Below the pieces are notes generated by a model. It had not been told where the DNA came from, ran no database searches, and saw only the letters and a list, made by a program, of their open reading frames with translations. Shown piece after piece: positions 1 to 64,000 of a DNA stretch of 64,000 nucleotides. The DNA comes from Mermis nigrescens (taxonomy: Eukaryota; Nematoda; Enoplea; Mermithida; Mermithidae), in assembly GCA_036768485.1 (NCBI GenBank), contig JAVLUZ010000511.1, positions 2,494,411 through 2,558,410 on the forward strand, read 5' to 3'. Position 1 is the stretch's first letter. Each line of letters begins with the position of its first letter. The translations under genes were made by a program, and so were the position numbers.

Positions 1-576
1 CAATTTCCAACGCAACAATGTCTCAAAGGAGAGATTATTTCTTCTTCCATTCTAAAATATCTTTGCAACAGATGTAAACAAAGTACAGTGCACGTCTCAA
101 ATATTTTGAACGAAGTTGTGTGAAACAGATTCACAGTGTAAAAAACGTGTGTAAACTAAAGTCTCGATTCAAACAGCGACAATACCATTAAACGCACGTT
201 ATTATTGATTTAATCAATTTTAGCAGAACATCGTATTTCTCCGCAATATTGTTAAAAACAGTGTAAACAAAATTAATTAGGTGATGCGCGATTCGGATTG
301 GCAAAAAATTGTGTAAAAAAGATTGATTGTTTAAATTAAGATGGCGATCTGTCGAGTTTACTCATCCTCACAACCGGTGGTGTAAACAAACTGTCGCTCG
401 CCGCAAATAATGTAAAGTACGGAAAGGAGTGTAAATTGAAATCACTATGTAAACTGCGATCATCCTATCGAACTATGTCCGAATTATTTTGATGATTTTA
501 AACAGAGCTACATATGTATTTTCAACGCAATAAAGCTGAAAAACAGTGTAAACAAAATTAAGTAGCGTAAACTTAC
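1..576. other. CHD gene intron with repeated GTGTAAA(C) motif
   Basis: This lies downstream of the last visible CHD exon on the minus strand, so it is intronic. I see no further helicase exon here: the conserved TGTPLQN block expected next is absent and must lie beyond the window. The stretch carries about eight scattered copies of GTGTAAA or GTGTAAAC on the plus strand, spaced irregularly. The same word is dense at about 58,990-61,560. Confidence 0.5.
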
Positions 577-753
577 GACTTTAAGCTGGGACAAGCCCGT
601 CATCAGTTTACAATTTCGATTCTTTAGACGATGCGCCTCGTCGATAATGAGTACGCGCCATGGAATGTCTTTCAAAAGCTCTTGTTCCATCATTACCATC
701 TCGTAGGTCGTGATAAGAGCGTCAAATTTGAATATATTATTCAACTTTTCGCC
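577..753 (-). CDS. CHD helicase exon with DEAH box
   Basis: This 59-codon exon starts in phase 0 after a TTGCAG acceptor and ends before a strong GTAAGT donor. It encodes [13 protein letters not shown], a CHD/SNF2 motif, then [18 protein letters not shown] with the Walker B DEAH box needed for ATP hydrolysis. It joins in frame to the Walker A exon at 4,638-4,884. It is the last exon of this gene inside the window. Conservation is high enough that function is not in doubt, although a later break cannot be seen here. Confidence 0.93.
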
Positions 754-2690
754 CTGCAATAACGTTAAAATTAAAAAATTTAAAAACTAAATTTTTAGAA
801 TATTTATAGGTTTATTAAAGGCTTAATTCAGTGTTTATAATGCATGAAAGTTAATTCATTTATTCATTTTAATTCACTAATTTATTTAATTAATTAATCA
901 ATTTATTAATTAATTTAAGTAGTTTATTAATCAATTTAGTAATTCCAAAACATCTTATGCTTTTACAACTTTTTTCTTCATTTTTATTCATGTTTTATCC
1001 ATTTAATTCAAGGTTTAATATGATTTTTTTTAATTCACATAAAATATAAAGCGAAAAGTACATAATTTATTTAGAGGATGTTCGGCTAAAATTTCGAAAT
1101 TCTGGAATCTACTAAAAAACTTGATTTTAAAATTAGACAGATATGTACATAGGTAAAAAACGTTGTGCATTTCAGAAATTCAAAAAATTTGCAAAAATTG
1201 AAAACATATTTTTTAAGCAGGCTTAAACAAATTTAAACTAAAAAAAGGAAAACAATTTAACTAGCGGAAATTTGAAATTCCCGAGCGAGCATTAAGACGA
1301 TTTGAATTAAGTCAAAATGCATACAATGAAATGAATCCGTCAAAAAGTATGAAAAAAGTTAAATAGTAGAATTAAGTTTTATTTATCAAAGTTAAAAGGA
1401 ATACAAACATAGAGTACAGGAAAAGTAAACAATTAAAATTGATAAAATAAAAAATTAAAAAGTCAAATAGCCTACAAGTAGACAAAAAAACATATGTACA
1501 TAAGTACGGGAAGTCAGAGCATAAACATATAAAATAAAAAACATAGAGCTAGAAATCAAATGCTGATAATTTTTGTGTATGCATCTAAATATCTCATGAA
1601 ATTAAAAAATCAATAAAATTTATAATAAATTTTAACTCTCGAAAATTATAAAATAATCAAATAGATGCTGCAATTCACGCATTATCAATGAGTTGACTAT
1701 CATTTTCGGTAGTATTTTTGATATTTGACGGTTTTTAGCTTAAAATTATTTGCTGACGTTTTTTCAATGAAACTTCAGTCATTTTCTGCAGTATTTTAAA
1801 GTTTTAACGATTTTGTACCGTATCTGTTTCTGCTGTGCAAAATTTTTAATTATAATCGATTTTGAGCCATATTTTAAAATTTGACGGATTTTCTGCAATT
1901 TTTTTAAAATTTAAATCATTTACACAACATATTCAAGATTTAAATAATCAGCAGTATTTCTAAAATTTGAACGAATTTTTTTTAGAATGATTTTCAGTCG
2001 CATTTTTAAAGTATGAAGACTTTCTGTAGTATATTTTTGAATTTTTGAATTACATATTATCTGTAGTGCTTTTTGAAATTTGAATGATTTTCTACATTCT
2101 TTTAATCCATTTGAATTTCTGCCGTTTTTGAAAATTAAAGTAATTGCTGCCGTATATTTGAAATTTATGATTTTCTCCAGTATCCATTTGCAAAGATCCT
2201 AAACTGAACGAATATTTATAGAAGAAAATAAAAATAATTGAATAAATATTTGAATTATTGAATTATACAGCCCCGCAACACACGTAAAAAATGTTTTAAA
2301 AATTATAAAAAAATAATTAACTTAATAACACTTCTTCATATACACCTGTAAATAGAAGGTGAATGAGATTAATTTTAAAATGCTCGTAAAAATCAATATA
2401 ATGCGGCGGCAATGTCAATTTAAGAAAAATTGCAAACATTAAAAAGATCAAATTTAAAAGAAATTAAAAAAATTAAATTTAAAAAAATTTAAAAAATTTT
2501 AAAAAATTGAAAATTAAAAAATTAAAAAACAAACATTAAAAAAACTAGCATTCTACAGCAACAATAAAAACTCAATCCATTACTAACGTTATCGAAAATA
2601 AATCTGAAAAATAAGCGAAAATGCGAATTATAAATCTCTAAATACAAATAATTAAAATTCTTAAAATTTAAGAAAATAAAAACAGACTGA
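754..2690. other. AT-rich intron; degenerate short repeats at about 1,680-2,190
   Basis: No exon is recognisable. Most of it is AT-rich low-complexity sequence. Between about 1,680 and 2,190 a loose unit of about 35-45 bp recurs, built of TTTTCTGCAGTATTTT-like and AAATTTGAACGATT-like words. This is an old, decayed tandem repeat. Confidence 0.45.
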
Positions 2691-2699
2691 ATTTGTTTT

Positions 2700-4620
2700 G
2701 AAAACATTAATTATAAAAAATTGAAAAATTGATTTGAACAAAAATCGATGAAGCATGTAAATTTTTGCCCATATTCGATGTTACGATATGTAAAAGCAAG
2801 AAAAAGGTTTAAATCGTTTCGACAAAATTGATCGAAATATACAAATTTTGAGGCAACATCCGAATTTAAAAAATAATGAAAAAACGGTTTAAACAAAAAA
2901 TCGATGAAATATGCAAATTTTTGTCTTTAAATTCAACGTTACAATATGTGAACATACATGCATGATCTTGGGGGGTTTGGGGGGTTTCACCCCCGCAGAA
3001 TCATTTTTCACCCCCCCCCGCAAAAAAATTTTCACCCTCCCCAGAATTGGCGATTTTTCAAAAGTTTCCTAAACTTACGTGAAAATTGGTAGAAAAAGTC
3101 TTTTTAATGTTTTTTGGCTATCTATTTGCTCAAAATCGCCGAATTTTCGGCGCTCCGCGCCATATATTCATGTTTTAAGCGATATATTGGTCAATTTATT
3201 CGACTTTTTTCGAAATTTTTCTCATGATTTTATGCTCTAGAAGGATAGAGTATCGTCAGAAACGCCAAAAAACGATGTTTTTTAACGCGTAACGGACATT
3301 TTTGGGCCCAAAAAAGGCACTTTAGGTTTTCACCCCCCAGAATTCCAATGCTGTGCATGCATGTATTTGAATGTCAAAAAATTGGTCTAAACCGTTTCAG
3401 CAAAATCGATAAAATCTGCAAATTTGTATGTAAACATTACATACAAATTTAAACAAAATGGGAAAAAGCGGTTTGATCGAAAATCGATAAAAATGCAAAT
3501 TTTTATTCCGAATTCCAGGTTAAACTTAATAAATATATCAGAAAACGATTCAAATCGTTGCAGAAAAATCCATAAAATATGTTAAATTTTTACGTCAGAA
3601 ATACAAATTTACACCTTTTGGAATAGAGTTTAAATAAAAAATCCATAAAAATACAGAAATTACTCTCCCAAAATCAATGTTTGTTATGTACACCGTATAA
3701 GTGTCAAAAATGGTTGAAATTGTCTTAAAGAAAAACGATAAAAGTATGCAAATTGCTAAGACAGCATTCGAATTTACACAAAATGTAAAAACGACTGAAA
3801 CAAAAAATTTATAAAATATGCAGCTCAAAACTCCAATGCTACACTGTACACTACGAAAATGCCTAAAACGTTTTATATCGTCGCAGAAAAATCCATAAAA
3901 ATTTGCAAATTATTGGCCTCAAAACAGTAATTTACACCAAATGTACATAAAAAGCACAAAGAACAATCGATAAAATACGCAAATTTGTACCTTAAAATGC
4001 CACGCCATATACTATTTTGATGTCGTTTTGGAAAAAATGGTTAAAAATGTGCAAGTTTTCACCTCAAAACATAATTTACACAAAATAAAACAGAGTTTAA
4101 ACAAAAATGGATAAAATTTGCAAGTTTTTATCTCATAATTCCGTATTGCACTAGATAAATGTCGAAAAACGGCGCAAATCGTAGCACAAAACTCGGTGGA
4201 AAATATTCAAATTTTAAGCTCAACATACCAATTTACAATAAAATAGAAAAAACGGTTTAAACAAATAATACACGCAATATGCAAAATTCAGACCGAAATT
4301 CCATATTACATTGCGTATGAGTAAAAAACGATTAGAATGGTTTGCAAAAAAATCGATCAAATACGCAAACTTTTACCAAGACATACCAATTTACAAAAAA
4401 TGAAAAAGACGGTGTAAACAAAAAAAACTCGATGAAATATGCAAATTTTCATCCCAAATTCAACGTTGTACAGTGTAAACGTCAAAAAAACGGTTAAACC
4501 CGTTGCAGAAAAATCCGTAGAAGTAAGCAAATTTTCACAAATTTTTTCATAAATTTTTTCAAATTTTTCAAATTTGTCTTCACAAAATGAAAAAAAAACG
4601 TTTTAAACAACAAAATATGC
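2700..4620. repeat. Degenerate dimeric tandem repeat in CHD intron
   Basis: Two related half-units alternate, each about 65-80 bp. One contains GGTTTAAACAAAAAATCGAT, then ATATGCAAATTTTT and a 'cgttacaatatgtgaa' tail. The other contains AAACGGTTCAAATCGTTGCAG, then AAATCCATAAAATATGCAAA and AATTTACACAAAATG. About 20 half-units are visible and identity is low, so the array is old. A separate MITE-like element at 2,955-3,365 interrupts it. The array runs almost to the donor of the Walker A exon (4,637). Confidence 0.7.
2955..3365 (+). mobile_element. MITE family B copy
   Basis: This copy of about 410 bp interrupts the surrounding repeat. Its ends are related as inverted repeats (ACATGCATGATC at left, GTGCATGCATGTA at right). 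Family hallmarks are a C-run start (TTTCACCCCC), ATTTTCGGCGCTCCGCGCC in the middle, and AGAAACGCCAAAAAACGATG near the right end. Other copies lie at about 7,518-7,905, 16,990-17,325, 19,735-20,215 and 20,200-20,530. No coding capacity is seen. Confidence 0.6.
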
Positions 4621-4637
4621 AAATTTACGTAAAATAC

Positions 4638-4884
4638 CTTATCATTCTTGTAGAACATGTCGTATTCTTGAATCATACGACGGCTAGCCGCAGAACCGTG
4701 ATAAACAACGGCATTGAAATCGGACCAATTTTCGAATTCGCGTTGCCAATTAATGATGGTCGAAAGGGGGGCTATGATGAGAAAGGGGCCCCTCAAACCA
4801 CTCATGCGTCTAATCTCCACCAAATAAGTCACCGATTGCACCGTTTTGCCCAAACCCATTTCGTCGGCCAAAATGCAATTTTGT
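4638..4884 (-). CDS. CHD helicase exon with Walker A
   Basis: This exon opens after an ATCGCAG acceptor with one base completing the Arg codon begun in the previous exon, and closes before a GTATTT donor in phase 0. It encodes [20 protein letters not shown] (ATP-binding motif I) followed by [20 protein letters not shown] (motif Ia) and [19 protein letters not shown]. Residue order and spacing match CHD6-9 proteins. The join to both neighbours keeps frame. Confidence 0.95.
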
Positions 4885-6198
4885 CTGCGATGATAATTGA
4901 TAAATTAATTAATAATTTAATAAAAATTATTTATTATATAACAGTTCAAAACTTAATATCCGATTGATGAGTAATTACTATGCATGTAATTTTTAGTCCG
5001 AAAATGATAGGCGGCGGGGTTCAGAATGCAGATGAGTAGATTTTTCGGCGCTTTAACCGCTCGATTTAGGAAAAAATTTGAATGTTATGTTAAACCCGTA
5101 AGTTTATGTTTCAAACAAAGTATATGAGCAACTGCTTTTCTAATATCCGTAACTGAAGCGTGCATCAGCAGGGATTTTTTAAGAAAAAAACAAAAACATC
5201 GAGGCTGTTGCTTAATTAATAGAACGGCTTCTTCTTTCAGCTTTACATCTAGTTATTCGATGCAAATTAAAGGAGTGTGCAGAAAAATTAAAGATAAAAT
5301 AAAAGTGTAACACAAAATACAAAACATATGTACATAATATGTACATCTATATATATAATAACGAGAAAACGAAAAAACGTTATAAAAATCATGAGAGAAA
5401 AAATGTCTTTCAAAGACTGAATCAAAAGCAAGAAAATGATAGAAAAATACGAAACAGCGTTTATTGAAACATTAGGAAAGCTGCTATGTAAATTCAAAAT
5501 TAATAAATTAGAAACAATTTGGAAAATTCAAAACTAAAATTTGAATCATTCAATTGTCAACGAGGTAATGAGAATTTTGAAAGACAGATGAGAAAGATTT
5601 TAAGCATTTAGATCATAGTTGGCCGTCTTATTTTGGGGGGGACCATCACAAATTTCAGGGGATCCAGGGTCCAAAAATTTCGGGGGATTCGGGGTCCAAA
5701 AAGGCCAAAAATAGCACAAAATAACGTTTAAAAGTCCTACTTTTCCGGTTTTTTCTGAATTTTCTTGTGGGGTGTCCGGACCCCCCCCCCAGATCTACGT
5801 GCCTGTTTAAGCTAATTTCTCAAATCTGATACCATGTATTATTTATCCAGAATTAATGAAACAATGTCCATCTTTTCGATTTTAAGCTGTTTTGAACTTT
5901 CCGTCATTTCATTTTGAAATTTTAAATTTCCAGCTTGTTCGATTTTATCATTAAAATAGTTAGCAATATTCAATGACCAACTTTTATTCAATAGATGATT
6001 TCATTTTATTCAAATTCTTCGATAAATTATATTAAAACTAATTTGAAACTTACGAATTATCCGATATTTATTTAATAAAATTTTTTAAGCATTTATTCCC
6101 TATTTCAGTACAATCATACATATTTTGATTTTTATATACCATTTTTCATTCTTCTTGTATTTTTTATATTATTACCGTATTTTTCCAATATTTTTTAC
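4885..6198. other. CHD intron; contains one hAT-like MITE
   Basis: No further exon is seen between the Walker A exon and the exon at 6,199. Apart from the MITE A copy at about 5,612-5,812, the sequence is AT-rich and shows nothing I can name. Confidence 0.5.
5612..5812 (+). mobile_element. MITE family A (hAT-like), degraded left end
   Basis: It matches the family best seen at 10,157-10,332: GTTGGCCGTCTTATTTTGGGG, then ATAGCACAAAATAACGTTTA, AAAGTCCTACTTTTCCG, a C-run, and ACGTGCCTG at the right end. The left terminal repeat is eroded. Confidence 0.65.
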
Positions 6199-6325
6199 CT
6201 ATTGCACCAGCAAAATAGAAGCCAATTAACTCCTTCCAATTGATACTCGCGCAATTCATTTCCATTCTTATATTTCGATGCGTCGTGAACCTTTTTCCAA
6301 TCGTCGGGTCGCGGTTTATATCTTT
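6199..6325 (-). CDS. CHD helicase exon leading into the ATPase
   Basis: It encodes [10 protein letters not shown], then [20 protein letters not shown] and FCWCNR, the segment that enters the SNF2 ATPase. It ends with AG before GTAAAA; these two bases complete the Arg codon with the next exon. The right boundary is uncertain. The acceptor is at about 6,322 or 6,326, but neither is in phase with the donor at 10,386. Either a small exon lies between, or the upstream exon uses the weaker donor at about 10,398. Confidence 0.85.
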
Positions 6326-6340
6326 CTTTCAATTTAAAAC

Positions 6341-7258
6341 ATATGAAATGAGAAACAAAAGGAAATGATTAAAATAGAAAAATTCAAGAAAATGAGAAAA
6401 CAAAAGGAAATTGATTAAAAATAGAAAAATCAAGGAAATGAGAAAACAAAAGGAAATTAATTGAAAATAGAAAAAATCAAGAAATGAGAAAACAAAAGGA
6501 AATTAATTGTAAATAGAAAAATCAAGAAATGAGAAAACAAAAGGAAATTAATTAAAGAAGAAAAATCAAGAAATGAGAAAACAAAAGGAAATTAATTAAA
6601 GATAGAAAAAATCAAGGAAATGAGAAAACAAAAGGAAATTAATTAAAAATAGAAAAAATCAAGGAAATGAGAAAACAAAAGGAAATTAATTGAAAATAGA
6701 AAAAATCAAGGAAATGAGAAAACAAAAGGAAATTAATTGAAAATAGAAAAAATCAAGGAAATGAGAAAACAAAAGGAAATTAATTAAAGATAGAAAAATC
6801 AAGGAAATGAGAAAACAAAAGGAAATTAATTAAAGATAGAAAAATCAAGGAAATGAGAAAACAAAAGGAAATTAATTTAAAATAGAAAAAATCAAGGAAA
6901 TGAGAAAACAAAAGGAAATTAATTGAAAATAGAAAAAATCAAGGAAATGAGAAAACAAAAGGAAATTAATTCAAAATAGAAAAAATCAAGGAAATGAGAA
7001 AACAAAAGGAAATTAATTGTAAATAGAAAAATCAAGGAAATGAGAAAAACAAAAGGAAATTAATTGAAAATAGAAAAAATCAAGGAAATGAGAAAAGAAA
7101 AGGAAATTAATTGAAAATAGAAAAAATCAAGGAAATGAGAAAACAAAAGGAAATTAATTGAAAATAGAAAAAAATCAAGGAAATGAGAAAACAAAAGGAA
7201 ATTAATTAAAAATGAAAAAAATCAAGGAAATGAGAAAACAAAAGGAAAATAATTAAAA
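6341..7258. repeat. Minisatellite, unit about 46 bp, about 20 copies
   Basis: A tandem array in the intron just before the exon at 6,199-6,325. The unit reads roughly AATCAAGGAAATGAGAAAAC then AAAAGGAAATTAATTGAAAATAGAAA. Copies differ mainly by one or two bases (GAAAATAG, AAAGATAG, TAAATAG), so the array is fairly young. There are no spacers and no coding potential. Confidence 0.9.
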
Positions 7259-7517
7259 ACAAAATTCGGTGGAAAGATGAATGTTTTTCTAAAATCAAAA
7301 ACGCGTGAAATATCTTTCTTTTCATCAGAAATGAAGAACATACGGCTGAGCTATTGATTGTAAAAATAAATATTCGCGCTTTATTATGAACCATTTGAAG
7401 CATTTGAGAAATGAGTTGAAATTTTTGGCTATTTCACTATTGCGTTTTTAGGACGTGTCAGGCTTTTTTTACTATTTCTGGCCAAAAAATGAAGGCCAAC
7501 TAATCATACCTCTTAAA

Positions 7518-7905
7518 TGATCTTGAGGGGAGGTTAAGGGGCGGATTTCGCCCCAGTTCCTCCCTCTGCAGAAATTTTTTCACCCCGCCCAAACAGAATC
7601 CGCGACTTTCCGAAAAAAATTCGTAGAAAAGGTGCCGTTTTAAGCGTTCTTAGCTATCTTTTAAGTCAAAGCGTCAAATTTTCGGCGCTTGGCGCCATTT
7701 GTTCATTTTTGACTATATTTTGTCCAATTCACTCATGATTTTTTCATCATTTTTCAAAATTTTATTGCTTTATGATCTAGAAAGATGGAACATTATCAGA
7801 AACGTCGAAAAATGATGTTTTTGACGCGTACTCACCATTTAAAGCCCAGAAAGGGCATTCAAAATTTCATTTCCCCGAGAATCCCAAGCAGTGCATGTTT
7901 GCTCC
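7518..7905 (+). mobile_element. MITE family B copy
   Basis: Same layout as the copy at 2,955-3,365: GATCTTGAGGGGAGG start, C-rich block, ATTTTCGGCGCTTGGCGCC core, GATCTAGAAAGATGGAAC, and GTGCATGTTTG end. Noncoding. Confidence 0.6.
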
Positions 7906-8219
7906 CCCGATGGCCGACTACCTTAATCCCAGAAATACAAAAGCACAAAAAATGCTAGTTTTTCCAAAAATAGGGGAACTAGTTTAAACAGTATTTATAA
8001 TACAAAAGAGGGAAATTAGGAACAAGAATAGTAGACTGATTTTAAAGTTCCAAATAATCTACGCCTGAAATAGTCCCATAATATTTATCGTAAAAAACAT
8101 TGACGAAAATGGGACGATTATGTTAATTAATCTAATTTGTCGTTAACGATTTGTTTTTGACACAAAAATTCACATTTTATCCTAAAGTACATATTGGTCC
8201 ACTCATAACGGATTTTGAA

Positions 8220-8455
8220 TATAGGATGAAGACCATACTCGTAGCAGGGGGTTTGGAGAGATACCCCACCCAGAATTGGACGAACCACCAATATTATTGG
8301 ATATATTAAATATTTTTATTTGGAAAAAGTTGCGCTTTTTTGGCCAATTTTACGTGTTTTTTGGACTTTTTGACCACAAGGTCATCTACCCTTCCTTCCC
8401 AGATGGCTGGGTAACTCCGCCCGAAATTTTCATGAGCCGTTACATGTGTAGTGAT
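8220..8455. mobile_element. MITE family C copy
   Basis: About 230 bp with a GGGGTTTGGAGAGATACCCC start, CCACCCAGAATTGG, a central AAAAAGTTGCGCTTTTTTGG, GGTCATCTACCCTTCC and GAGCCGTTACATGTGTA at the right end. Similar copies are at about 13,920-14,340 and 28,365-28,615. The family is nonautonomous. Confidence 0.5.
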
Positions 8456-8810
8456 GAGATGACTATAGGATAAGATTGGTCAAAAAGCGCGGAAAAACAC
8501 ACAACAGGGGATAAAGCAAGCATTTTTCTAAAAATCAGAAGGCTTATGAAGTAAACTTTGTACGGGTGGGCAATTTCCAGTAACTTTACTCCTTTTTTAC
8601 TAATTTTCGCTCATTTTGAGTGATTTCAAATTATTTTTCACTAATCTTTATTCAATTTGATCAATCCACTACCTGCGATTCGTATTCTGGCCAAAAGTTC
8701 TGGAAAATATATAAAAATTACCAATTTTTAATCAAATACAATCCGATCGGCGAATCTCAAATTTTGTGGCTAAAAAAGCGGAAACCCTGTTTATTGGTTC
8801 GTCGTTGTAT

Positions 8811-8992
8811 GCAGGGGCGGATTTAGGGGGCGGGGCGGCCGCCCCCTCCCCAATGGCCCGAAATAGTGCGCAAAATTAAGCATTTTTAAGCGATTTTTAG
8901 CGATTTTCGGATTAAAAAGGCTAATTTTTCCGCCCAACGCCCCCCCCTTAGGGGTACCGCCCCCCCCTTAGGAAAATCCTGGATCCGCCAAT
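8811..8992. mobile_element. hAT-like MITE (CAGGGGCGGATTTAGG end)
   Basis: The left end is CAGGGGCGGATTTAGG and the right side is CCTGGATCCGCC. The flanks GTTGTATG and TTTGTATG look like an 8-bp target duplication with one change, which fits hAT elements. The interior is low-complexity with G and C runs and no reading frame. Confidence 0.65.
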
Positions 8993-10156
8993 ATTTGTAT
9001 GTACATAAATGTAACGTTGCAGAGGCCAAATTTTTTCGACTGTTTCTTGGGCATTACGAGTAAATAATAATAATTTGCTAAATGTAGAACGATTAAATGC
9101 GACAGGACTTTTATTTGAAAAAAGTAAAATTCAATCTATAGAAATATAAATAAACTAGACTTGGAAACAAATTAACTTTCTTTTAATTTCCTTTTGAAAA
9201 TAAAGTCGTGAATAATGAGACCAACCGACGACATTCGCGAGAAAACACGGTTCCAAGGTTTCTAATGCAAAAAAGGGCAAAAAAATAAGCAAAAAAATTG
9301 GGCAATTTTTTACCTTAAACGGGCAAAAAATGCTTTGTCACGCCTATAGCTCCTACACTTTTTTCACCGAAAATGGAACATTTCACCCATCCCCCAAAAA
9401 TTAGGCTCAACCACCCCACATGCATTTGGATGCGTGAGTAATCGTTTGTTTTTTTGAAGGAGAGGGGCAAAAAACACCAGGAAACAGCTAAAAGATACGA
9501 TTTTAGCCAAAAAAAATTTGTTAAGCTTTTATTTAACAATTTTCGGCCAAATTTAGGTTTTTCAGGCTCACATTTTTAGGTTTTAGGTTTTTCTTAATAA
9601 GCGTTAGATTATTTAGGGCTTATTTATTTATTTATTATTTTTTTCGATTTTTAATTTATACATTTATCGATCATTTTTATTTTATTCATTTATTGTAAAA
9701 TTCACGTTTTTTTTTCATTTTAGGTCAAAATACGAAATCTAATTTCAAATTAAATATAACTTTTTTACTGCATTAAGCTAACTATCATAGTCAAACTTAA
9801 ACCTTAAATAAAAATCGGGGTCCAACGCCGGCCAGCTGCTTAAATAGGGAATATTTGCCCCGAAAAAATTCAGAAGCTCTCTATAGACAGACTACGGCGA
9901 TTTTTCAATTAATTTCGGACATGCAACGGCAAAGAAATTTTGGGAGGGGTAGGGTCCCCGTCGTTTTTAGGGAAAAGGAAGGAGTAAATAATCTCCAATC
10001 GTTGGCCAAAAATAGCAAAAAAGCATCTAGAAATGAATAAAAAAATATAAGTTTTTGCCTGAAAATCGGGGATGAGGTTAAAAATTTTCAGACTTGGGGG
10101 ATGGGGACAACCGACTTCGGTTGGGAAATCCCCACCCCGACCCCCACTCCTGTTAC
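8993..10156. other. CHD intron, no exon recognised
   Basis: AT-rich sequence with degraded MITE-C-like pieces (about 9,340-9,460 and 10,060-10,150). A small exon linking chromodomain 2 to the exon at 6,199 could be here or further left, but I could not find one with convincing CHD similarity. Confidence 0.35.
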
Positions 10157-10332
10157 CAGGCACGTAGCTGGCCGTCCTATTTTGGGGGGACCAACATCAA
10201 TTTTGGGAGGACTAAGACCAAAAGGCCAAAATAGTACAAAATAACGTTTAAAAAGTCCTATTTTTCCGATTTTTCTGAATTATATGGGTCTGCACCCCCT
10301 CTTGTTCCCCCCAGAGCTACGTGCCTGCCTGT
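10157..10332 (+). mobile_element. MITE family A (hAT-like), best copy
   Basis: About 175 bp. The left end is CAGGCACGTAGCTGGCCG and the right end is AGAGCTACGTGCCTG, which are inverted repeats. The interior has GTCCTATTTTGGGGGGACC, AAAATAACGTTTAAAAAGTC and a C-rich block. Flanks (CCTGTTAC, CCTGTTTTAC) look like a worn 8-bp duplication. Other copies lie at about 5,612, 13,485, 17,368 and 18,078. Confidence 0.75.
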
Positions 10333-10385
10333 TTTACGCACGATTAATTTTTAAAAATTTTTTCATCAAATTGTTGGCTTCTTAC

Positions 10386-11522
10386 GTTATCCGCGAGGCA
10401 CGGATATCGTCGCGATTCGAACGCCCTAATTTTGGCCGGATCCACGTCGGCCTCCAATTCCCAGGTCGATTCGTCGTAGGGCAAACCGCGCCATTTTACC
10501 AAATAATGCGTTTGCACGGGCTCCTGGTCATTTTTGGCCGTTTTGTCTGAAATCCGGCCGCGCTTTACGCTTAATTGTTCCAAATTTGGTGGGCCATCCA
10601 GTACCGGCTCGTCTAACGATCGACCGTTTTGGGCGACGATTCCATCCGTTAAATCGGGAGTAGTACCCTGGCCTATATTTGGAGTAATACCTTCCTCGCC
10701 CAAATCCGGGGCAATTTCCTGGCCCGAATCGGGAGTAGTACCCTGGCCTACATTATGGGGTAATACCTTCTTCGCCCAAATATGGGGCAGAACCCTGGCC
10801 CAAATCGGGAGTAGTACCCTGGCCTACATTTGGGGTAATACCTTCTTCGCCCAAATCTGGGTCAGTACCCTGGTCCAAATCGGGGGTACAACCCGGGCCA
10901 GAATCGGTAATTAGTCGATTGGAATTCGTAAGGCCTTCGATCGGTATTGGGGAAGTAGCGTGGCAAAAATCGGGAGTAGTACCCTGGCCGCAATCGGTAA
11001 TTAATGGACCCGCGTCGACGGCGCCTTTAATCGAATCGATAGTATCGTGGCCCGAATCGGGAGTAGTACCGTGGCCTAAATCTAGAGTTGCACCTCGATG
11101 GCCAGAATCGGGAGTAGTACCCTGGCCCAAACCGATATTGGGACCCGGGAGGCCGGAATTAAAAATTAACGAGACAGAATCGATCACGTCCTTTACGGAT
11201 TCGGGAGCAGTATCGTGGCCCACGTCGGGAGCAGTACCGCGGCCTATATCGGGGTAGTAGCCTGTCCCAAATCGGGAGTAGTACCCGGGCCTAAATCTGC
11301 AGATTTCTGGCCGAAATCGGTCCGGCCGGAATCGGGAGCAGTACCCTGATCCGAATCAACGACGGGATCCGAAGGAGCAGCACCCTGATCTTTTGACCCG
11401 CCCGGTTCCTCGTCGCGCTGGCCGGCCGACGAACCGGGCTTACTGTCGTTGACGGCCGTCGAAACGTCCAAAACTCGTTCTACGGTAATAAAATCCGGAT
11501 GGAACGGCTGCTCTTCGTCGAA
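10386..11522 (-). CDS. Large CHD exon: linker with octapeptide repeats, then chromodomain 2
   Basis: It starts after TTTTTACAG in phase 0 with FDEEQPFHPDFITVERVLD, matching the CHD segment after chromodomain 1. It ends at GATAAC before GTAAGA after chromodomain 2 (HYLVKWRGLPYDESTWELE, DPAKIRAFES). Between them about 250 residues are inserted, dominated by an 8-residue repeat (GQGTTPDL/S-like). A 1-bp loss at about 11,245 and a 1-bp gain at about 10,755 shift the frame in the middle, so as written a stop occurs at 11,244. The repeat encodes the same peptide in the shifted frame, so it was translated in this phase before the indels. Sequencing error, polymorphism or real disruption are all possible. 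Chromodomain 2 normally helps bind methylated histone tails or DNA. Confidence 0.85.
10640..11380 (-). repeat. 24-bp coding minisatellite (octapeptide) inside CHD exon
   Basis: On the plus strand the recurring word is AATCGGGAGTAGTACCCTGG with CCC/CCT. On the coding strand it reads Gly-Gln-Gly-Thr-Thr-Pro-Asp-Leu/Ser. About 15-20 units are visible, some in higher-order blocks of about 100 bp (for example two blocks holding GGGGTAATACCTTCTTCGCC). Confidence 0.85.
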
Positions 11523-11619
11523 CTGTAAAAACGTTTTAATGCGAAAAAATGACAAAGAACAAGGAAAAAACGAGACTGATGAATGTGAACGGTTATTTTC
11601 AAGAGCATGTCAATGCATA

Positions 11620-12045
11620 CATCCATATAGGGGAATGAGGGGTGTAACCAGCCCCCCAAAGGGTCAGCCGGACAGGTACTGACCGGCGATTTCGAGCTGA
11701 TGGAACATTTTTTGCATCATTTTTGAGGTCAAAAGTAGTAGAAACGTGAAAAATTTTTCCAGCGCTTCGCGCCAGATTAGTACTTTTAAGTACATTTTAC
11801 TAAAAAAGCGGCTAAAATTCATAAATTTTGGCATTTTTTAGTGTTAAAAGTGATATAATGCAGTCAAAATGGGCTTAAAATGCTTTTAAAATGCGATATT
11901 ACCAAGAAAAAACGTTTTATAGGCTATTTTGACCATTTTGACAATTAAAATAGCAAAAAAATCGTGAACGTTAAATTTACTGTTTTGGATTTTTGGGATT
12001 TCGGCCCCCTGCCGACCCTGGCCTTGTGCACCTATGCTGTCAAGA
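11620..12045. mobile_element. MITE family E copy
   Basis: About 425 bp with CAGCGCTTCGCGCCAGATTAG in the left half, followed by AAGTACATTTTAC, ATAATGCAGTCAAAATGG and AACGTTTTATAGGC. The same sequence is found inverted at about 27,005-27,380, which supports a dispersed element. Noncoding. Confidence 0.6.
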
Positions 12046-12726
12046 TATACTGTAAAAAATAGGGATAATTGAAGCTTTCCAACAGATACAGTCAAAGAAA
12101 TAAAGTTACATATCATGCCAAACTATATGTATTTTTTACAATTGATTAGATCAATTAAAAATTCTAATATGCACTTATACATAATGCTAATACTTGATTC
12201 GGAAAAAACGCAAGGATAAAAAAGTTGCCAAGGAAAATAAGATGGTAAAGTATAAAATGCGAAATGTCCTGGACACACAGGCAAATAGCGAAAAATAATA
12301 ATTCGATAAATCAAATAACATCGAATAATTCGATCAATTGAAAATAGTTGAAAATTGTTGCTCAATCTGAACAAGCTTCTCAGTTTTTTGACAGGCCTGC
12401 GAGAAAACAGTACTATACATCTTCTTTGAACAATCATTTTGGCAAAAGTGCCATTAAGACCTCTTTTCATATAATCAGGTATAAAAATACACGCAATTAA
12501 AGATTTTTGTAATAAAAAGCCATTATGCTTATTTTTCATAATTTAATCGTTTAATTTGTCCAACTTGACCAAGCTTCTCAATGTTCTGAAAGACTTGTAA
12601 GAAAATAGTTCATCTCCTATAAAAAATCATTTTGCAAAATGTCTTTAAAAGACCTCTTTTGTAAATATCAGGCGCAAAAAATAACACAACTCACGATTTA
12701 AGAAATGAAAATCGAAGGGACTTAAA

Positions 12727-13250
12727 GCGCTCGCCAGTAATTTTGCATGAGTAGCAAAGTATTCAGTTGTTTTTTAGATTTGTTAATTATTATTTAAAGG
12801 AAATATTTTAAAAGAAATATTTTTTTAGATATAGAAAAAGTGTAACATACGTAACACTAGTAGATCCTATGCGGACCGCAATAAATCTCAATGCGGACCG
12901 TCATAAAACGCATGCGGACCGTAGTCAAGCTTAGCAAACTTATCGGCAGTAATTGAAAAAAGAAAAGTAAAAATAAAAATAATAATAAAAATATAAATAT
13001 AAAAAATATATATAAATAAAAATATTTTGAAAAATATATTAAATTATAGCTTGACTGCGGTCCGCATGCGTTTTATGACGGCCCGCATTAAGATTCATTG
13101 CGGTCCGCATTCATGGTTCAAGCAATCGATTTTGGTCCGGAATGGCCAGGCATAGGGTTTGCTAGTGTTACGTGTGTTATGCTTTGCTATATCGCGGCCT
13201 TAGCAAAGTGAGTACTTTGCCACTCAAAAAGAATTGCTGGCGAGCACTGT
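12727..13250. mobile_element. Foldback element with GCGGACCG stem
   Basis: Outer arms are GCTCGCCAGTAATTTTGCAT and AGAATTGCTGGCGAGCA. Inner arms hold ATGCGGACCGCAATAAATCT, ACGCATGCGGACCGTAGTCA and their reverse complements. The centre is AT-only. The element is about 520 bp and noncoding, lying in a CHD intron. Confidence 0.7.
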
Positions 13251-13484
13251 CACGCGCGGGTAAGCCGAGTTTCCTAGGGAAGGAGGGATGAATGAGTAAT
13301 TTTTTAACGAATTAATGTCAAATTTTCATACTTAATTAAACTTTTTTGATTTTTCATGAATATTTATGGTTAAATTTGATGAAAGCAATAAGAATAAGCG
13401 GCAATGAAATGACTTTTAACAAATAACAGAAGAAAAATGCCCGGATGAATGAATTTAACAGACGCCATCTGACGTTTTTCATGG

Positions 13485-13668
13485 TTCAAGCAATCGATTT
13501 TGGTCCGAAATGGCCAGTGTTTTGGGGGGCCGACACCAATTTGGGGGACTAAGCCCGAAAAGATCAAAAATAGCACAAAATAACGTTTAAAAAGTCCTAC
13601 TTTTTACCGATTTTTCTGAATTTCGCGGGGGGTCGGACCCCCCCCCCAAGATACGTAACCGGAAATGG
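13485..13668 (+). mobile_element. MITE family A copy
   Basis: It shares ACACCAATTTGGGGGACTAAG, AATAGCACAAAATAACGTTT, AAAGTCCTACTTTTTACCG and the C-run with the copy at 10,157. Both ends are degraded. Confidence 0.6.
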
Positions 13669-13919
13669 CTCAAGGGGTATGCCCTCCAAAAATAATGACA
13701 GCAGGGATACCCCATTATCCCCCAGTGTGCACGTGTGGGACTTATGTGTAAAGCTCGACGAAGATTGAAAATAGCATATTCTTTGTCGAAATCAGAAGGC
13801 CCACCGTGGCTTAAATTTGGAGAGGATGTCGGACCAAAGTTAATAATTAATTAAATAATGAAAACGATTAATGCCCGCAATTTAATTGGGAACAGCAGCC
13901 TGATTCTAATTAGAATTAG

Positions 13920-14345
13920 AACCATGCGGACATGTAACAGGAAGGATGGGTGATCCCTCCACCCAAAATTAGTCGCCCCATCCCCGTCAAAGACAAAAAT
14001 TTCTGACCCTCCATTTTTTGACGAAAACTTGCATTTTCTTAGCCATTTTTACATAGATTTTTTGTCTAGAAACTGGAGCTTATTCATCCCCACTCAACAT
14101 TTCGAAGCGTTACATTTACATACATACATCAATGGTACCATACATATAGCGGCTCGAAATTATGGGAGAGAGTCCTCGGTCATTTTTAGGAGGGAGTAGA
14201 TGACCTCTGAATTTTTGCCAAAAAATGGCCGAAAAATTCGATTTTTTTTCAAAACAGCGGTTGGTGGAGGGAGAAGAATTTTCAGGCTTTGGGAGAGGGG
14301 CGACCGAGTTTGGATGAGGGATGCTTGCATCAGAACATACATAAT
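13920..14345. mobile_element. Two MITE family C copies in opposite orientation
   Basis: The left piece has GCGGACATGTAACAGGAAGG, CCACCCAAAATTAGTCGCCC and AAACTTGCATTTTCTTAGCC. The right piece (from about 14,150) is inverted, with AGCGGCTCGAAATTATGGG, GTAGATGACCTCTGAATTT and CAGGCTTTGGGAGAGGGGC. Noncoding. Confidence 0.5.
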
Positions 14346-14683
14346 CTTGGGGGTTTCCTGGGATTTCACCTTTTGCAAATAATTTTCCACACCCCTAGCG
14401 TGAAGATTTGGTTTTTTCGAGAGAAAAATCGTAAAAAAATTGATTTGATTGATTTTTGAGCATTTTTACCTGATTTTTGGCCCAAACCTGTCAAATTTTT
14501 GCAAGGTCAAACGATGTTCGTATCGTCGAACGATCAAAAATCTATTCTCCAATTTCTAAAAAATTCCGCTCATTTATTTCGAGATATCCGAAGCCGAATA
14601 AAATGGAAAAATCTAAAAACTTGGCACCGTGCCAGCTTGATTATTTATTATTATTTATTCGTGCGTATGTTTTGTAAACAAAC

Positions 14684-14801
14684 CTGTTCGATAAACATGC
14701 TATTCATCAGCTTTTGCTTAAAGCGTTTTATTTTGCCCGCCACTTTCTTATCGCCGATTTCCAATTCGTCGACCGATTTCCACTCGCAGTGCAAATAAGA
14801 A
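14684..14801 (-). CDS. CHD exon: second half of chromodomain 1
   Basis: After a TTTTCAG acceptor the first base completes a Phe codon begun in the upstream exon, giving KNF then SYLHCEWKSVDELE. It continues KKVAGKIKRFKQKLM and ends IEQ before GTTTGT, in phase 0 with the next exon. This is the aromatic-cage side and C-terminal helix of chromodomain 1. The length (118 nt) keeps frame with both neighbours. Confidence 0.93.
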
Positions 14802-15542
14802 CTGAAAATTTGGTATTACTCGGCACAATAAATAATTAATTATTAACAACTAATTATTTATATGATTAACATTAAGCCAAATTTATGGAAACAAACAGTG
14901 AAATAAGTTGATTTTAGTAGCGATAATAAATTGTAGTCGCTACATACGTTTAATTCCGTCTCAAAAAACTTTTGCCCCACTTTTTGCTAAAAATTTGCGT
15001 TTTTCTGGCAATTTTGGGTGCTTTTTTTACTATTTTTGGCCAAAATTTGAAGGTCATTTTCCTAAAATAAAAGTTGATTCATACTTTTTATTATCAAATT
15101 GTTAAATAAAATTATAATTGAATAAATAAAAATAAATGAGTATAAAATGCCCTTAAATAGCCAACTGACCCCAAAGAAAAATTTTGAGCTGTTTTTTATC
15201 CGAGTTACTGTAAATCTACATTAAACTGTCAACAAATTAAATCCAATAATCGTGATCAAATGTAAATAATGAGCACACGTGATGAAACTTCGGAAAACTT
15301 TACAAAACTCAATCAAACTCTACTTTACACTGTGCAATAAGCTCGCTTTGCTGCTACCATTGAAATTTGAAGCATAAAAACCATGATAAACGTTAAATTT
15401 AATTCAAGCGCTGAAACCCATATGTCATTCGTTTCTATGAGTGCATAAATGAGTTTTTATTAAAATTTATTATTTTTTATGTTTTTAAATATTTACATGT
15501 TATATTTTATATTATATTTTCTTTTAATATTTTCACACTAAC

Positions 15543-15712
15543 AAGTTTTTATATTTGACGCAAAATTCCTCGATTTCCTGCATTTCAGATTGAGCAGACT
15601 TATTTTCATCCAAACCATCGACGTGATCGACAATCACGGGTTGTGATTTTTGAACGATCCGGCTAGCTAACACCTTATCAACGATAAGGCCTTCTTCATC
15701 TTTAGGGTCTTC
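15543..15712 (-). CDS. CHD exon: first half of chromodomain 1
   Basis: It follows a CTTCTTCAG acceptor, starts in phase 0 with EDPKDEEGLIVDKVLASR (matching the VEKI-type segment before chromodomain 1 in CHD7) and ends EIEEFCVKYKN plus two bases before GTTAGT. The split inside the chromodomain is confirmed by the clean in-frame join to 14,801. Confidence 0.93.
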
Positions 15713-15721
15713 CTGAAGAAG

Positions 15722-16550
15722 CGCGTAAATAAAATTCGGAAAAATAGAATATAACATAACAAAATGAAAGAATATGCAACAAAATGTTTACAAAATTCGA
15801 AAAAATAGAATATAACATTAACAAAATGAAAGAATATGCAACAAAATGTTTAAAAAATTCGAAAAAATAGAATATAACATCGAAAAATGAAAGAATATGC
15901 AACAAAATGTTTAAAAAATTCGAAAAAATAGAATAAGACATAACAAAATGAAAGAATATGCAACAAAATGTTTAAAAAATTCGAAAAAAATAGAATATAT
16001 GATCGCCAATGAAAGATGACGCGCCATCACCCTCAGAATTATAATGGATGGTGCGTCGCGAACGCCGCGTTACGTCCATCATGCGCCATCGTCTCTTTTT
16101 TCTATTCAGCGCCAGTTAACCTCCATCATCCCGTTAATCTGGCGATGTGGACGGCGCAGTTTAGCTATTAATAGCGCCAACAAGGAAGCGCGCACGCGCA
16201 TACTTCTTGTTGGATGCATGTCCACATCGCCAGAATTAACGGGATGATGGAGTTAATGGCGCTAGAATAGAAAAAAGAGATGATGGCGCATGATAGACAT
16301 GTAACGCGGCGCTCGCGACGCACCATCCATTATAATTCTGAGGGTGATGAACGCGTCATCTTTCATGGCGACTACTTTACAAAAAATGAAACGATATGAA
16401 ACAAAAGGTTAAAAAAAATTCGAAAAAGTATAATATAACATAACAAAATGAAACAATATGCAACAAAATGTTTGAAAAATTCGAAAAAATAGAATATAAC
16501 ATAACAAAATAAAACAATATGCAACAAAATGTTTAAAAAAATCGAAACAC
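15722..16550. repeat. Minisatellite, unit about 61 bp, split by a MITE
   Basis: Units read AAAATTCGAAAAAATAGAAT then ATAACATAACAAAATGAAAG and AATATGCAACAAAATGTTTA. About four copies lie left and three right of the palindromic MITE at about 16,000-16,375. The array begins about 10 bp upstream of the acceptor of the chromodomain 1 exon. Confidence 0.85.
16000..16375. mobile_element. Near-perfect palindromic MITE
   Basis: Arms of about 185 bp start ATCGCCAATGAAAGATGACG and GTCGCCATGAAAGATGACGC. They include TCATCACCCTCAGAATTATA, a block with AACCTCCATCATCCCGTTAA, and a GC-rich centre. It splits the 61-bp array, so it moved in after the array formed. A second copy is at about 34,655-35,045. Confidence 0.85.
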
Positions 16551-16559
16551 GTAAGATGT

Positions 16560-18077
16560 AAAATAATTTACAGGATAAAACATGAAGGCGCAAAATGCAA
16601 ATATTATAAAAAAACGATATCCGTAATAAACGCTTAAAGAGCCTAATTACGTATAAGGTTTGACATAAAAGCACGAAAAATATGGGCCGAAAAAAACTTC
16701 GAAAAATTTAAACCGAAAACGAGATAAGACTAAAAATGAGCAATAAGCAATAGAATAAATATACGAAAATAATTAATTAAAATAAGGAATTAGGTAAGAA
16801 ATGGATTAAAATAAATTTTACAATTGAAAAAATTCAAAAAGAACCAAATACGAAGAATAAAACACATAGGGCATTTCTGACAGAATCTCATGTTGCTTCA
16901 GCATAGATAGCAGACAAAGAAGTTCACACTTAAATTCAAGAGGATTTTTCATATTCAAAAGGTTATACTCATACATGCACAACATGGGAATTCTGGGGGA
17001 AGGTGAAATTATAACGTGCCTTTTTCGTCCCAAAAATGGTAGGTACGCATCAAAAACATCGTTTTTCAGCGTTTCTGGCGATGCTCCATCTTTCTAGCGC
17101 ATAAAAACATTAAAAAATTCGAAAAAAACAAAAAAGTCGGAACGAATTGAACAAAATATAGTCAAAACACTAGTTTAATAACGCGAAGCGCCGAAAATTT
17201 CGCACTTTTTGAGCAAATAGATAGCTAAAAACGCTTAAAAAAGCATCTTTTCGACAAATTTTAAAAAATATCGAGAACTTTCAAAAAATCGCCAATTCTG
17301 AGGTTGGGGAAGATCATGTATGGTTATACTATGCTTTTTGGACTTCAGTCATTAAGCCTGTTTACAGGCAGGTACATAGCTCTGGGGGGAATTGGGGTAC
17401 GGACCCCCAAAATTCAGAAAAGTCTGTAAAATAGGACTTCTTAAACGTAATTTTGTGCAATTTTGAGCCTTTTTGGCTTAGTCCCCCAAAATTGGTGTTG
17501 GTCCCCCCACCAAAATAGGACAGCCAGCTACGTGCCTGCCTGTTTACACAAGATTGATTAGTTTGAAAGGACGCTCAATCCGCTTTAGAATCCAAATCAT
17601 TAGGGTACTTCGAAAATCATTTAATTTTAAAGTGCAAACCACTACATAAGTGTAACAATGAGTTAAATTCAGTGCATCTACTCCCCGAACATTTCAGGGT
17701 TTGAAATAAAAATTGTTTCCCAATTTTGAAAAACCAACATTTGAAATTGATAAAATGCGGTAAGAAGGAAAAAGGTTAAAAAGAAGCGCGCTGATGGTAA
17801 AAAAAGAAAGACGCAAAGATGCAGGAAACAGCACGATGTAACTACATAAGAGGAAATATATATTATGATAAATTATATCTTTAACGAGGCGCGAGAGAAA
17901 AAACGAAAAACCGCTGAATAGGTGAGAAAAAATACAGAAAAAAAGAAAATGCAGTAACACGGTAAAATAAAAAATATACAAATAGGCGAGGTCATCAGAG
18001 CGGAACTAACAGACAAGTAAACCGCGGGATTTTTGGACTTGGTAGTAGGCCATGTTTAGGCGCGGGGGGTCGGCAGG
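16560..18077. other. CHD intron with MITE family B and A copies
   Basis: It holds a family B copy (inverted, about 16,990-17,325, with ACGCGAAGCGCCGAAAATTT) and a family A copy (inverted, about 17,368-17,544). The rest is AT-rich with no exon recognised. Confidence 0.5.
17368..17544 (-). mobile_element. MITE family A copy with 8-bp target duplication
   Basis: Inverted relative to 10,157. The left end is CAGGCAGGTACATAGCTC and the right end is CCAGCTACGTGCCTG. Both sides are flanked by CCTGTTTA, an 8-bp direct duplication typical of hAT elements. About 177 bp, noncoding. Confidence 0.75.
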
Positions 18078-18250
18078 CACGTAACTGGCCGTCCTGTTTT
18101 GGGTGGGGACCAACACCAATTTTGGGAGGACTAAGCCCAAAAAGGCCAAATATAGCACAAAATAACCTTTAAAAAGTCCTATTTTTCCGATTTTTCTGAA
18201 TTTCGGGGGGGGTCTCGGACCCCCCATTCCTTCCCAGAGCTATGTGCCTG
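18078..18250 (+). mobile_element. MITE family A copy
   Basis: Ends CAGGCACGTAACTGGCCG and GAGCTATGTGCCTG; interior as in the copy at 10,157. Flanks are G-rich (GGGGTCGG, GGGGTGTG), possibly a worn 8-bp duplication. Confidence 0.7.
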
Positions 18251-18664
18251 GGGGTGTGGGGGCGGGGTTGATGGCCTTCAATTTTTTGGCCAAAAATGAA
18301 AAAACACGCCTAGCAATATCAAGAAAATGCAAATTAGAGCTGAAATCGGAGGGTCAAAAACTCCGGACTTGGGAATAAATGAATGACGTACGACCAACTA
18401 GTGCGGCGGTGGGATCCCCCAATCCCCACTTACATGTATGGAAAGTAGGTTGCTCTATGTCCGTGTCTTCAATCCGCTGAATTCCTTTCATACATGTAGC
18501 AGCCTATTGGTGGATGAGCCATCCGCAGTCGGCCCCACCCCTCTACCCCAAGACACCGATAATTTTTACTCGCCCACCATTCCATTTTTGGCAAAAACTT
18601 GCGTTTCTAGGAAATTTTTATGTGCTTTTTCCCCTTTTTGCCATTTTCAGCCTACATATCTACT

Positions 18665-19505
18665 AGAGATGTTCCGGTTCCAGGTTATTCAAAAAATTCG
18701 GTTCCAGTTCCGGTTCTTGAAAAACAAGAAGTTCCGTTTCCGGTTTCAGTTCCGGTTCTTGCGTAAGTTGGAACCGCCGGTTCGGTTCCGGTTCTTCAAC
18801 TAGAGAACCGAACCGTCGGTTCCGGTTCTCGGTTCCTGTGTTAAAGTATGTACGCTCTTGATAGCCTGACTTCACGGGAACATATGTAGACGATATAATC
18901 GAAAGATAAATTATTCAGGAAGTCGTTTCAATCTGGCAACTGCACGTTTAAACAAGTTTTACGTCGAGTTGACAATTTACTTATAAATCACTGAATATTA
19001 TCTATGTGTTTCTTGAATGAAATATTATATCATGTCTGGCTTCGTCTGTACAATCTTTCATTCAGTTGAACACTATGTCTCCACTGTTCTTTGCTTATTA
19101 GAATTCGTAAATTGGTGTATTTTTTATCCTAAAACCACCTGCCGTCGTTATTTGATTTGATAACGGTGATATTTATACGTTATTCACTCTTTCATATTTT
19201 TTAGGCTCAGTAGCATATTTTTAGAATGTCCAATCTTAATCTGTAAACTTTTGGGTAATAAAAGATTGAATCGCTGCTTCATGTCTTCACTAAATTTTAT
19301 GAAGTTCGATTTTTAAGTCTACTTTTAAAAAACCGATAACCGACTCCAAAAAAGATCGATTCAGGTTCCGGTTCCGGTTCTTAGAAAACCGAGAAATCGA
19401 TTCCGGTTTCGGTTCTTAGAAAATCTAAAAATCGGTTCTCGGTTCCAGTTCCGGTTCCAAAAAAATGGTCGGTTCCAGCCGTTTCCGCTTAACCGGCACA
19501 TCCCT
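18665..19505. mobile_element. GGTTCC-rich terminal-repeat element
   Basis: The ends AGAGATGTTCCGGTTCC and GGCACATCCCT are imperfect inverted repeats. Both are flanked by the direct repeat CATATCTACT. Subterminal blocks of about 170 bp are packed with GGTTCCGGTTC words, as in hAT-type elements with subterminal repeats. The 500-bp centre is AT-rich and noncoding. Confidence 0.65.
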
Positions 19506-19734
19506 CATATCTACTAGACAAAATTTTGAGCTGTAACATGCCTGCTGTCACTATAACGTGGCGACAGCAGACCAGACTGCTCTACACTTCAGTAGGGAAA
19601 TTTTTTTAATTTCAAATCAAAAAATTTAAAAATAAGAGTGAATTAATTATTGAATAAAAGTTGAAAAATTCATTTTGAAATTTAAAAAGAAATTGAAGTA
19701 TAATTCTATTTGAAAACAGTAAAAAATGGTCATA

Positions 19735-20530
19735 GACTGCAATTACCATATGTTCCTGAGGGTTCGGGGAGTTTTGACCCCCAAAATAGCTGCTGCTGGA
19801 CCACCGCCAAATAGCTGTGGTCATAAGTGCCTTTTTTGAAATAAAAAATTGTAGGTACATGTCGAAAACATCGTTCTTCAGCGTTTCTGACGATGCTCTA
19901 TCTCTCATGAGCATGAAAACATAAAAAATTTCGAAAAAATCAAAAACGTTGGAAGAAATTGGACAAAATATAGTCAAAACAAAAGTATAATGGCGCGAAG
20001 CGCCGAAAATTCAGCACTTTTGATTGAATAGATAGTTCAACACGCTTGAAAAAGCATCTTTTCGACAGATTTTTAGAAAATTTCTGGGAACTTTAAAAAA
20101 ATCGCCAATTCTAGGGGTGAGAAAATTTGGGGGAGGGGTTAAAACTTTTCTGGAAGGGGGTCGAAACCCCTAAACCCCCTACGATCATGTATGGCTGTGA
20201 TACCCCCAGAATCGTCGATTTTTCGAAAAAAATCGTAAAAAGTATGCTGTTCCAGGCGTTTTAGCCAAATTTCGGCTTAAAAAATGTCAAATTTTCGGCG
20301 CTTTCCGCCAAATACTAATTTTTTCGCAATGTTTCGTTCAATTTATTCAATTTTTTCAATTTTTCGGAATTTGTTAACAATTTAATGTTCTAGAAAGAAC
20401 TAAAATACTGTGAAATATCGAAAAATGGATGAGACTTACACGACTATCCATAATTTTAGAGCCAAAAACGAAAACTTTTCCCAAAAAATTTCCATGCTGA
20501 CCCTCTCCTTCAAATTCTCACGCTGTAAGT
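19735..20530. mobile_element. Two MITE family B copies, tail to tail
   Basis: The left copy (about 19,735-20,215) is inverted and carries TGGCGCGAAGCGCCGAAAAT. The right copy (about 20,200-20,530) is direct and carries AAATTTTCGGCGCTTTCCGC. They overlap or abut at ACGATCATGTATGGCTGTG. Confidence 0.6.
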
Positions 20531-20789
20531 GTGCACCCGAACGGTTCTCGAAACATTCGACTTCAATCATTTAGCCTCCCCCGGTGAATGAAATTTAGGC
20601 CACACGGCCCACAATGTAGGAAAAAACACACAAAACCGATAAAACTATTAAAAGCAAAAAAGCGAGAAATTCGGGATTAAAAGCAAAAAACTAAAACTTA
20701 TTAAGAATTTAATTAAAAAATTATTAAATTATATATTTGCAAGATTAATTTTAATTTACACGCATACATATAAACAATTGAAAACTTAC

Positions 20790-20942
20790 GACGAAAAATA
20801 AAGAGGCGGCAGGATCTTTGCGCTCGCGACACCGAATCGACTCTTTTTTGCCCAAATCCATCAAATCGTTATCATCGTTATCATCCAAGTCCCAATCTTC
20901 GTTATATTTCTTGCGTTTAGTGAGACGGGTTGAACGACGAGC
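20790..20942 (-). CDS. CHD exon: basic then acidic linker
   Basis: After TTACTGTAG it encodes ARRSTRLTKRKKYNEDWDLD, then an Asp/Asn-rich run and GKKESIRCRERKDP, and ends LFFV before a perfect GTAAGT donor. The length of 51 codons keeps phase 0. The RRS..KRKKYNE block resembles the basic RRSxRxxKRKRY segment of CHD6-9 proteins that precedes the chromodomains. Confidence 0.85.
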
Positions 20943-21396
20943 CTACAGTAATCCTCTTTTTTTGCCTCAACTCGCAATAATTTTTTTCCAAATTAAGGCT
21001 ACAGTAATCCGTTTTTCCTATTCAGCCCAGAATATTTTTATTTGAGGCTAAAGTAATCCTTTTTTTAAATTTGCCCACAATAATCCGTAATTCGTAATTC
21101 ATTTCGAGCTTTAAGAAACCGCTACACTCAAACGTTTTTACATTTTTTTAATCAATATTGAATTTTATTGTAACTATTTTCAATTATTACAATTGGCTGC
21201 ATGTTGGAATAAATTATTATAAATAAATAAATATGTGAATAAATAAGCACGCAAATAAATAAATAATAAACAAATAAATAAATAAATAAATTGAATAAAT
21301 AAATAAAGAGATAAAAAATAAATTAATTAATTAATTGATAAATAATACGAAAGCAAAAATTAAATAAATAATCAATAAGAATAAATTATTATGTAC

Positions 21397-21583
21397 GTCA
21401 ACAGACGCTGCATCATTAAGCGGTATTTCGCCAGCGATTTCGCTCATCTGTTCGGCGCCGCTTTCGATCAATGGGCCGGATTTTTCGGTCAGTTTTTTGG
21501 GCGAAGTTTTTTCCTCGTCATCCGAAATCTCGTACTCTTTCAACTTCTTTTTCCTCTTACGCATTCGAGGCGTTCTTGCGTAC
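21397..21583 (-). CDS. CHD exon: Lys-rich linker
   Basis: It follows TTCGAAAG and begins with one base that completes a Lys codon from the upstream exon. It then encodes YARTPRMRKRKKKLKEYEIS with DDEEKTSPKKLTEKSG, and ends SVD before GTACAT. The phase fits the donor ACGAA|GTAGGA at 23,115-23,120 and the next exon at 20,942. The acceptor is not strongly pyrimidine-rich. Confidence 0.75.
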
Positions 21584-21599
21584 CTTTCGAATACGAAAA

Positions 21600-23100
21600 T
21601 GCAGAAATCATATTAAATTAAATTCGTAAACTAAGCAGCAGCCACATCCTAGGATGGTCCCTTGTGGTGCAACACCAGCAAAAAAACATGCTGAAAAATT
21701 CAAAAAACATGCTGAAAATTTTGAAAAAAATTGAAAAAAAATGAAAAAATTGAAAATTGGAAAAAAACATGCTGAAACTTCTGAAAATTGAAAAAAATTG
21801 GAAATTTGAAAATTGAAAATTCAAAAAAAATTTGAAAAAAAATTTTGAAAAAAAATTTTCAAAATTTTTTGAAAATTCTAAAAATCTTTTAAATTATAAA
21901 TTATAAATTATTTTTTAAATTATAAATTATAAATTGAGATCTTTGACGCATTTATCAAAATCGAGCAATGAATCAACGTCGTTGATTATGGATTCGGAAA
22001 ACATGCTTTCCAATCTTTTTATTTTTTCAACCCTTTTTCTTAATTTTTGCGAAACTAGTATTTTTGTATGTTTTTTGGTATTCGGACACTTTCGACATAA
22101 ATAGATTAGACATGGCTGAAAATAAAGTTTTCGTTCTTGCGAAAAGTAAATTTTCCAGATTATTGAAAATATGGACGTTGAACGATTTAACAGAATACAA
22201 AATAAATTCTCTAATTTAAAAGATTCTAACAATTTCTCTAAACAAGTATTCATACCTATTCACATTTTTTAATTTTAAATTTACAATTTAATAATCTTTA
22301 TTATCGAAAAAATGCAGAGCAAAATTGTGCATGTACACATATGAACAAAAACAAAGCGATTTTCCCTGTGATCCGCCAAAAACTCGGAATCGTTAAATTC
22401 ATAATTGAGTTGTTTGATAATAAAACGGATTTTCAAATTTCCCAAATTTAACAAATTTTCCCAAAATTTTTTACAAGATTTGTTTTAAAATAACGCTTGT
22501 TTTCTAAAAATATATTTCACATCAGATTGCAATAAATTTATCACGCATTTTCCGATCAATTATAAATTGAAGCACGCCATCTTTTTTCTGAAAATATCAA
22601 AAAACTTGCCATTTTTGGACATTCTAGTAGTAGTTTCAGCATTTTTTGATCAAAAATTGAAGGTCACTTATTTACCCCTTCCCCAAATGACCGACTAACT
22701 CCTGCCAAAATTTTGAGCTGTTGCAAGTTAACTCAGCAGTAGCATATTTTTTACGCAATAATGTCAACATCGTCATTAATTTAACAATAATTGATGATTA
22801 GTTCCTATGTTCCTATCTACCTCTTGATGATTTACGGATAAGTAGAGATTTTTTGAAAGCAATTCACCTTTTCTTAATTTTTCCGGTATGGTATGGTAAC
22901 GAATGTTCGAATACATAATATTTTTATTTTGAAATTCAATTATTTATATCTATTTTTACTAATCATCACCATTTCCATGAACAAGTTGAAATGTTAAAGG
23001 CCCCTAAATTATAATTAATTCTATTGAATTAAGGTCTAAATTTCTTCTTCAACCAAATTGAATAGCTCACACGTCAATTTTATCGAATTTCTAAATGATT
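21600..23100. other. CHD intron, AT-rich
   Basis: Includes A/T-run low complexity with CATGCTGAAAA repeats at about 21,680-21,780 and a family C fragment at about 22,610-22,735. One open stretch at about 21,950-22,110 has a good acceptor (TTTATTTTCAG) but no phase-compatible donor; it is not accepted as an exon. Confidence 0.45.
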
Positions 23101-23115
23101 TTAATTCAATCCTAC

Positions 23116-25143
23116 TTCGTTATTTTCTTAATTTCGCTTGGTGTACTCTTTTTCTTCACGGGCCTCTTTTTCTTCAACTCATCAACCGCTATGACGTCCT
23201 CACTCGCTTCTATCAATTCGATTATTGGCACTATTTCCGTCGATTCTTTTGGGATATCGACCTCAGAAGGCGGTTCATCGACTTTATTATCCAATTCAAG
23301 CGCATTATCCGCGGTTCCCAATTCAAACGCGGTGGGAATTTCAAGTAGTGGTTGTGGCTCCAAATTTGGCAAATAAGCCTGCGGTTCTTCAAAACCATCC
23401 GAAACAGCGGCATCACACAAAATAGTAGCCATTTCAACGTTGCTAATCAAATCGTCCAGCAAGCAATGCACATCCGACGTCAAATTTTCGTAATCGGCGA
23501 TTTGAGCCGATTCGATTTCTACCAAAGTATTGGGCTGCGAGACGGTTGGAACCGGATCCGTATCCGTAAAACCGGAACTAATGCCTCTGATCACCGATTC
23601 AAATATGCTCTCGCTGTACTTTGCGAATTCGCTCGTTCGTTTTGGTGGGGTTCGCTTGGGTCTTTTTGTCGTCGTCTGTGATTGGTCACTTGCAGATGTT
23701 GAGCCAATCAGAGACGCCGGAAAACCCGATACGTCCGTAACGTCCTTTGATCGATTTCTATTCCTTTTTCGCGGTTTTTTATCGCCGATCTGTTGCCCTA
23801 TGGATTTGTTATCGGTTTTACCGTCTTTTCGACCAGAATTTGGTGGTATTGCGCTTATCGCACTAGTACTGCTTCCTACTGTGCCGTGTAAAACCGACTG
23901 AAGCACTGAACTAATGGGCGACACGGCACAAGATCCAGTCCCCAGCTGTAAAGGAGCCTTGGGCAATACAGTCAACGTCGACGAAGCATTAGTTTTGTTG
24001 TCGTAGGGATAGGACGTGCTGACGGATAGCAATGACTGCTGTGGAATTGAAGGAGTACAGGGAGCCAATATTCGAGGCGCCATTGGGGTCGACGCACTGG
24101 ACATACGTGGTACGGGCTCTTGCGGTATAATATTGGGCGTGGAAATGGCCGTATTTTGGTACACTGTTCCGGCCTGCTGTGGTTGCTGGCCCAGGTTCTG
24201 ACTGCCAACAGGCAATTGATACAACGTAATTAATGTGGTAGGCTGGCTATTTGGCTGGATATTGACCTGCACGGCGGGACCTAGATGATCGCTGGGCATC
24301 ACAACTGCCAAGGATGGAGTCCCTTGCTGAACATTGGTGGAAGCTTGTCCGACCATATGATGCAAAGCTGGATGCTGCTGGTAGATATGCTGGGTGCTGG
24401 CCAGATCGCCTTGTCTGCTATAAGCCATGACTGGCTGATTTGTTTGAATGGCGGTCAGGGAGGTAGATTTCGATGTATAATGTGGTGATACTGCGCTGAC
24501 GGGTATTTTCGACGGGAGGCCCTCTTGTACGGGAACATATAGAGACTGCTGCCGAAGGTTAGATCCCGGACCTGTGGGGACAGTAGCACCAGGAATTAGA
24601 TTCAACGCTATGGGATTAGGGCGACCAGCTACCACCTGCTGTTGATCTAAATAGCTTTGCTGATGTTGCTGTGAGGCCAAGAGTGGTACATTCGATCGAG
24701 ACTCTACTGTAGATGCCTGTACAGCTTTTCCAAGAATATACTGAGGCATAAAAGTGCCGGTCTGTTGCTGCTGTTGATTCCAGCCAATTGGCTCCTGATC
24801 AGACGCACCTATGTTGGAATTCCTGGAATATCCGGCCTGTGAATAGGTAATGCCCTTATCCTTCAATGCTTGTACACCCTCGCCCCAATCAGCCGACTGT
24901 ATTGAAGATGTTGGAAATCGATGATGTGGATAAGTTTGCAGCTCAAATGAAGTCCCTTGCGGGGTCATCATACCCTGTTGTTGCTGTGCATAATACTGCT
25001 GCTGCTGAGCTCTATAGTATGCCGAATCGGGTTGGGGTTGATATTGGTACTCACTAAATGATTGCTGCTGACTGGTCTGATAGCCCGATAGCTGTGCTTG
25101 TGCTTGGGCAGCTTGTTGTTGCTGGTAGAATGCCACCCGACTT

Positions 25144-25178
<35 letters not shown>

Positions 25179-25616
25179 AGTCATCATTCCACTCATTTGT
25201 CCACTAGCATATGCAACTGCTGTGGGCCTTGTGCTATCCATGACTCTTTGTTGTTGTGGTTGTGGATTGTAGAAATTCGCCTGTCCTTTGACCACCTGAT
25301 AGCTGTAATTGTTCGACTGTTGCTGCTGTTCATTACTCGATAGTTGTTCGGATCTGATCTGCTGCTGATCAGCCATTTGCAACAACCTTGCTGACGAGTA
25401 CTGCTGTTGTTGCTGCTGCACCTGTGGTGCGTACTGTACTCTGAGGTCGTATTCCGGTTCCTGTTGCAAGGTGTATTGAGATCGGCTGAGAAAACCGCCA
25501 CTATTTGCTGCCTGTTGGCTACTGAATTCCTGATATCTATAATTCTGAGCCATTGGCGCCACACCTCCCCCAATGCTGCCATACTGGGCCACCGCATGTT
25601 GACTCGAACGAGGCCC
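23116..25616 (-). CDS. CHD N-terminal Gln-rich exon (second segment)
   Basis: It encodes over 820 residues. The first third is Gln-rich, with QQQQQQQQQQQ runs from CAG/CTG repeats at about 25,145-25,180. A Pro/Ser/Thr-rich part follows, then a basic stretch (KPRKRNRNRSKD, TTKRPKRTPPKRT) and an acidic C-terminal part ending DELKKKRPVKKKSTP. The donor ACGAA|GTAGGA just before the stop codon joins in phase to the exon at 21,583. Such Gln-rich disordered N-termini occur in kismet-type CHD proteins. The left limit is well supported; the upstream junction is not (see the next segment). Confidence 0.8.
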
Positions 25617-25675
25617 CTGCTGGGCAGCTAAAACTGTTGCGTAAGGGGTGGTCGGTGGCCTAACCCTGCATAAAC

Positions 25676-26266
25676 GGCCGCTGGGTACCTAGGCGCCTGC
25701 TCGGGTCTGATTGCAACAGAGAGCTGCTGATGTTGCTGTTGCTGTGGCACCCGGGTCCTGGAGTTCATTTTTCCCCCGGGCGCAGTCGATTTTGCTTGCT
25801 TCCTTTTTGCTCCTTTCCCAGATGATGACGAACTGGCAGCAGGGACATCCTGGGATATCATCATGCCTTGCTCCTGTTGATTCTGTTGGGCGAACTGATA
25901 CTGTGTGGGACTAGGGTAAAAATCTGGAGTACTGTAACCAGTGGAAGGTCTGACCAAACCACAAACAAGAGGGCCACTTATGTATTGATGCTGCATGGCT
26001 GACATATTTCCATAGGCTGATTGACCGCCATCTAAAGCCCTTCTGAGTTGCTCAACGTTCGGCTGCTGTTGCTGTTGTTGTTGCATGTAAGGTGGTATGG
26101 GAGTTGGTGGGATGAAGGGGTCCAAGGAAGGATCTATGACAGCAGCAGCTGCAGCAGACCCGTTCCCACCAGTTGTGTTGTAATCTGTTAAACTGCTAAC
26201 GTCCAATCCAGCTCCAACAGAATCTAGCAGTTGGGAAAATTGCGGCACATAATCATCGGATTCCAT
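25676..26266 (-). CDS. CHD N-terminal exon with start codon
   Basis: It begins with the ATG at 26,264-26,266 (MESDDYVPQFSQLLDSVG) and is Ala-, Pro- and Gln-rich, with MQQQQQQQQ. It stays open to a stop at 25,628 but must change frame to join the downstream Gln-rich segment. GT/AG pairs that restore frame include 25,675-25,620 (56 nt) and 25,675-25,617 (59 nt), with a weak GTTTAT donor. A 1-bp sequence error is the alternative. The start is chosen because it opens this frame and is followed by plausible CHD N-terminal sequence. Confidence 0.72.
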
Positions 26267-29200
26267 AGCTATTCATCAGAAATAAATAATGATTCCCAAA
26301 CTAGCTTATTTGCTCTAATTCAGTTGGATAGTCTATACAATTGAAAAATATCGAAAAAATAACGCCTAATAAATAGACGATATTGCATCGAGCTAATAAC
26401 ATGTAAGCATTGTATAAGATATATAATAGGTAACGCCTAAAAGATCTTCAGCATCTTATCTTTGGAAAGAAACCTGCAATAAAATTTTGACTAAATAAAC
26501 GGTAGTTAGCAGCAAATTATTTGCTGCTCGAGGCAACACGCATTCACATAAGCATCAGAAGTACGAATCAGACATTCACAGCATGTTTTAAGTCTACGGG
26601 AATTAGAAAATTTTTCTTAAGTTTCTTTTCCTGGCTCAGCAACCGTAATATGAGTTGAAAAGTAATTATTTTGCGTTTACAACGACAGTCTAGCTGGCTG
26701 GAAGGTAAAAACGTAAACAAATTTCAAAAAAGAACCTAAACAAAATTTCAAATAAATGGAACAAAATATAATCAAGAAATCAGTACATGGTGTGAAGCCT
26801 CAAATATTATATTTGACACTTTTGAGTAAATAGCTAAAACGCATAAGGAAGGAATTTTCCTATGCAATTTTTAAAAAAATACGAATTCTTGGGTTGAAAA
26901 AAAATTCTGCGAGGTGGTAAAACCTATCTGGAATGGGGAGGTACACCCATTCTTGTAACGACTCGAAATTTTGGTAGTAGATTTCGGGCATGTGTACACA
27001 AGATCGGGCTCGGCAAGTGGTGAAATCCCAGGGATCCAAAACAGTCAATTTAACGTTGACGATTTTTTTAGCTGTTCAAACGATCGAAATGGTCAAAATA
27101 GCCCGTAAAACGTTGCTTTTGGAGTATTATCGCACTCTCTGGCCATTTTGACTGCATTATATTAATTTAAGCACTAAAAAATACATAAAATGATCAATTT
27201 TGGGCTTTTTCTAAATGAAAAGTACATAAAAGTACTAATCCATATTTGACACTTAAACGGTTTTTGGTCTCAAAAATGATACAAAAACGTTCCGTCAGCT
27301 CACGTACCTGTCTGGCTGATCCCTCACCGGGAGAGGTGGGGTAATACCCTCTTCCCACCCCTATGTGCATGTATGATTCCCGGCCAAAGACGACCAAAAG
27401 AACAAAATTTTTAAAAATTGAGGGAGGTCGAAAATTCCCTGGCTTTGGGGGGTGGGGGACAACAAGCTTTGAGTGGTGGGATACACATCCCTTGTTACAA
27501 GTATGGGTACAAGCCTCAACCCCTAAAATCATGTATCAGGGATACAAGAAAATGGATGCCATTTTAAATGTCTCGTACTAACAGGCAAGTATCTACCAAG
27601 GGGTAGAGAGAGAGGAATTCCACTGGAATTTTCTTCAAATCTTTCAGCTCAGGAACAAATTCAGGGTTTTGGCTTTTCCGGCGTAGAATTAATCAAATTT
27701 ACTTCGCCTACCATTAATTCATTCGAAATTGCAATTCATTAATGTCATATATTTCAATACTTTCCCTGATAAAAATACTAAAAAATTTTGGCGCTTTGCG
27801 CCGGACATAGCCCGTTTTGCATTTCGTTTTCAAAAAGGCTGCAAAACTAAGCCAAACAGGAGTAAGAATACTAAACTGCTTGCAGAATCGCTTAATTTAG
27901 GTGTTTTATAGCGCCGAAAGAAGCAAAAGTAGTCCGAAACGCTAAATACATCGAAAAAAGTCGCAACTTAATATCATTTAACGCATCATTCCTACATTTT
28001 CAAAATTTCTGCCTTCATTGAAATAAAATCCTGCTGCAAAGCTGCCAAAACTATCATAAACCATACTTTATTCTATACATTTATTTTCTTACCTTCCTCC
28101 TAATGCATTTTTCTGTGAAAGAATATTAAACCAAATTTCAATCATAAAAAACCTTTTTACATGACTTCAAAGTTTTATACTTACTGAATGGCGTATATAC
28201 TGCTCAACCAAAAAAAATGACTTGGCATAACTAATTAGAACCGAACATCAGAAATGAGCAAAAACCGTTTAAAGCAGAAAGATGGATTGGTGGATAATCC
28301 TGTTCCTAGTGAAGAAATTTAGCGGCGGGATTGTTAACATATTATTTCGTTCTTCAGTCCCACTCGGCATACATGTGTATAACATGGGGGAAGGAGGATT
28401 TCCATCTCCCCACCCAAAGTCGGACATCCCATCCCCCAAAAGCCGGAAAAATTTTGACCCCCCCCATTTCTGGGAAAAAATTGAATTTTTCGGCCTTTTT
28501 CATGCGTTTTTTGGCCGTTTTTGACCAAAAATTGACCAAAAATTGAGGTCATCTACCCCTCTAGAAATAGCCGTAATCCCCCCAAATTTCGAGCCGTTAT
28601 ATACATGTCCACCGCTCGGTATCACTTAAATTTGAATTACAAATGTAGAAACTGACATATTTTTCGGCACATTGCGCCGAATCTTTCATCTTCTGCATTG
28701 ATTATTTTTGCAAATTAAGGATATAAAATCTCAAAATTTTCGACCCCCTCCCCAGCATGAAATCCTGTACACGGGCTTGTACGCAATATTTCAGAAAGTC
28801 GGAGTATTATCAAATGAAACACAAAGGAATAAGACCTTGGAAGCTTATAATAGGCCATTGAATCAAACGTGCTTTCTAAAAATGGCCCGAAATGAAAATT
28901 AAGCCAGTTAATCCTTGCGTAATCCTACATCCACGTTAAATCCATCAGCAAATACTTGACAAAAAATATCTATGTACCTAGCCACCAAAAAAATTTAATT
29001 TGGTACTAAGCTGATCACCAGTTTGAAGCCCAAAACAGCATATGTACAATGAAACTTTTTTAATAAACGGATATATTTAATATAAAAAATAATTTTGTAT
29101 CAGTAAAGTGCGTTGTGTAGCAACTCTATCACTTATACAAACTGTCCCATGCTAAATTTTGACTTAAAAGCTTTTGCTTTTTAGCTAATTTTATAGCAAG

Positions 29201-30407
29201 CCTGATCACCGTTTTTTGTACAAAGCCTTCGATTTTTTGTGCAATCGAAAATCGGCCAAAAACAACCTATACTTTGTGTAAAAGGATGTACAAAAGCTAC
29301 CATAATTTTTGTACAAGCCTCAAAATCTTCGTCGCGTACAAAAAAACAGTAAACCAGATGCGTGGCGCAATTATTCGATTTTTACTGTTTTCAAGCCGAA
29401 TCCACGGTCTTTTAATAGCTATTTTTAGAAATTTAATTGATGCTAACTGTGAAGCGTTATAATATTTTGACACTCTCACCGTGTGACACATTATTCGGAA
29501 ATTATATTTAAAGGCAAAAAACCAAATTGCAAAATTAGCATGAGACAATTAATACCTGTGTAAGTTCAGAAAATCTGCAGACAAAAAACATTGAAGTTTC
29601 TTCTTAATAAGCGTGTTCTTCTTAATCAAGTGAAACACTGAAATACTTCTGCCTGTTTCAGCAATCAACCTCATTGCTAGAACTATAAAGAAAGGGATAA
29701 CACAGTTGTCGGCTCGAGATCGCAAGAAATTTTATCTTTTTGCGTTTTAATCCAAACAGTGGGCAAAATATAGATAGTTACGCAGAAAGAAGGTCTTGAC
29801 TTAAGGCAAGCAATGAAGAAAATTACGCGATTCTCCAAAAATTTAGACGTCATTTAGGTATTTCAAAATTTGGCGTGAAGTGTGAAGAATTCTTGCATTT
29901 TCACACTCCCCATCTAAAATTCAAGCATTTATACACACTTGAACAATATATAATTACCCAACACGAAAGTCCATGCAATTGCATGTTTTAATGTTCTCTG
30001 CATAAATTTTAGCTTTTAGATAAGCGCAAGGTAAATCTGTACAAAAAATTCTGAGTTTTCATTGCACTGCTGTATCAATCTTAGAGTTTCCTTAAGTCGT
30101 CCATAAGAAAATAGCAATCTGTGTGGCGTGGCACGATTATCGACAAAAAGCATGAAAAATTATCGATCGGGAAAATTCTGAAATTTAACGTCACTATAAC
30201 GCATTCTTGCATTACAAATCTCAACAAAATCTTACTAAATGTAAACCATGCCTAAGATTGTCTCCTGCATGTGCAGAATATACATTCCATCAGAAATTGT
30301 TAAAAACCAGTTATATATTTCAATTAAACTTATTTTTCGGGCGTATTTTAACGATTTCAGCACGTTTACAAACCTGCCTAGCCTAAGTATATAAGAATAG
30401 GTAATAC
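26267..30407. other. Upstream of the CHD start; no gene recognised
   Basis: This should hold the 5' UTR and promoter, but no core element is convincing. Repeats seen: a family B fragment (about 26,770-26,960), family E inverted (about 27,005-27,380) and family C (about 28,365-28,615). The rest, 28,620-30,400, is AT-rich with no clear repeat or exon. Confidence 0.45.
28365..28615 (+). mobile_element. MITE family C, best copy
   Basis: About 250 bp with CATACATGTGTATAACATGG at left and GAGCCGTTATATACATG at right, which are related as inverted repeats. Interior: ATCTCCCCACCCAAAGTCGG, GAATTTTTCGGCCTTTTTC and GAGGTCATCTACCCCTC. Noncoding. Confidence 0.6.
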
Positions 30408-31840
30408 CAGGCCCGTATCCAAAATTTTGTATTGGGGGAGGGGAGCAAGACCAAATTTTTTAAAAATATAAGGGAGATCAAGGGATGAATCAAAAAATAC
30501 GTTTGACGACCACTAGAGCTGCTTGCCTTGTAAATTTTGCTACCGAGATACCTTAAATATGGTGAAAATCCAATGGCAACCTCTCTTCTAGGGAAAGGTG
30601 GGTCTGAGATGGCGTGTTGAAGCGCCCCAAGCGCGTTCCGGGCAGAACCCAAAAATTATGTGAAAAAGCGCCTTTTGGTTGAATCACATTGTTAAAATTT
30701 TAATGAAATCAGCCTAATGTAGCAGGAAGCTATGTATACCCCTTTTCTACAAAACAATCATTCTCGTGATTCACCTGCGTTTCGTCATCAGTCAATGGTG
30801 CTGTTGCTTTGCAAACAATGATTATGTGGTTCATCACATTGCAATGATGTTATCAAGGAAGCTATTTGATATTTGTTACAAGTGTCTAAAGGACAATTAC
30901 ATAACAGCCATATTTCCGAAGACCGATTTCTCCCTCTTTTATCAAAAATTCTTATACATTTTCGGACTACTAATTTAGCAACAAGATCGGTACTAATTTA
31001 TTACCGTGTTATATCATACGTACTATACTTATACTGTGTAAAATTATAACGTGTCTTTTTTCTTCTTGATGCCCATCGTGAAAAATAAATAGAATTATGT
31101 ACATGGACATCAAGAAGAAATATACACATTATAATTTTACAAAGTATACGTGTAGTACGTATGATATAATACAGTAACCAATTTGGAATCAAATCGCATT
31201 TTAGCAAGTACCGATCTTGTTGCCCAAACTTGTAGTTTGAAAATGCATGAGAATATTTGATAAAAGAGGGGAAATCGGTCCTGAGAAATGTGGCTATTAC
31301 GTGAGTCTCCTATAGACTCTTGCAACAAATACTGCACATGTTGCTTGATAACATCTTTGCAATTTGATGAACCACACAATTAGCCTTTGCAAAGCAACAG
31401 CACCATTGACTGATGATGAAACGCAGGTGAACTACGAGAATGAATGTTGTAGCAAAATGGGGTATAGCTTCACTGCTACACTAATTTTAGTTCCTGAAAT
31501 CAGTCTAAAAATAGTCATCATCACTAAAATTCTTTACCAACGCGAAAAAATGCCCACCAATCTCGCTTCTTACGCGGATCTTATTTTATGTGTAAAACCT
31601 GCAAAAAACAGGAGATATAGATGCAAAATATGCTTTAGATTGTATGAAGAATGAATATGAAGTGTTTTAATCGCGCGTTTGGGACAAAATATATTACAAC
31701 AATAATTAAGTATATTCAGCGCAAAGCGCCGAAAATTTTTGCGATTTTTCACTAAAAATACAAAGAGGAGTAAAGGTAAAAAATCATTCTTAAGTTTCAC
31801 TGCGGGGCATGAGGCCCCAATTCTCCTGAGTACGGGCCTG
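30408..31840. mobile_element. hAT-like nonautonomous element with internal palindrome
   Basis: The left end is CAGGCCCGTATCCA and the right end is TGAGTACGGGCCTG. Flanks are GGTAATAC and GGTAGCCT (partly alike). The interior contains a foldback of about 760 bp (30,718-31,480). No transposase frame is visible. Confidence 0.65.
30718..31480. repeat. Inverted repeat, arms about 340-380 bp
   Basis: Arms start TGTAGCAGGAAGCTATGTAT and end GGGGTATAGCTTCACTGCTACA. They pair through CACCTGCGTTTCGTCATCAG and CGTATGATATAA-type words down to a short centre near 31,075. Arms are about 80% alike by eye. Confidence 0.75.
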
Positions 31841-31849
31841 GGTAGCCTA

Positions 31850-32420
31850 CCTTAATAAAAGCAGAATATAGTTAAAGTTCAAAGTCGAAGTTTATTGCAA
31901 AGTCAATAAAAACAGGTAAAAATACAAGTAAATACGACACAATAAGGTAAAAATGATCACTGTTCACACAACAGCAAGGCTTCAAGACGCTGATTAAAAT
32001 GTTCTGATTGAAACTAAATTTTTTGATATACCTAAGGTAGTCTTTAACCCTGATCAGAAAGAATTCTGCCGAAGAAGAACAAATAATCTCATTTGGGAGA
32101 GAATTACATATATGGATATAGGAAATAAGCGACGATCCAAAAAAAGCATTTAGGACTATATTTTTGACATGAGATGAAAAATTTAAGGTATCATTAAAAG
32201 TAATATACCTAAATCATGAAGCCCAGTATTAATATCGAGAAGTTTCTTTTTACCTAAATAGGACAATACAAAAAATACAAACATGAATAAGCGATAAAGC
32301 GACCCGTAGTTAGAGCAAGAAGACGAAAAAATCTTCCCATAGGTATTTGTGAGGAACAAAGCCAAAAAGTTTTTTCTATATTCACACATTCTTAAAATTT
32401 TAAGATCCATCCAACATTGG
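31850..32420 (-). pseudogene. CR1/Jockey-type LINE, 3' RT fragment
   Basis: The minus-strand frame reads HVKNIVLNAFFGSS, then ICNSLPNEIICSSS and FFLIRVKDYLRYIKKF, the usual LINE ORF2 C-terminus (NSLP, then a Ser-rich segment and F..R.K.YL). A frameshift occurs near 32,185. It lies next to the hAT-like element end. The 5' portion is missing. Confidence 0.65.
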
Positions 32421-32750
32421 AATAGCGCTGTATCAATTCATACCGATCGAACTACTAACCAGACTCAGGCAACTATATGCCTCGATCCTACATCATTAGA
32501 CAATAAGTTATTTAAAAACTTTTGTTTTAGTTATTTTATTCCACATTTAAGGTTTTTGTTAAGCAAAACTCTTGATGTGAAATAAATTTCGGCTTTGTTG
32601 ATAGACAGACAATGCCGAAAATTTCTTTGGTTTTCTATATTTACAATTAAAAAAATGAAAAATTTTAGCCAAAATTTTTAAAACATGAAAAAATTGATTC
32701 AAGGTTGACGAGCGGACAAATTCGCCAGGAAAAAAACGACGGCTTAGTGC

Positions 32751-34638
32751 CAGGGAACGACCGAAGCTTCGGCTTCGGCCGAAGCTTCGGCCGAAGCTGG
32801 GGTGTTTTCAGGCAAGCAAGGAGGAAAAAAGGCCGAAGGCCGAAGCTTTTTTTGATACAGTTTTTTATTTGCATCAAAGTTTAGACAATGTGCAATATAA
32901 CTAACCTAAGACGACGCCATTTAGCTCAATTTATATTCTAGTCACCTTAAGTTTTGTTAAAATATGCTCACAACAGTAACTTTGGCTATATAAACAGCAA
33001 GCAATCATGTACTAATAGCAAAAGCAGACTCATCTAAGCATTATATCCGCTCCGCATCAGATTCCATTTTAGAAAAAATCGACTATGAATGAATCAATAG
33101 TGATCGCAAAAATGATGAGACACTTAAGGAAAAAGCCACACCTTTACATGTCTCACATTTGAAGGCATGTCTTTGTTTACTCGAAATTCCAACGCCATCT
33201 TTGTACTTGTTGTATACAGTGTGTCTACTGTGTACCAGTGTTTTTTAACAATGTCCGTTTGTACATGTACAAGGATGGTCCCAAAAGCCTTTGTGTACAT
33301 TTTGTACACGCAAATTTTTGTGTACTATATTATAGTACAGTAGCGATTTTAGTGTGGTAAAACAGGGTTTTCGATCTTTGATAGTGTATTTTACATAATT
33401 TATGGGTTTCCGACTCCAAAAATTACTAAAAATTTTCTCAAAATGGCGCGGAGAGCGGGAAAATTTGACCTTTTTTCATTCTAAATGCAAATTCTGCCAT
33501 TTTAAAGATATGTAGAACAAACAATTACTAATTTCGGCGGGCGCGAAGCGCAGAAAATTTTCGGTAATTTTAACCTTTTTACAGTTTTTGTCTTCCCAAA
33601 AATTTTTGTATATTTTGTACACAAATTTTTGGGTACTAGAATATGGTACAGTAGCGATTTTAGTGTGGTATAAACAGAGTTGTTCGACTTTTGGTAGTGT
33701 GTTGCAGCTAATTTCTGGGTTTCTTAGGGCAAAAATCACTAAGGATCGTCTTAAAACGGCGCGAAACGCCGATAAATTTGACGTATTTCCTTTTGAAATG
33801 CAATTTCTGTCATTATAAATATATGTAGAACACACAATTACTCATTTCTTGCGTAGCGCCGAAAATTTTTGCGAATTTCAGACCTTTTTAGCAATTTTTG
33901 TCTTCCCAAAAATCTTTGTACATGTACAAAGACAGTCCCAAAAATCTTTGTACATCGGGAAAAATCTGTCGAGTATAAAAAACACTTCTGTGTACCATTC
34001 TGTTTTGTATTAAACAATTCCTTCATGGTCGACGTGTTAACTTTCTTAAACTTCTGCATCCAATAATGGGAAGAAATCTCTATTTGCTTTTCTGTCTACC
34101 TTACTCTTACAGATTTAAGTATCAGCATGATAATTAGGAATTCAATTAATTGTTTTCATAATTCTTAAGAATTCCAGGCTTTATTCCTAATAATACATTA
34201 TATTTTTTATATTTTCGGGGTACTGAATCTGATAGGGATGCTGCGGGTGCACGTTTTTTGGAATAGCGGGTGCGGGTACCCGCTACATCCTTAGAATCTG
34301 ATGATGATCAATACGTATTAGCTGCTGATATAGATGTAATGTCTAATAATGAAATCAGTGCTAATGAAGAGAATTAATTGCACTTTTGAATAAAATTTTT
34401 GCAATTAATGACACTGTTTTATTACTTCATATTCACTCCTGAAACATAATCAAGCTTAATTTTCATATTCATGACTCAATTCGCAATTCATTCTTCATAC
34501 TAATCAGAATTAGACTAAAGAATTTGTACAGATTCGGCCTTCAACCTTTGGCCGAAGCTTCGGCCGAAGCCTGAAGCAAGAGCTGGCCAAGCTTCGGCTT
34601 CGGCCGAAGCAAAATTTTAGAGCTTCGGTCGTTCACTG
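32751..34638. mobile_element. hAT-type nonautonomous element with exact 8-bp TSD
   Basis: The left end CAGGGAACGACCGAAGC and the right end GCTTCGGTCGTTCACTG are inverted repeats. They are followed inward by GCTTCGGCCGAAGC palindromes. CTTAGTGC stands on both outer sides as a perfect 8-bp duplication (32,743-32,750 and 34,639-34,646). Only a short open stretch (about 34,309-34,376, ending NNEISANEEN then stop) hints at a coding remnant; it is too short to call. Confidence 0.85.
33290..33970. repeat. Family D repeat, two tandem copies inside the hAT element
   Basis: Each unit of about 310 bp has TAGCGATTTTAGTGTGGTA, a block with GGTTTTCGATC or GTTGTTCGACT, a GCGCGAA-type motif and CCCAAAAATCTTTGTACAT. 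A third copy is at about 62,680-62,970. Confidence 0.65.
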
Positions 34639-34654
34639 CTTAGTGCTACAATGG

Positions 34655-35045
34655 TCGCAATGAAAGATGACGCGCCATCACCCTCAGAATTATAATGGAT
34701 GGTGCGTCACGAGCGCCGCGTTCGTCAATCATGCACCATCATCTCTTTTTCTATTAAGCGCCATTAACCTCCATCATCCCATTGATCTGGCGATGCGGAC
34801 GGCGCAATTTAGCTATTAATAGCGCCAACAAGGAAGCATGCACGTGAATGCTGATGCGCTTCCTTCTTGTTGACGCTATTAATAGCTAAATTGCCCCGTC
34901 CGCATCGCCAGATTAACGGGATGATGGAGGTTTATGGCGCTTAATAGAAAAAAGAGATGATGGCGCATGATGGACGTAACCCAGCGCTTGTGACGCAACA
35001 TCCATTATAATTCTAAGGGTGATGGCGCGTCAACTTTCATGGCGA
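34655..35045. mobile_element. Palindromic MITE, second copy
   Basis: The same family as 16,000-16,375: GGTCGCAATGAAAGATGACG at left and AACTTTCATGGCGACC at right, with paired AGCTATTAATAGCGCCAACA blocks near the centre. It abuts the left end of the large inverted repeat. Confidence 0.85.
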
Positions 35046-36487
35046 CCGCTGTATCACCGTTTTTTCCACTTTTTGGTCTATTCGTCAACCAAAATTTTGG
35101 TAAATAAAAAAATTTTTGGGCTTGGTTGACATTTGTGGAAAATTTTTATAATGTTAGGATGCATTTTAGAGGTAAAACTTGAAAAAAATTTCGATTGATT
35201 TAATTCTTACTTGTTATTAATCTTTAAGTCGCGCTGCGCCAATTGCAGCATTTTAATTGACAATCTGGTTTAGAACTTCACTACGATTGAAAATCCTCAT
35301 CTTCTGCACGGATTTGGTTAGTTTTGTAATGCAAAAATGTGTTTTAGAGAGCTAAAATTTCAAAATTTTCTGGCGCTTCACACCATTTGATAAATTATAG
35401 TTTTTATTGTCAAAAGCAAGTTCAAAATTGGCTAAAATGCTTTACTGAAGGAAGGAAATTCAACTTTCAACAGAAATAACGTATACTGATCTAGATATTT
35501 CTAGTAGAGCGCCAAATTTTTATACAAAAAGTGCATGAAACACCACTATTGCATGTGTACATAGGATTTTCTGGCACTTGTGTGGCTGGTTCACATATGT
35601 ATTAACTAGTCATATTATAAGGGCGTGCGTATGTGTGCAGTCGGTACCATCTGAGGAAACGAAAGAAAGTTGCTGACAGTTGGATTTGAAACGTAGACCT
35701 TTTGCTCTAAAGTCCAAAACCATAACCAATTGACTAACGCTGGTTAATTTTGATGAAGATAGCAATGCAAGGTATTTGTAATGTTTTGCTGCTTTACCAG
35801 CTGATTAGGCTTAGGCTTAGTATCATGGACTGACCAAAATGTTGGTGCCAGCGTTTAAAATAAGCCAAAGTAATATGATGCAACTCGCATTTGCTCACCC
35901 GCTTGTCGCATCCCATTACTCATGCTTATTTTAAATGCTGGCACCAACATTTTGGTCAGTCACATGAATCTACTGAAAAAATCCGAGGGGCAGTAATTAT
36001 ATGCAGTCAACTGCAGGTAATATAGCATACCATGTAAAATTATATGCAGTCAAAAACCAGCGGCCTAGACTGCAGGTAATATAGCACACAACATAAAATG
36101 ATATGCAGTCAAAAATCAGCAGCCTGGACTGCAGTTAATATAGCACACAACGTAAAATTATATGCAGTCAAAAACCAGCAACCTGGATTGCAGGTAATAT
36201 AGCACACAATGTGATATTATATGCAGTCAAGTTGATTGCCTATTGATATGGAAAGCTGGCGATTTGCTCGCATTTTAACCTGTAGTAGATGGTTTTAGAA
36301 GGTACTTTTATTTGGGATGGTCTGGCAGATCTGCTCCCTCGCCAGGGAATGCTTTTGCGCTGAATAAGTAGCAACTTCAATAGCTGCCCAGTCACCCAAA
36401 AACGCATTTTGATTGGCCAGCGTAAGCTCTAGTCCTGCTTGGTAGATATTAAGTAGCTGTTGCTGCTCTTGTTCTCATTCTGGGGAA
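35045..36487 (+). repeat. Left arm of a large nested inverted repeat
   Basis: In order the arm holds CCGTTTTTTCCACTTTTTGG, a block of about 165 bp (TTAATCTTTAAGTCGCGCTG), GGCTGGTTCACATATGTATT, a tRNA-like sequence on the minus strand, GACCAAAATGTTGGTGCCAG, four repeats of about 62 bp (TATGCAGTCAAAAACCAGC), and GGTCTGGCAGATCTGCTCCC. Each part recurs inverted to the right, at 37,490-37,778, 41,412-41,535, 42,320-42,760 and 56,150-57,440. Confidence 0.75.
35990..36245. repeat. Tandem repeat, unit about 62 bp, four copies
   Basis: Unit: TTATATGCAGTCAAAAACCA, then GCGGCCTGGACTGCAGGTAA and TATAGCACACAACGTAAAA. Two inverted units are at 41,412-41,535. Confidence 0.8.
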
Positions 36488-36934
36488 CTCTTTTACTGTA
36501 GTAGTCTGATAATTGACACAATCGCTGTTTAGCCAGCTACAAAATTACATTTAAACGCAAGAAAAGGGCAAAAATGGCTAGAAATAACGTATGTAGACAG
36601 CGTAGGCATGTGCCTTACTTTCCTCTGGTACGTACATATTTGTGAGGCATTTTATTTCCACTACAATAAAACAATTTCCCAGAATGAGGGACAAGAACAG
36701 CAACAACCTTGGGCGGGCGCAGGGGGGGCGGCCGCCCCACCCTTAGCCCAAAAATAATTTTGAAAAGGTAAGGAAATGCAAGAAAATTGGCATCTTTTCA
36801 CCAAAAAATCTCAAAATTTTTGGTGCAATCATTATTATCGCTAATTTAGGTCCGACGCGGCCAAAAAATTCAATTTTTCATAGCTCATTGAGAAAATGAA
36901 TTTTCTTTGTAAAACGTTGAATTTTAATGAAAAA

Positions 36935-37245
36935 ATGAAATGAAATGAAATAGTTTATTGCGACAGAGACGTAATTAAAGCAATACAAATTTGGTCGAAC
37001 TAAAAAAAGAAAGAATCAGAGTAAATACACTAAAATATCGTCAATGCAATGAAATATAATATCAATAACCTGCGCAAGGACTATAAAGGCGGTTTGCACT
37101 TACTTATAGTCTAAGGTAAAACTAATTTTCTCTAGGTGACTGCTGAAGGAGGGAAAGTTAGGGGCATTTACAACTTCTTCTGGCAAATTAATCCAAAGAG
37201 GAGGGAGTCTTTTTTATGGGGCAAACGTGAGCACAATCTATTTGC
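36935..37245 (-). pseudogene. CR1-like LINE 3' end with (TTTCA)n tail
   Basis: The minus strand reads RLPPLWINLPEEVVNAPNFP and continues SFSSHLEKISFTLDYK then stop, the terminal motif of CR1/Jockey-type RT proteins. It is followed by about 110 bp of 3' sequence and a short ATTTCATTTC repeat tail (36,936-36,952). It is strongly 5'-truncated and sits in the loop between inverted arms. Confidence 0.7.
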
Positions 37246-37489
37246 CTGTGTGTCCAGGACATTTCACATTTTATTTTATTTTCCTTGCGACTGCCCTTTT
37301 TTCCGAATAAACTATTAGTATTAGTATTAGAGTCTATTTGCAAAACAATAAATTTTCAAATTTAAGCAAGATGAGCTTATTAAATAGTGCACTTTCGGAA
37401 ACGTCAGAAAATGCACTTTATTTGGTGCCCGGTGAACAAATCCCGAAATATAGGGTCATCAATTTTGGACTGCTCCCCCCTCCCTGAAA

Positions 37490-37778
37490 AAAATCATGCA
37501 TATGCCCCTGGCAACAACTACTCAATATCTATCATGCAGGACCAGAGCGTACACTGGCCCATCAAAATGCACTAATGGGTGACTGGGCAGCTATTGAAGC
37601 TGCTACCCATGGGGCGCAAAAAAACATTCTCTAGTGAGGAAGCAGATCTGCCAGACCATCTCAAATAAAAGTACTTTCTAAAATAATCTACTACAGATTA
37701 AAATGCGAGCACAGCGCCAGCTTCCCATATTAATATGCATTCAACTTAACTGCATATAATAACACGGAGTAACTTAAG
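37490..37778 (-). repeat. Right arm, innermost part
   Basis: This is the reverse complement of 36,230-36,487 (GGTCTGGCAGATCTGC, GAATGTTTTTTTGCGCC-like, TGACTGGGCAGCTATTGAAG). It stops at TTATATGCAGTTAAGTTG, exactly where the arm resumes at 41,412 on the other side of an insertion. Confidence 0.75.
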
Positions 37779-37931
37779 AATATGGTACTTTCAGAATACT
37801 AAGAAATAAAGTTCAGAAGAGCGGATTTTTTTGCTCAGTACTCAAAACATATTGAAAGTAAGCGCGGAAAAAAATTTCATTCCGTCTATGATCAATATTA
37901 CAAAAGCTATGGGTTTCTTTAATTAGCCTCT

Positions 37932-38160
37932 TCTCGACCTAAGCAAGCATCTTCTCGACCTAAGTATTTGAAGATTCAAACAGCTGAATGCAGAATCACA
38001 TGTATATACCCAATTTACATCGACCTAAGCATCTATACATCGACCTAAGCATCTATACATCGACCTAAGCATCTAAACATTGATCTGACTGAGCATCTTT
38101 ACATCGACCTAAGCATCTACCTATACATCGACCTGAGCAGGGGCGACCTCGACCTAAGCA
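37932..38160. repeat. Minisatellite CGACCTAAGCATCTATACAT
   Basis: About eight imperfect units of 18-22 bp. Nothing coding. Confidence 0.85.
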
Positions 38161-38430
38161 GCTTGAAACTCCTTTTCAGATATACTAAGCCTAAGCCTGA
38201 GTGTAATAGAAGCAAAAACTTAGATTTTCGGATATCTTATCGAGTAAAACCGAAAAAACATGCAAAAAAATATGAAAATTTTTTTGAGTTTTTTAAAATT
38301 CCAAACAGCTGTCCGCGCCTTTTTTTCTTCTTCATTGCTATGCTTCCTTCAGTAATTTCAGCCCATATTATAAGTTAGGGAACTTCACTTTCTCTAAAAT
38401 ACTGCAAAATTTGATATATTATTTTTTTGT

Positions 38431-41195
38431 GAAACCTGGCTAAATGAATCTATTTCCGACAGTCTATTATGTCCATTAAAAATTATCTTATTCTCCGATC
38501 AGATCGTAAGAATAAGCGGGGAGGTGGGGTTTTAACTTTTACTAAATTTTATCTTTATGCTCAATGCGTTAAAGTTCCTGCTTCTCTGTTTGTGTCTGAT
38601 ACTTTAGTAGTTGAAATTTTAAAAGGTGGAGATGTTATTAGATGTTTGTTAGTTTATAGACCTCCTCAGTATGATTTTGATACTGCACTTCAGATATGTA
38701 ATTTAATTGAATGGGCTACTAATAGTTGTCATCCCGTTATTATACTAGGTGATCTAAATTTGCCTAAAATTGATTGGTTTCATGGTACTTATGTACATTT
38801 AATCCATTAAACGAATTATTTTTTGATTACTTATCAGCTAGTGGTCTGCAACAGTTAATTAAAGAAAATACCCACGATAATACTTTGATTGATGTAGTAT
38901 TTGCTGCATATAACGTTTTTAATGTCCAGGTTCTTCCTCCTTTTTCAACAAGCGACCATAATTCGATTTCTTTTGAAATTTTAAGTAGAACTTCTCAAGA
39001 TAGAGATAAACCTTGCTTAAATTTCAATAAAGCGGACTACGATAGTATAGCAACTTTTTTATCCTCTGTTTCTTGGCCTGACACTTTTTCTACATGCTCA
39101 ACAGTTAATGACATGTATAATGTTTTTTAAGTATATTAAATCCTCTTATTTTTAGTTTTGTACCTACTTTTAGGGCTAAATCAAAACTTAAATACCCTAA
39201 AAGCTTACATAAATTATTTCTTAAAAAACGTTCTCTATGGGATAAGTATAAAAGGTGTAAAACTCCAGGAACTAAAGTTAAATATCGAAATCATTGTAAA
39301 GCTCTATGTAGAACTATTCATAATTATTTCTCTTCTCAAGAAAACAAATTGCTTGAGAATAATGATCCTAAAGCTTTCTATACTTTTGTAAATAATAGGT
39401 TAAAAAGTCGCAATGAAATTCCTCCTCTAACATTTTCTGATAATGATGTTATAACCGATTCATTACGCAAAGCTAACATTTTTAATGATTATTTCGCTTC
39501 TGTGTTTTCTAGTGACATTACTAATGCGAATTTTCTTTTTCAGAAGCGCTGTGATTTTTTGCTTTCTGACGTTATTTTTAGTGAGGATCGCATATTGGAA
39601 GCCATTAACCATCTAAATAAGTCAGTTACAGTAGGCCCTGATGGCATATGTAATCTTTTTGTTAAAAAATTATTGTTTCAAATGATAAAGCCATTAGTTA
39701 GTATTTTCACTGTATCTTTTCTGTCTGGAAATATTCCCGAGCTTTGGAGCATGGCACATGTTATTCCAATTTTAAAAAAGGGGGATCCAGCATTAGTGGA
39801 TAATTACAGGCCCGTTTCTCTTTGTTGTTCTATTGCCAAAATTATGGAAAGAATTATTAATAGTCAATTGTTAGACTTTCTTAAGGTTAATAAACTAATA
39901 TCTCCTTTTCAATTTGGTTTTCAAAAGAATAAATCTTGTGAAACACAGTTGTTAAAATGTAAGTTTTCTTGGATTCAGTCCTTAGCTAAAAATGAAACTG
40001 TCGATATAATATACTTAGATTTTTCAAAAGCATTTGATAAAGTAAATATTGAAAAACTTCTTATTAAAATAAACGGATATGGAATAAACGGTAATTTGTA
40101 TGCATGGTTAAAGGCCTATTTGTTTAATCGTTCCCAATGTGTTCGCGTTAATCAGTCTTTTTCAGATTATGTGCCTGTTACCAGCGGTGTCGTCTAAGTG
40201 AGTGTCCTTGGACCTACGCTCTTTTTGATTTTTATAAATGATATATGTGATAATATTTATAGTACGGTTTATATGTTCGCTGATGATATCAAAATTTTCA
40301 ATATTAGTCATAATTGTAAATTATTACAGTCTGATTTAGATAAGATTATTGACTGGGCAATTACATGGGATTTACCTATTTCTCGAACCAAAAGTCAAGT
40401 TCTATATTTGGGTAATAGTAATCAAAAAGTTGTTCATAGACTAAATGGGGAAATTATTTCTAGTGATCTGTTTGTCCGTGATTTAGGAGTTTTGATTCCT
40501 AGAAATTTAAAATTTAAGGAACATTATAATTCTTTGATTAAAAAAGCTTTTTCTAGATGTATTTTAATACGCAAATCATTTTTTTCGCGTGATAAAGGTA
40601 ACCTTGTCAAAGCTTATAGCTGTTATGTTAGACCTTTATTAGAGTACTGTTGCAGTGTATGGAACCCCTCTTATCTTAGGGATATAGATCGACTGGAAGC
40701 TGTTCAACGTAGATTCACTAAATATATTTTTGGTTATAATAATATTCTTTCTTACGAGGATCGTTTAACACAACTTAAATTGTGCAGACTTGAATTAAGA
40801 CGCTTGCAGATTTGTCTGTGTTTGATGTATCAAATTATTTGTCATAAATCATGTTTGGAAGCTGATGATTTTTTTGTATTTAATCATAATATTACCCGTA
40901 GCATTAATAGATTTAAATTAGATATACCTATTGTACATTCTAATTTAGAAAAGTTTGATTTCTTTTACAAATACATCGCAGTTTGGAACGATCTTCCTGA
41001 CTTCATTGTTTCTTCCCCTAACCTAAATATATTTAAATCTAGATTAGCAAACTTTGATTTATCTAGATATCTTGTGGGGCGCACGTAAAACTTGTCATTC
41101 CATTGACTCGCATGTCCCTTTCCTAATTCGTAATTGCGTTTATTGTATATCTGTCATTTTGTATTTTAACATTTGGTAATAATAATAAAATTTTC
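38431..41195 (+). pseudogene. CR1/Jockey-type LINE, decayed ORF2 (endonuclease and reverse transcriptase)
   Basis: Endonuclease-like motifs come first (ETWLNESISD, RCLLVYRPPQYD, IILGDLNLPKIDW, then STSDHNSISFEI). RT motifs follow: VGPDGICNLFVKK, YRPVSLCCSIAKIMERIIN, LDFSKAFDKVN and YMFADDIKIF with the catalytic pair. The C-terminus has RPLLEYCCSVWNP and WNDLPDFIVSSPN. Frameshifts are seen near 38,470, 38,790 and 39,130-39,340, and a TAA at 40,195-40,197 where the family has the Gln of PQGSVLGP. It cannot make a full protein. A short TAATAATAATAAAA tail is at about 41,177. It lies in a 3.6-kb insertion that splits the right arm of the large inverted repeat. Confidence 0.9.
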
Positions 41196-41529
41196 TTTCT
41201 TCTTTCTTCAAATGTGTAAGTCCTTGGATCAAGCCGTTTAATCGTCCCACACAACACTCAAATTGAGAGTTGCCTGCAACTTTGCAAGTATGGCTCAGAT
41301 TTTCACCAAATTTTTTTTTCCGCGTCAATTTATCATGTTCTACTATTTTGGCAAAAAATTTTGGCATTCCGTATTCGTTTTGCACCTTTTCCAAAAGTAC
41401 CATAGCCTAATATCACATTGTGTGGTACATTACCTGCAGTCCAGGCCGCTGGTTTTTGACTGCATATAATTTTACGTTGTATGCTATATTACCTGCAATC
41501 TAGGCCGCTGGTTTTTGACTGCATATAAT

Positions 41530-42320
41530 TTGGGTAAGAGTAAAACATGGACATGGACCGGTCCATGGACCATGGATCGCACGGGTAAAACATGGACCAT
41601 GGATCGGTCCATGGACCATCGATCTAAGGGAGTAAAATATGGAGCAAGGAGCGCTCCAATGAGTGTAGACATGAGTACGAACTATGTATGTAGAGTGAGT
41701 GCAACGCACGGTTTAACTGGTCAATACAGTAGTGCGTGAACTCTACAGTTTGACCACTATAATACACTTCAATATCTTGTGCTTTCAGGACCCGTGGATA
41801 GCTGCCTAAAAACACATTTCCACCAAATTTCAAGCAGAATGGTCGCTTAGAACGCAAGAAAATGGGTGGTCCATGGTTTTGTGGTCCATGGACCGCTCCA
41901 TGGACCATGGAGCGCCTCGGACCGAGGCGCTCCATGGTCCATGGAGCGGTCCATGGACAACAAAACCATGGACCACCCATTTTCTTGCGTTCCTAAGCGA
42001 CCATTCTGCTTGAAATTTGGTGGAAATGTGTTTTTTAGGCAGATTCACCGATTCCAGTTGCAAAAAACTGGACGGATCCACGACAAAGGGGTGAACCGAG
42101 GCGCTCCATGGTACTGTATGGACCTGCAAAAGTGGAATAGGTACCTACCTACATTACACTCATTCTAAATACTGTACGCACACTCATGTCCATGCACTTC
42201 GGAGCGCTCCATGCTCCATATTTTACTCCCTTAGATCGATGGTCCATGGACCGATCCATGGTCCATGTTTTACCCGTGAGGTCCATGGTCCATGGACCGG
42301 TCCATGTCCATGTTTTACCC
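41530..42320. repeat. CCATGG-rich nested palindrome
   Basis: Outer arms (41,530-41,680 and 42,180-42,320) are built of GGTCCATGGACC words plus GTAAAACATGGAC. The inner hairpin (about 41,805-42,045) is almost perfect, with arms of about 120 bp meeting at GCGCCTCGGACCGAGGCGC near 41,926. No coding role is likely. Open frames here are repeats of Trp-Thr-Met-Asp type. Confidence 0.85.
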
Positions 42321-42760
42321 AGACCCCATATAATTTTACATTGTAGGTATGCTATGCCTTGCCTATTACTTGCAGTTGACTGGGCGCAGTCATCAGATTT
42401 TTCCAGTAGATTCATGTGACTGACCAAAATGTTGGTGCCAGCGTTTAAAATAAGCCTGAGTAATGGGATGCGACGAGTGGAGCGAGCGAAGCGAGTCCAT
42501 GATACTAAGCCTAAGCCTAATCAGCTGGTGAACCAGCAAAACATCACGAATACCTTGCAATCTTTATCGAAATTAACCAGCGTTAGTCGATTGGTTATGG
42601 TTCTGGACTTTAGAGCAAGGGGTCCACGTTTCGAATCCGACTGCCAGCAACTTTCTCTCGTTTCCTCAGATGATACCGAACGCACACATACACCCTTATA
42701 ATATGACTATGTTAATACATATGTGAACCAGCTACACGAATGCCGTTGACTGCATATAAT
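42320..42760 (-). repeat. Right arm, middle part
   Basis: Reverse complement of about 35,575-36,040, including GACCAAAATGTTGGTGCCAG, CTAAGCCTAAGCCTAATCAG, the tRNA-like sequence and TTAATACATATGTGAACCAG. A second, partial copy of the end sits at 42,875-42,915 (GCATATGTGAACCAGC). Confidence 0.75.
42577..42660 (+). repeat. tRNA-like (SINE-type) sequence; inverted copy at about 35,680-35,755
   Basis: It has an A-box-like TTAGTCGATTGG and a B-box-like GTTTCGAATCC, spaced about as in a tRNA gene, and a GGAC/GTCC anticodon-type stem with an oversized loop. The copy in the left arm has TTTCAAATCC at the B box. It is probably a tRNA-derived SINE carried in the arm, not a working tRNA. Confidence 0.5.
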
Positions 42761-42915
42761 TACTGCTAATCCGAGGACTGCCTTATTCATTTTCGACTTG
42801 ACTTAAATCGAACCAGTTAGGTGGCAGCTTTCACCATATACTACTTGCTATATACGTACTTATAACGTGGCTATCCTAATGCATATGTGAACCAGCTACA
42901 CCAATGCCGATTTTC

Positions 42916-43085
42916 TACTTAACACTAATTTTTCAAAAGACAGGCGCTCTATTGTTAACGTTTTTAGACCTCCCAAACAACGTGGGAAAAGGTGGAAAAA
43001 GTGGAGAGAAAAAATTTGGGTCTGGTCTATAATGTCAACCAAATCGGTGGGGAAAAACGGTGAGTTCTATGCGCCGAAAGCCCAT
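42916..43085. repeat. Terminal inverted repeat of a large insertion; partner at 55,985-56,155
   Basis: CTACTTAACACTAATTTTTC, then ACAGGCGCTCTATTGTTAAC and TTTTTAGACCTCCCAAACAA mirror the right-hand sequence. Everything between (about 13 kb) sits inside the right arm of the larger inverted repeat. Confidence 0.65.
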
Positions 43086-43365
43086 TCAAAATTTCCTTCA
43101 GCTCCCGCTCCGCTCTGCATAATACAGTAAAAGGCCGTGTTAGCGATCTACAGGCATTTCGACACGGAGAATCAACTTGGTTATTTTCTTCCTTGGAAAA
43201 TCTGAACTATATAAGATGTGCATTATCGTATTTTCTAATCGTGACGATCCACACACGGTTAGTTTACATAAAAAAATCTGAGAAGTGTGTTTTTGTAATC
43301 ATTCACTGAAAAAAACGAATTTTATCCGCAAAAGATAATCAACTTTTTCTTTGCAGATTAATTAT

Positions 43366-43883
43366 TGTAACGAGGGCGCCGCCTCCTACCGTTATGTGAG
43401 CAAAATTTTACCCGCACTGGTTTCCCGGATCTTCCGCTCTGATTCGCTCGTGTAGTACTAATCGACTACTCGGGCTCTTGCTCACAACTGCGCAAAGTAT
43501 TTAATGATATTCAGAAACAATGAAACATCAACGTCACGGGTTGAACTTCAAAGTAGGCATTTCTAGCCGTGTAGTAGCACTCCTGCTACAATCCTCCCCC
43601 TCTAACAGAAAGCGTAAGCGCAGACAACTCCAGAGAACGAACTCTGGGACCTCCAATATGTAACGAGGGCGCCGCCTCCCACCGTAATGTGAGCAAAATT
43701 TTACCCGCACCGGTTTCCCGGATCTTCCGCTCTGATTCGCGTGTGTGGTACTAATCGACTACTCGGGCTCTTGCTCACAACTGCGCAAAGTATTGAATGA
43801 TATTGAGAAACAATGAAACATCAACGTCACGGGTTAAACTTCAGAGTAGGCATTTCTAGCCATGTAGTACCACTCCTGCTACA
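43366..43883 (-). mobile_element. Miniature LTR element 1 (TRIM/SMART-like)
   Basis: Two direct repeats of 225 bp (43,366-43,590 and 43,659-43,883) both begin TGTAACGAGGGCGCC and end CTCCTGCTACA, so they have TG...CA LTR ends. The internal region is only 68 bp. Read on the minus strand it starts TATTGGAGGTCCCAGAG (primer-binding-site-like) and ends AGGGGGAGGAT (polypurine tract). There is no coding sequence. The LTRs differ at roughly ten positions. Flanks ATTAT and CTATG give no clean 4-5 bp duplication. Confidence 0.75.
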
Positions 43884-43895
43884 CTATGGTCTATT

Positions 43896-44484
43896 TGTAA
43901 GCGCGGTACACATACACACTCATCGGACTCATGCGCTGCTATAGCTTCCCCGTCAGCATGTTTGTTTCGCTGTTCGAATGGGCTATTTATAGCTTTTGCG
44001 CCTTTTTGCGCTCTAACTCAACGACATGACTATTCATCTCCGGATTAAATGTGGCGCAAATTGTTGAATAATAGAGCACTGTTTAGGCTCGCGAAAGCGA
44101 CCGGACCAGGCCAGTGGCGTATCTTCGGATGTGCCCAGTTTTTAAGCCGCTCTATTACATTGGAGGTCTCACGGAGATCCCTTTGGGTATGCTCCCCCAA
44201 AGGGCCTCTTTGTTAAAAGGGGTTGGTGTAAGCGCGGTGCACATACACACTCATGAAACTCATGCGCTGCTATAGCTCCGCCCGTTAGCATGTTTGTTTC
44301 GCTGTTCGGATAGGCAATTTATAGCTTTTGCGCCTTTTGCGCTTTAACCCGTCGAGATGACGTTTTATCTCCGGATTAGATGGTGCAAATTGTTGAGTAA
44401 TTGAGCACTGCTTCGGCTCGCGCAAGCGACTGGACACTGTGGCGGATCTTCGGATCTGCCCAGTTTTTAGACCGCTCAATTACA
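43896..44484 (+). mobile_element. Miniature LTR element 2 (TRIM/SMART-like)
   Basis: Direct repeats of 264 and 258 bp (43,896-44,159 and 44,227-44,484) start TGTAAGCGCGG and end ATTACA. The internal region is 67 bp: TTGGAGGTCTCACGGAG directly after the left LTR (primer site) and AAAAGGGGTTGG before the right LTR (polypurine tract). No ORF. It is in the opposite orientation to element 1 and only 12 bp away. The two LTRs are more diverged than those of element 1. Confidence 0.78.
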
Positions 44485-45370
44485 TATGTATTTCACTAAG
44501 CCTTGGGCTTATAGATCACAATTCTTAAATCAACGCTAATCGATTATAAAAGTGGTTTAAACTGAAGCAAAAATCACAGTACTAAGCATCATAACTAGCA
44601 AGCATATGAAGTTTTGCTTTGCAAGATTGTATTACAGTAGGCTGTCTAGAAGACACTTTTGTAGCTACTCGCTTGGAGTGCCGAAAATTGATTTATATGC
44701 AAAAAGTTTCGTGAAATAGACTAAAGACAGATTTTTACTTTTGTTCTAAAAATACTTTGATAAATCCTTAAACTAAGTTGAGCAAGATATTCAATGACAG
44801 CAAAATTTTTTTTATTCGTCTAAACAGTCTTCAAAAGTGACGCCTACCTGGTCTCCTCTGAAGTCAAAGGTTCCCGCGCTAGGACGCCGTCCTACAGGTT
44901 AAAATGTAATTAGTCTCACTTAACATAGCAAATTTTAGTATCATTTTGTGCGATTATTTAAGTTCTTTTCGAATATGTTTGTCATTTTTCACTAAAATAA
45001 ATTTGTAAGAAGTTATAATTGAAAAACTGTTTCCATACTTAAGCATACATAGGCATGAGGTGGACATGCATAAAATAATTACAAATAGTAGGTATATTTT
45101 AGTTGACTAAAGTATCATTTTAGGACTGAAGTAGCTGATTAAAGAGTAGAAGCCCACCAATCTTGTACTAATCATTGACCAAACATTTTTTTTGTAATTT
45201 AAGTATTTACGCGATAATCATGCTAATTTTTTTGGATGTATAATTTTATTTACTAGCTTGAACATTTCAAATGATAAAACTAGGGCTAAAATGAGGCTAG
45301 ACAAAGTTTTGTAGTAAAAAACATACATACAACGAAAGTTTCACAAAAAAGTGATCAGCTATTTAGGACG
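44485..45370. other. No gene or clear repeat seen
   Basis: AT-rich sequence. GCTAGGACGCCGTCCTACAG (44,878) resembles the foldback edge at 45,365 (TTAGGACGCCGTTCTATAG), which may mark the foldback end or a related element. Nothing else can be named. Confidence 0.4.
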
Positions 45371-45574
45371 CCGTTCTATAGTCTGTTCCATTTCATCGAA
45401 CCCTTTTTCCCTAACTTTCAAATTCGAATTGGAATACGCTTATAACTGTAACTCGTCCAATTCCGCTTACGGATTCGCTATTCGTCTAGTGTGGTCGGCT
45501 GCGCTATTCTGTTCGCTCGATTTGTGATAATGGCCGATCAACGAGCTGATCTGCGTCCCATCCTGCCCTTACTA

Positions 45575-45578
45575 CAAC
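45575..45578. other. Target-site duplication CAAC (left)
   Basis: CAAC precedes the left LTR and follows the right LTR (54,792-54,795). The undisturbed foldback arm at about 55,538 gives the empty site with one copy. Confidence 0.9.
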
Positions 45579-45791
45579 TGTAACAAACGTGCATATATGT
45601 AAGATGCACCTAAAGCAATAACCATTTATTCTTTGTGTTCTGTACTTATATAGTAATAAATGTAGCACATGAAATACAGTATATCCGGTTTCTAATGCCG
45701 GTCATAGTACTTAATATAGTTTACCATTATATAGTGTTTATCATTAAATCTATCTATTATATCATTAATGAAACTGCTTGCTGCCGTTACA
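45579..45791 (-). repeat. 3' LTR of the Gypsy element
   Basis: 213 bp, TGTAACAAACG...GCCGTTACA on the plus strand. It appears identical to the 5' LTR. Directly inside is the polypurine tract (rc of TTCCTCCACCAC, 45,792-45,803). Confidence 0.95.
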
Positions 45792-45945
45792 TTCCTCCAC
45801 CACAAAATTGAAAGTCCCGGTAAATAAAATGTGATTCCTGCTGAGGTCCTGGAATTGTGGGTTATCTCGAATGTTACATATGGGTTGTTGTAAAGTTGTG
45901 TTAACTATAAAGAATTACAATAGCAATCCTATACTTGTTGGTCGG

Positions 45946-48900
45946 CTACAGTTCAACGCTGTCATCACTTAACGATTCTGCTTCATTGACCAGTTGTTGA
46001 CGTGGTCCATGACATAGCTTTAACTTATCTAAATGAACCATCCGTGTTCTTTTTGGTTCATTGATGTCTTGAATTGTAGCGTTTGGTGGGCGAACCTGTG
46101 TGATTTTGTATGGCCCAAACCAACGAGTATCAAATTTGCCAGGGGATCGATCATTTTTCAAAAGAACTAACGAACCGATTTTGAAATGATCAATTTCCTT
46201 TACTTTCGCTCCTTTTGGTCGGTCATAGTTCACTTTTTGATGTTGTTGAGCCTGGCTAATGGCAGCAGCTGCTGCATCTCTGGCGATTCTGAGTTCTTGA
46301 TCAACTCGTCCGACAAATTCAGTTTTAGGGGCATCTCCAGCGGCCAAGGCTTGTTCCAGAGGCAATTTGGGATGGCGTCCATAAACTAGATAATAGGGGC
46401 TGAATGTTGTACTCTCATGCCGACTTGTATTGCATGCAAATGTGACATATGGCAAGTAGAGGTCCCATTGATTGGGCTGTCGTTCAATATACATGGTCAG
46501 CATAATTTCCAGCGTACGATTGAACCGCTCAACAAGCCCATTGGTCTGTGGATGGTAGGCTGTTGAGTTAATATGTCTAATATTGCATAATCGACAAATT
46601 TCCTGGAAAATTTCAGCCATGAATGCCATCCCTCGATCAGACTGGATTTCCTTTGGCGCCCCAAATCTACTGATAATCCGCACCATCAATGCTTGGGCAA
46701 TCGTTTGAGATCGTAAATTTGGTATGGCAATTGTCTCGGCCCATTTTGTAAAAGAGTCAATGAAAATGAGAATATGACAATTGCCTCGGCCTGTGATGGT
46801 AATGGGTCCCATGGTATCCATCACCCATCTTTCAAATGTTTGCCGGACTGGAATTGGGTGCATTGGTTCAGCTGGTAGGCGCTTGTTTGCTGGCTTTCTT
46901 CGTTGACAAGCCAGACAATTTTGACAGTAATCCAAGACATCTGTTCGTAATCTTGGCCAATGGAATCGTTCACGAATTTTCTCCATTGTGCGTTTATACC
47001 CCAAATGCCCAGCTAGCGGATCATCATGGAATGATTGCAGTACCTCTTTAACACAAAACTTAGGCACAGCAATCCTTGGTGGCTTGTTCGCATCAGATTG
47101 ATACTTGAGGATACAATTATCCAATATGTAATTCTCAGCTGCTTGTACCAACTGAGCGTTGAGTCCAAAACTCATTTGATTAGCCTGTAATAAATGATAT
47201 ATGGGTCCTAAAAACAAATCTCGTTTTTGATGTCGAGCCCAATTATGTGACAAATTGTCCACCACATTAATTTGTGTGGAAGTTGGTTCTTCCGCTTTAC
47301 ACTGGATTATGGGTAGTCTGGATAAGGCATCTGCATTGCCATTTTCTTTCCCTTTTCGAAAAATAATGTCAATGTCATATTCTTGTAATGAAATGACCCA
47401 TCTGACTAATCTTGACGATGCTCCATCATTGATCTTCAACAATCGAATTGGTGCATGGTCGGTGTAAAGTTCAAATTTTCGACCATAAATGTATGGGCGA
47501 AATTGCTTGATGGCCCATACAATCGCCAATGCTTCCTTCTCAATTGTGGAGTAATTTTTCTCGGCCTTATTGAGCGTTCTTGATACAAATGCAATTGGTT
47601 GCTCAATTTCTTTCTTCCTTTGGGCTAAAACTCCACCTATTCCGGTGCCACTGGCATCAGTTTGTACCATGAACGGTAACTTAAAATCCGGAAATGCCAA
47701 TGTTGTTGCTCGTTTGAGCTCTCCTTTAATATGCCTAAAATTATCCTCACATTCTTTGGTCCATTCAAATGCTTCATCTTTGTGTAACAATTTGTTTAAA
47801 GCAGATGTTTTTGAAGCAAAGTTTTTTACAAAACGTCTGTAATAATTAGCTAACCCTAGAAAGCTTCTTAGAGTTGCAATATTATTTGGTTGTGGCATAC
47901 TGTCAATTGCTTGTACCTTGGCTGGATTAACGCGTAAACCATTACGATCTTTTATATGTCCTAAGTAACTAACCTCGGGTAAGGCAAATTCACACTTTTT
48001 TATTTTGAGCGTCAATCCTGCAGTTGTTAAACGGTTGAAAACCTCTTCTAAGTCTTTCAGGTGTGTTGCCATGTCGGTTCCACAAACAAGGACATCATCG
48101 AGGTATACAAAACACTTGTGCCAATTCAAATCTCGTAGCACACGTTCCATTGTCCTCTGGAAAGTAGCTGGCCCATTTGATAGTCCAAATGGGAGGACAT
48201 TAAATTCATATAGGCCCAGGAAGCTATTGAAGGCCGTCTTTGGTTTATCTTTTTCAAATACTTCAATTTGATGGTATCCCTGTTCTAGGTCTAGTGTTGT
48301 AAAGATGGTAGACCCATCAAGTAGTCCAAAAATGTCGTCAATCCTTGGTAACGGGTAGGCATCTCTTGTTGTAATCTCATTTAGTTTACGGTAATCTACA
48401 CAAAATCGTTTTGTGCCATCTTTTTTATCTGCCAGCACAATTGGTGAACTCCATGGGCTCTGGGAGGGTCGTATAATACCATCCCGTAACATGCGATCAA
48501 TATGATCAGACACAATCTTACGTTTAGCGAATGGTAAGTGATAAGGTGGTTGTGATATTGGACGAAAATCCTTTGTGTCTATCCCATGTTTGACAATATT
48601 CGTTCGACCAAGTGTCCTGCCTATGCCAAATACTTGACGATTTTTGATTAAAAATTTTGTCAGATCATTTCTTTGATCTGTTGATACAATGTGGGACAAT
48701 TTTTCCTCAATCAACTGCATAAATTTGACGTTATCATCCACATTGTTGGTTGGAATCTCTGGAGCCATTGCTGACATTACAGTAGCTATTCTTGTCCCTT
48801 TGTAAAGTCGTATTGGCTGTTCTGTGGCATTTACTACTGGTATACAATTTAGATGGACATCTTCATTCAACTTTAAACGACAGCTAGGTACATATAAAGG

Positions 48901-49023
48901 TCTGTACCTGAATGTTGGATGAGCTTTAATGTCAATCAATTGATTATTATTAATCTGATTGGTGTAAAGTACACCAATTAAATTAATTGAGGCTGGTTGG
49001 ACATTGGTGGTTTTCCTAGCCAC
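45946..49023 (-). CDS. Gypsy pol: reverse transcriptase, RNase H and integrase
   Basis: 1,025 residues from the first ATG of this frame, though the frame is open upstream to about 49,150 (basic, RGKKSRAKRR) and is probably entered by frameshifting, not by that ATG. RT: FCVDYRKLN (about 207), LPFGLSNGPATFQ (about 277) and YLDD (307-310). RNase H: TDASGTGIGG (about 455), YSTIEKEALA, and YTDHAPIRLL. Integrase: H666, H673, C703 and C706 zinc site, then D736, D796 and E832 (SDRG, NGLVERFNR). The C-terminus carries a basic GPYKITQV domain. No internal stop is seen. Confidence 0.95.
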   Translation of the reverse strand: MARKTTNVQPASINLIGVLYTNQINNNQLIDIKAHPTFRYRPLYVPSCRLKLNEDVHLNCIPVVNATEQPIRLYKGTRIATVMSAMAPEIPTNNVDDNVKFMQLIEEKLSHIVSTDQRNDLTKFLIKNRQVFGIGRTLGRTNIVKHGIDTKDFRPISQPPYHLPFAKRKIVSDHIDRMLRDGIIRPSQSPWSSPIVLADKKDGTKRFCVDYRKLNEITTRDAYPLPRIDDIFGLLDGSTIFTTLDLEQGYHQIEVFEKDKPKTAFNSFLGLYEFNVLPFGLSNGPATFQRTMERVLRDLNWHKCFVYLDDVLVCGTDMATHLKDLEEVFNRLTTAGLTLKIKKCEFALPEVSYLGHIKDRNGLRVNPAKVQAIDSMPQPNNIATLRSFLGLANYYRRFVKNFASKTSALNKLLHKDEAFEWTKECEDNFRHIKGELKRATTLAFPDFKLPFMVQTDASGTGIGGVLAQRKKEIEQPIAFVSRTLNKAEKNYSTIEKEALAIVWAIKQFRPYIYGRKFELYTDHAPIRLLKINDGASSRLVRWVISLQEYDIDIIFRKGKENGNADALSRLPIIQCKAEEPTSTQINVVDNLSHNWARHQKRDLFLGPIYHLLQANQMSFGLNAQLVQAAENYILDNCILKYQSDANKPPRIAVPKFCVKEVLQSFHDDPLAGHLGYKRTMEKIRERFHWPRLRTDVLDYCQNCLACQRRKPANKRLPAEPMHPIPVRQTFERWVMDTMGPITITGRGNCHILIFIDSFTKWAETIAIPNLRSQTIAQALMVRIISRFGAPKEIQSDRGMAFMAEIFQEICRLCNIRHINSTAYHPQTNGLVERFNRTLEIMLTMYIERQPNQWDLYLPYVTFACNTSRHESTTFSPYYLVYGRHPKLPLEQALAAGDAPKTEFVGRVDQELRIARDAAAAAISQAQQHQKVNYDRPKGAKVKEIDHFKIGSLVLLKNDRSPGKFDTRWFGPYKITQVRPPNATIQDINEPKRTRMVHLDKLKLCHGPRQQLVNEAESLSDDSVEL

Positions 49024-49514
49024 AGCCTCAGTGTACTTGGTAACAAATGATTTAGATTTAGGTCTTCGATTTGATTCATTTGACCCTGGGGTGCTAGGGC
49101 GACGCTTAGCTCGACTTTTTTTACCTCTTGCATGTCTGGTAAAGTGTCATCAATATGTCTTCTATGGCTAGATGTTGGATAAAATTGTAGATTTTCTAGG
49201 TTCAATGGTTCGTCATCTACTTGAACCATAACAGCACCAGTAGTTGTTATGACACTGCCATCATCATCCAAGTGTACTTGTCTCAGTATTCGTTGAACCT
49301 TCTTGGACAGACGAAGTTTACGAACATGCTTTTCGCCTCTCCAATAATTTAAGCGTCTTCCAGCTGTAATGTTGTCTAGCAATGGAATTTTACTTTTATT
49401 GAAGGAACAATAATGTTGTTTAAAGTCAACTGTGCATGTGTTACTATCTGACATGCTTCTTATAGCATCCCAGCCTAAAGACAACAGGATATGGTGAATT
49501 TTTAGATACCACAA
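48978..49514 (-). CDS. Gypsy protease C-terminus and linker in the +1 frame
   Basis: This frame picks up LGWDAIRSM, the usual GxDxL-like end of a retropepsin, right where the protease frame above runs into unrelated sequence. It continues into an acidic linker (QVHLDDDGSVITTTG) and then runs out at 48,978 while the RT frame is already open. Changes of frame are therefore needed at both ends. The candidate sites are TTTAGGC at 49,473-49,479 (+1) and seven A residues at 49,116-49,122 (-1). Confidence 0.7.
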   Translation of the reverse strand: MWYLKIHHILLSLGWDAIRSMSDSNTCTVDFKQHYCSFNKSKIPLLDNITAGRRLNYWRGEKHVRKLRLSKKVQRILRQVHLDDDGSVITTTGAVMVQVDDEPLNLENLQFYPTSSHRRHIDDTLPDMQEVKKVELSVALAPQGQMNQIEDLNLNHLLPSTLRLWLGKPPMSNQPQLI

Positions 49515-50103
49515 AGTTTATTACTTTTATCTTGCCATCAATGACTACATATTCATCCACTCGACCTAAGGCAGGTAATGCATGACCAGTAACTCCAATA
49601 GGCTGATGGTCATCTAAAGACTCCAATTCTGTTCTTGTACCACGTTTTTGATCTAGCTCTCTCAGGACATCTGAATCAAGCAGTGAAAAAGTGGCCCCTG
49701 TGTCAATTAATGCTAGGTAGATTCGATTAGGGTTGTCTTCAAATTGTAACTCCATTACTGGTTGCATATCATTATAAGGACCAAAAGAAATTGGACCCAT
49801 AATTTCATTTCTGATAACTAGGATTTGATGTCGTTGTAGACGATTTCGAGTGGTTGCTCGTTCAGCTGGATTTGGTGTATATTGAGCTAATCTATAGTGT
49901 TCATCATTTTGTCCAGTTGCTTGTCTCCTGCCCCGTTGTCTGAATGGGCAAATTTGAACACAGCAGCGACAAATGTATACAAATGAACCACATAACCACT
50001 CACAACATAGGCAAAGGCAACCATAGCGAGCACAAAAATAGGACACAACAATTATGAGTGCTATGATTATGATCCATACAAGTGCATTGGATATTGATTG
50101 CAT
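49444..50103 (-). CDS. Envelope-type transmembrane anchor fused to aspartic protease
   Basis: The N-terminus SNALVWIIIIALIIVVSYF is a clear membrane-spanning helix, followed by a Cys-rich tail (CLCLCCEWLCGSFVYICRCC) and a basic stop-transfer region. At about residues 128-143 comes IYLALIDTGATFSLLD, the retropepsin active site, then the flap region ending FVVSKNSPYPVV. The frame is the same as that of the gag-envelope ORF and is open back to the TGA at 50,155-50,157. Read-through would attach the anchor to the ectodomain. The ATG at 50,101-50,103 could also start it independently. Confidence 0.85.
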   Translation of the reverse strand: MQSISNALVWIIIIALIIVVSYFCARYGCLCLCCEWLCGSFVYICRCCVQICPFRQRGRRQATGQNDEHYRLAQYTPNPAERATTRNRLQRHQILVIRNEIMGPISFGPYNDMQPVMELQFEDNPNRIYLALIDTGATFSLLDSDVLRELDQKRGTRTELESLDDHQPIGVTGHALPALGRVDEYVVIDGKIKVINFVVSKNSPYPVVFRLGCYKKHVR

Positions 50104-50154
50104 CCATCCACCTGTGAGAAACGAAAGAAAATGTCCTGATCCTTGGGCTAAGCC

Positions 50155-50157
50155 TCA
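50155..50157 (-). promoter_or_regulatory. In-frame UGA between ectodomain and membrane anchor
   Basis: TGA is followed by G and then by an open, glycine- and hydrophobic-rich stretch in the same frame, leading to the transmembrane helix. It is the only stop between the start of gag and the protease. Programmed read-through, a separate spliced or reinitiated product, or a recent null mutation are the options. Confidence 0.6.
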
Positions 50158-53109
50158 CACTGATCGTCGTAGTTGGTAAATTGATAGGCCATTGATGTCC
50201 TTTATTCCATCACCAATGTCTTCGATGGTTTCTCTAAATAGTTTAGGGTCTACATGGAACTCTGATGTAAAGTTCACTAGATTGTGTAATTGTTGTCTTA
50301 GACGATGTATTTCTAATAAATTGACTGCCAATGATGTTTGGAAGGGTGGCGAGTGATACTGATGATCATGAAACAATGAGGGCGCATCAAGAATTATAGG
50401 TGTGGCTCCTCCTTCTAATGCTGTTGTGAAATTATGGAGCAATGGTTTCACGTCCACTGGTCCTCGCAAACTTTGCCAGGTGTGAGTCAAATTATCATAA
50501 CAAACACCTGTAGGGGCTTCAAAACATGGAATTTTAGGTGAAGATGTTACTAAATCATTTGAGCCCGATAGGATAAAGTGCATGCTTTCATTTACAACTG
50601 CTGGCATCAGAGCATAGCAGTCTGATCCGACTTTGTGGTTCCAAAAGACAAAATCAATTTCCATTGGTGTGCAAGGCCACACTAAAAGAGACTCACCAGC
50701 CATCCTTGCTGCTATATCAGTACGTTTAAGCCACAATTGAGCAGCAATCGTCGCATCTAAGCGTAAAAATTGGCGCACTATTTGCAGCTGCATGTCAGCC
50801 AGGGAACATATCTGCATCCATAGCTGGCGAAATCGCAGTACTTCCCATTGTCGCAGATTAGCCTCCAGGTATTGTAAACGACTGTTGAGGTCAGAATCTG
50901 GTTGGGGCTGCTTTTCATTTATTAATGGGTCTTTATTAATTGTTGCTTTGTTTATTACATCACGTCTGGTTTTAACTTTACTAGAATCGGCCAGTCGAAA
51001 GGATTCTGCATCAAAAAATTGCAGGATAAAGCCTTGATCCATCAATGTCAGATATTGAGGTAGACAACTATGATGGGGCGCCGGTAATTGCCTCATTCGA
51101 GTAAATGCCTGTTGGATGTCTTCGGCGATATAATACTCTCCAGATCGTTGAATGGCGAGATCATGATTGTCCGTCACATACGGACATGGCGCCTTGAGAT
51201 CATTAGGGTTCCAAACAACGACACTAGAATCATCCAATTCACATCCAGTGGCATCAGCATGACACATTGAGACATCACCTAGATTTGATGTTATAAGGCG
51301 GCCATCATAGGTTGCGACTTTTCCAAGCTGAACAATAGCATTTTCAGCAATGACACAAACATCCTTGCAACAATACTCATAGCGGATATCCAGGCTATTG
51401 TTGCTTCGCCAGACGTTACTTTTAACATGCCAAAGCTGGGCCCCTCGATAGAATTCAGTTAAGACCATTCGTTTACATCGATGTTGAGATAATACTACAG
51501 TTTCTTCCTGGTCTCGAGTTATGCCTTTAGAACCAAATACGCCCATGTTTGTGCAAATAGTCCGTTTCATTGCTGTGCATCGATAAGCATGGACTGAACT
51601 TGGCTTTAAATTAGGCACCCAAATTCTTGCTGCTAAAAATCTGATGGGTTGTACTCGTGGCATTTTGCAGATAATGTTTTTGGGTATCTCATAGTGTGAA
51701 CCAGTTATATGATGTTCACAATATTGGTAACCCTCAATAGTGGCTTGACTAAGATTAGCAAAAAGTGTCAGAAAAGTGATCACAAACATCACAAATTTTG
51801 ATGTAAACGGTGATGTAGGTAAAATACGTACCATTTGATTTGACGGTGTTAAAGGTTCAACCAGGTCTTGAGTTTCTGGCTTAGTCGTTGTAGTCAAATC
51901 ATTCATGATGGTACAAATGATGTCACTAGGAACGTTTTCATCTGAGTCACTAGCTGAATCATTCACCATTTTATACTGGACACGTTTATCATCATTTACA
52001 CCTTGACTACGTTGTGTGCTTGTTGATGGATGGTCATTTGTGTCCATTGTTGTGTGTAAATTACTTTGATTCATGCGGCGATTTACCACTGTATAAGTCC
52101 TACCTCTGACTGTTGGCCTAGCTGCTGGTTGGCGTCTCAGTGCTGGACGTCTTGGTGTAGAAATGCCTGAATTATATAAATTGGAATGTTGTGATCCCCT
52201 TGTGATGTGAGAAGATTGCCTTAATTGATGTCGAGCTATATGTCCAAATGGATTGTTGGAATTAGCCCTTTGTTGTGGTCTATTTTGGGAGTTTTGCCAT
52301 GACCGACAGTCACGGGCTAAATGTCCTAGGCGACCACATCTAAAACAGCGTGTTGCACTCAGGCGAGATGTAATTGGTGGTCTCCTGCTTTGAAGACCAC
52401 GCCCACGACCACGGATGACAGTATATAGTAATTGATTATTATTTCGTGGCATAACATCCCCTGAGCTTTGTGCGCGTTCTTCAATATTATGTTGTTGTTG
52501 CTCTTCATGGCGGGCATACATTTCAGCCTGTGAAAATGATGTTGGTTTACGGTCTGATACTTTTCGCCAGAGCTGATCTTGCAGTCCTTTCACAAAAATA
52601 TGGCGCATAATGTCATCTAACATGGCTGGATTGGCATCAGGGTAAGCCAGAAGTGCTAAATTCTGTATCTCAATGGCATACTTATAAACTGGCTCTCTAG
52701 GTTGCTGACGACGGTCATGAAATTGCTGTTGTTTGACCTCACGGTTGTTTAATGGTACAAACCTTTCTCGTAGTCGCTCCACTAATTGGTCAAAATCCAT
52801 CCTACTCTTTACATCCAATGGAATTGTATTATAGGCTTGCTCTGCAAAGCCACGAAAATATGTGGGGACTAGCAACCGCTTCTTTTTATCATCCCAGCCA
52901 TTTGCCTGTGCCATCCTGTTGAATCTATCAACCCACAGATCAAAATTATCATCTGATCGCCCATAAAATATTTCTCCAACACCAACATTGGCCACTGTAG
53001 ATGCTGGTTGTGGACCATCGGTGGCACGTAAGGTAAGCTGTGCCAGTTGGTCCTGCTGTCGAGCGATGGTATCCTGCAGCTGCTCAATCTGATTCCTTAT
53101 TCGCTGCAT
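50155..53109 (-). CDS. Gag fused to envelope-like ectodomain
   Basis: 984 residues. 1-40 are coiled-coil-like (Gln-rich). About 45-210 form a Retrotrans_gag-type domain (FDLWVDRFNRMA, YFRGFAEQAYNTI). 230-250 are basic. 255-268 form one CCHC knuckle (CFRCGRLGHLARDC). 290-425 are a basic then Ser/Thr/Asp-rich linker. At 426 a Met begins a signal-peptide-like stretch (KFVMFVITFLTLFANLSQA). About 457-984 is a Cys-rich ectodomain with at least five N-x-S/T sequons (such as NNSL, NLT, NFT), a dibasic KTRR near 737 and predicted heptad-type helices. It ends at the TGA. The function as an envelope is inferred from topology; its fold class is unknown. Confidence 0.85.
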   Translation of the reverse strand: MQRIRNQIEQLQDTIARQQDQLAQLTLRATDGPQPASTVANVGVGEIFYGRSDDNFDLWVDRFNRMAQANGWDDKKKRLLVPTYFRGFAEQAYNTIPLDVKSRMDFDQLVERLRERFVPLNNREVKQQQFHDRRQQPREPVYKYAIEIQNLALLAYPDANPAMLDDIMRHIFVKGLQDQLWRKVSDRKPTSFSQAEMYARHEEQQQHNIEERAQSSGDVMPRNNNQLLYTVIRGRGRGLQSRRPPITSRLSATRCFRCGRLGHLARDCRSWQNSQNRPQQRANSNNPFGHIARHQLRQSSHITRGSQHSNLYNSGISTPRRPALRRQPAARPTVRGRTYTVVNRRMNQSNLHTTMDTNDHPSTSTQRSQGVNDDKRVQYKMVNDSASDSDENVPSDIICTIMNDLTTTTKPETQDLVEPLTPSNQMVRILPTSPFTSKFVMFVITFLTLFANLSQATIEGYQYCEHHITGSHYEIPKNIICKMPRVQPIRFLAARIWVPNLKPSSVHAYRCTAMKRTICTNMGVFGSKGITRDQEETVVLSQHRCKRMVLTEFYRGAQLWHVKSNVWRSNNSLDIRYEYCCKDVCVIAENAIVQLGKVATYDGRLITSNLGDVSMCHADATGCELDDSSVVVWNPNDLKAPCPYVTDNHDLAIQRSGEYYIAEDIQQAFTRMRQLPAPHHSCLPQYLTLMDQGFILQFFDAESFRLADSSKVKTRRDVINKATINKDPLINEKQPQPDSDLNSRLQYLEANLRQWEVLRFRQLWMQICSLADMQLQIVRQFLRLDATIAAQLWLKRTDIAARMAGESLLVWPCTPMEIDFVFWNHKVGSDCYALMPAVVNESMHFILSGSNDLVTSSPKIPCFEAPTGVCYDNLTHTWQSLRGPVDVKPLLHNFTTALEGGATPIILDAPSLFHDHQYHSPPFQTSLAVNLLEIHRLRQQLHNLVNFTSEFHVDPKLFRETIEDIGDGIKDINGLSIYQLRRSV

Positions 53110-54557
53110 TGCTGTTATTCCAATTTCCCAATTTGCCGTTTACACTCGCGTTTCGTTTACACACCTTGTTGTGTCCGACCTACTTTTGAGGACTCCTACG
53201 TCGAGAAATCGAGATTTGTCTACACTCACCTTCCTACAACTGACCCTCTCTTCCCCTCGACAACGGAGTTCAGAGGTTGTAGAAATTGTAGATCAGTTAG
53301 TGTAAACTCACCAAGATTCCAGGTAGAAATCAACAATGACGTAGTAGGTAAGAAAACAACTGACAGGTTCGGCTTTTGGTATACCGAGAATAAACGCGAA
53401 ATATCGACTATAAATGTCGATAACTTGGTAAATCGAAATAAATCCGAGTTGATAGTGATTGTTTGTATGTAGAATTTCGATAAAATCGTACAAAAGCACT
53501 AATAATAATTTTATCAGTTATATACTGATCTTTAGAAAAATAATCAATATATTTTGAATCGAAATTGTAAGAACAATTTATAAATTCCGATCACTGACAA
53601 GTGCTGTTAGACACAAGTGCGGCATATTAGAATGTATAATACCATTTAACATTAACAATGCATTGTTTTGTGTGCTGCATCTCTGTTAATCGGGTCCTCG
53701 GGCTATCTTGTAATGTCAATTTATATATGTATTTTTGTCGAGCGCATATACGAATTATATCAATGTTAACACCAAAAGTGTTCAATCGTGGCATTCGAAA
53801 GCCAAAATTCGTATAATTAGAGCAGCAAGTCGTCGATTTAATTATTCGCATTCTCTTCACATATAAAAGTTAAGTACAAAACGCAAACAAAGTTTTTGTA
53901 CTTTTTCGCATGAAAAACTTAATCATTTGCATCTGATAAATCGAAGCTTCAACCAACGTTATAGTTCGTTCACTTGCAAGTATTTTTCGGGCTCAACAAT
54001 CTCAAAAATTGGAGCGAATTCCATCATGCGAACTCCGTTTCCCATATACATTCATTTATCGTAATTATGTAGCTACATACAATACTTTTATGTGCCAAAA
54101 ATTTCTCGATTAGAAATTTTGTTCACAACAATTGAAACGGATCCTAATCAACGTTCCATAAACATAATTTCCGTAATTTAATATTCCTCGTCTACTATTT
54201 TACAATGACTCGACGACCAACATTGTAAATGACTTATGTGCCCCATAAAAGTTCCACACGATTTAGACGAGGTTTCAAACTGTGCCTGATAAACGTTCCG
54301 AATTCCAATAATATTTTTGGGCGCCCATTCACGTTTATCAAAATTTCCGGGAAAAATAAAGTTTATTTGTTCCACTAATTTAAATCCAGGGCACTAATGC
54401 GACAAATTCTTGGGAAACGGTGCGAATAATACACTGGCCGGGGGTTATCGTTTGGCAAATCCAAAAACGTTCATTTCAACAATTTTAACCGGCCGCGCTC
54501 GACTATGGGTGGGCATAATATCAGAAATTTATAAAATAAAATTTCTGTTGAATATCA
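53110..54557. other. 5' untranslated leader of the Gypsy element
   Basis: About 1.45 kb between the primer site and the gag ATG, unusually long. No ORF with known similarity is seen. Splice donors may lie here, but none is marked out. Confidence 0.5.
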
Positions 54558-54575
54558 ACGCAGATTGCCCCCCAA
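54558..54575 (-). other. Primer-binding site of the Gypsy element
   Basis: Read on the minus strand, three bases after the 5' LTR comes TGGGGGGCAATCTGCG, which starts with the TGG that pairs with the CCA end of a tRNA. Which tRNA is not determined. Confidence 0.65.
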
Positions 54576-54578
54576 ATA

Positions 54579-54791
54579 TGTAACAAACGTGCATATATGT
54601 AAGATGCACCTAAAGCAATAACCATTTATTCTTTGTGTTCTGTACTTATATAGTAATAAATGTAGCACATGAAATACAGTATATCCGGTTTCTAATGCCG
54701 GTCATAGTACTTAATATAGTTTACCATTATATAGTGTTTATCATTAAATCTATCTATTATATCATTAATGAAACTGCTTGCTGCCGTTACA
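54579..54791 (-). repeat. 5' LTR of the Gypsy element
   Basis: 213 bp, apparently identical to the 3' LTR. It should carry the promoter; CTATATAA-like words are present on both strands but no start site can be chosen. Confidence 0.95.
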
Positions 54792-55984
54792 CAACCCTAT
54801 CAGCAAATTTAAGAAAAAGGATTGCGAGATACTGAATTCTGGTCGGCTACCCGGCACAAATAGTCTGAATTACGGGGGAGGGTGATGGGAAAAATCGCCA
54901 AAAATAGCACCGAAAATTCAATTCTGGTGGTCTGTTGATTTCGGCAGGGGTCATCCTCATTTGGGGGAGGAGGTGAGGTAATCCGCCGGAATCTGGTTGT
55001 CCAGACTTCCGCACCCATCTGTGCTGCCAGGACGTGGTGTCATAAGACCCAGAAAACTGCGATTAACCAACGTCCTGCCCAAAGCAACACACTCCGTAGG
55101 GAGAAAACCTAATTTTGTTGAAAAACGTGAAAAATTTGACCATCCAGCATTTCTACTTAACTGCTACATAAGTTAGCCTGATTTTTTTCCATGTTTTTGA
55201 CGTCTTACTTTTTGAAAATTCGATCATCAGCCTGGAGCAGAACTATGTACGTTTGCCAGAATTAGGACTCCATGAAATTCGGCAAATTTTCACCATCGTC
55301 CTGGCAGCACATATGGGCGCAAAAGTCTGGACAACCAGATTCCGGCGGATCACCTCCTCCCCCAAATGAAGATGACCCCTGCCGAAAATCAACAGACCAC
55401 CAGAATTGAATTTTCAGTGTCATTTTTGGTGATTTTTTTCCATTACCCTCCCCCGTAATTTAGACTATTTGTGCCTCGTAGCCGACCAGAATTCAGTATC
55501 TCGCAATCCTTTTTCTTAAATTTGCTGATAGGGTTGTAGTACGGACAGGATGGGACGCAGATCAGCTCGTTAATAGGCTATTATCACGAATCGAGCGAAC
55601 TGAATAGCGCAGCCGACCACACTAGACGAATAGCGGATCCGTAAGCGGAATTGGACGAGTTACAGTAATAAGCGTATTCCAATTCGAATTTGAAAGTTGG
55701 GGAAAAAGGTTTGATGAAACGGAACAGACTATAGTTCATGGGAACGCGAGAGTTAATAGGGCAACATATCTATAAGCATGCAGTGCGAAGCGAGTCAACT
55801 ATTAGATTTTCGATGCACTTCAAAATCTTATAAAAACGCTACGAAAATGTATGCAGTTGATAATTATTATCTCTGATGGTCTCGTCAACCTTTAGAATTG
55901 CGATAGACTTGCTCTTTGAAAAGCAAGGTCAAACCGTAGCGCAATGAAGTCTTTGCAAGCTTTACTATAATAAGTGAGAATACG

Positions 55985-56155
55985 ACAACGAATCTTTGTT
56001 GCCAACTACCGTTTTTTTCCCAGCGATTTCATTGACATTATAGACCGAACCCAAATTTTTTTCCACTTTTTTCGACTTTTTTCCACGTTTTTCGGGAGGT
56101 CTAAAATGTTTAAAATAGAGCGCCTGTGTTGAAAAATCGGTGTTTTTTTAAGTAG
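55985..56155. repeat. Right terminal inverted repeat of the 13-kb insertion
   Basis: Mirror of 42,916-43,085: CAGCGATTTCATTGACATTA, TATAGACCGAACCCAAATTT, CGGGAGGTCTAAAATG and AGAGCGCCTGTGTTG. Confidence 0.65.
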
Positions 56156-57440
56156 AAAATTTTATGTACACATGCAATAGCGGTGTTTGATGCACTTTTT
56201 GTATAAAAATTTCGTGCTCTACAAGGAATATCACGATCAGTATACGTTATTTATGTTGAAACTTGAATTTCCTTCCTTCAGTAAAGCATTTTAGCCAATT
56301 CTGAAGTCGTTTTTGACAATTAAAACTATAATTTATCAAATGGCGCGAAGCACCAGAAAATTTTGAAATTTTAGCTTTCTAAATCATTTTTTGCATTACA
56401 AAAACTGTGCAGAAGGTAAGGATTTTCAATCGTATTGGAGTTCTAGGACCAGATTATCGATAAAAATGCTGCAATTGGCGCCGCGTGGCGTAAACATCAA
56501 TAACAAGTAAGAATTAACTCAATTGCGCCGAAACATTTTTGTGGTTTCACCTCTCTAAAACGCATTTTTGCACTGGCGTAGCCAGTGGGGGGAAGGGGGA
56601 ATTCCCACACTTGGGGAAAATTTTTACATTTACAAAAAGTGAGCAATATGGTTGCGTGTTGCTGTTTTGCGATGAAAAATCGAAAAATTCGGTGCTTCGC
56701 GCCGGTTTATTCTATTATTTGGCAGTTTCTACCGTTTTATTGGTGGAAAATCAAAAAATTAGCGCTTCGCGTGCATAAGAAGCATTTTTTCCGTCAAAAA
56801 CATGAAAAATTTTTTGAGAAAATTAATTTTTTAAAGGCCTAAATCGTGCAGGATGATGTGAAAAGCCCAAAAAACACGTTATTTAACGGCCCCGCGCGTT
56901 TTTACAAGTTTTTTTTTAGGCGAAAATTTCTTTTTGGAATTCTCCCCCTGTCGAAAATCCTGGCTACGCCCATGAATTTTTGCATTACAAAAACTAAGCG
57001 AATCCGTGCAGAAGATAAGTATTTTCAATCGTAGTAAAGTTCTAGATCAAATTGTCGATAAAAATGCTGCAGTTTACGCGGCGCGGCTTAAAGATTAATA
57101 GAAAAAATTAAATCAAAAATTTTTAGTTTCACTTCTCTAAAACGCATTTTTGCATTACAAAAACTAACTGAATCCGTGCAGAAGATGAGGATTTTAAATC
57201 GTAGTGAAGTTCTAGACCATATTGTCGATAAAAATGCTGCAATTGGCGCGGCGCGGCTTAAAGATTAATAATAAGTAAGAATTATATTAATGCGGCGCGA
57301 AGCGCCGAAAAATTTTTGAAGTTTTAACTCTCTCAAACGCATTTTTAACATTAAAAAATTTTCTACAAATGCCAACCAAGCCCAAAAATTTTTTTCCATT
57401 TCCCAAAAGTTTGGTTGACAAATAGACCAAGAAGTGGAAA
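56155..57440 (-). repeat. Right arm, outer part: units of about 165 bp
   Basis: Three to four copies of a unit with GCATTTTTGCATTACAAAAA, TCCGTGCAGAAGATGAGGAT, GATAAAAATGCTGCAATTGG and CGGCGCGGCTTAAAGATTAA. The left arm (35,200-35,400) has a single unit, so the right side was amplified. The outermost stretch matches 35,050-35,130. Confidence 0.75.
56572..56975. mobile_element. MITE with TGGCGTAGCCAG ends
   Basis: Left CACTGGCGTAGCCAGTGGGG, right CCTGGCTACGCCCATG. Flanks CATTTTTG and AATTTTTG suggest a worn 8-bp duplication within the 165-bp repeat. The interior has two GCGCTTCGCG motifs and no coding sequence. Confidence 0.7.
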
Positions 57441-57639
57441 AAGACGGTGTTGCCAACCATCGCTTTTTTCCACGTTTTGATCTATTTGCCAACCACAATT
57501 TTGGATAATGGAAAAATTTTTTGGGCTTGGTTGGCATTTGTGGGAATTTTTGTATTGCAAAAGTGTGCGTTCAGAGGAGTAAAATTTTAAAATTTCTCGG
57601 CGCTTCGCGCCGGATTGATTTAATTCATACTTTAACAAA

Positions 57640-58250
57640 AAGCATTTATTGCAACGTCCAGGAACAAGCACAAATACAAAAAAGGGATGTAATTCGATAA
57701 AAAAGACGACGATATTTTAAATGACACACATGACAACATTCGAGTATGTACGATTATAGCATTAGCAATAGGGACATGCAGTCACGAAGGTGACAACTTA
57801 CGCACACCCCTTTAAAATAATAGACAGATCGGTAGTATTGAGTTTGCTTTAAAAATTTTTAGGCTAGGTGAATTTACAACATCATTTGGAAGCGAATTCC
57901 ACAGATTTACATATCTTTGACTGAAATCACACTTGAGAATATCGGAACGAGCCACAGGAACAATAAGCTTAAAATTATTGGCAGAGCGAGTACAATTGTC
58001 ATTGAAAGCGAACAACTCGTCACGAAGAATATGAGACTGTCCAGTAATAATTTTAAAATACAAACACAAAGCAAAACGAATACGGCATAATTTGAGGCGT
58101 TCTAAAGACTGTTTAATTAAACAATCGTTATAAGACAAACCGCTGTTAAAGCCAAAAATACTTCGCGTACACTTGCGCTGAACTCTTTCGATACGATCAA
58201 TATCTCGAATAAGATAATACTTAAACACATTGTTATTAATGTGTTTAAGC
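57640..58250 (-). pseudogene. CR1/Jockey-type LINE, 5'-truncated 3' end
   Basis: Minus-strand reading gives RDIDRIERVQRKCTRSIFGF, RLKLCRIRFALCLYF, NNFKLIVPVARSD and LWNSLPNDVVNSPSLKIFK, parallel to the C-terminus of the LINE at 38,431-41,195. The stop at 57,812 is followed by about 170 bp of 3' sequence. The break at 58,250 falls inside the 165-bp repeat, which resumes on the other side, so the fragment inserted there. Confidence 0.82.
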
Positions 58251-58289
58251 CGCGCCGATTGCAGCATTTTTATCAAAGGCATAAGTAAA

Positions 58290-58690
58290 AGGTGGCGCTG
58301 GCGCTGGCCCTGGCGCACTGGGTAAAAGATAGAGCTGGCCTTGGTTCTGGCCCTCGCCAACTGGGTAAAAGATGGCGCTGGCGCTGGCGTACATGGGTAA
58401 AGGGTGGCACTGGCGATGACGCTTGCCTTGGCCTTCGCCAACTGGGTAAAAGGTTGCGCTGGTGCTGGCCTTGTCCCTGGCCGTTCCCAACTGGATAACA
58501 GCTGGCGCTGCCGCTCGGCTTGGCCTTGGCCATGGCCAATTGAGTAGGCGCTGGCCTTGGCCCTCTGGCCATCGCCAACTGTTTAAAAGGTGGCGCTGGC
58601 GCTGGCCTTGACCATTGCCAACTGGATAAAAGGTAGCACTGGCGTTTGGCTTGGCCATGGCCAAGTGGGTGAAAGGTAGCGCCGGTCATT
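58290..58690. repeat. GC-rich minisatellite, unit about 55-60 bp
   Basis: GGCGCTGGCGCTGGCC, CTTGGCCATGGCCAA-like and CAACTGGGTAAAAGGT words recur about seven to eight times. It stands out from the AT-rich surroundings. Open frames on both strands here are products of the repeat. Confidence 0.85.
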
Positions 58691-58830
58691 TGCCCTAGCT
58701 GAAGTGAGCAATGCTAGCAAAGATGTTTTATATAGTTCGTCTGGAACATCAAAATACGGGTTGAACTAAATTACAGTTATTTATCATTCAATTGAAGGTA
58801 TAAGGCATCTTAAATGTTGTGCAGACTATC

Positions 58831-58856
58831 ATAGGTAGCACGATAGTGCTACCTAT
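58831..58856. other. Short perfect hairpin
   Basis: ATAGGTAGCAC, GATA, GTGCTACCTAT: an 11-bp stem with a 4-nt loop. Alone between repeats, with no terminator context. Confidence 0.6.
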
Positions 58857-58989
58857 AATATACTTGGCCATCCTTTTTTCTTATGTTTTTCACAGCGAGT
58901 GTGAAATTTGTGTTCCCCCTCACAGCTATAACGGCACACATCTGGGAGGTGCGGTTTCTTTTAATCGATGGATAATTAAAAAATTCGAT

Positions 58990-61560
58990 GCCGGTAGTTT
59001 TTTCTGTTTACACTCAATACCAAGTTAGCAATGAGTGTGTAAAGTGTAAACCAAAAATCAAATAATTTGCGGAGAGCCAATTTTCTTTAAATGTTGCCCC
59101 CGAGCTGTGGATTATGAATCTGACCTTAAAATTTCTTTACACTCAGTGGTTGTTGCACAAAAATGTAAATTATACGAGTTTTTTACTCTTTGCTTGTTTT
59201 CAGCTTATCTAACTCAATTTAGGTTTTTGTGCAGTCTAGTTGGTTTTATAATGTAGAGGGTTACAAAATCTCGTGGAATCGTTTTTTCTTTTCTCTTTTA
59301 ATGCAATATTTCTCGATCTCTGATCGTTTTAGTGTAAAGGGTTCGAGACGAAAAACGATATTTCTTCAACTACTCCGCTAAGTAGGCGGAACATGTTAAT
59401 TATGCTTAAAAGGTGCCCTGGCCTTAGCGTTAAAGATCTTAGTTTATTTTGTTTCTATACACCTAATATTGTGGTATTAGCATAAGTGTAAAGTGTACAC
59501 TGAGATGCATTTTTGCGACCAGAGCGTCGTGGATGATGAATTTTTTCAAAATGTTCTCCGTAAGGTCAGAATAACGAATCTGACCTTTAAACTTTTCTAC
59601 AGCCAGTGTTTGTTGAGGTATGAAGAGGTGAACCTTGAATTATATCAACATCTTTCTTCAAATGCCGATAAATAACTCTGTATTGCATATTTTTGATCAG
59701 ATTTTTTTTATTCCAGAGGTTTTTGACTCGTCTTTAATAAATAATTATTTTTTATCATCATAAATGCACTATTCTTAAACTTCAGTAGAATGATGAATAT
59801 TTTCTAAAATAGTATAATCAAGCTGAAATCTGCGAAAGGTCGAGTTGGCGCAGTGGCTAGAACTCCGTTCTTGGATGCTGTCGTAAGAAAAGAATGATGG
59901 TTCGAATCTTCTGAATGCTGACTTTTTAATTTTTTTGATTCTGCAAAACCATGCACTTTATTTAACTCATTCATCTATTTATGTTCTGCAGATAACACTT
60001 TTTTAATTTTCGAATTTCGCCTCAGTTCTCGAATGGAAGTGTAAAGAGTGCGAAAATTTGGGGGTGAAAAGATACATTTCGGCCGAGTTTTCGACTTGTT
60101 CATGTCTGCCAACAACTCCGATTTTGAGTTTTAGGAAATTTTTCCTGACAGAAATGTACTACGGATCAAGGACTATCTTGTGCTTACCAGCAAACTCTTC
60201 TACAATCAATCCGCAGTTAGTACCAGGTGTCTAAACTTTACACTTTAGTGGATGAGTAAAAAAATAGATTTTGTCCGAGATTTCTCTGCCAACTTTTTCG
60301 GTTAAGAGTTGGGGTGAATTGAATAAAATAGAAATAAAGTGACTTCTAATGGCTACACGTCGAAGCAAGCCACGTTCAAAAAACGTAATATTGACTTGTT
60401 TATGGGGTGTGAAGTTCGAAATCTGAGGTGTAAAACGGACAAAAAAACGGGTTTTTTCGTATTTTGATTGGTAAATCATATCAAATACTTTACGGAACAT
60501 AAGTTTGGCATATACAAACGTACTGCAATCAAAGGGCTACAAACTGGCCCGAACCGAATTTATTTACACTCAATCAGTTGTTAGGTTCAGATTTTTAAAG
60601 TTTACAATGTGGTGGACAGTGGAAAATACGTGTTTGTCCATTTTTTGTTCGTCACTTTCTCTTCAGAAGTCGGGCGAGGTCGAATAGGATAAAAATAAAG
60701 TACCTTCTAAGGGGTACGCATCACAGCGAATTGCGTTTGTTTACATCAGTATTTAGCTTTTTCGGGAAGTGTAAAGTCGAAAAGTGGGAGAGTTAAACGT
60801 GTTTCTGTCTTGTTTTTTCTGTCAAGTTCTGGGTTATGAGTCTGGACATGATCTCAAGTCTAAAAATGAATTAGAAACCAAATGTGATACGCCAGTTTGT
60901 TTGCATACAACAGTGGTGTAAAGTTGTTAACATGTGATATTTATTTGTTTTCGGGCCATTGTGGAGACTTAATTTTTTCATAAATGTTGATCGTAATATC
61001 AGAGTAATATCAGAGTTACGTATCCGACTGAAATTTTCTTTACACTCTGTGGTTGTGTAAAGTTTACACCGCATGTTAACTTTAGTTCTAGAGCCCTGGA
61101 GAAGCTTGACTTTTTCTAATGTCTAAAAATGTACCAAGAATCAAATGTGAGACGCAAGTTGAGCGCATTTGCTTATACTCAACGGTGGTGTGAAGTAGTT
61201 TGCAACTGATGTTTATTTGTTCTCAGGTTATTGTGGAAACTCAATTTTTTAATAAATCTTTATCATAATATCTGAGTAATATTAGAATTACGAATCCGAC
61301 TAAAGTCTTCTTTACACTCTATGGTTGTGTAAAGTTTGCACTAGCCTTGCGGAAGCTTAATTTTTTTGAAAAATGTTCTGCGTTAAATCAGAATTGGGAA
61401 TCTGACTGTTAGTTTTCTCTACACCTAGTAGTTGTGTAAAGTTTGCACTATTCATTGGTTGTTAATATGTAGTTTATACTACAAATTTATTTTACTTCAA
61501 AATCTAAGCGTCAGTGTTCCTTACACTTGATATTTGCGTAAAGTTTCTGAGTTTTTGCTG
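58990..61560. repeat. Degenerate repeat region rich in TTTACAC / GTGTAAA
   Basis: At least 20 copies of GTGTAAAG or TTTACACT occur here, often as a convergent pair. A larger decayed unit is visible five times: CGAATCTGAC or ATCCGACT, then TTTTCTTTACACTC, then GTGGTTGTGTAAAGTTT (about 59,117, 59,576, 61,020, 61,291 and 61,399). Spacing is irregular. No conserved ORF. Confidence 0.65.
59839..59922 (+). tRNA. tRNA-like sequence, probably a pseudogene or pol III repeat
   Basis: GTTGGCGCAGTGGCTAG resembles an A box and GGTTCGAATCTT a B box; a TTTTT run follows at 59,923. The length of about 84 nt would suit a long-variable-arm tRNA, but the D stem does not pair well and the acceptor stem (GTCGAGT with TGCTGAC) is poor. 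No anticodon is given. Confidence 0.4.
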
Positions 61561-61732
61561 AAAACCCTTGATCTGTTTAAATAATGTGAGGTTGTCTTGT
61601 TTAAAAAGGATAATGCTGATGTTAAGAACAATATTGTTTTCCACGTTCTTGGACTGCTGTCATCATTGTGGCATGTTACTGTATGTGTTTACTGACTGAT
61701 GTACTGAAATCATGCTAATTAAAAGTAGGGTA

Positions 61733-62539
61733 CTAGCAAAGAAAAATGCTCCGATGGAACAAAAAAGATGAATATACTTGGAATTGTGGATTATTAAGGA
61801 TGTAAAAGGAGGGGACTAGGAAAAATCTACCTAAAGTCGCAAAATCTGCTGAAAATTACACTTTCTCTAAGCAACGCAAAAAATCGAAGTATATTCTGCG
61901 GCCTCTAAAAAGTTTCTTTTTAAATAATGTCCAAAGTTTCAGATAAGAGTGTATGAATGAATTCTATAATGGGTACTTATTTTAATTGCTGGCAAGTAGC
62001 AATGCTGACTAGCTTCGTATGTACATATGTATCCTGATTGATAGAAAACTATGTGGTATTGTATTTAAAGTTGTTCTATTCTGTTATGACCATTATAGCA
62101 TGCAAAGCAGGGGCCGATTTATTAGTGCACACAATCGTTACGGGAATGCTGTACCTACATTTAGTCTGTTTCAAGTCAACTTACGCGTTTCCAACTGTTT
62201 TAAAACAACAATTTCTTCAATTGTCTTGGATGCATCGATGTTTGCTATTTCATTCAGTTGGCTTAGAAAGACTGTTAGTTTACTCAATATCATTTCCCAT
62301 AGCTACTGCATAGCTAACGTGCTACTTTTTCAATCATTTTTATGGTTAGATATTTATTTTAATCTGTTGGCCGCAGAATATACTTCGATTTTTTGCGTTG
62401 CTTAGAGAAAGTGTAATTTTCAGCAGATTTTGCGACTTTAGGTAGATTTTTCCTAGTCCCCTCCTTTTACATCCTTAATAATCCACAATTCCAAGTATAT
62501 TCATCTTTTTTGTTCCATCGGAGCATTTTTCTTTGCTAG
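61733..62539. mobile_element. TA-flanked element with about 185-bp terminal inverted repeats
   Basis: Ends are CTAGCAAAGAAAAATGCTCC and its exact reverse complement, each flanked by TA. The arms (to about 61,917 and from 62,370) are nearly identical. The 450-bp centre has overlapping short open frames but nothing recognisable. A TA duplication suits Tc1/mariner-type or related transposases. Confidence 0.8.
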
Positions 62540-62669
62540 TACTAAGATAGTCAATTGGAAATTTTAAAACTATTTGAGTGATTTTTTGAGTAAAATTAAC
62601 TTTTAAAATGCAAAAAATATGCGCTTCACTATAACTTTCGATTTCAACAAAAATTTTAGCTGAATATAT

Positions 62670-62970
62670 GTAGTTCCTTTTACGAAAGCGATTTTAGTGT
62701 GGCAAAAACAGACTTGTTCGACCTTTGGTAGTGTATTTTAGGTAATTTCTGGGTTTCTGAGGGCAAAAATCACTAATAATCGTCTCAAAATTTGACATGT
62801 TTCCTTTTGAAATGCAATTTTTGACATTATAAAGATATATACAACACACAATTACTCATTTTGGCGCGAAGCGCCGGAAATTCTTGCGAATTTCAAACCT
62901 TTTTTGCAGTTTTTCTATTCCCAAAAATCTTTGTACATGTACGAAGACGGTCCTCAAAAGTCTTTGTACA
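62670..62970. repeat. Family D repeat copy
   Basis: Matches 33,640-33,960: AGCGATTTTAGTGTGGC, GGTAGTGTATTTTAGG, TTGGCGCGAAGCGCCGGAAA, CCCAAAAATCTTTGTACATG. Confidence 0.65.
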
Positions 62971-62979
62971 TTGGGAAAA

Positions 62980-64000
62980 TTATTTGCCGAATACAAAAAT
63001 ACCGTGGTGTCAACCTATCATACTAATACCCTTTAACTATGCTGAGAAGCCAATGAGCACCCTGTTGAACAAATCTTATTTCTGCATAAAATCTGTGCAA
63101 AATAGAAGACATGGATGCAAAATGCGCTTTAGGTTGCATTAAAACTAAAAATGGAGTGTTTAAATCAGTTACTTTGTTCGTTTCGCTTAACATCCTTTTG
63201 AAGGAAATACCCCGTCGAAGTTGTCCTAGGCTGGCGGGCGTAGTTCAAAGACTAGTTGCTGACTAATGCACTAATATTAGATAGGTTTATCTGATCTACC
63301 TACCTAAGTGCGATGTGTAACCACACATTGGCGTGCGGGAGGTATGCACCCCTTACCCCGAGAGTACGATCACCCTCCCACAGAAACCAAAATACCCCCT
63401 CCTCATAATTCCATTTTTGGAATTTTTTGTTTTTCCGCAATTTTTTGATGCCAATGCATAGTGTTCGATGAGGAACGTTGCAAAACGATGTTTTTTCGTC
63501 ACACCACCATTTTTAGGACCATTTTTTTACCTTTGAAATACCTTGCACCCCCCCTAAAAATTCTTCTGCTGCCCACCTATGTGTGTAACCCTTGAGACGT
63601 ACTTTATTTTTTAATACTTTGCACGTTCCGATTTATAACCGGGGAGGTTGACAAAATAAAAGAAAGTAAAACCGATATGTTTAGAAAGGTGATTTCCAGT
63701 TATTTTTTATGGTTAGGTTAATTGATTAAATTCAATTTGAAATTAAAACTCATTTAACACAAAAAAATTAATAATTTATTGATTTCAATTTTTCAATACT
63801 TCAATCAATTTTTAATTTTTTTCAATAATTTTTTTAATTTGAATAATAATTTTGTAATTTTTTATCATTTATATTCTTTGCGTTCTCTTTCTTTCTATCA
63901 TTTTAGCGTTGGACCTATCTGAGTTCAGTAGGTATTTTGTATTATTTATTTCTTACTCACTCTTTAGGCTTAGTACTACATAAAATTAGCAGTTTTATTT
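62980..64000. other. No gene recognised
   Basis: A degraded C-rich MITE-like patch (about 63,330-63,590: CACCCTCCCACAG, TTTGAAATACCTTGCACCCC) lies in AT-rich sequence; the last 300 bp are A/T runs. Confidence 0.45.

What the first reader, a model, noticed from the sequence alone, without database searches (positions are those of the whole stretch)
45579..54791. LTR retroelement with an envelope-like module between gag and protease
Seen directly: one reading frame runs gag, CCHC knuckle, signal-like segment and a Cys-rich ectodomain with several N-glycosylation sequons. After one TGA, the same frame gives a transmembrane helix and then the protease. Known: in errantiviruses, Cer/Tas elements and vertebrate retroviruses env lies 3' of pol. 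Inferred: a surface glycoprotein was captured into the gag-pro junction, so Gag, glycoprotein and protease could be made as one polyprotein. Element integrity and identical LTRs argue that this order works. The V.WNP....CPY pattern in the ectodomain hints at a mononegavirus/chuvirus-like glycoprotein, but that is weak.
Basis: partly seen in the sequence, partly recalled or inferred. Interest (0 to 1): 0.88.

Follow-up and report, generated by a model that had tools for sequence, protein, structure and literature searches.

The report
Retrovirus-like element with mid-polyprotein envelope
A family of retrovirus-like jumping genes in a nematode genome carries a virus-type membrane-fusion glycoprotein in the middle of its polyprotein, between the capsid and protease parts, instead of at the end as in the related cases we read about.

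Summary
The window element (45579-54791, minus strand) has identical 213-bp TG..CA LTRs, a CAAC target duplication, and the order gag, CCHC, signal-like segment, Cys-rich ectodomain, TM, protease, RT-RNase H-integrase. The ectodomain matches Pfam Monjiviricetes_fusion (7.6e-10; 8 of 8 alignment members, window included) and, below significance, herpesvirus gB: a mononegavirus/chuvirus-type, probably class III, fusion glycoprotein.

The TGA is not a lineage feature: absent in 7 of 7 near-identical copies read, though one decayed relative also has a stop there. The order is no chimera. In 15 further copies chosen by env, it lies between gag and protease wherever those neighbours are detectable. 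In 6 stretches chosen by RT it adjoins TM-protease in 6 and gag in 5. Seven lineages (41-63% identical) share 16 cysteines. One copy with identical 163-bp LTRs has a single 2298-aa frame from gag to integrase.

Env capture is known; nematode Belpaoviridae (Atlas virus) even make one Gag-Pol-Env polyprotein, with Env last. I found no report of Env between Gag and protease. A membrane-threaded polyprotein with an internal signal is inferred. AlphaFold failed (pLDDT 33), so the fold is unproven. Inferred host: Mermis nigrescens.

The parts
54579..54791 (-). 5' LTR (coding orientation), 213 bp, TG..CA
45579..45791 (-). 3' LTR, identical to the 5' LTR
45575..45578 (.). target-site duplication CAAC, left
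54792..54795 (.). target-site duplication CAAC, right
54560..54574 (-). putative primer-binding site; core GGGGCAATCTGC shared with the D-lineage copy
   Evidence: tRNA not identified
45792..45805 (-). purine-rich tract before the 3' LTR
51742..53109 (-). gag, ending in the hydrophobic signal-like segment
   Evidence: PF03732; ORF
52303..52347 (-). CCHC zinc knuckle
51742..51801 (-). internal signal-like hydrophobic segment
   Evidence: present in 5 of 5 lineages scored
50158..51741 (-). env ectodomain, 528 aa, 17 Cys
   Evidence: 16 of the Cys conserved in 7 lineages
50962..50973 (-). basic furin-like site (KTRR) before a variable linker and the long helix
   Evidence: [RK]x[RK]R at this place in 4 of 5 lineages, about 20 residues on in F; by eye present in I, absent in G; the motif also occurs elsewhere in A, B and D
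50515..50889 (-). stretch matching Monjiviricetes_fusion PF24664
   Evidence: 7.6e-10
50155..50157 (-). in-frame TGA, not a lineage feature
   Evidence: absent in 7 of 7 near copies read; a stop at the same place in decayed L021
50029..50085 (-). transmembrane helix, followed by a Cys-rich tail
49504..49716 (-). retropepsin-like protease with DTGA
   Evidence: PF13650 E 0.0084, below cut-off; DTGA
45946..49023 (-). pol: RT, RNase H, integrase
   Evidence: PF00078, PF17917, PF17921, PF00665

Best explanation
This is one slightly decayed copy of a lineage of Ty3/Gypsy-type LTR elements in which a mononegavirus/chuvirus-type fusion glycoprotein is built into the polyprotein between the nucleocapsid knuckle and the protease. 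Shown: the order; open gag-env-TM-protease frames in several lineages; a single gag-to-integrase frame in one copy with identical LTRs; purifying selection on env; hydrophobic segments on both sides of env. Inferred: the full-length RNA is translated as one chain. Gag stays in the cytosol. The internal signal segment threads Env into the ER and signal peptidase cuts it. The TM helix stops transfer, so protease and Pol lie back in the cytosol. The element's protease and a furin-like enzyme then separate the parts. Each Gag would thus be made joined to one Env at the membrane, much as capsid and envelope proteins are made in flavivirus polyproteins (recalled comparison). The product would be an enveloped particle able to pass between cells.
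For: Near copies lack the stop in 7 of 7 read, and 5 of 7 stay open from the gag part through the protease. Further copies, selected by env match: gag next to env in 14 of 15 and env next to TM-protease in 14 of 15; each exception lacks a match to that neighbour. Of 6 stretches chosen by RT match, env-TM-protease adjacency is seen in 6 and gag next to env in 5. One 2298-aa frame, 163-bp LTRs at 100%, TATG duplication. 16 Cys columns conserved in 7 lineages; pN 0.21-0.29 against saturated pS 0.75-0.82 in 10 pairs. PF24664 in 8 of 8 alignment members, window and a near-identical copy included. Hydrophobic segments before and after env in 5 of 5 lineages. A metagenome protein carries, in one frame, an N-terminal stretch that reads like a gag tail (by eye; no Pfam domain), a signal segment and the env N-terminus (P0004).
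Against: No RNA or protein data. Pol lies in another frame than gag-env-protease in lineages A and B. A strong splice donor lies 120 nt before the gag ATG in A, and B has a fair acceptor 13 nt before env. AlphaFold gave pLDDT 33. The gB similarity is not significant in the PDB search (E 0.28 or worse); Pfam gB matches at 0.0099-0.044 are all below its cut-off. A stop at the TGA place recurs in one decayed relative.
Confidence: 0.72

Rival explanations
1. Env is made from a spliced subgenomic RNA, and a second splice (or none) gives Gag-Pro-Pol. The shared frame is then a by-product of its position.
For: Strong donor 120 nt upstream of the gag ATG in lineage A. B has four acceptors upstream of env, one only 13 nt before it, and one 856 nt after it; F has a donor and two acceptors inside gag and one acceptor 192 nt after env. 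A, B, D and I have a methionine 23-31 residues before the mature Env, and G one at 41, which could start a separate Env. Cer1, a nematode element, makes a spliced product whose first exons share the gag frame (PMC10309623, passages).
Against: No donor or acceptor above threshold recurs at the same place in the 4 lineages scanned, and D shows none; in A acceptors were scanned over 914 nt upstream only. In C and F the only methionines in the 50 residues before Env lie inside the hydrophobic segment, and P0004 has none between its first residue and the signal segment. Frames stay open across both env borders in A, B, D, F, G and I.
Confidence: 0.2
2. A chimeric insertion or dead passenger: env fell into the gag-protease junction and has no function.
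For: The window copy has a stop in env and a decayed relative has one at the same place. Lineages C and E and some D and F copies are broken.
Against: Same order in at least 7 lineages, 16 conserved Cys and strong purifying selection. Against the window lineage, env of B, C, D and F is 54-62% identical and the gag N-part 51-56%.
Confidence: 0.03
3. The extracellular domain no longer fuses membranes. It serves as a membrane anchor or receptor-binding part that sends Gag and Pol to a cell compartment.
For: No fold model; the Pfam match covers only about 125 of 528 residues. The basic cleavage-like site is missing in lineage G.
Against: The match to viral fusion glycoproteins is seen in all 8 alignment members and in L044 and L046, and the 16 cysteines are kept in 7 lineages.
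Confidence: 0.12

Closest known systems
Atlas virus and related nematode Belpaoviridae (PMC9094657, passages read)
   Same: Nematode LTR element, identical LTRs, one polyprotein without stops or introns that includes a viral-type Env
   Different: There the order is Gag-Pol-Env with phlebovirus-like class II GN-GC at the C-terminus and a BEL/Pao RT with YVDN. Here Env is internal, of mononegavirus/chuvirus type, and RT is Gypsy-type with YLDD.
Anakin, mosquito Pao element with chuvirus glycoprotein (PMC7642597, passages)
   Same: Glycoprotein of the negative-strand RNA virus type captured by an LTR retroelement
   Different: BEL/Pao Pol. The place of its env was not stated in the passages I read. 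The same group later reported no clear capture by Gypsy or Copia elements (PMC10084718, passages).
Errantivirus (gypsy of Drosophila)
   Same: Ty3/Gypsy-type Pol plus a captured Env
   Different: Env 3' of pol, from a spliced RNA, baculovirus F type (PMC12440569 passages, for the source; the rest recalled)
Lokiretroviruses (PMC9040795, passages)
   Same: Env similar to Mononegavirales fusion glycoproteins
   Different: Dual RNase H; here only one RNase H region was found. Their env place was not read.
MDG1-group retrotransposons with sORF2 (PMC11952523, passages)
   Same: LTR elements with a membrane-fusion-type protein encoded 5' of pol
   Different: sORF2 is a short FAST-like protein in its own reading frame upstream of gag, not a glycoprotein inside the polyprotein.

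Membership tests
Metaviridae (Ty3/Gypsy) | LTRs with TG..CA ends and a short (4 bp) target duplication | tested here: met
   213-bp LTRs, CAAC; D copy TATG; near copy C64 CATA; C190 did not match; the other flanks were cut, masked or unclear
Metaviridae (Ty3/Gypsy) | Pol order protease-RT-RNase H-integrase | tested here: met
   the protease profile alone is below cut-off but DTGA is present
Metaviridae (Ty3/Gypsy) | RT phylogeny within Metaviridae | not tested
   No reference RT set held. YLDD and a GPY-like motif are read in the sequence only; that the Pfam RT/RNase H profiles are Gypsy-typical is recalled.
Errantivirus | env downstream of pol | tested here: not met
   env lies between gag and protease
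Belpaoviridae (Atlas type) | Env at the C-terminus of the polyprotein, YVDN RT, phlebovirus-like Env | tested here: not met
   env internal; YLDD in the window RT; PF24664 match, no phlebovirus glycoprotein match listed
Monjiviricetes-type (class III) fusion glycoprotein | profile match above the curated cut-off | tested here: met
   37.8 bits against 27 in the window; all 8 members match
Monjiviricetes-type (class III) fusion glycoprotein | class III fold | tested here: inconclusive
   AlphaFold pLDDT 33; PDB profile hits are all gB (11 of 11) but E 0.28-0.85
Lokiretrovirus | dual RNase H domain | tested here: not met
   one RNase H region only

The most novel reading that the evidence does not exclude
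A distinct lineage of enveloped Ty3/Gypsy viruses whose whole protein set, Gag-Env-Protease-Pol, is one membrane-threaded polyprotein. Env is internal, every Gag is born attached to a glycoprotein, and assembly happens at the membrane without a separate Env message: a flavivirus-like expression plan evolved in a reverse-transcribing virus. At least seven lineages would have persisted with it.
Probability: 0.6. Interest if true: 0.87.

Novelty: new variant of a known kind. Interest (0 to 1): 0.76.

Why it matters
Capture of env by retrotransposons is the commonly proposed route to retroviruses, and in the env cases whose place was given in the passages I read, env sits after pol. Here the glycoprotein sits inside the polyprotein and has stayed there under selection. 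That makes an assumed rule of genome order testable: how Gag:Env:Pol ratios are set, where particles bud, and whether an internal signal peptide can serve a Gag-led polyprotein. It also extends mononegavirus/chuvirus-type glycoprotein capture to Gypsy-type elements and to a mermithid nematode.

Tried and rejected
Chimera in one copy only: rejected. Stop codon as programmed read-through: disfavoured as a lineage feature. It is absent from 7 of 7 near copies read, from L020 and L022 and from the open frames of B, D, F, G and I; but decayed L021 has a stop there. Structure prediction of the window ectodomain with 3 metagenome relatives failed (pLDDT 33, pTM 0.21), so no fold search was run. Relatives in IMG/VR: none (one scan with two patterns). 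Protein database: the same 3 hits, all JGI, from two searches; a search for longer fused proteins gave none. Rfam: none. Env-less sister elements: none seen in 6 RT-chosen stretches; the RT list had 43 rows, 40 of 233 candidates scored, so this is a small sample. Splice sites: no recurrent site; the scoring tables were my own rough ones. Papers: ten searches used. For gag-env-pol order searches found nothing relevant. The five papers at the top with the phrase 'between gag and pol' use it for recoding, stop codons, trees or a cited title, not for env (passages). The library holds open-licence papers only, so absence there is not proof.
Full report
What is there. On the minus strand, 45579-54791 is an LTR retroelement. 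The two 213-bp LTRs are identical (TG..CA) and CAAC lies on both sides. A purine-rich tract precedes the 3' LTR, and a candidate primer site follows the 5' LTR. It sits inside an inverted-arm (foldback) repeat whose arms continue across the insertion. The 984-aa frame 53109-50155 carries Retrotrans_gag, a CCHC knuckle and the ectodomain. After one TGA the frame goes on into a TM helix, a Cys-rich tail and a protease-like domain. RT, RNase H and integrase follow in another frame.

What the glycoprotein is. Pfam Monjiviricetes_fusion (PF24664) matches the window ectodomain at 7.6e-10 (37.8 bits, cut-off 27), at residues 285-409. All 8 members of an alignment of window, genome copies and metagenome relatives match it; BDV_G also matches 8 of 8, mostly below its cut-off. 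A profile search of the PDB returned 11 sequences up to E 1, all herpesvirus glycoprotein B, over the long helix; with E 0.28-0.85 this is suggestive only. A basic furin-like site precedes a variable linker and that helix: [RK]x[RK]R is there in 4 of 5 lineages and about 20 residues further on in F. By eye I has it and G does not, and the motif occurs elsewhere in A, B and D too, so it is weak evidence. AlphaFold with four sequences failed (pLDDT 33), so class III is an inference from sequence.

Is it one odd copy? No. A DNA search with the env 3' part found 43 matches (40 of 59 candidates scored), 11 of them at 98% or more, counting the window. Of 7 near copies read around the site, 7 lack the TGA; 5 are open through the protease, and 2 (L005, L006) stop inside it. 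Their right flanks show that C761 and C64, and C101 and C69, are pairs of the same insertion. The 7 copies are therefore 5 insertions, and the 9 flank sets stand for at most 7 loci besides the window. Of three more decayed relatives, L020 and L022 have no stop at that place and L021 has one. The stop is thus decay or a minority variant, not a feature of the lineage. The window copy also shows a frame change near the protease end against the near copies.

Other lineages. I grouped the divergent copies as B to F by identity. The 15 further loci read (L009-L023) were chosen by env match, so only the place of env is informative there: gag is next to env in 14 and env next to TM-protease in 14. L017 has no gag match and L023 no protease match; L020-L023 are decayed members of the window's own lineage. 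To avoid choosing by env, I searched with an RT piece and read 6 of the new places, none of them in the env list: env-TM-protease adjacency in 6 of 6, gag match next to env in 5 of 6 (L045 has none; L049 only a short one). Two of these (L044, L046) are open over the whole 3.5-kb stretch from gag to protease. The D-lineage copy on C47 has 163-bp LTRs at 100% identity, TATG on both sides and a single frame of 2298 aa from the gag ATG to a stop after integrase. Broken copies exist in C, D, E and F.

Is env under selection? In 10 pairs of 5 lineages, one locus per lineage, pN is 0.21-0.29 while pS is 0.75-0.82, which is saturation. Loci with frame breaks or stops in the piece (L014, L015, L017, L018) were left out; L009, L011 and L016 were not used because one locus stood for each lineage. 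In seven lineages (A, B, C, D, F, G, I) 16 Cys columns are shared, and 137 of 642 columns are invariant in all; pairwise identities are 0.41-0.63. The window has 17 Cys, one beyond these. RT-RNase H identities among A, B, C, D and F are 0.71-0.78, and C-D is the closest pair in both, as expected if env and pol were inherited together.

How it works. A hydrophobic segment stands just before the mature ectodomain and a strong one 544-564 residues later in 5 of 5 lineages. This fits Gag in the cytosol, Env in the lumen, and protease and Pol back in the cytosol. An internal signal without its own start is favoured by lineages C and F, where the methionines within 50 residues lie inside the hydrophobic segment (C is broken further upstream), and by metagenome protein P0004. 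Against this, A, B, D and I have a methionine 23-31 residues and G one 41 residues before Env. A splice scan found no site recurring in A, B, D and F, but A has a strong donor 120 nt before the gag ATG and B an acceptor 13 nt before env, so an Env message made by splicing is not excluded. In A and B the pol frame differs from gag-env-protease, so a frameshift or another device would be needed there. The comparison with flavivirus polyproteins is recalled.

Host. The contig bearing one copy is 2,429,002 bp long, exactly the N50 given for the Mermis nigrescens assembly (524.2 Mb, 867 scaffolds; PMC10989877, passages). The held genome has 523,963,438 bases in 860 contigs. The host is therefore inferred to be this mermithid nematode.

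Beyond this genome. Three JGI metagenome proteins are 45-55% identical. P0003 and P0004 come from contigs of the same length (6082), perhaps one contig, which I could not check. No relative was found in IMG/VR.

What is known. Atlas virus and relatives in hookworms encode one Gag-Pol-Env polyprotein with Env last (PMC9094657, passages). Anakin joins a Pao element with a chuvirus glycoprotein (PMC7642597, passages), and the same group saw no clear capture by Gypsy or Copia elements (PMC10084718, passages). A bdelloid rotifer LTR clade (TelKA) has a paramyxovirus-like env as ORF3 (PMC5408684, passages). MDG1-group elements carry a short FAST-like fusion protein upstream of gag (PMC11952523, passages), so a fusogen 5' of pol is not unheard of. 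I found no paper with env between gag and protease (searches; passages 97-101). The kind, env capture by an LTR element, is known; the internal place in a Gypsy-type polyprotein is the new variant.

Noticed in passing
45399-45585, 54784-54894, 55434-55712: The element is inserted in a foldback-type repeat with long inverted arms (93% complementary).
   Followed up: partly
39349-41088 (+): Non-LTR-type (by appearance) reverse transcriptase split into two frames by a stop (RVT_1 in both parts).
   Followed up: partly
57812-58441 (-): Frame whose C-terminal part resembles by eye the end of the 40198-41088 reverse-transcriptase frame; no Pfam match.
   Followed up: no
4494-4871 (-): Frame with SNF2-related domain (1e-17), a CHD-type host gene exon by appearance; Gln-rich frames at 23112-26266 (-) have no Pfam match.
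   Followed up: partly
L024/L025 with L034/L035, and L030/L031 with L032/L033: Identical right flanks on different contigs suggest uncollapsed haplotypes, so copy counts overstate insertions.
   Followed up: yes
54560-54574 and L042 after position 2887: Lineages A and D share GGGGCAATCTGC just after the 5' LTR; the priming tRNA was not identified.
   Followed up: partly
L021, codon after the env end: A decayed relative has a stop at the same place as the window copy; whether inherited or a second event was not worked out.
   Followed up: no
G000:C535, C192, C69:1182893, C48 (two places): Five RT matches at 73% over the same span: another amplified lineage; the C535 copy is open from gag to protease in the stretch read (L044).
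   Followed up: partly
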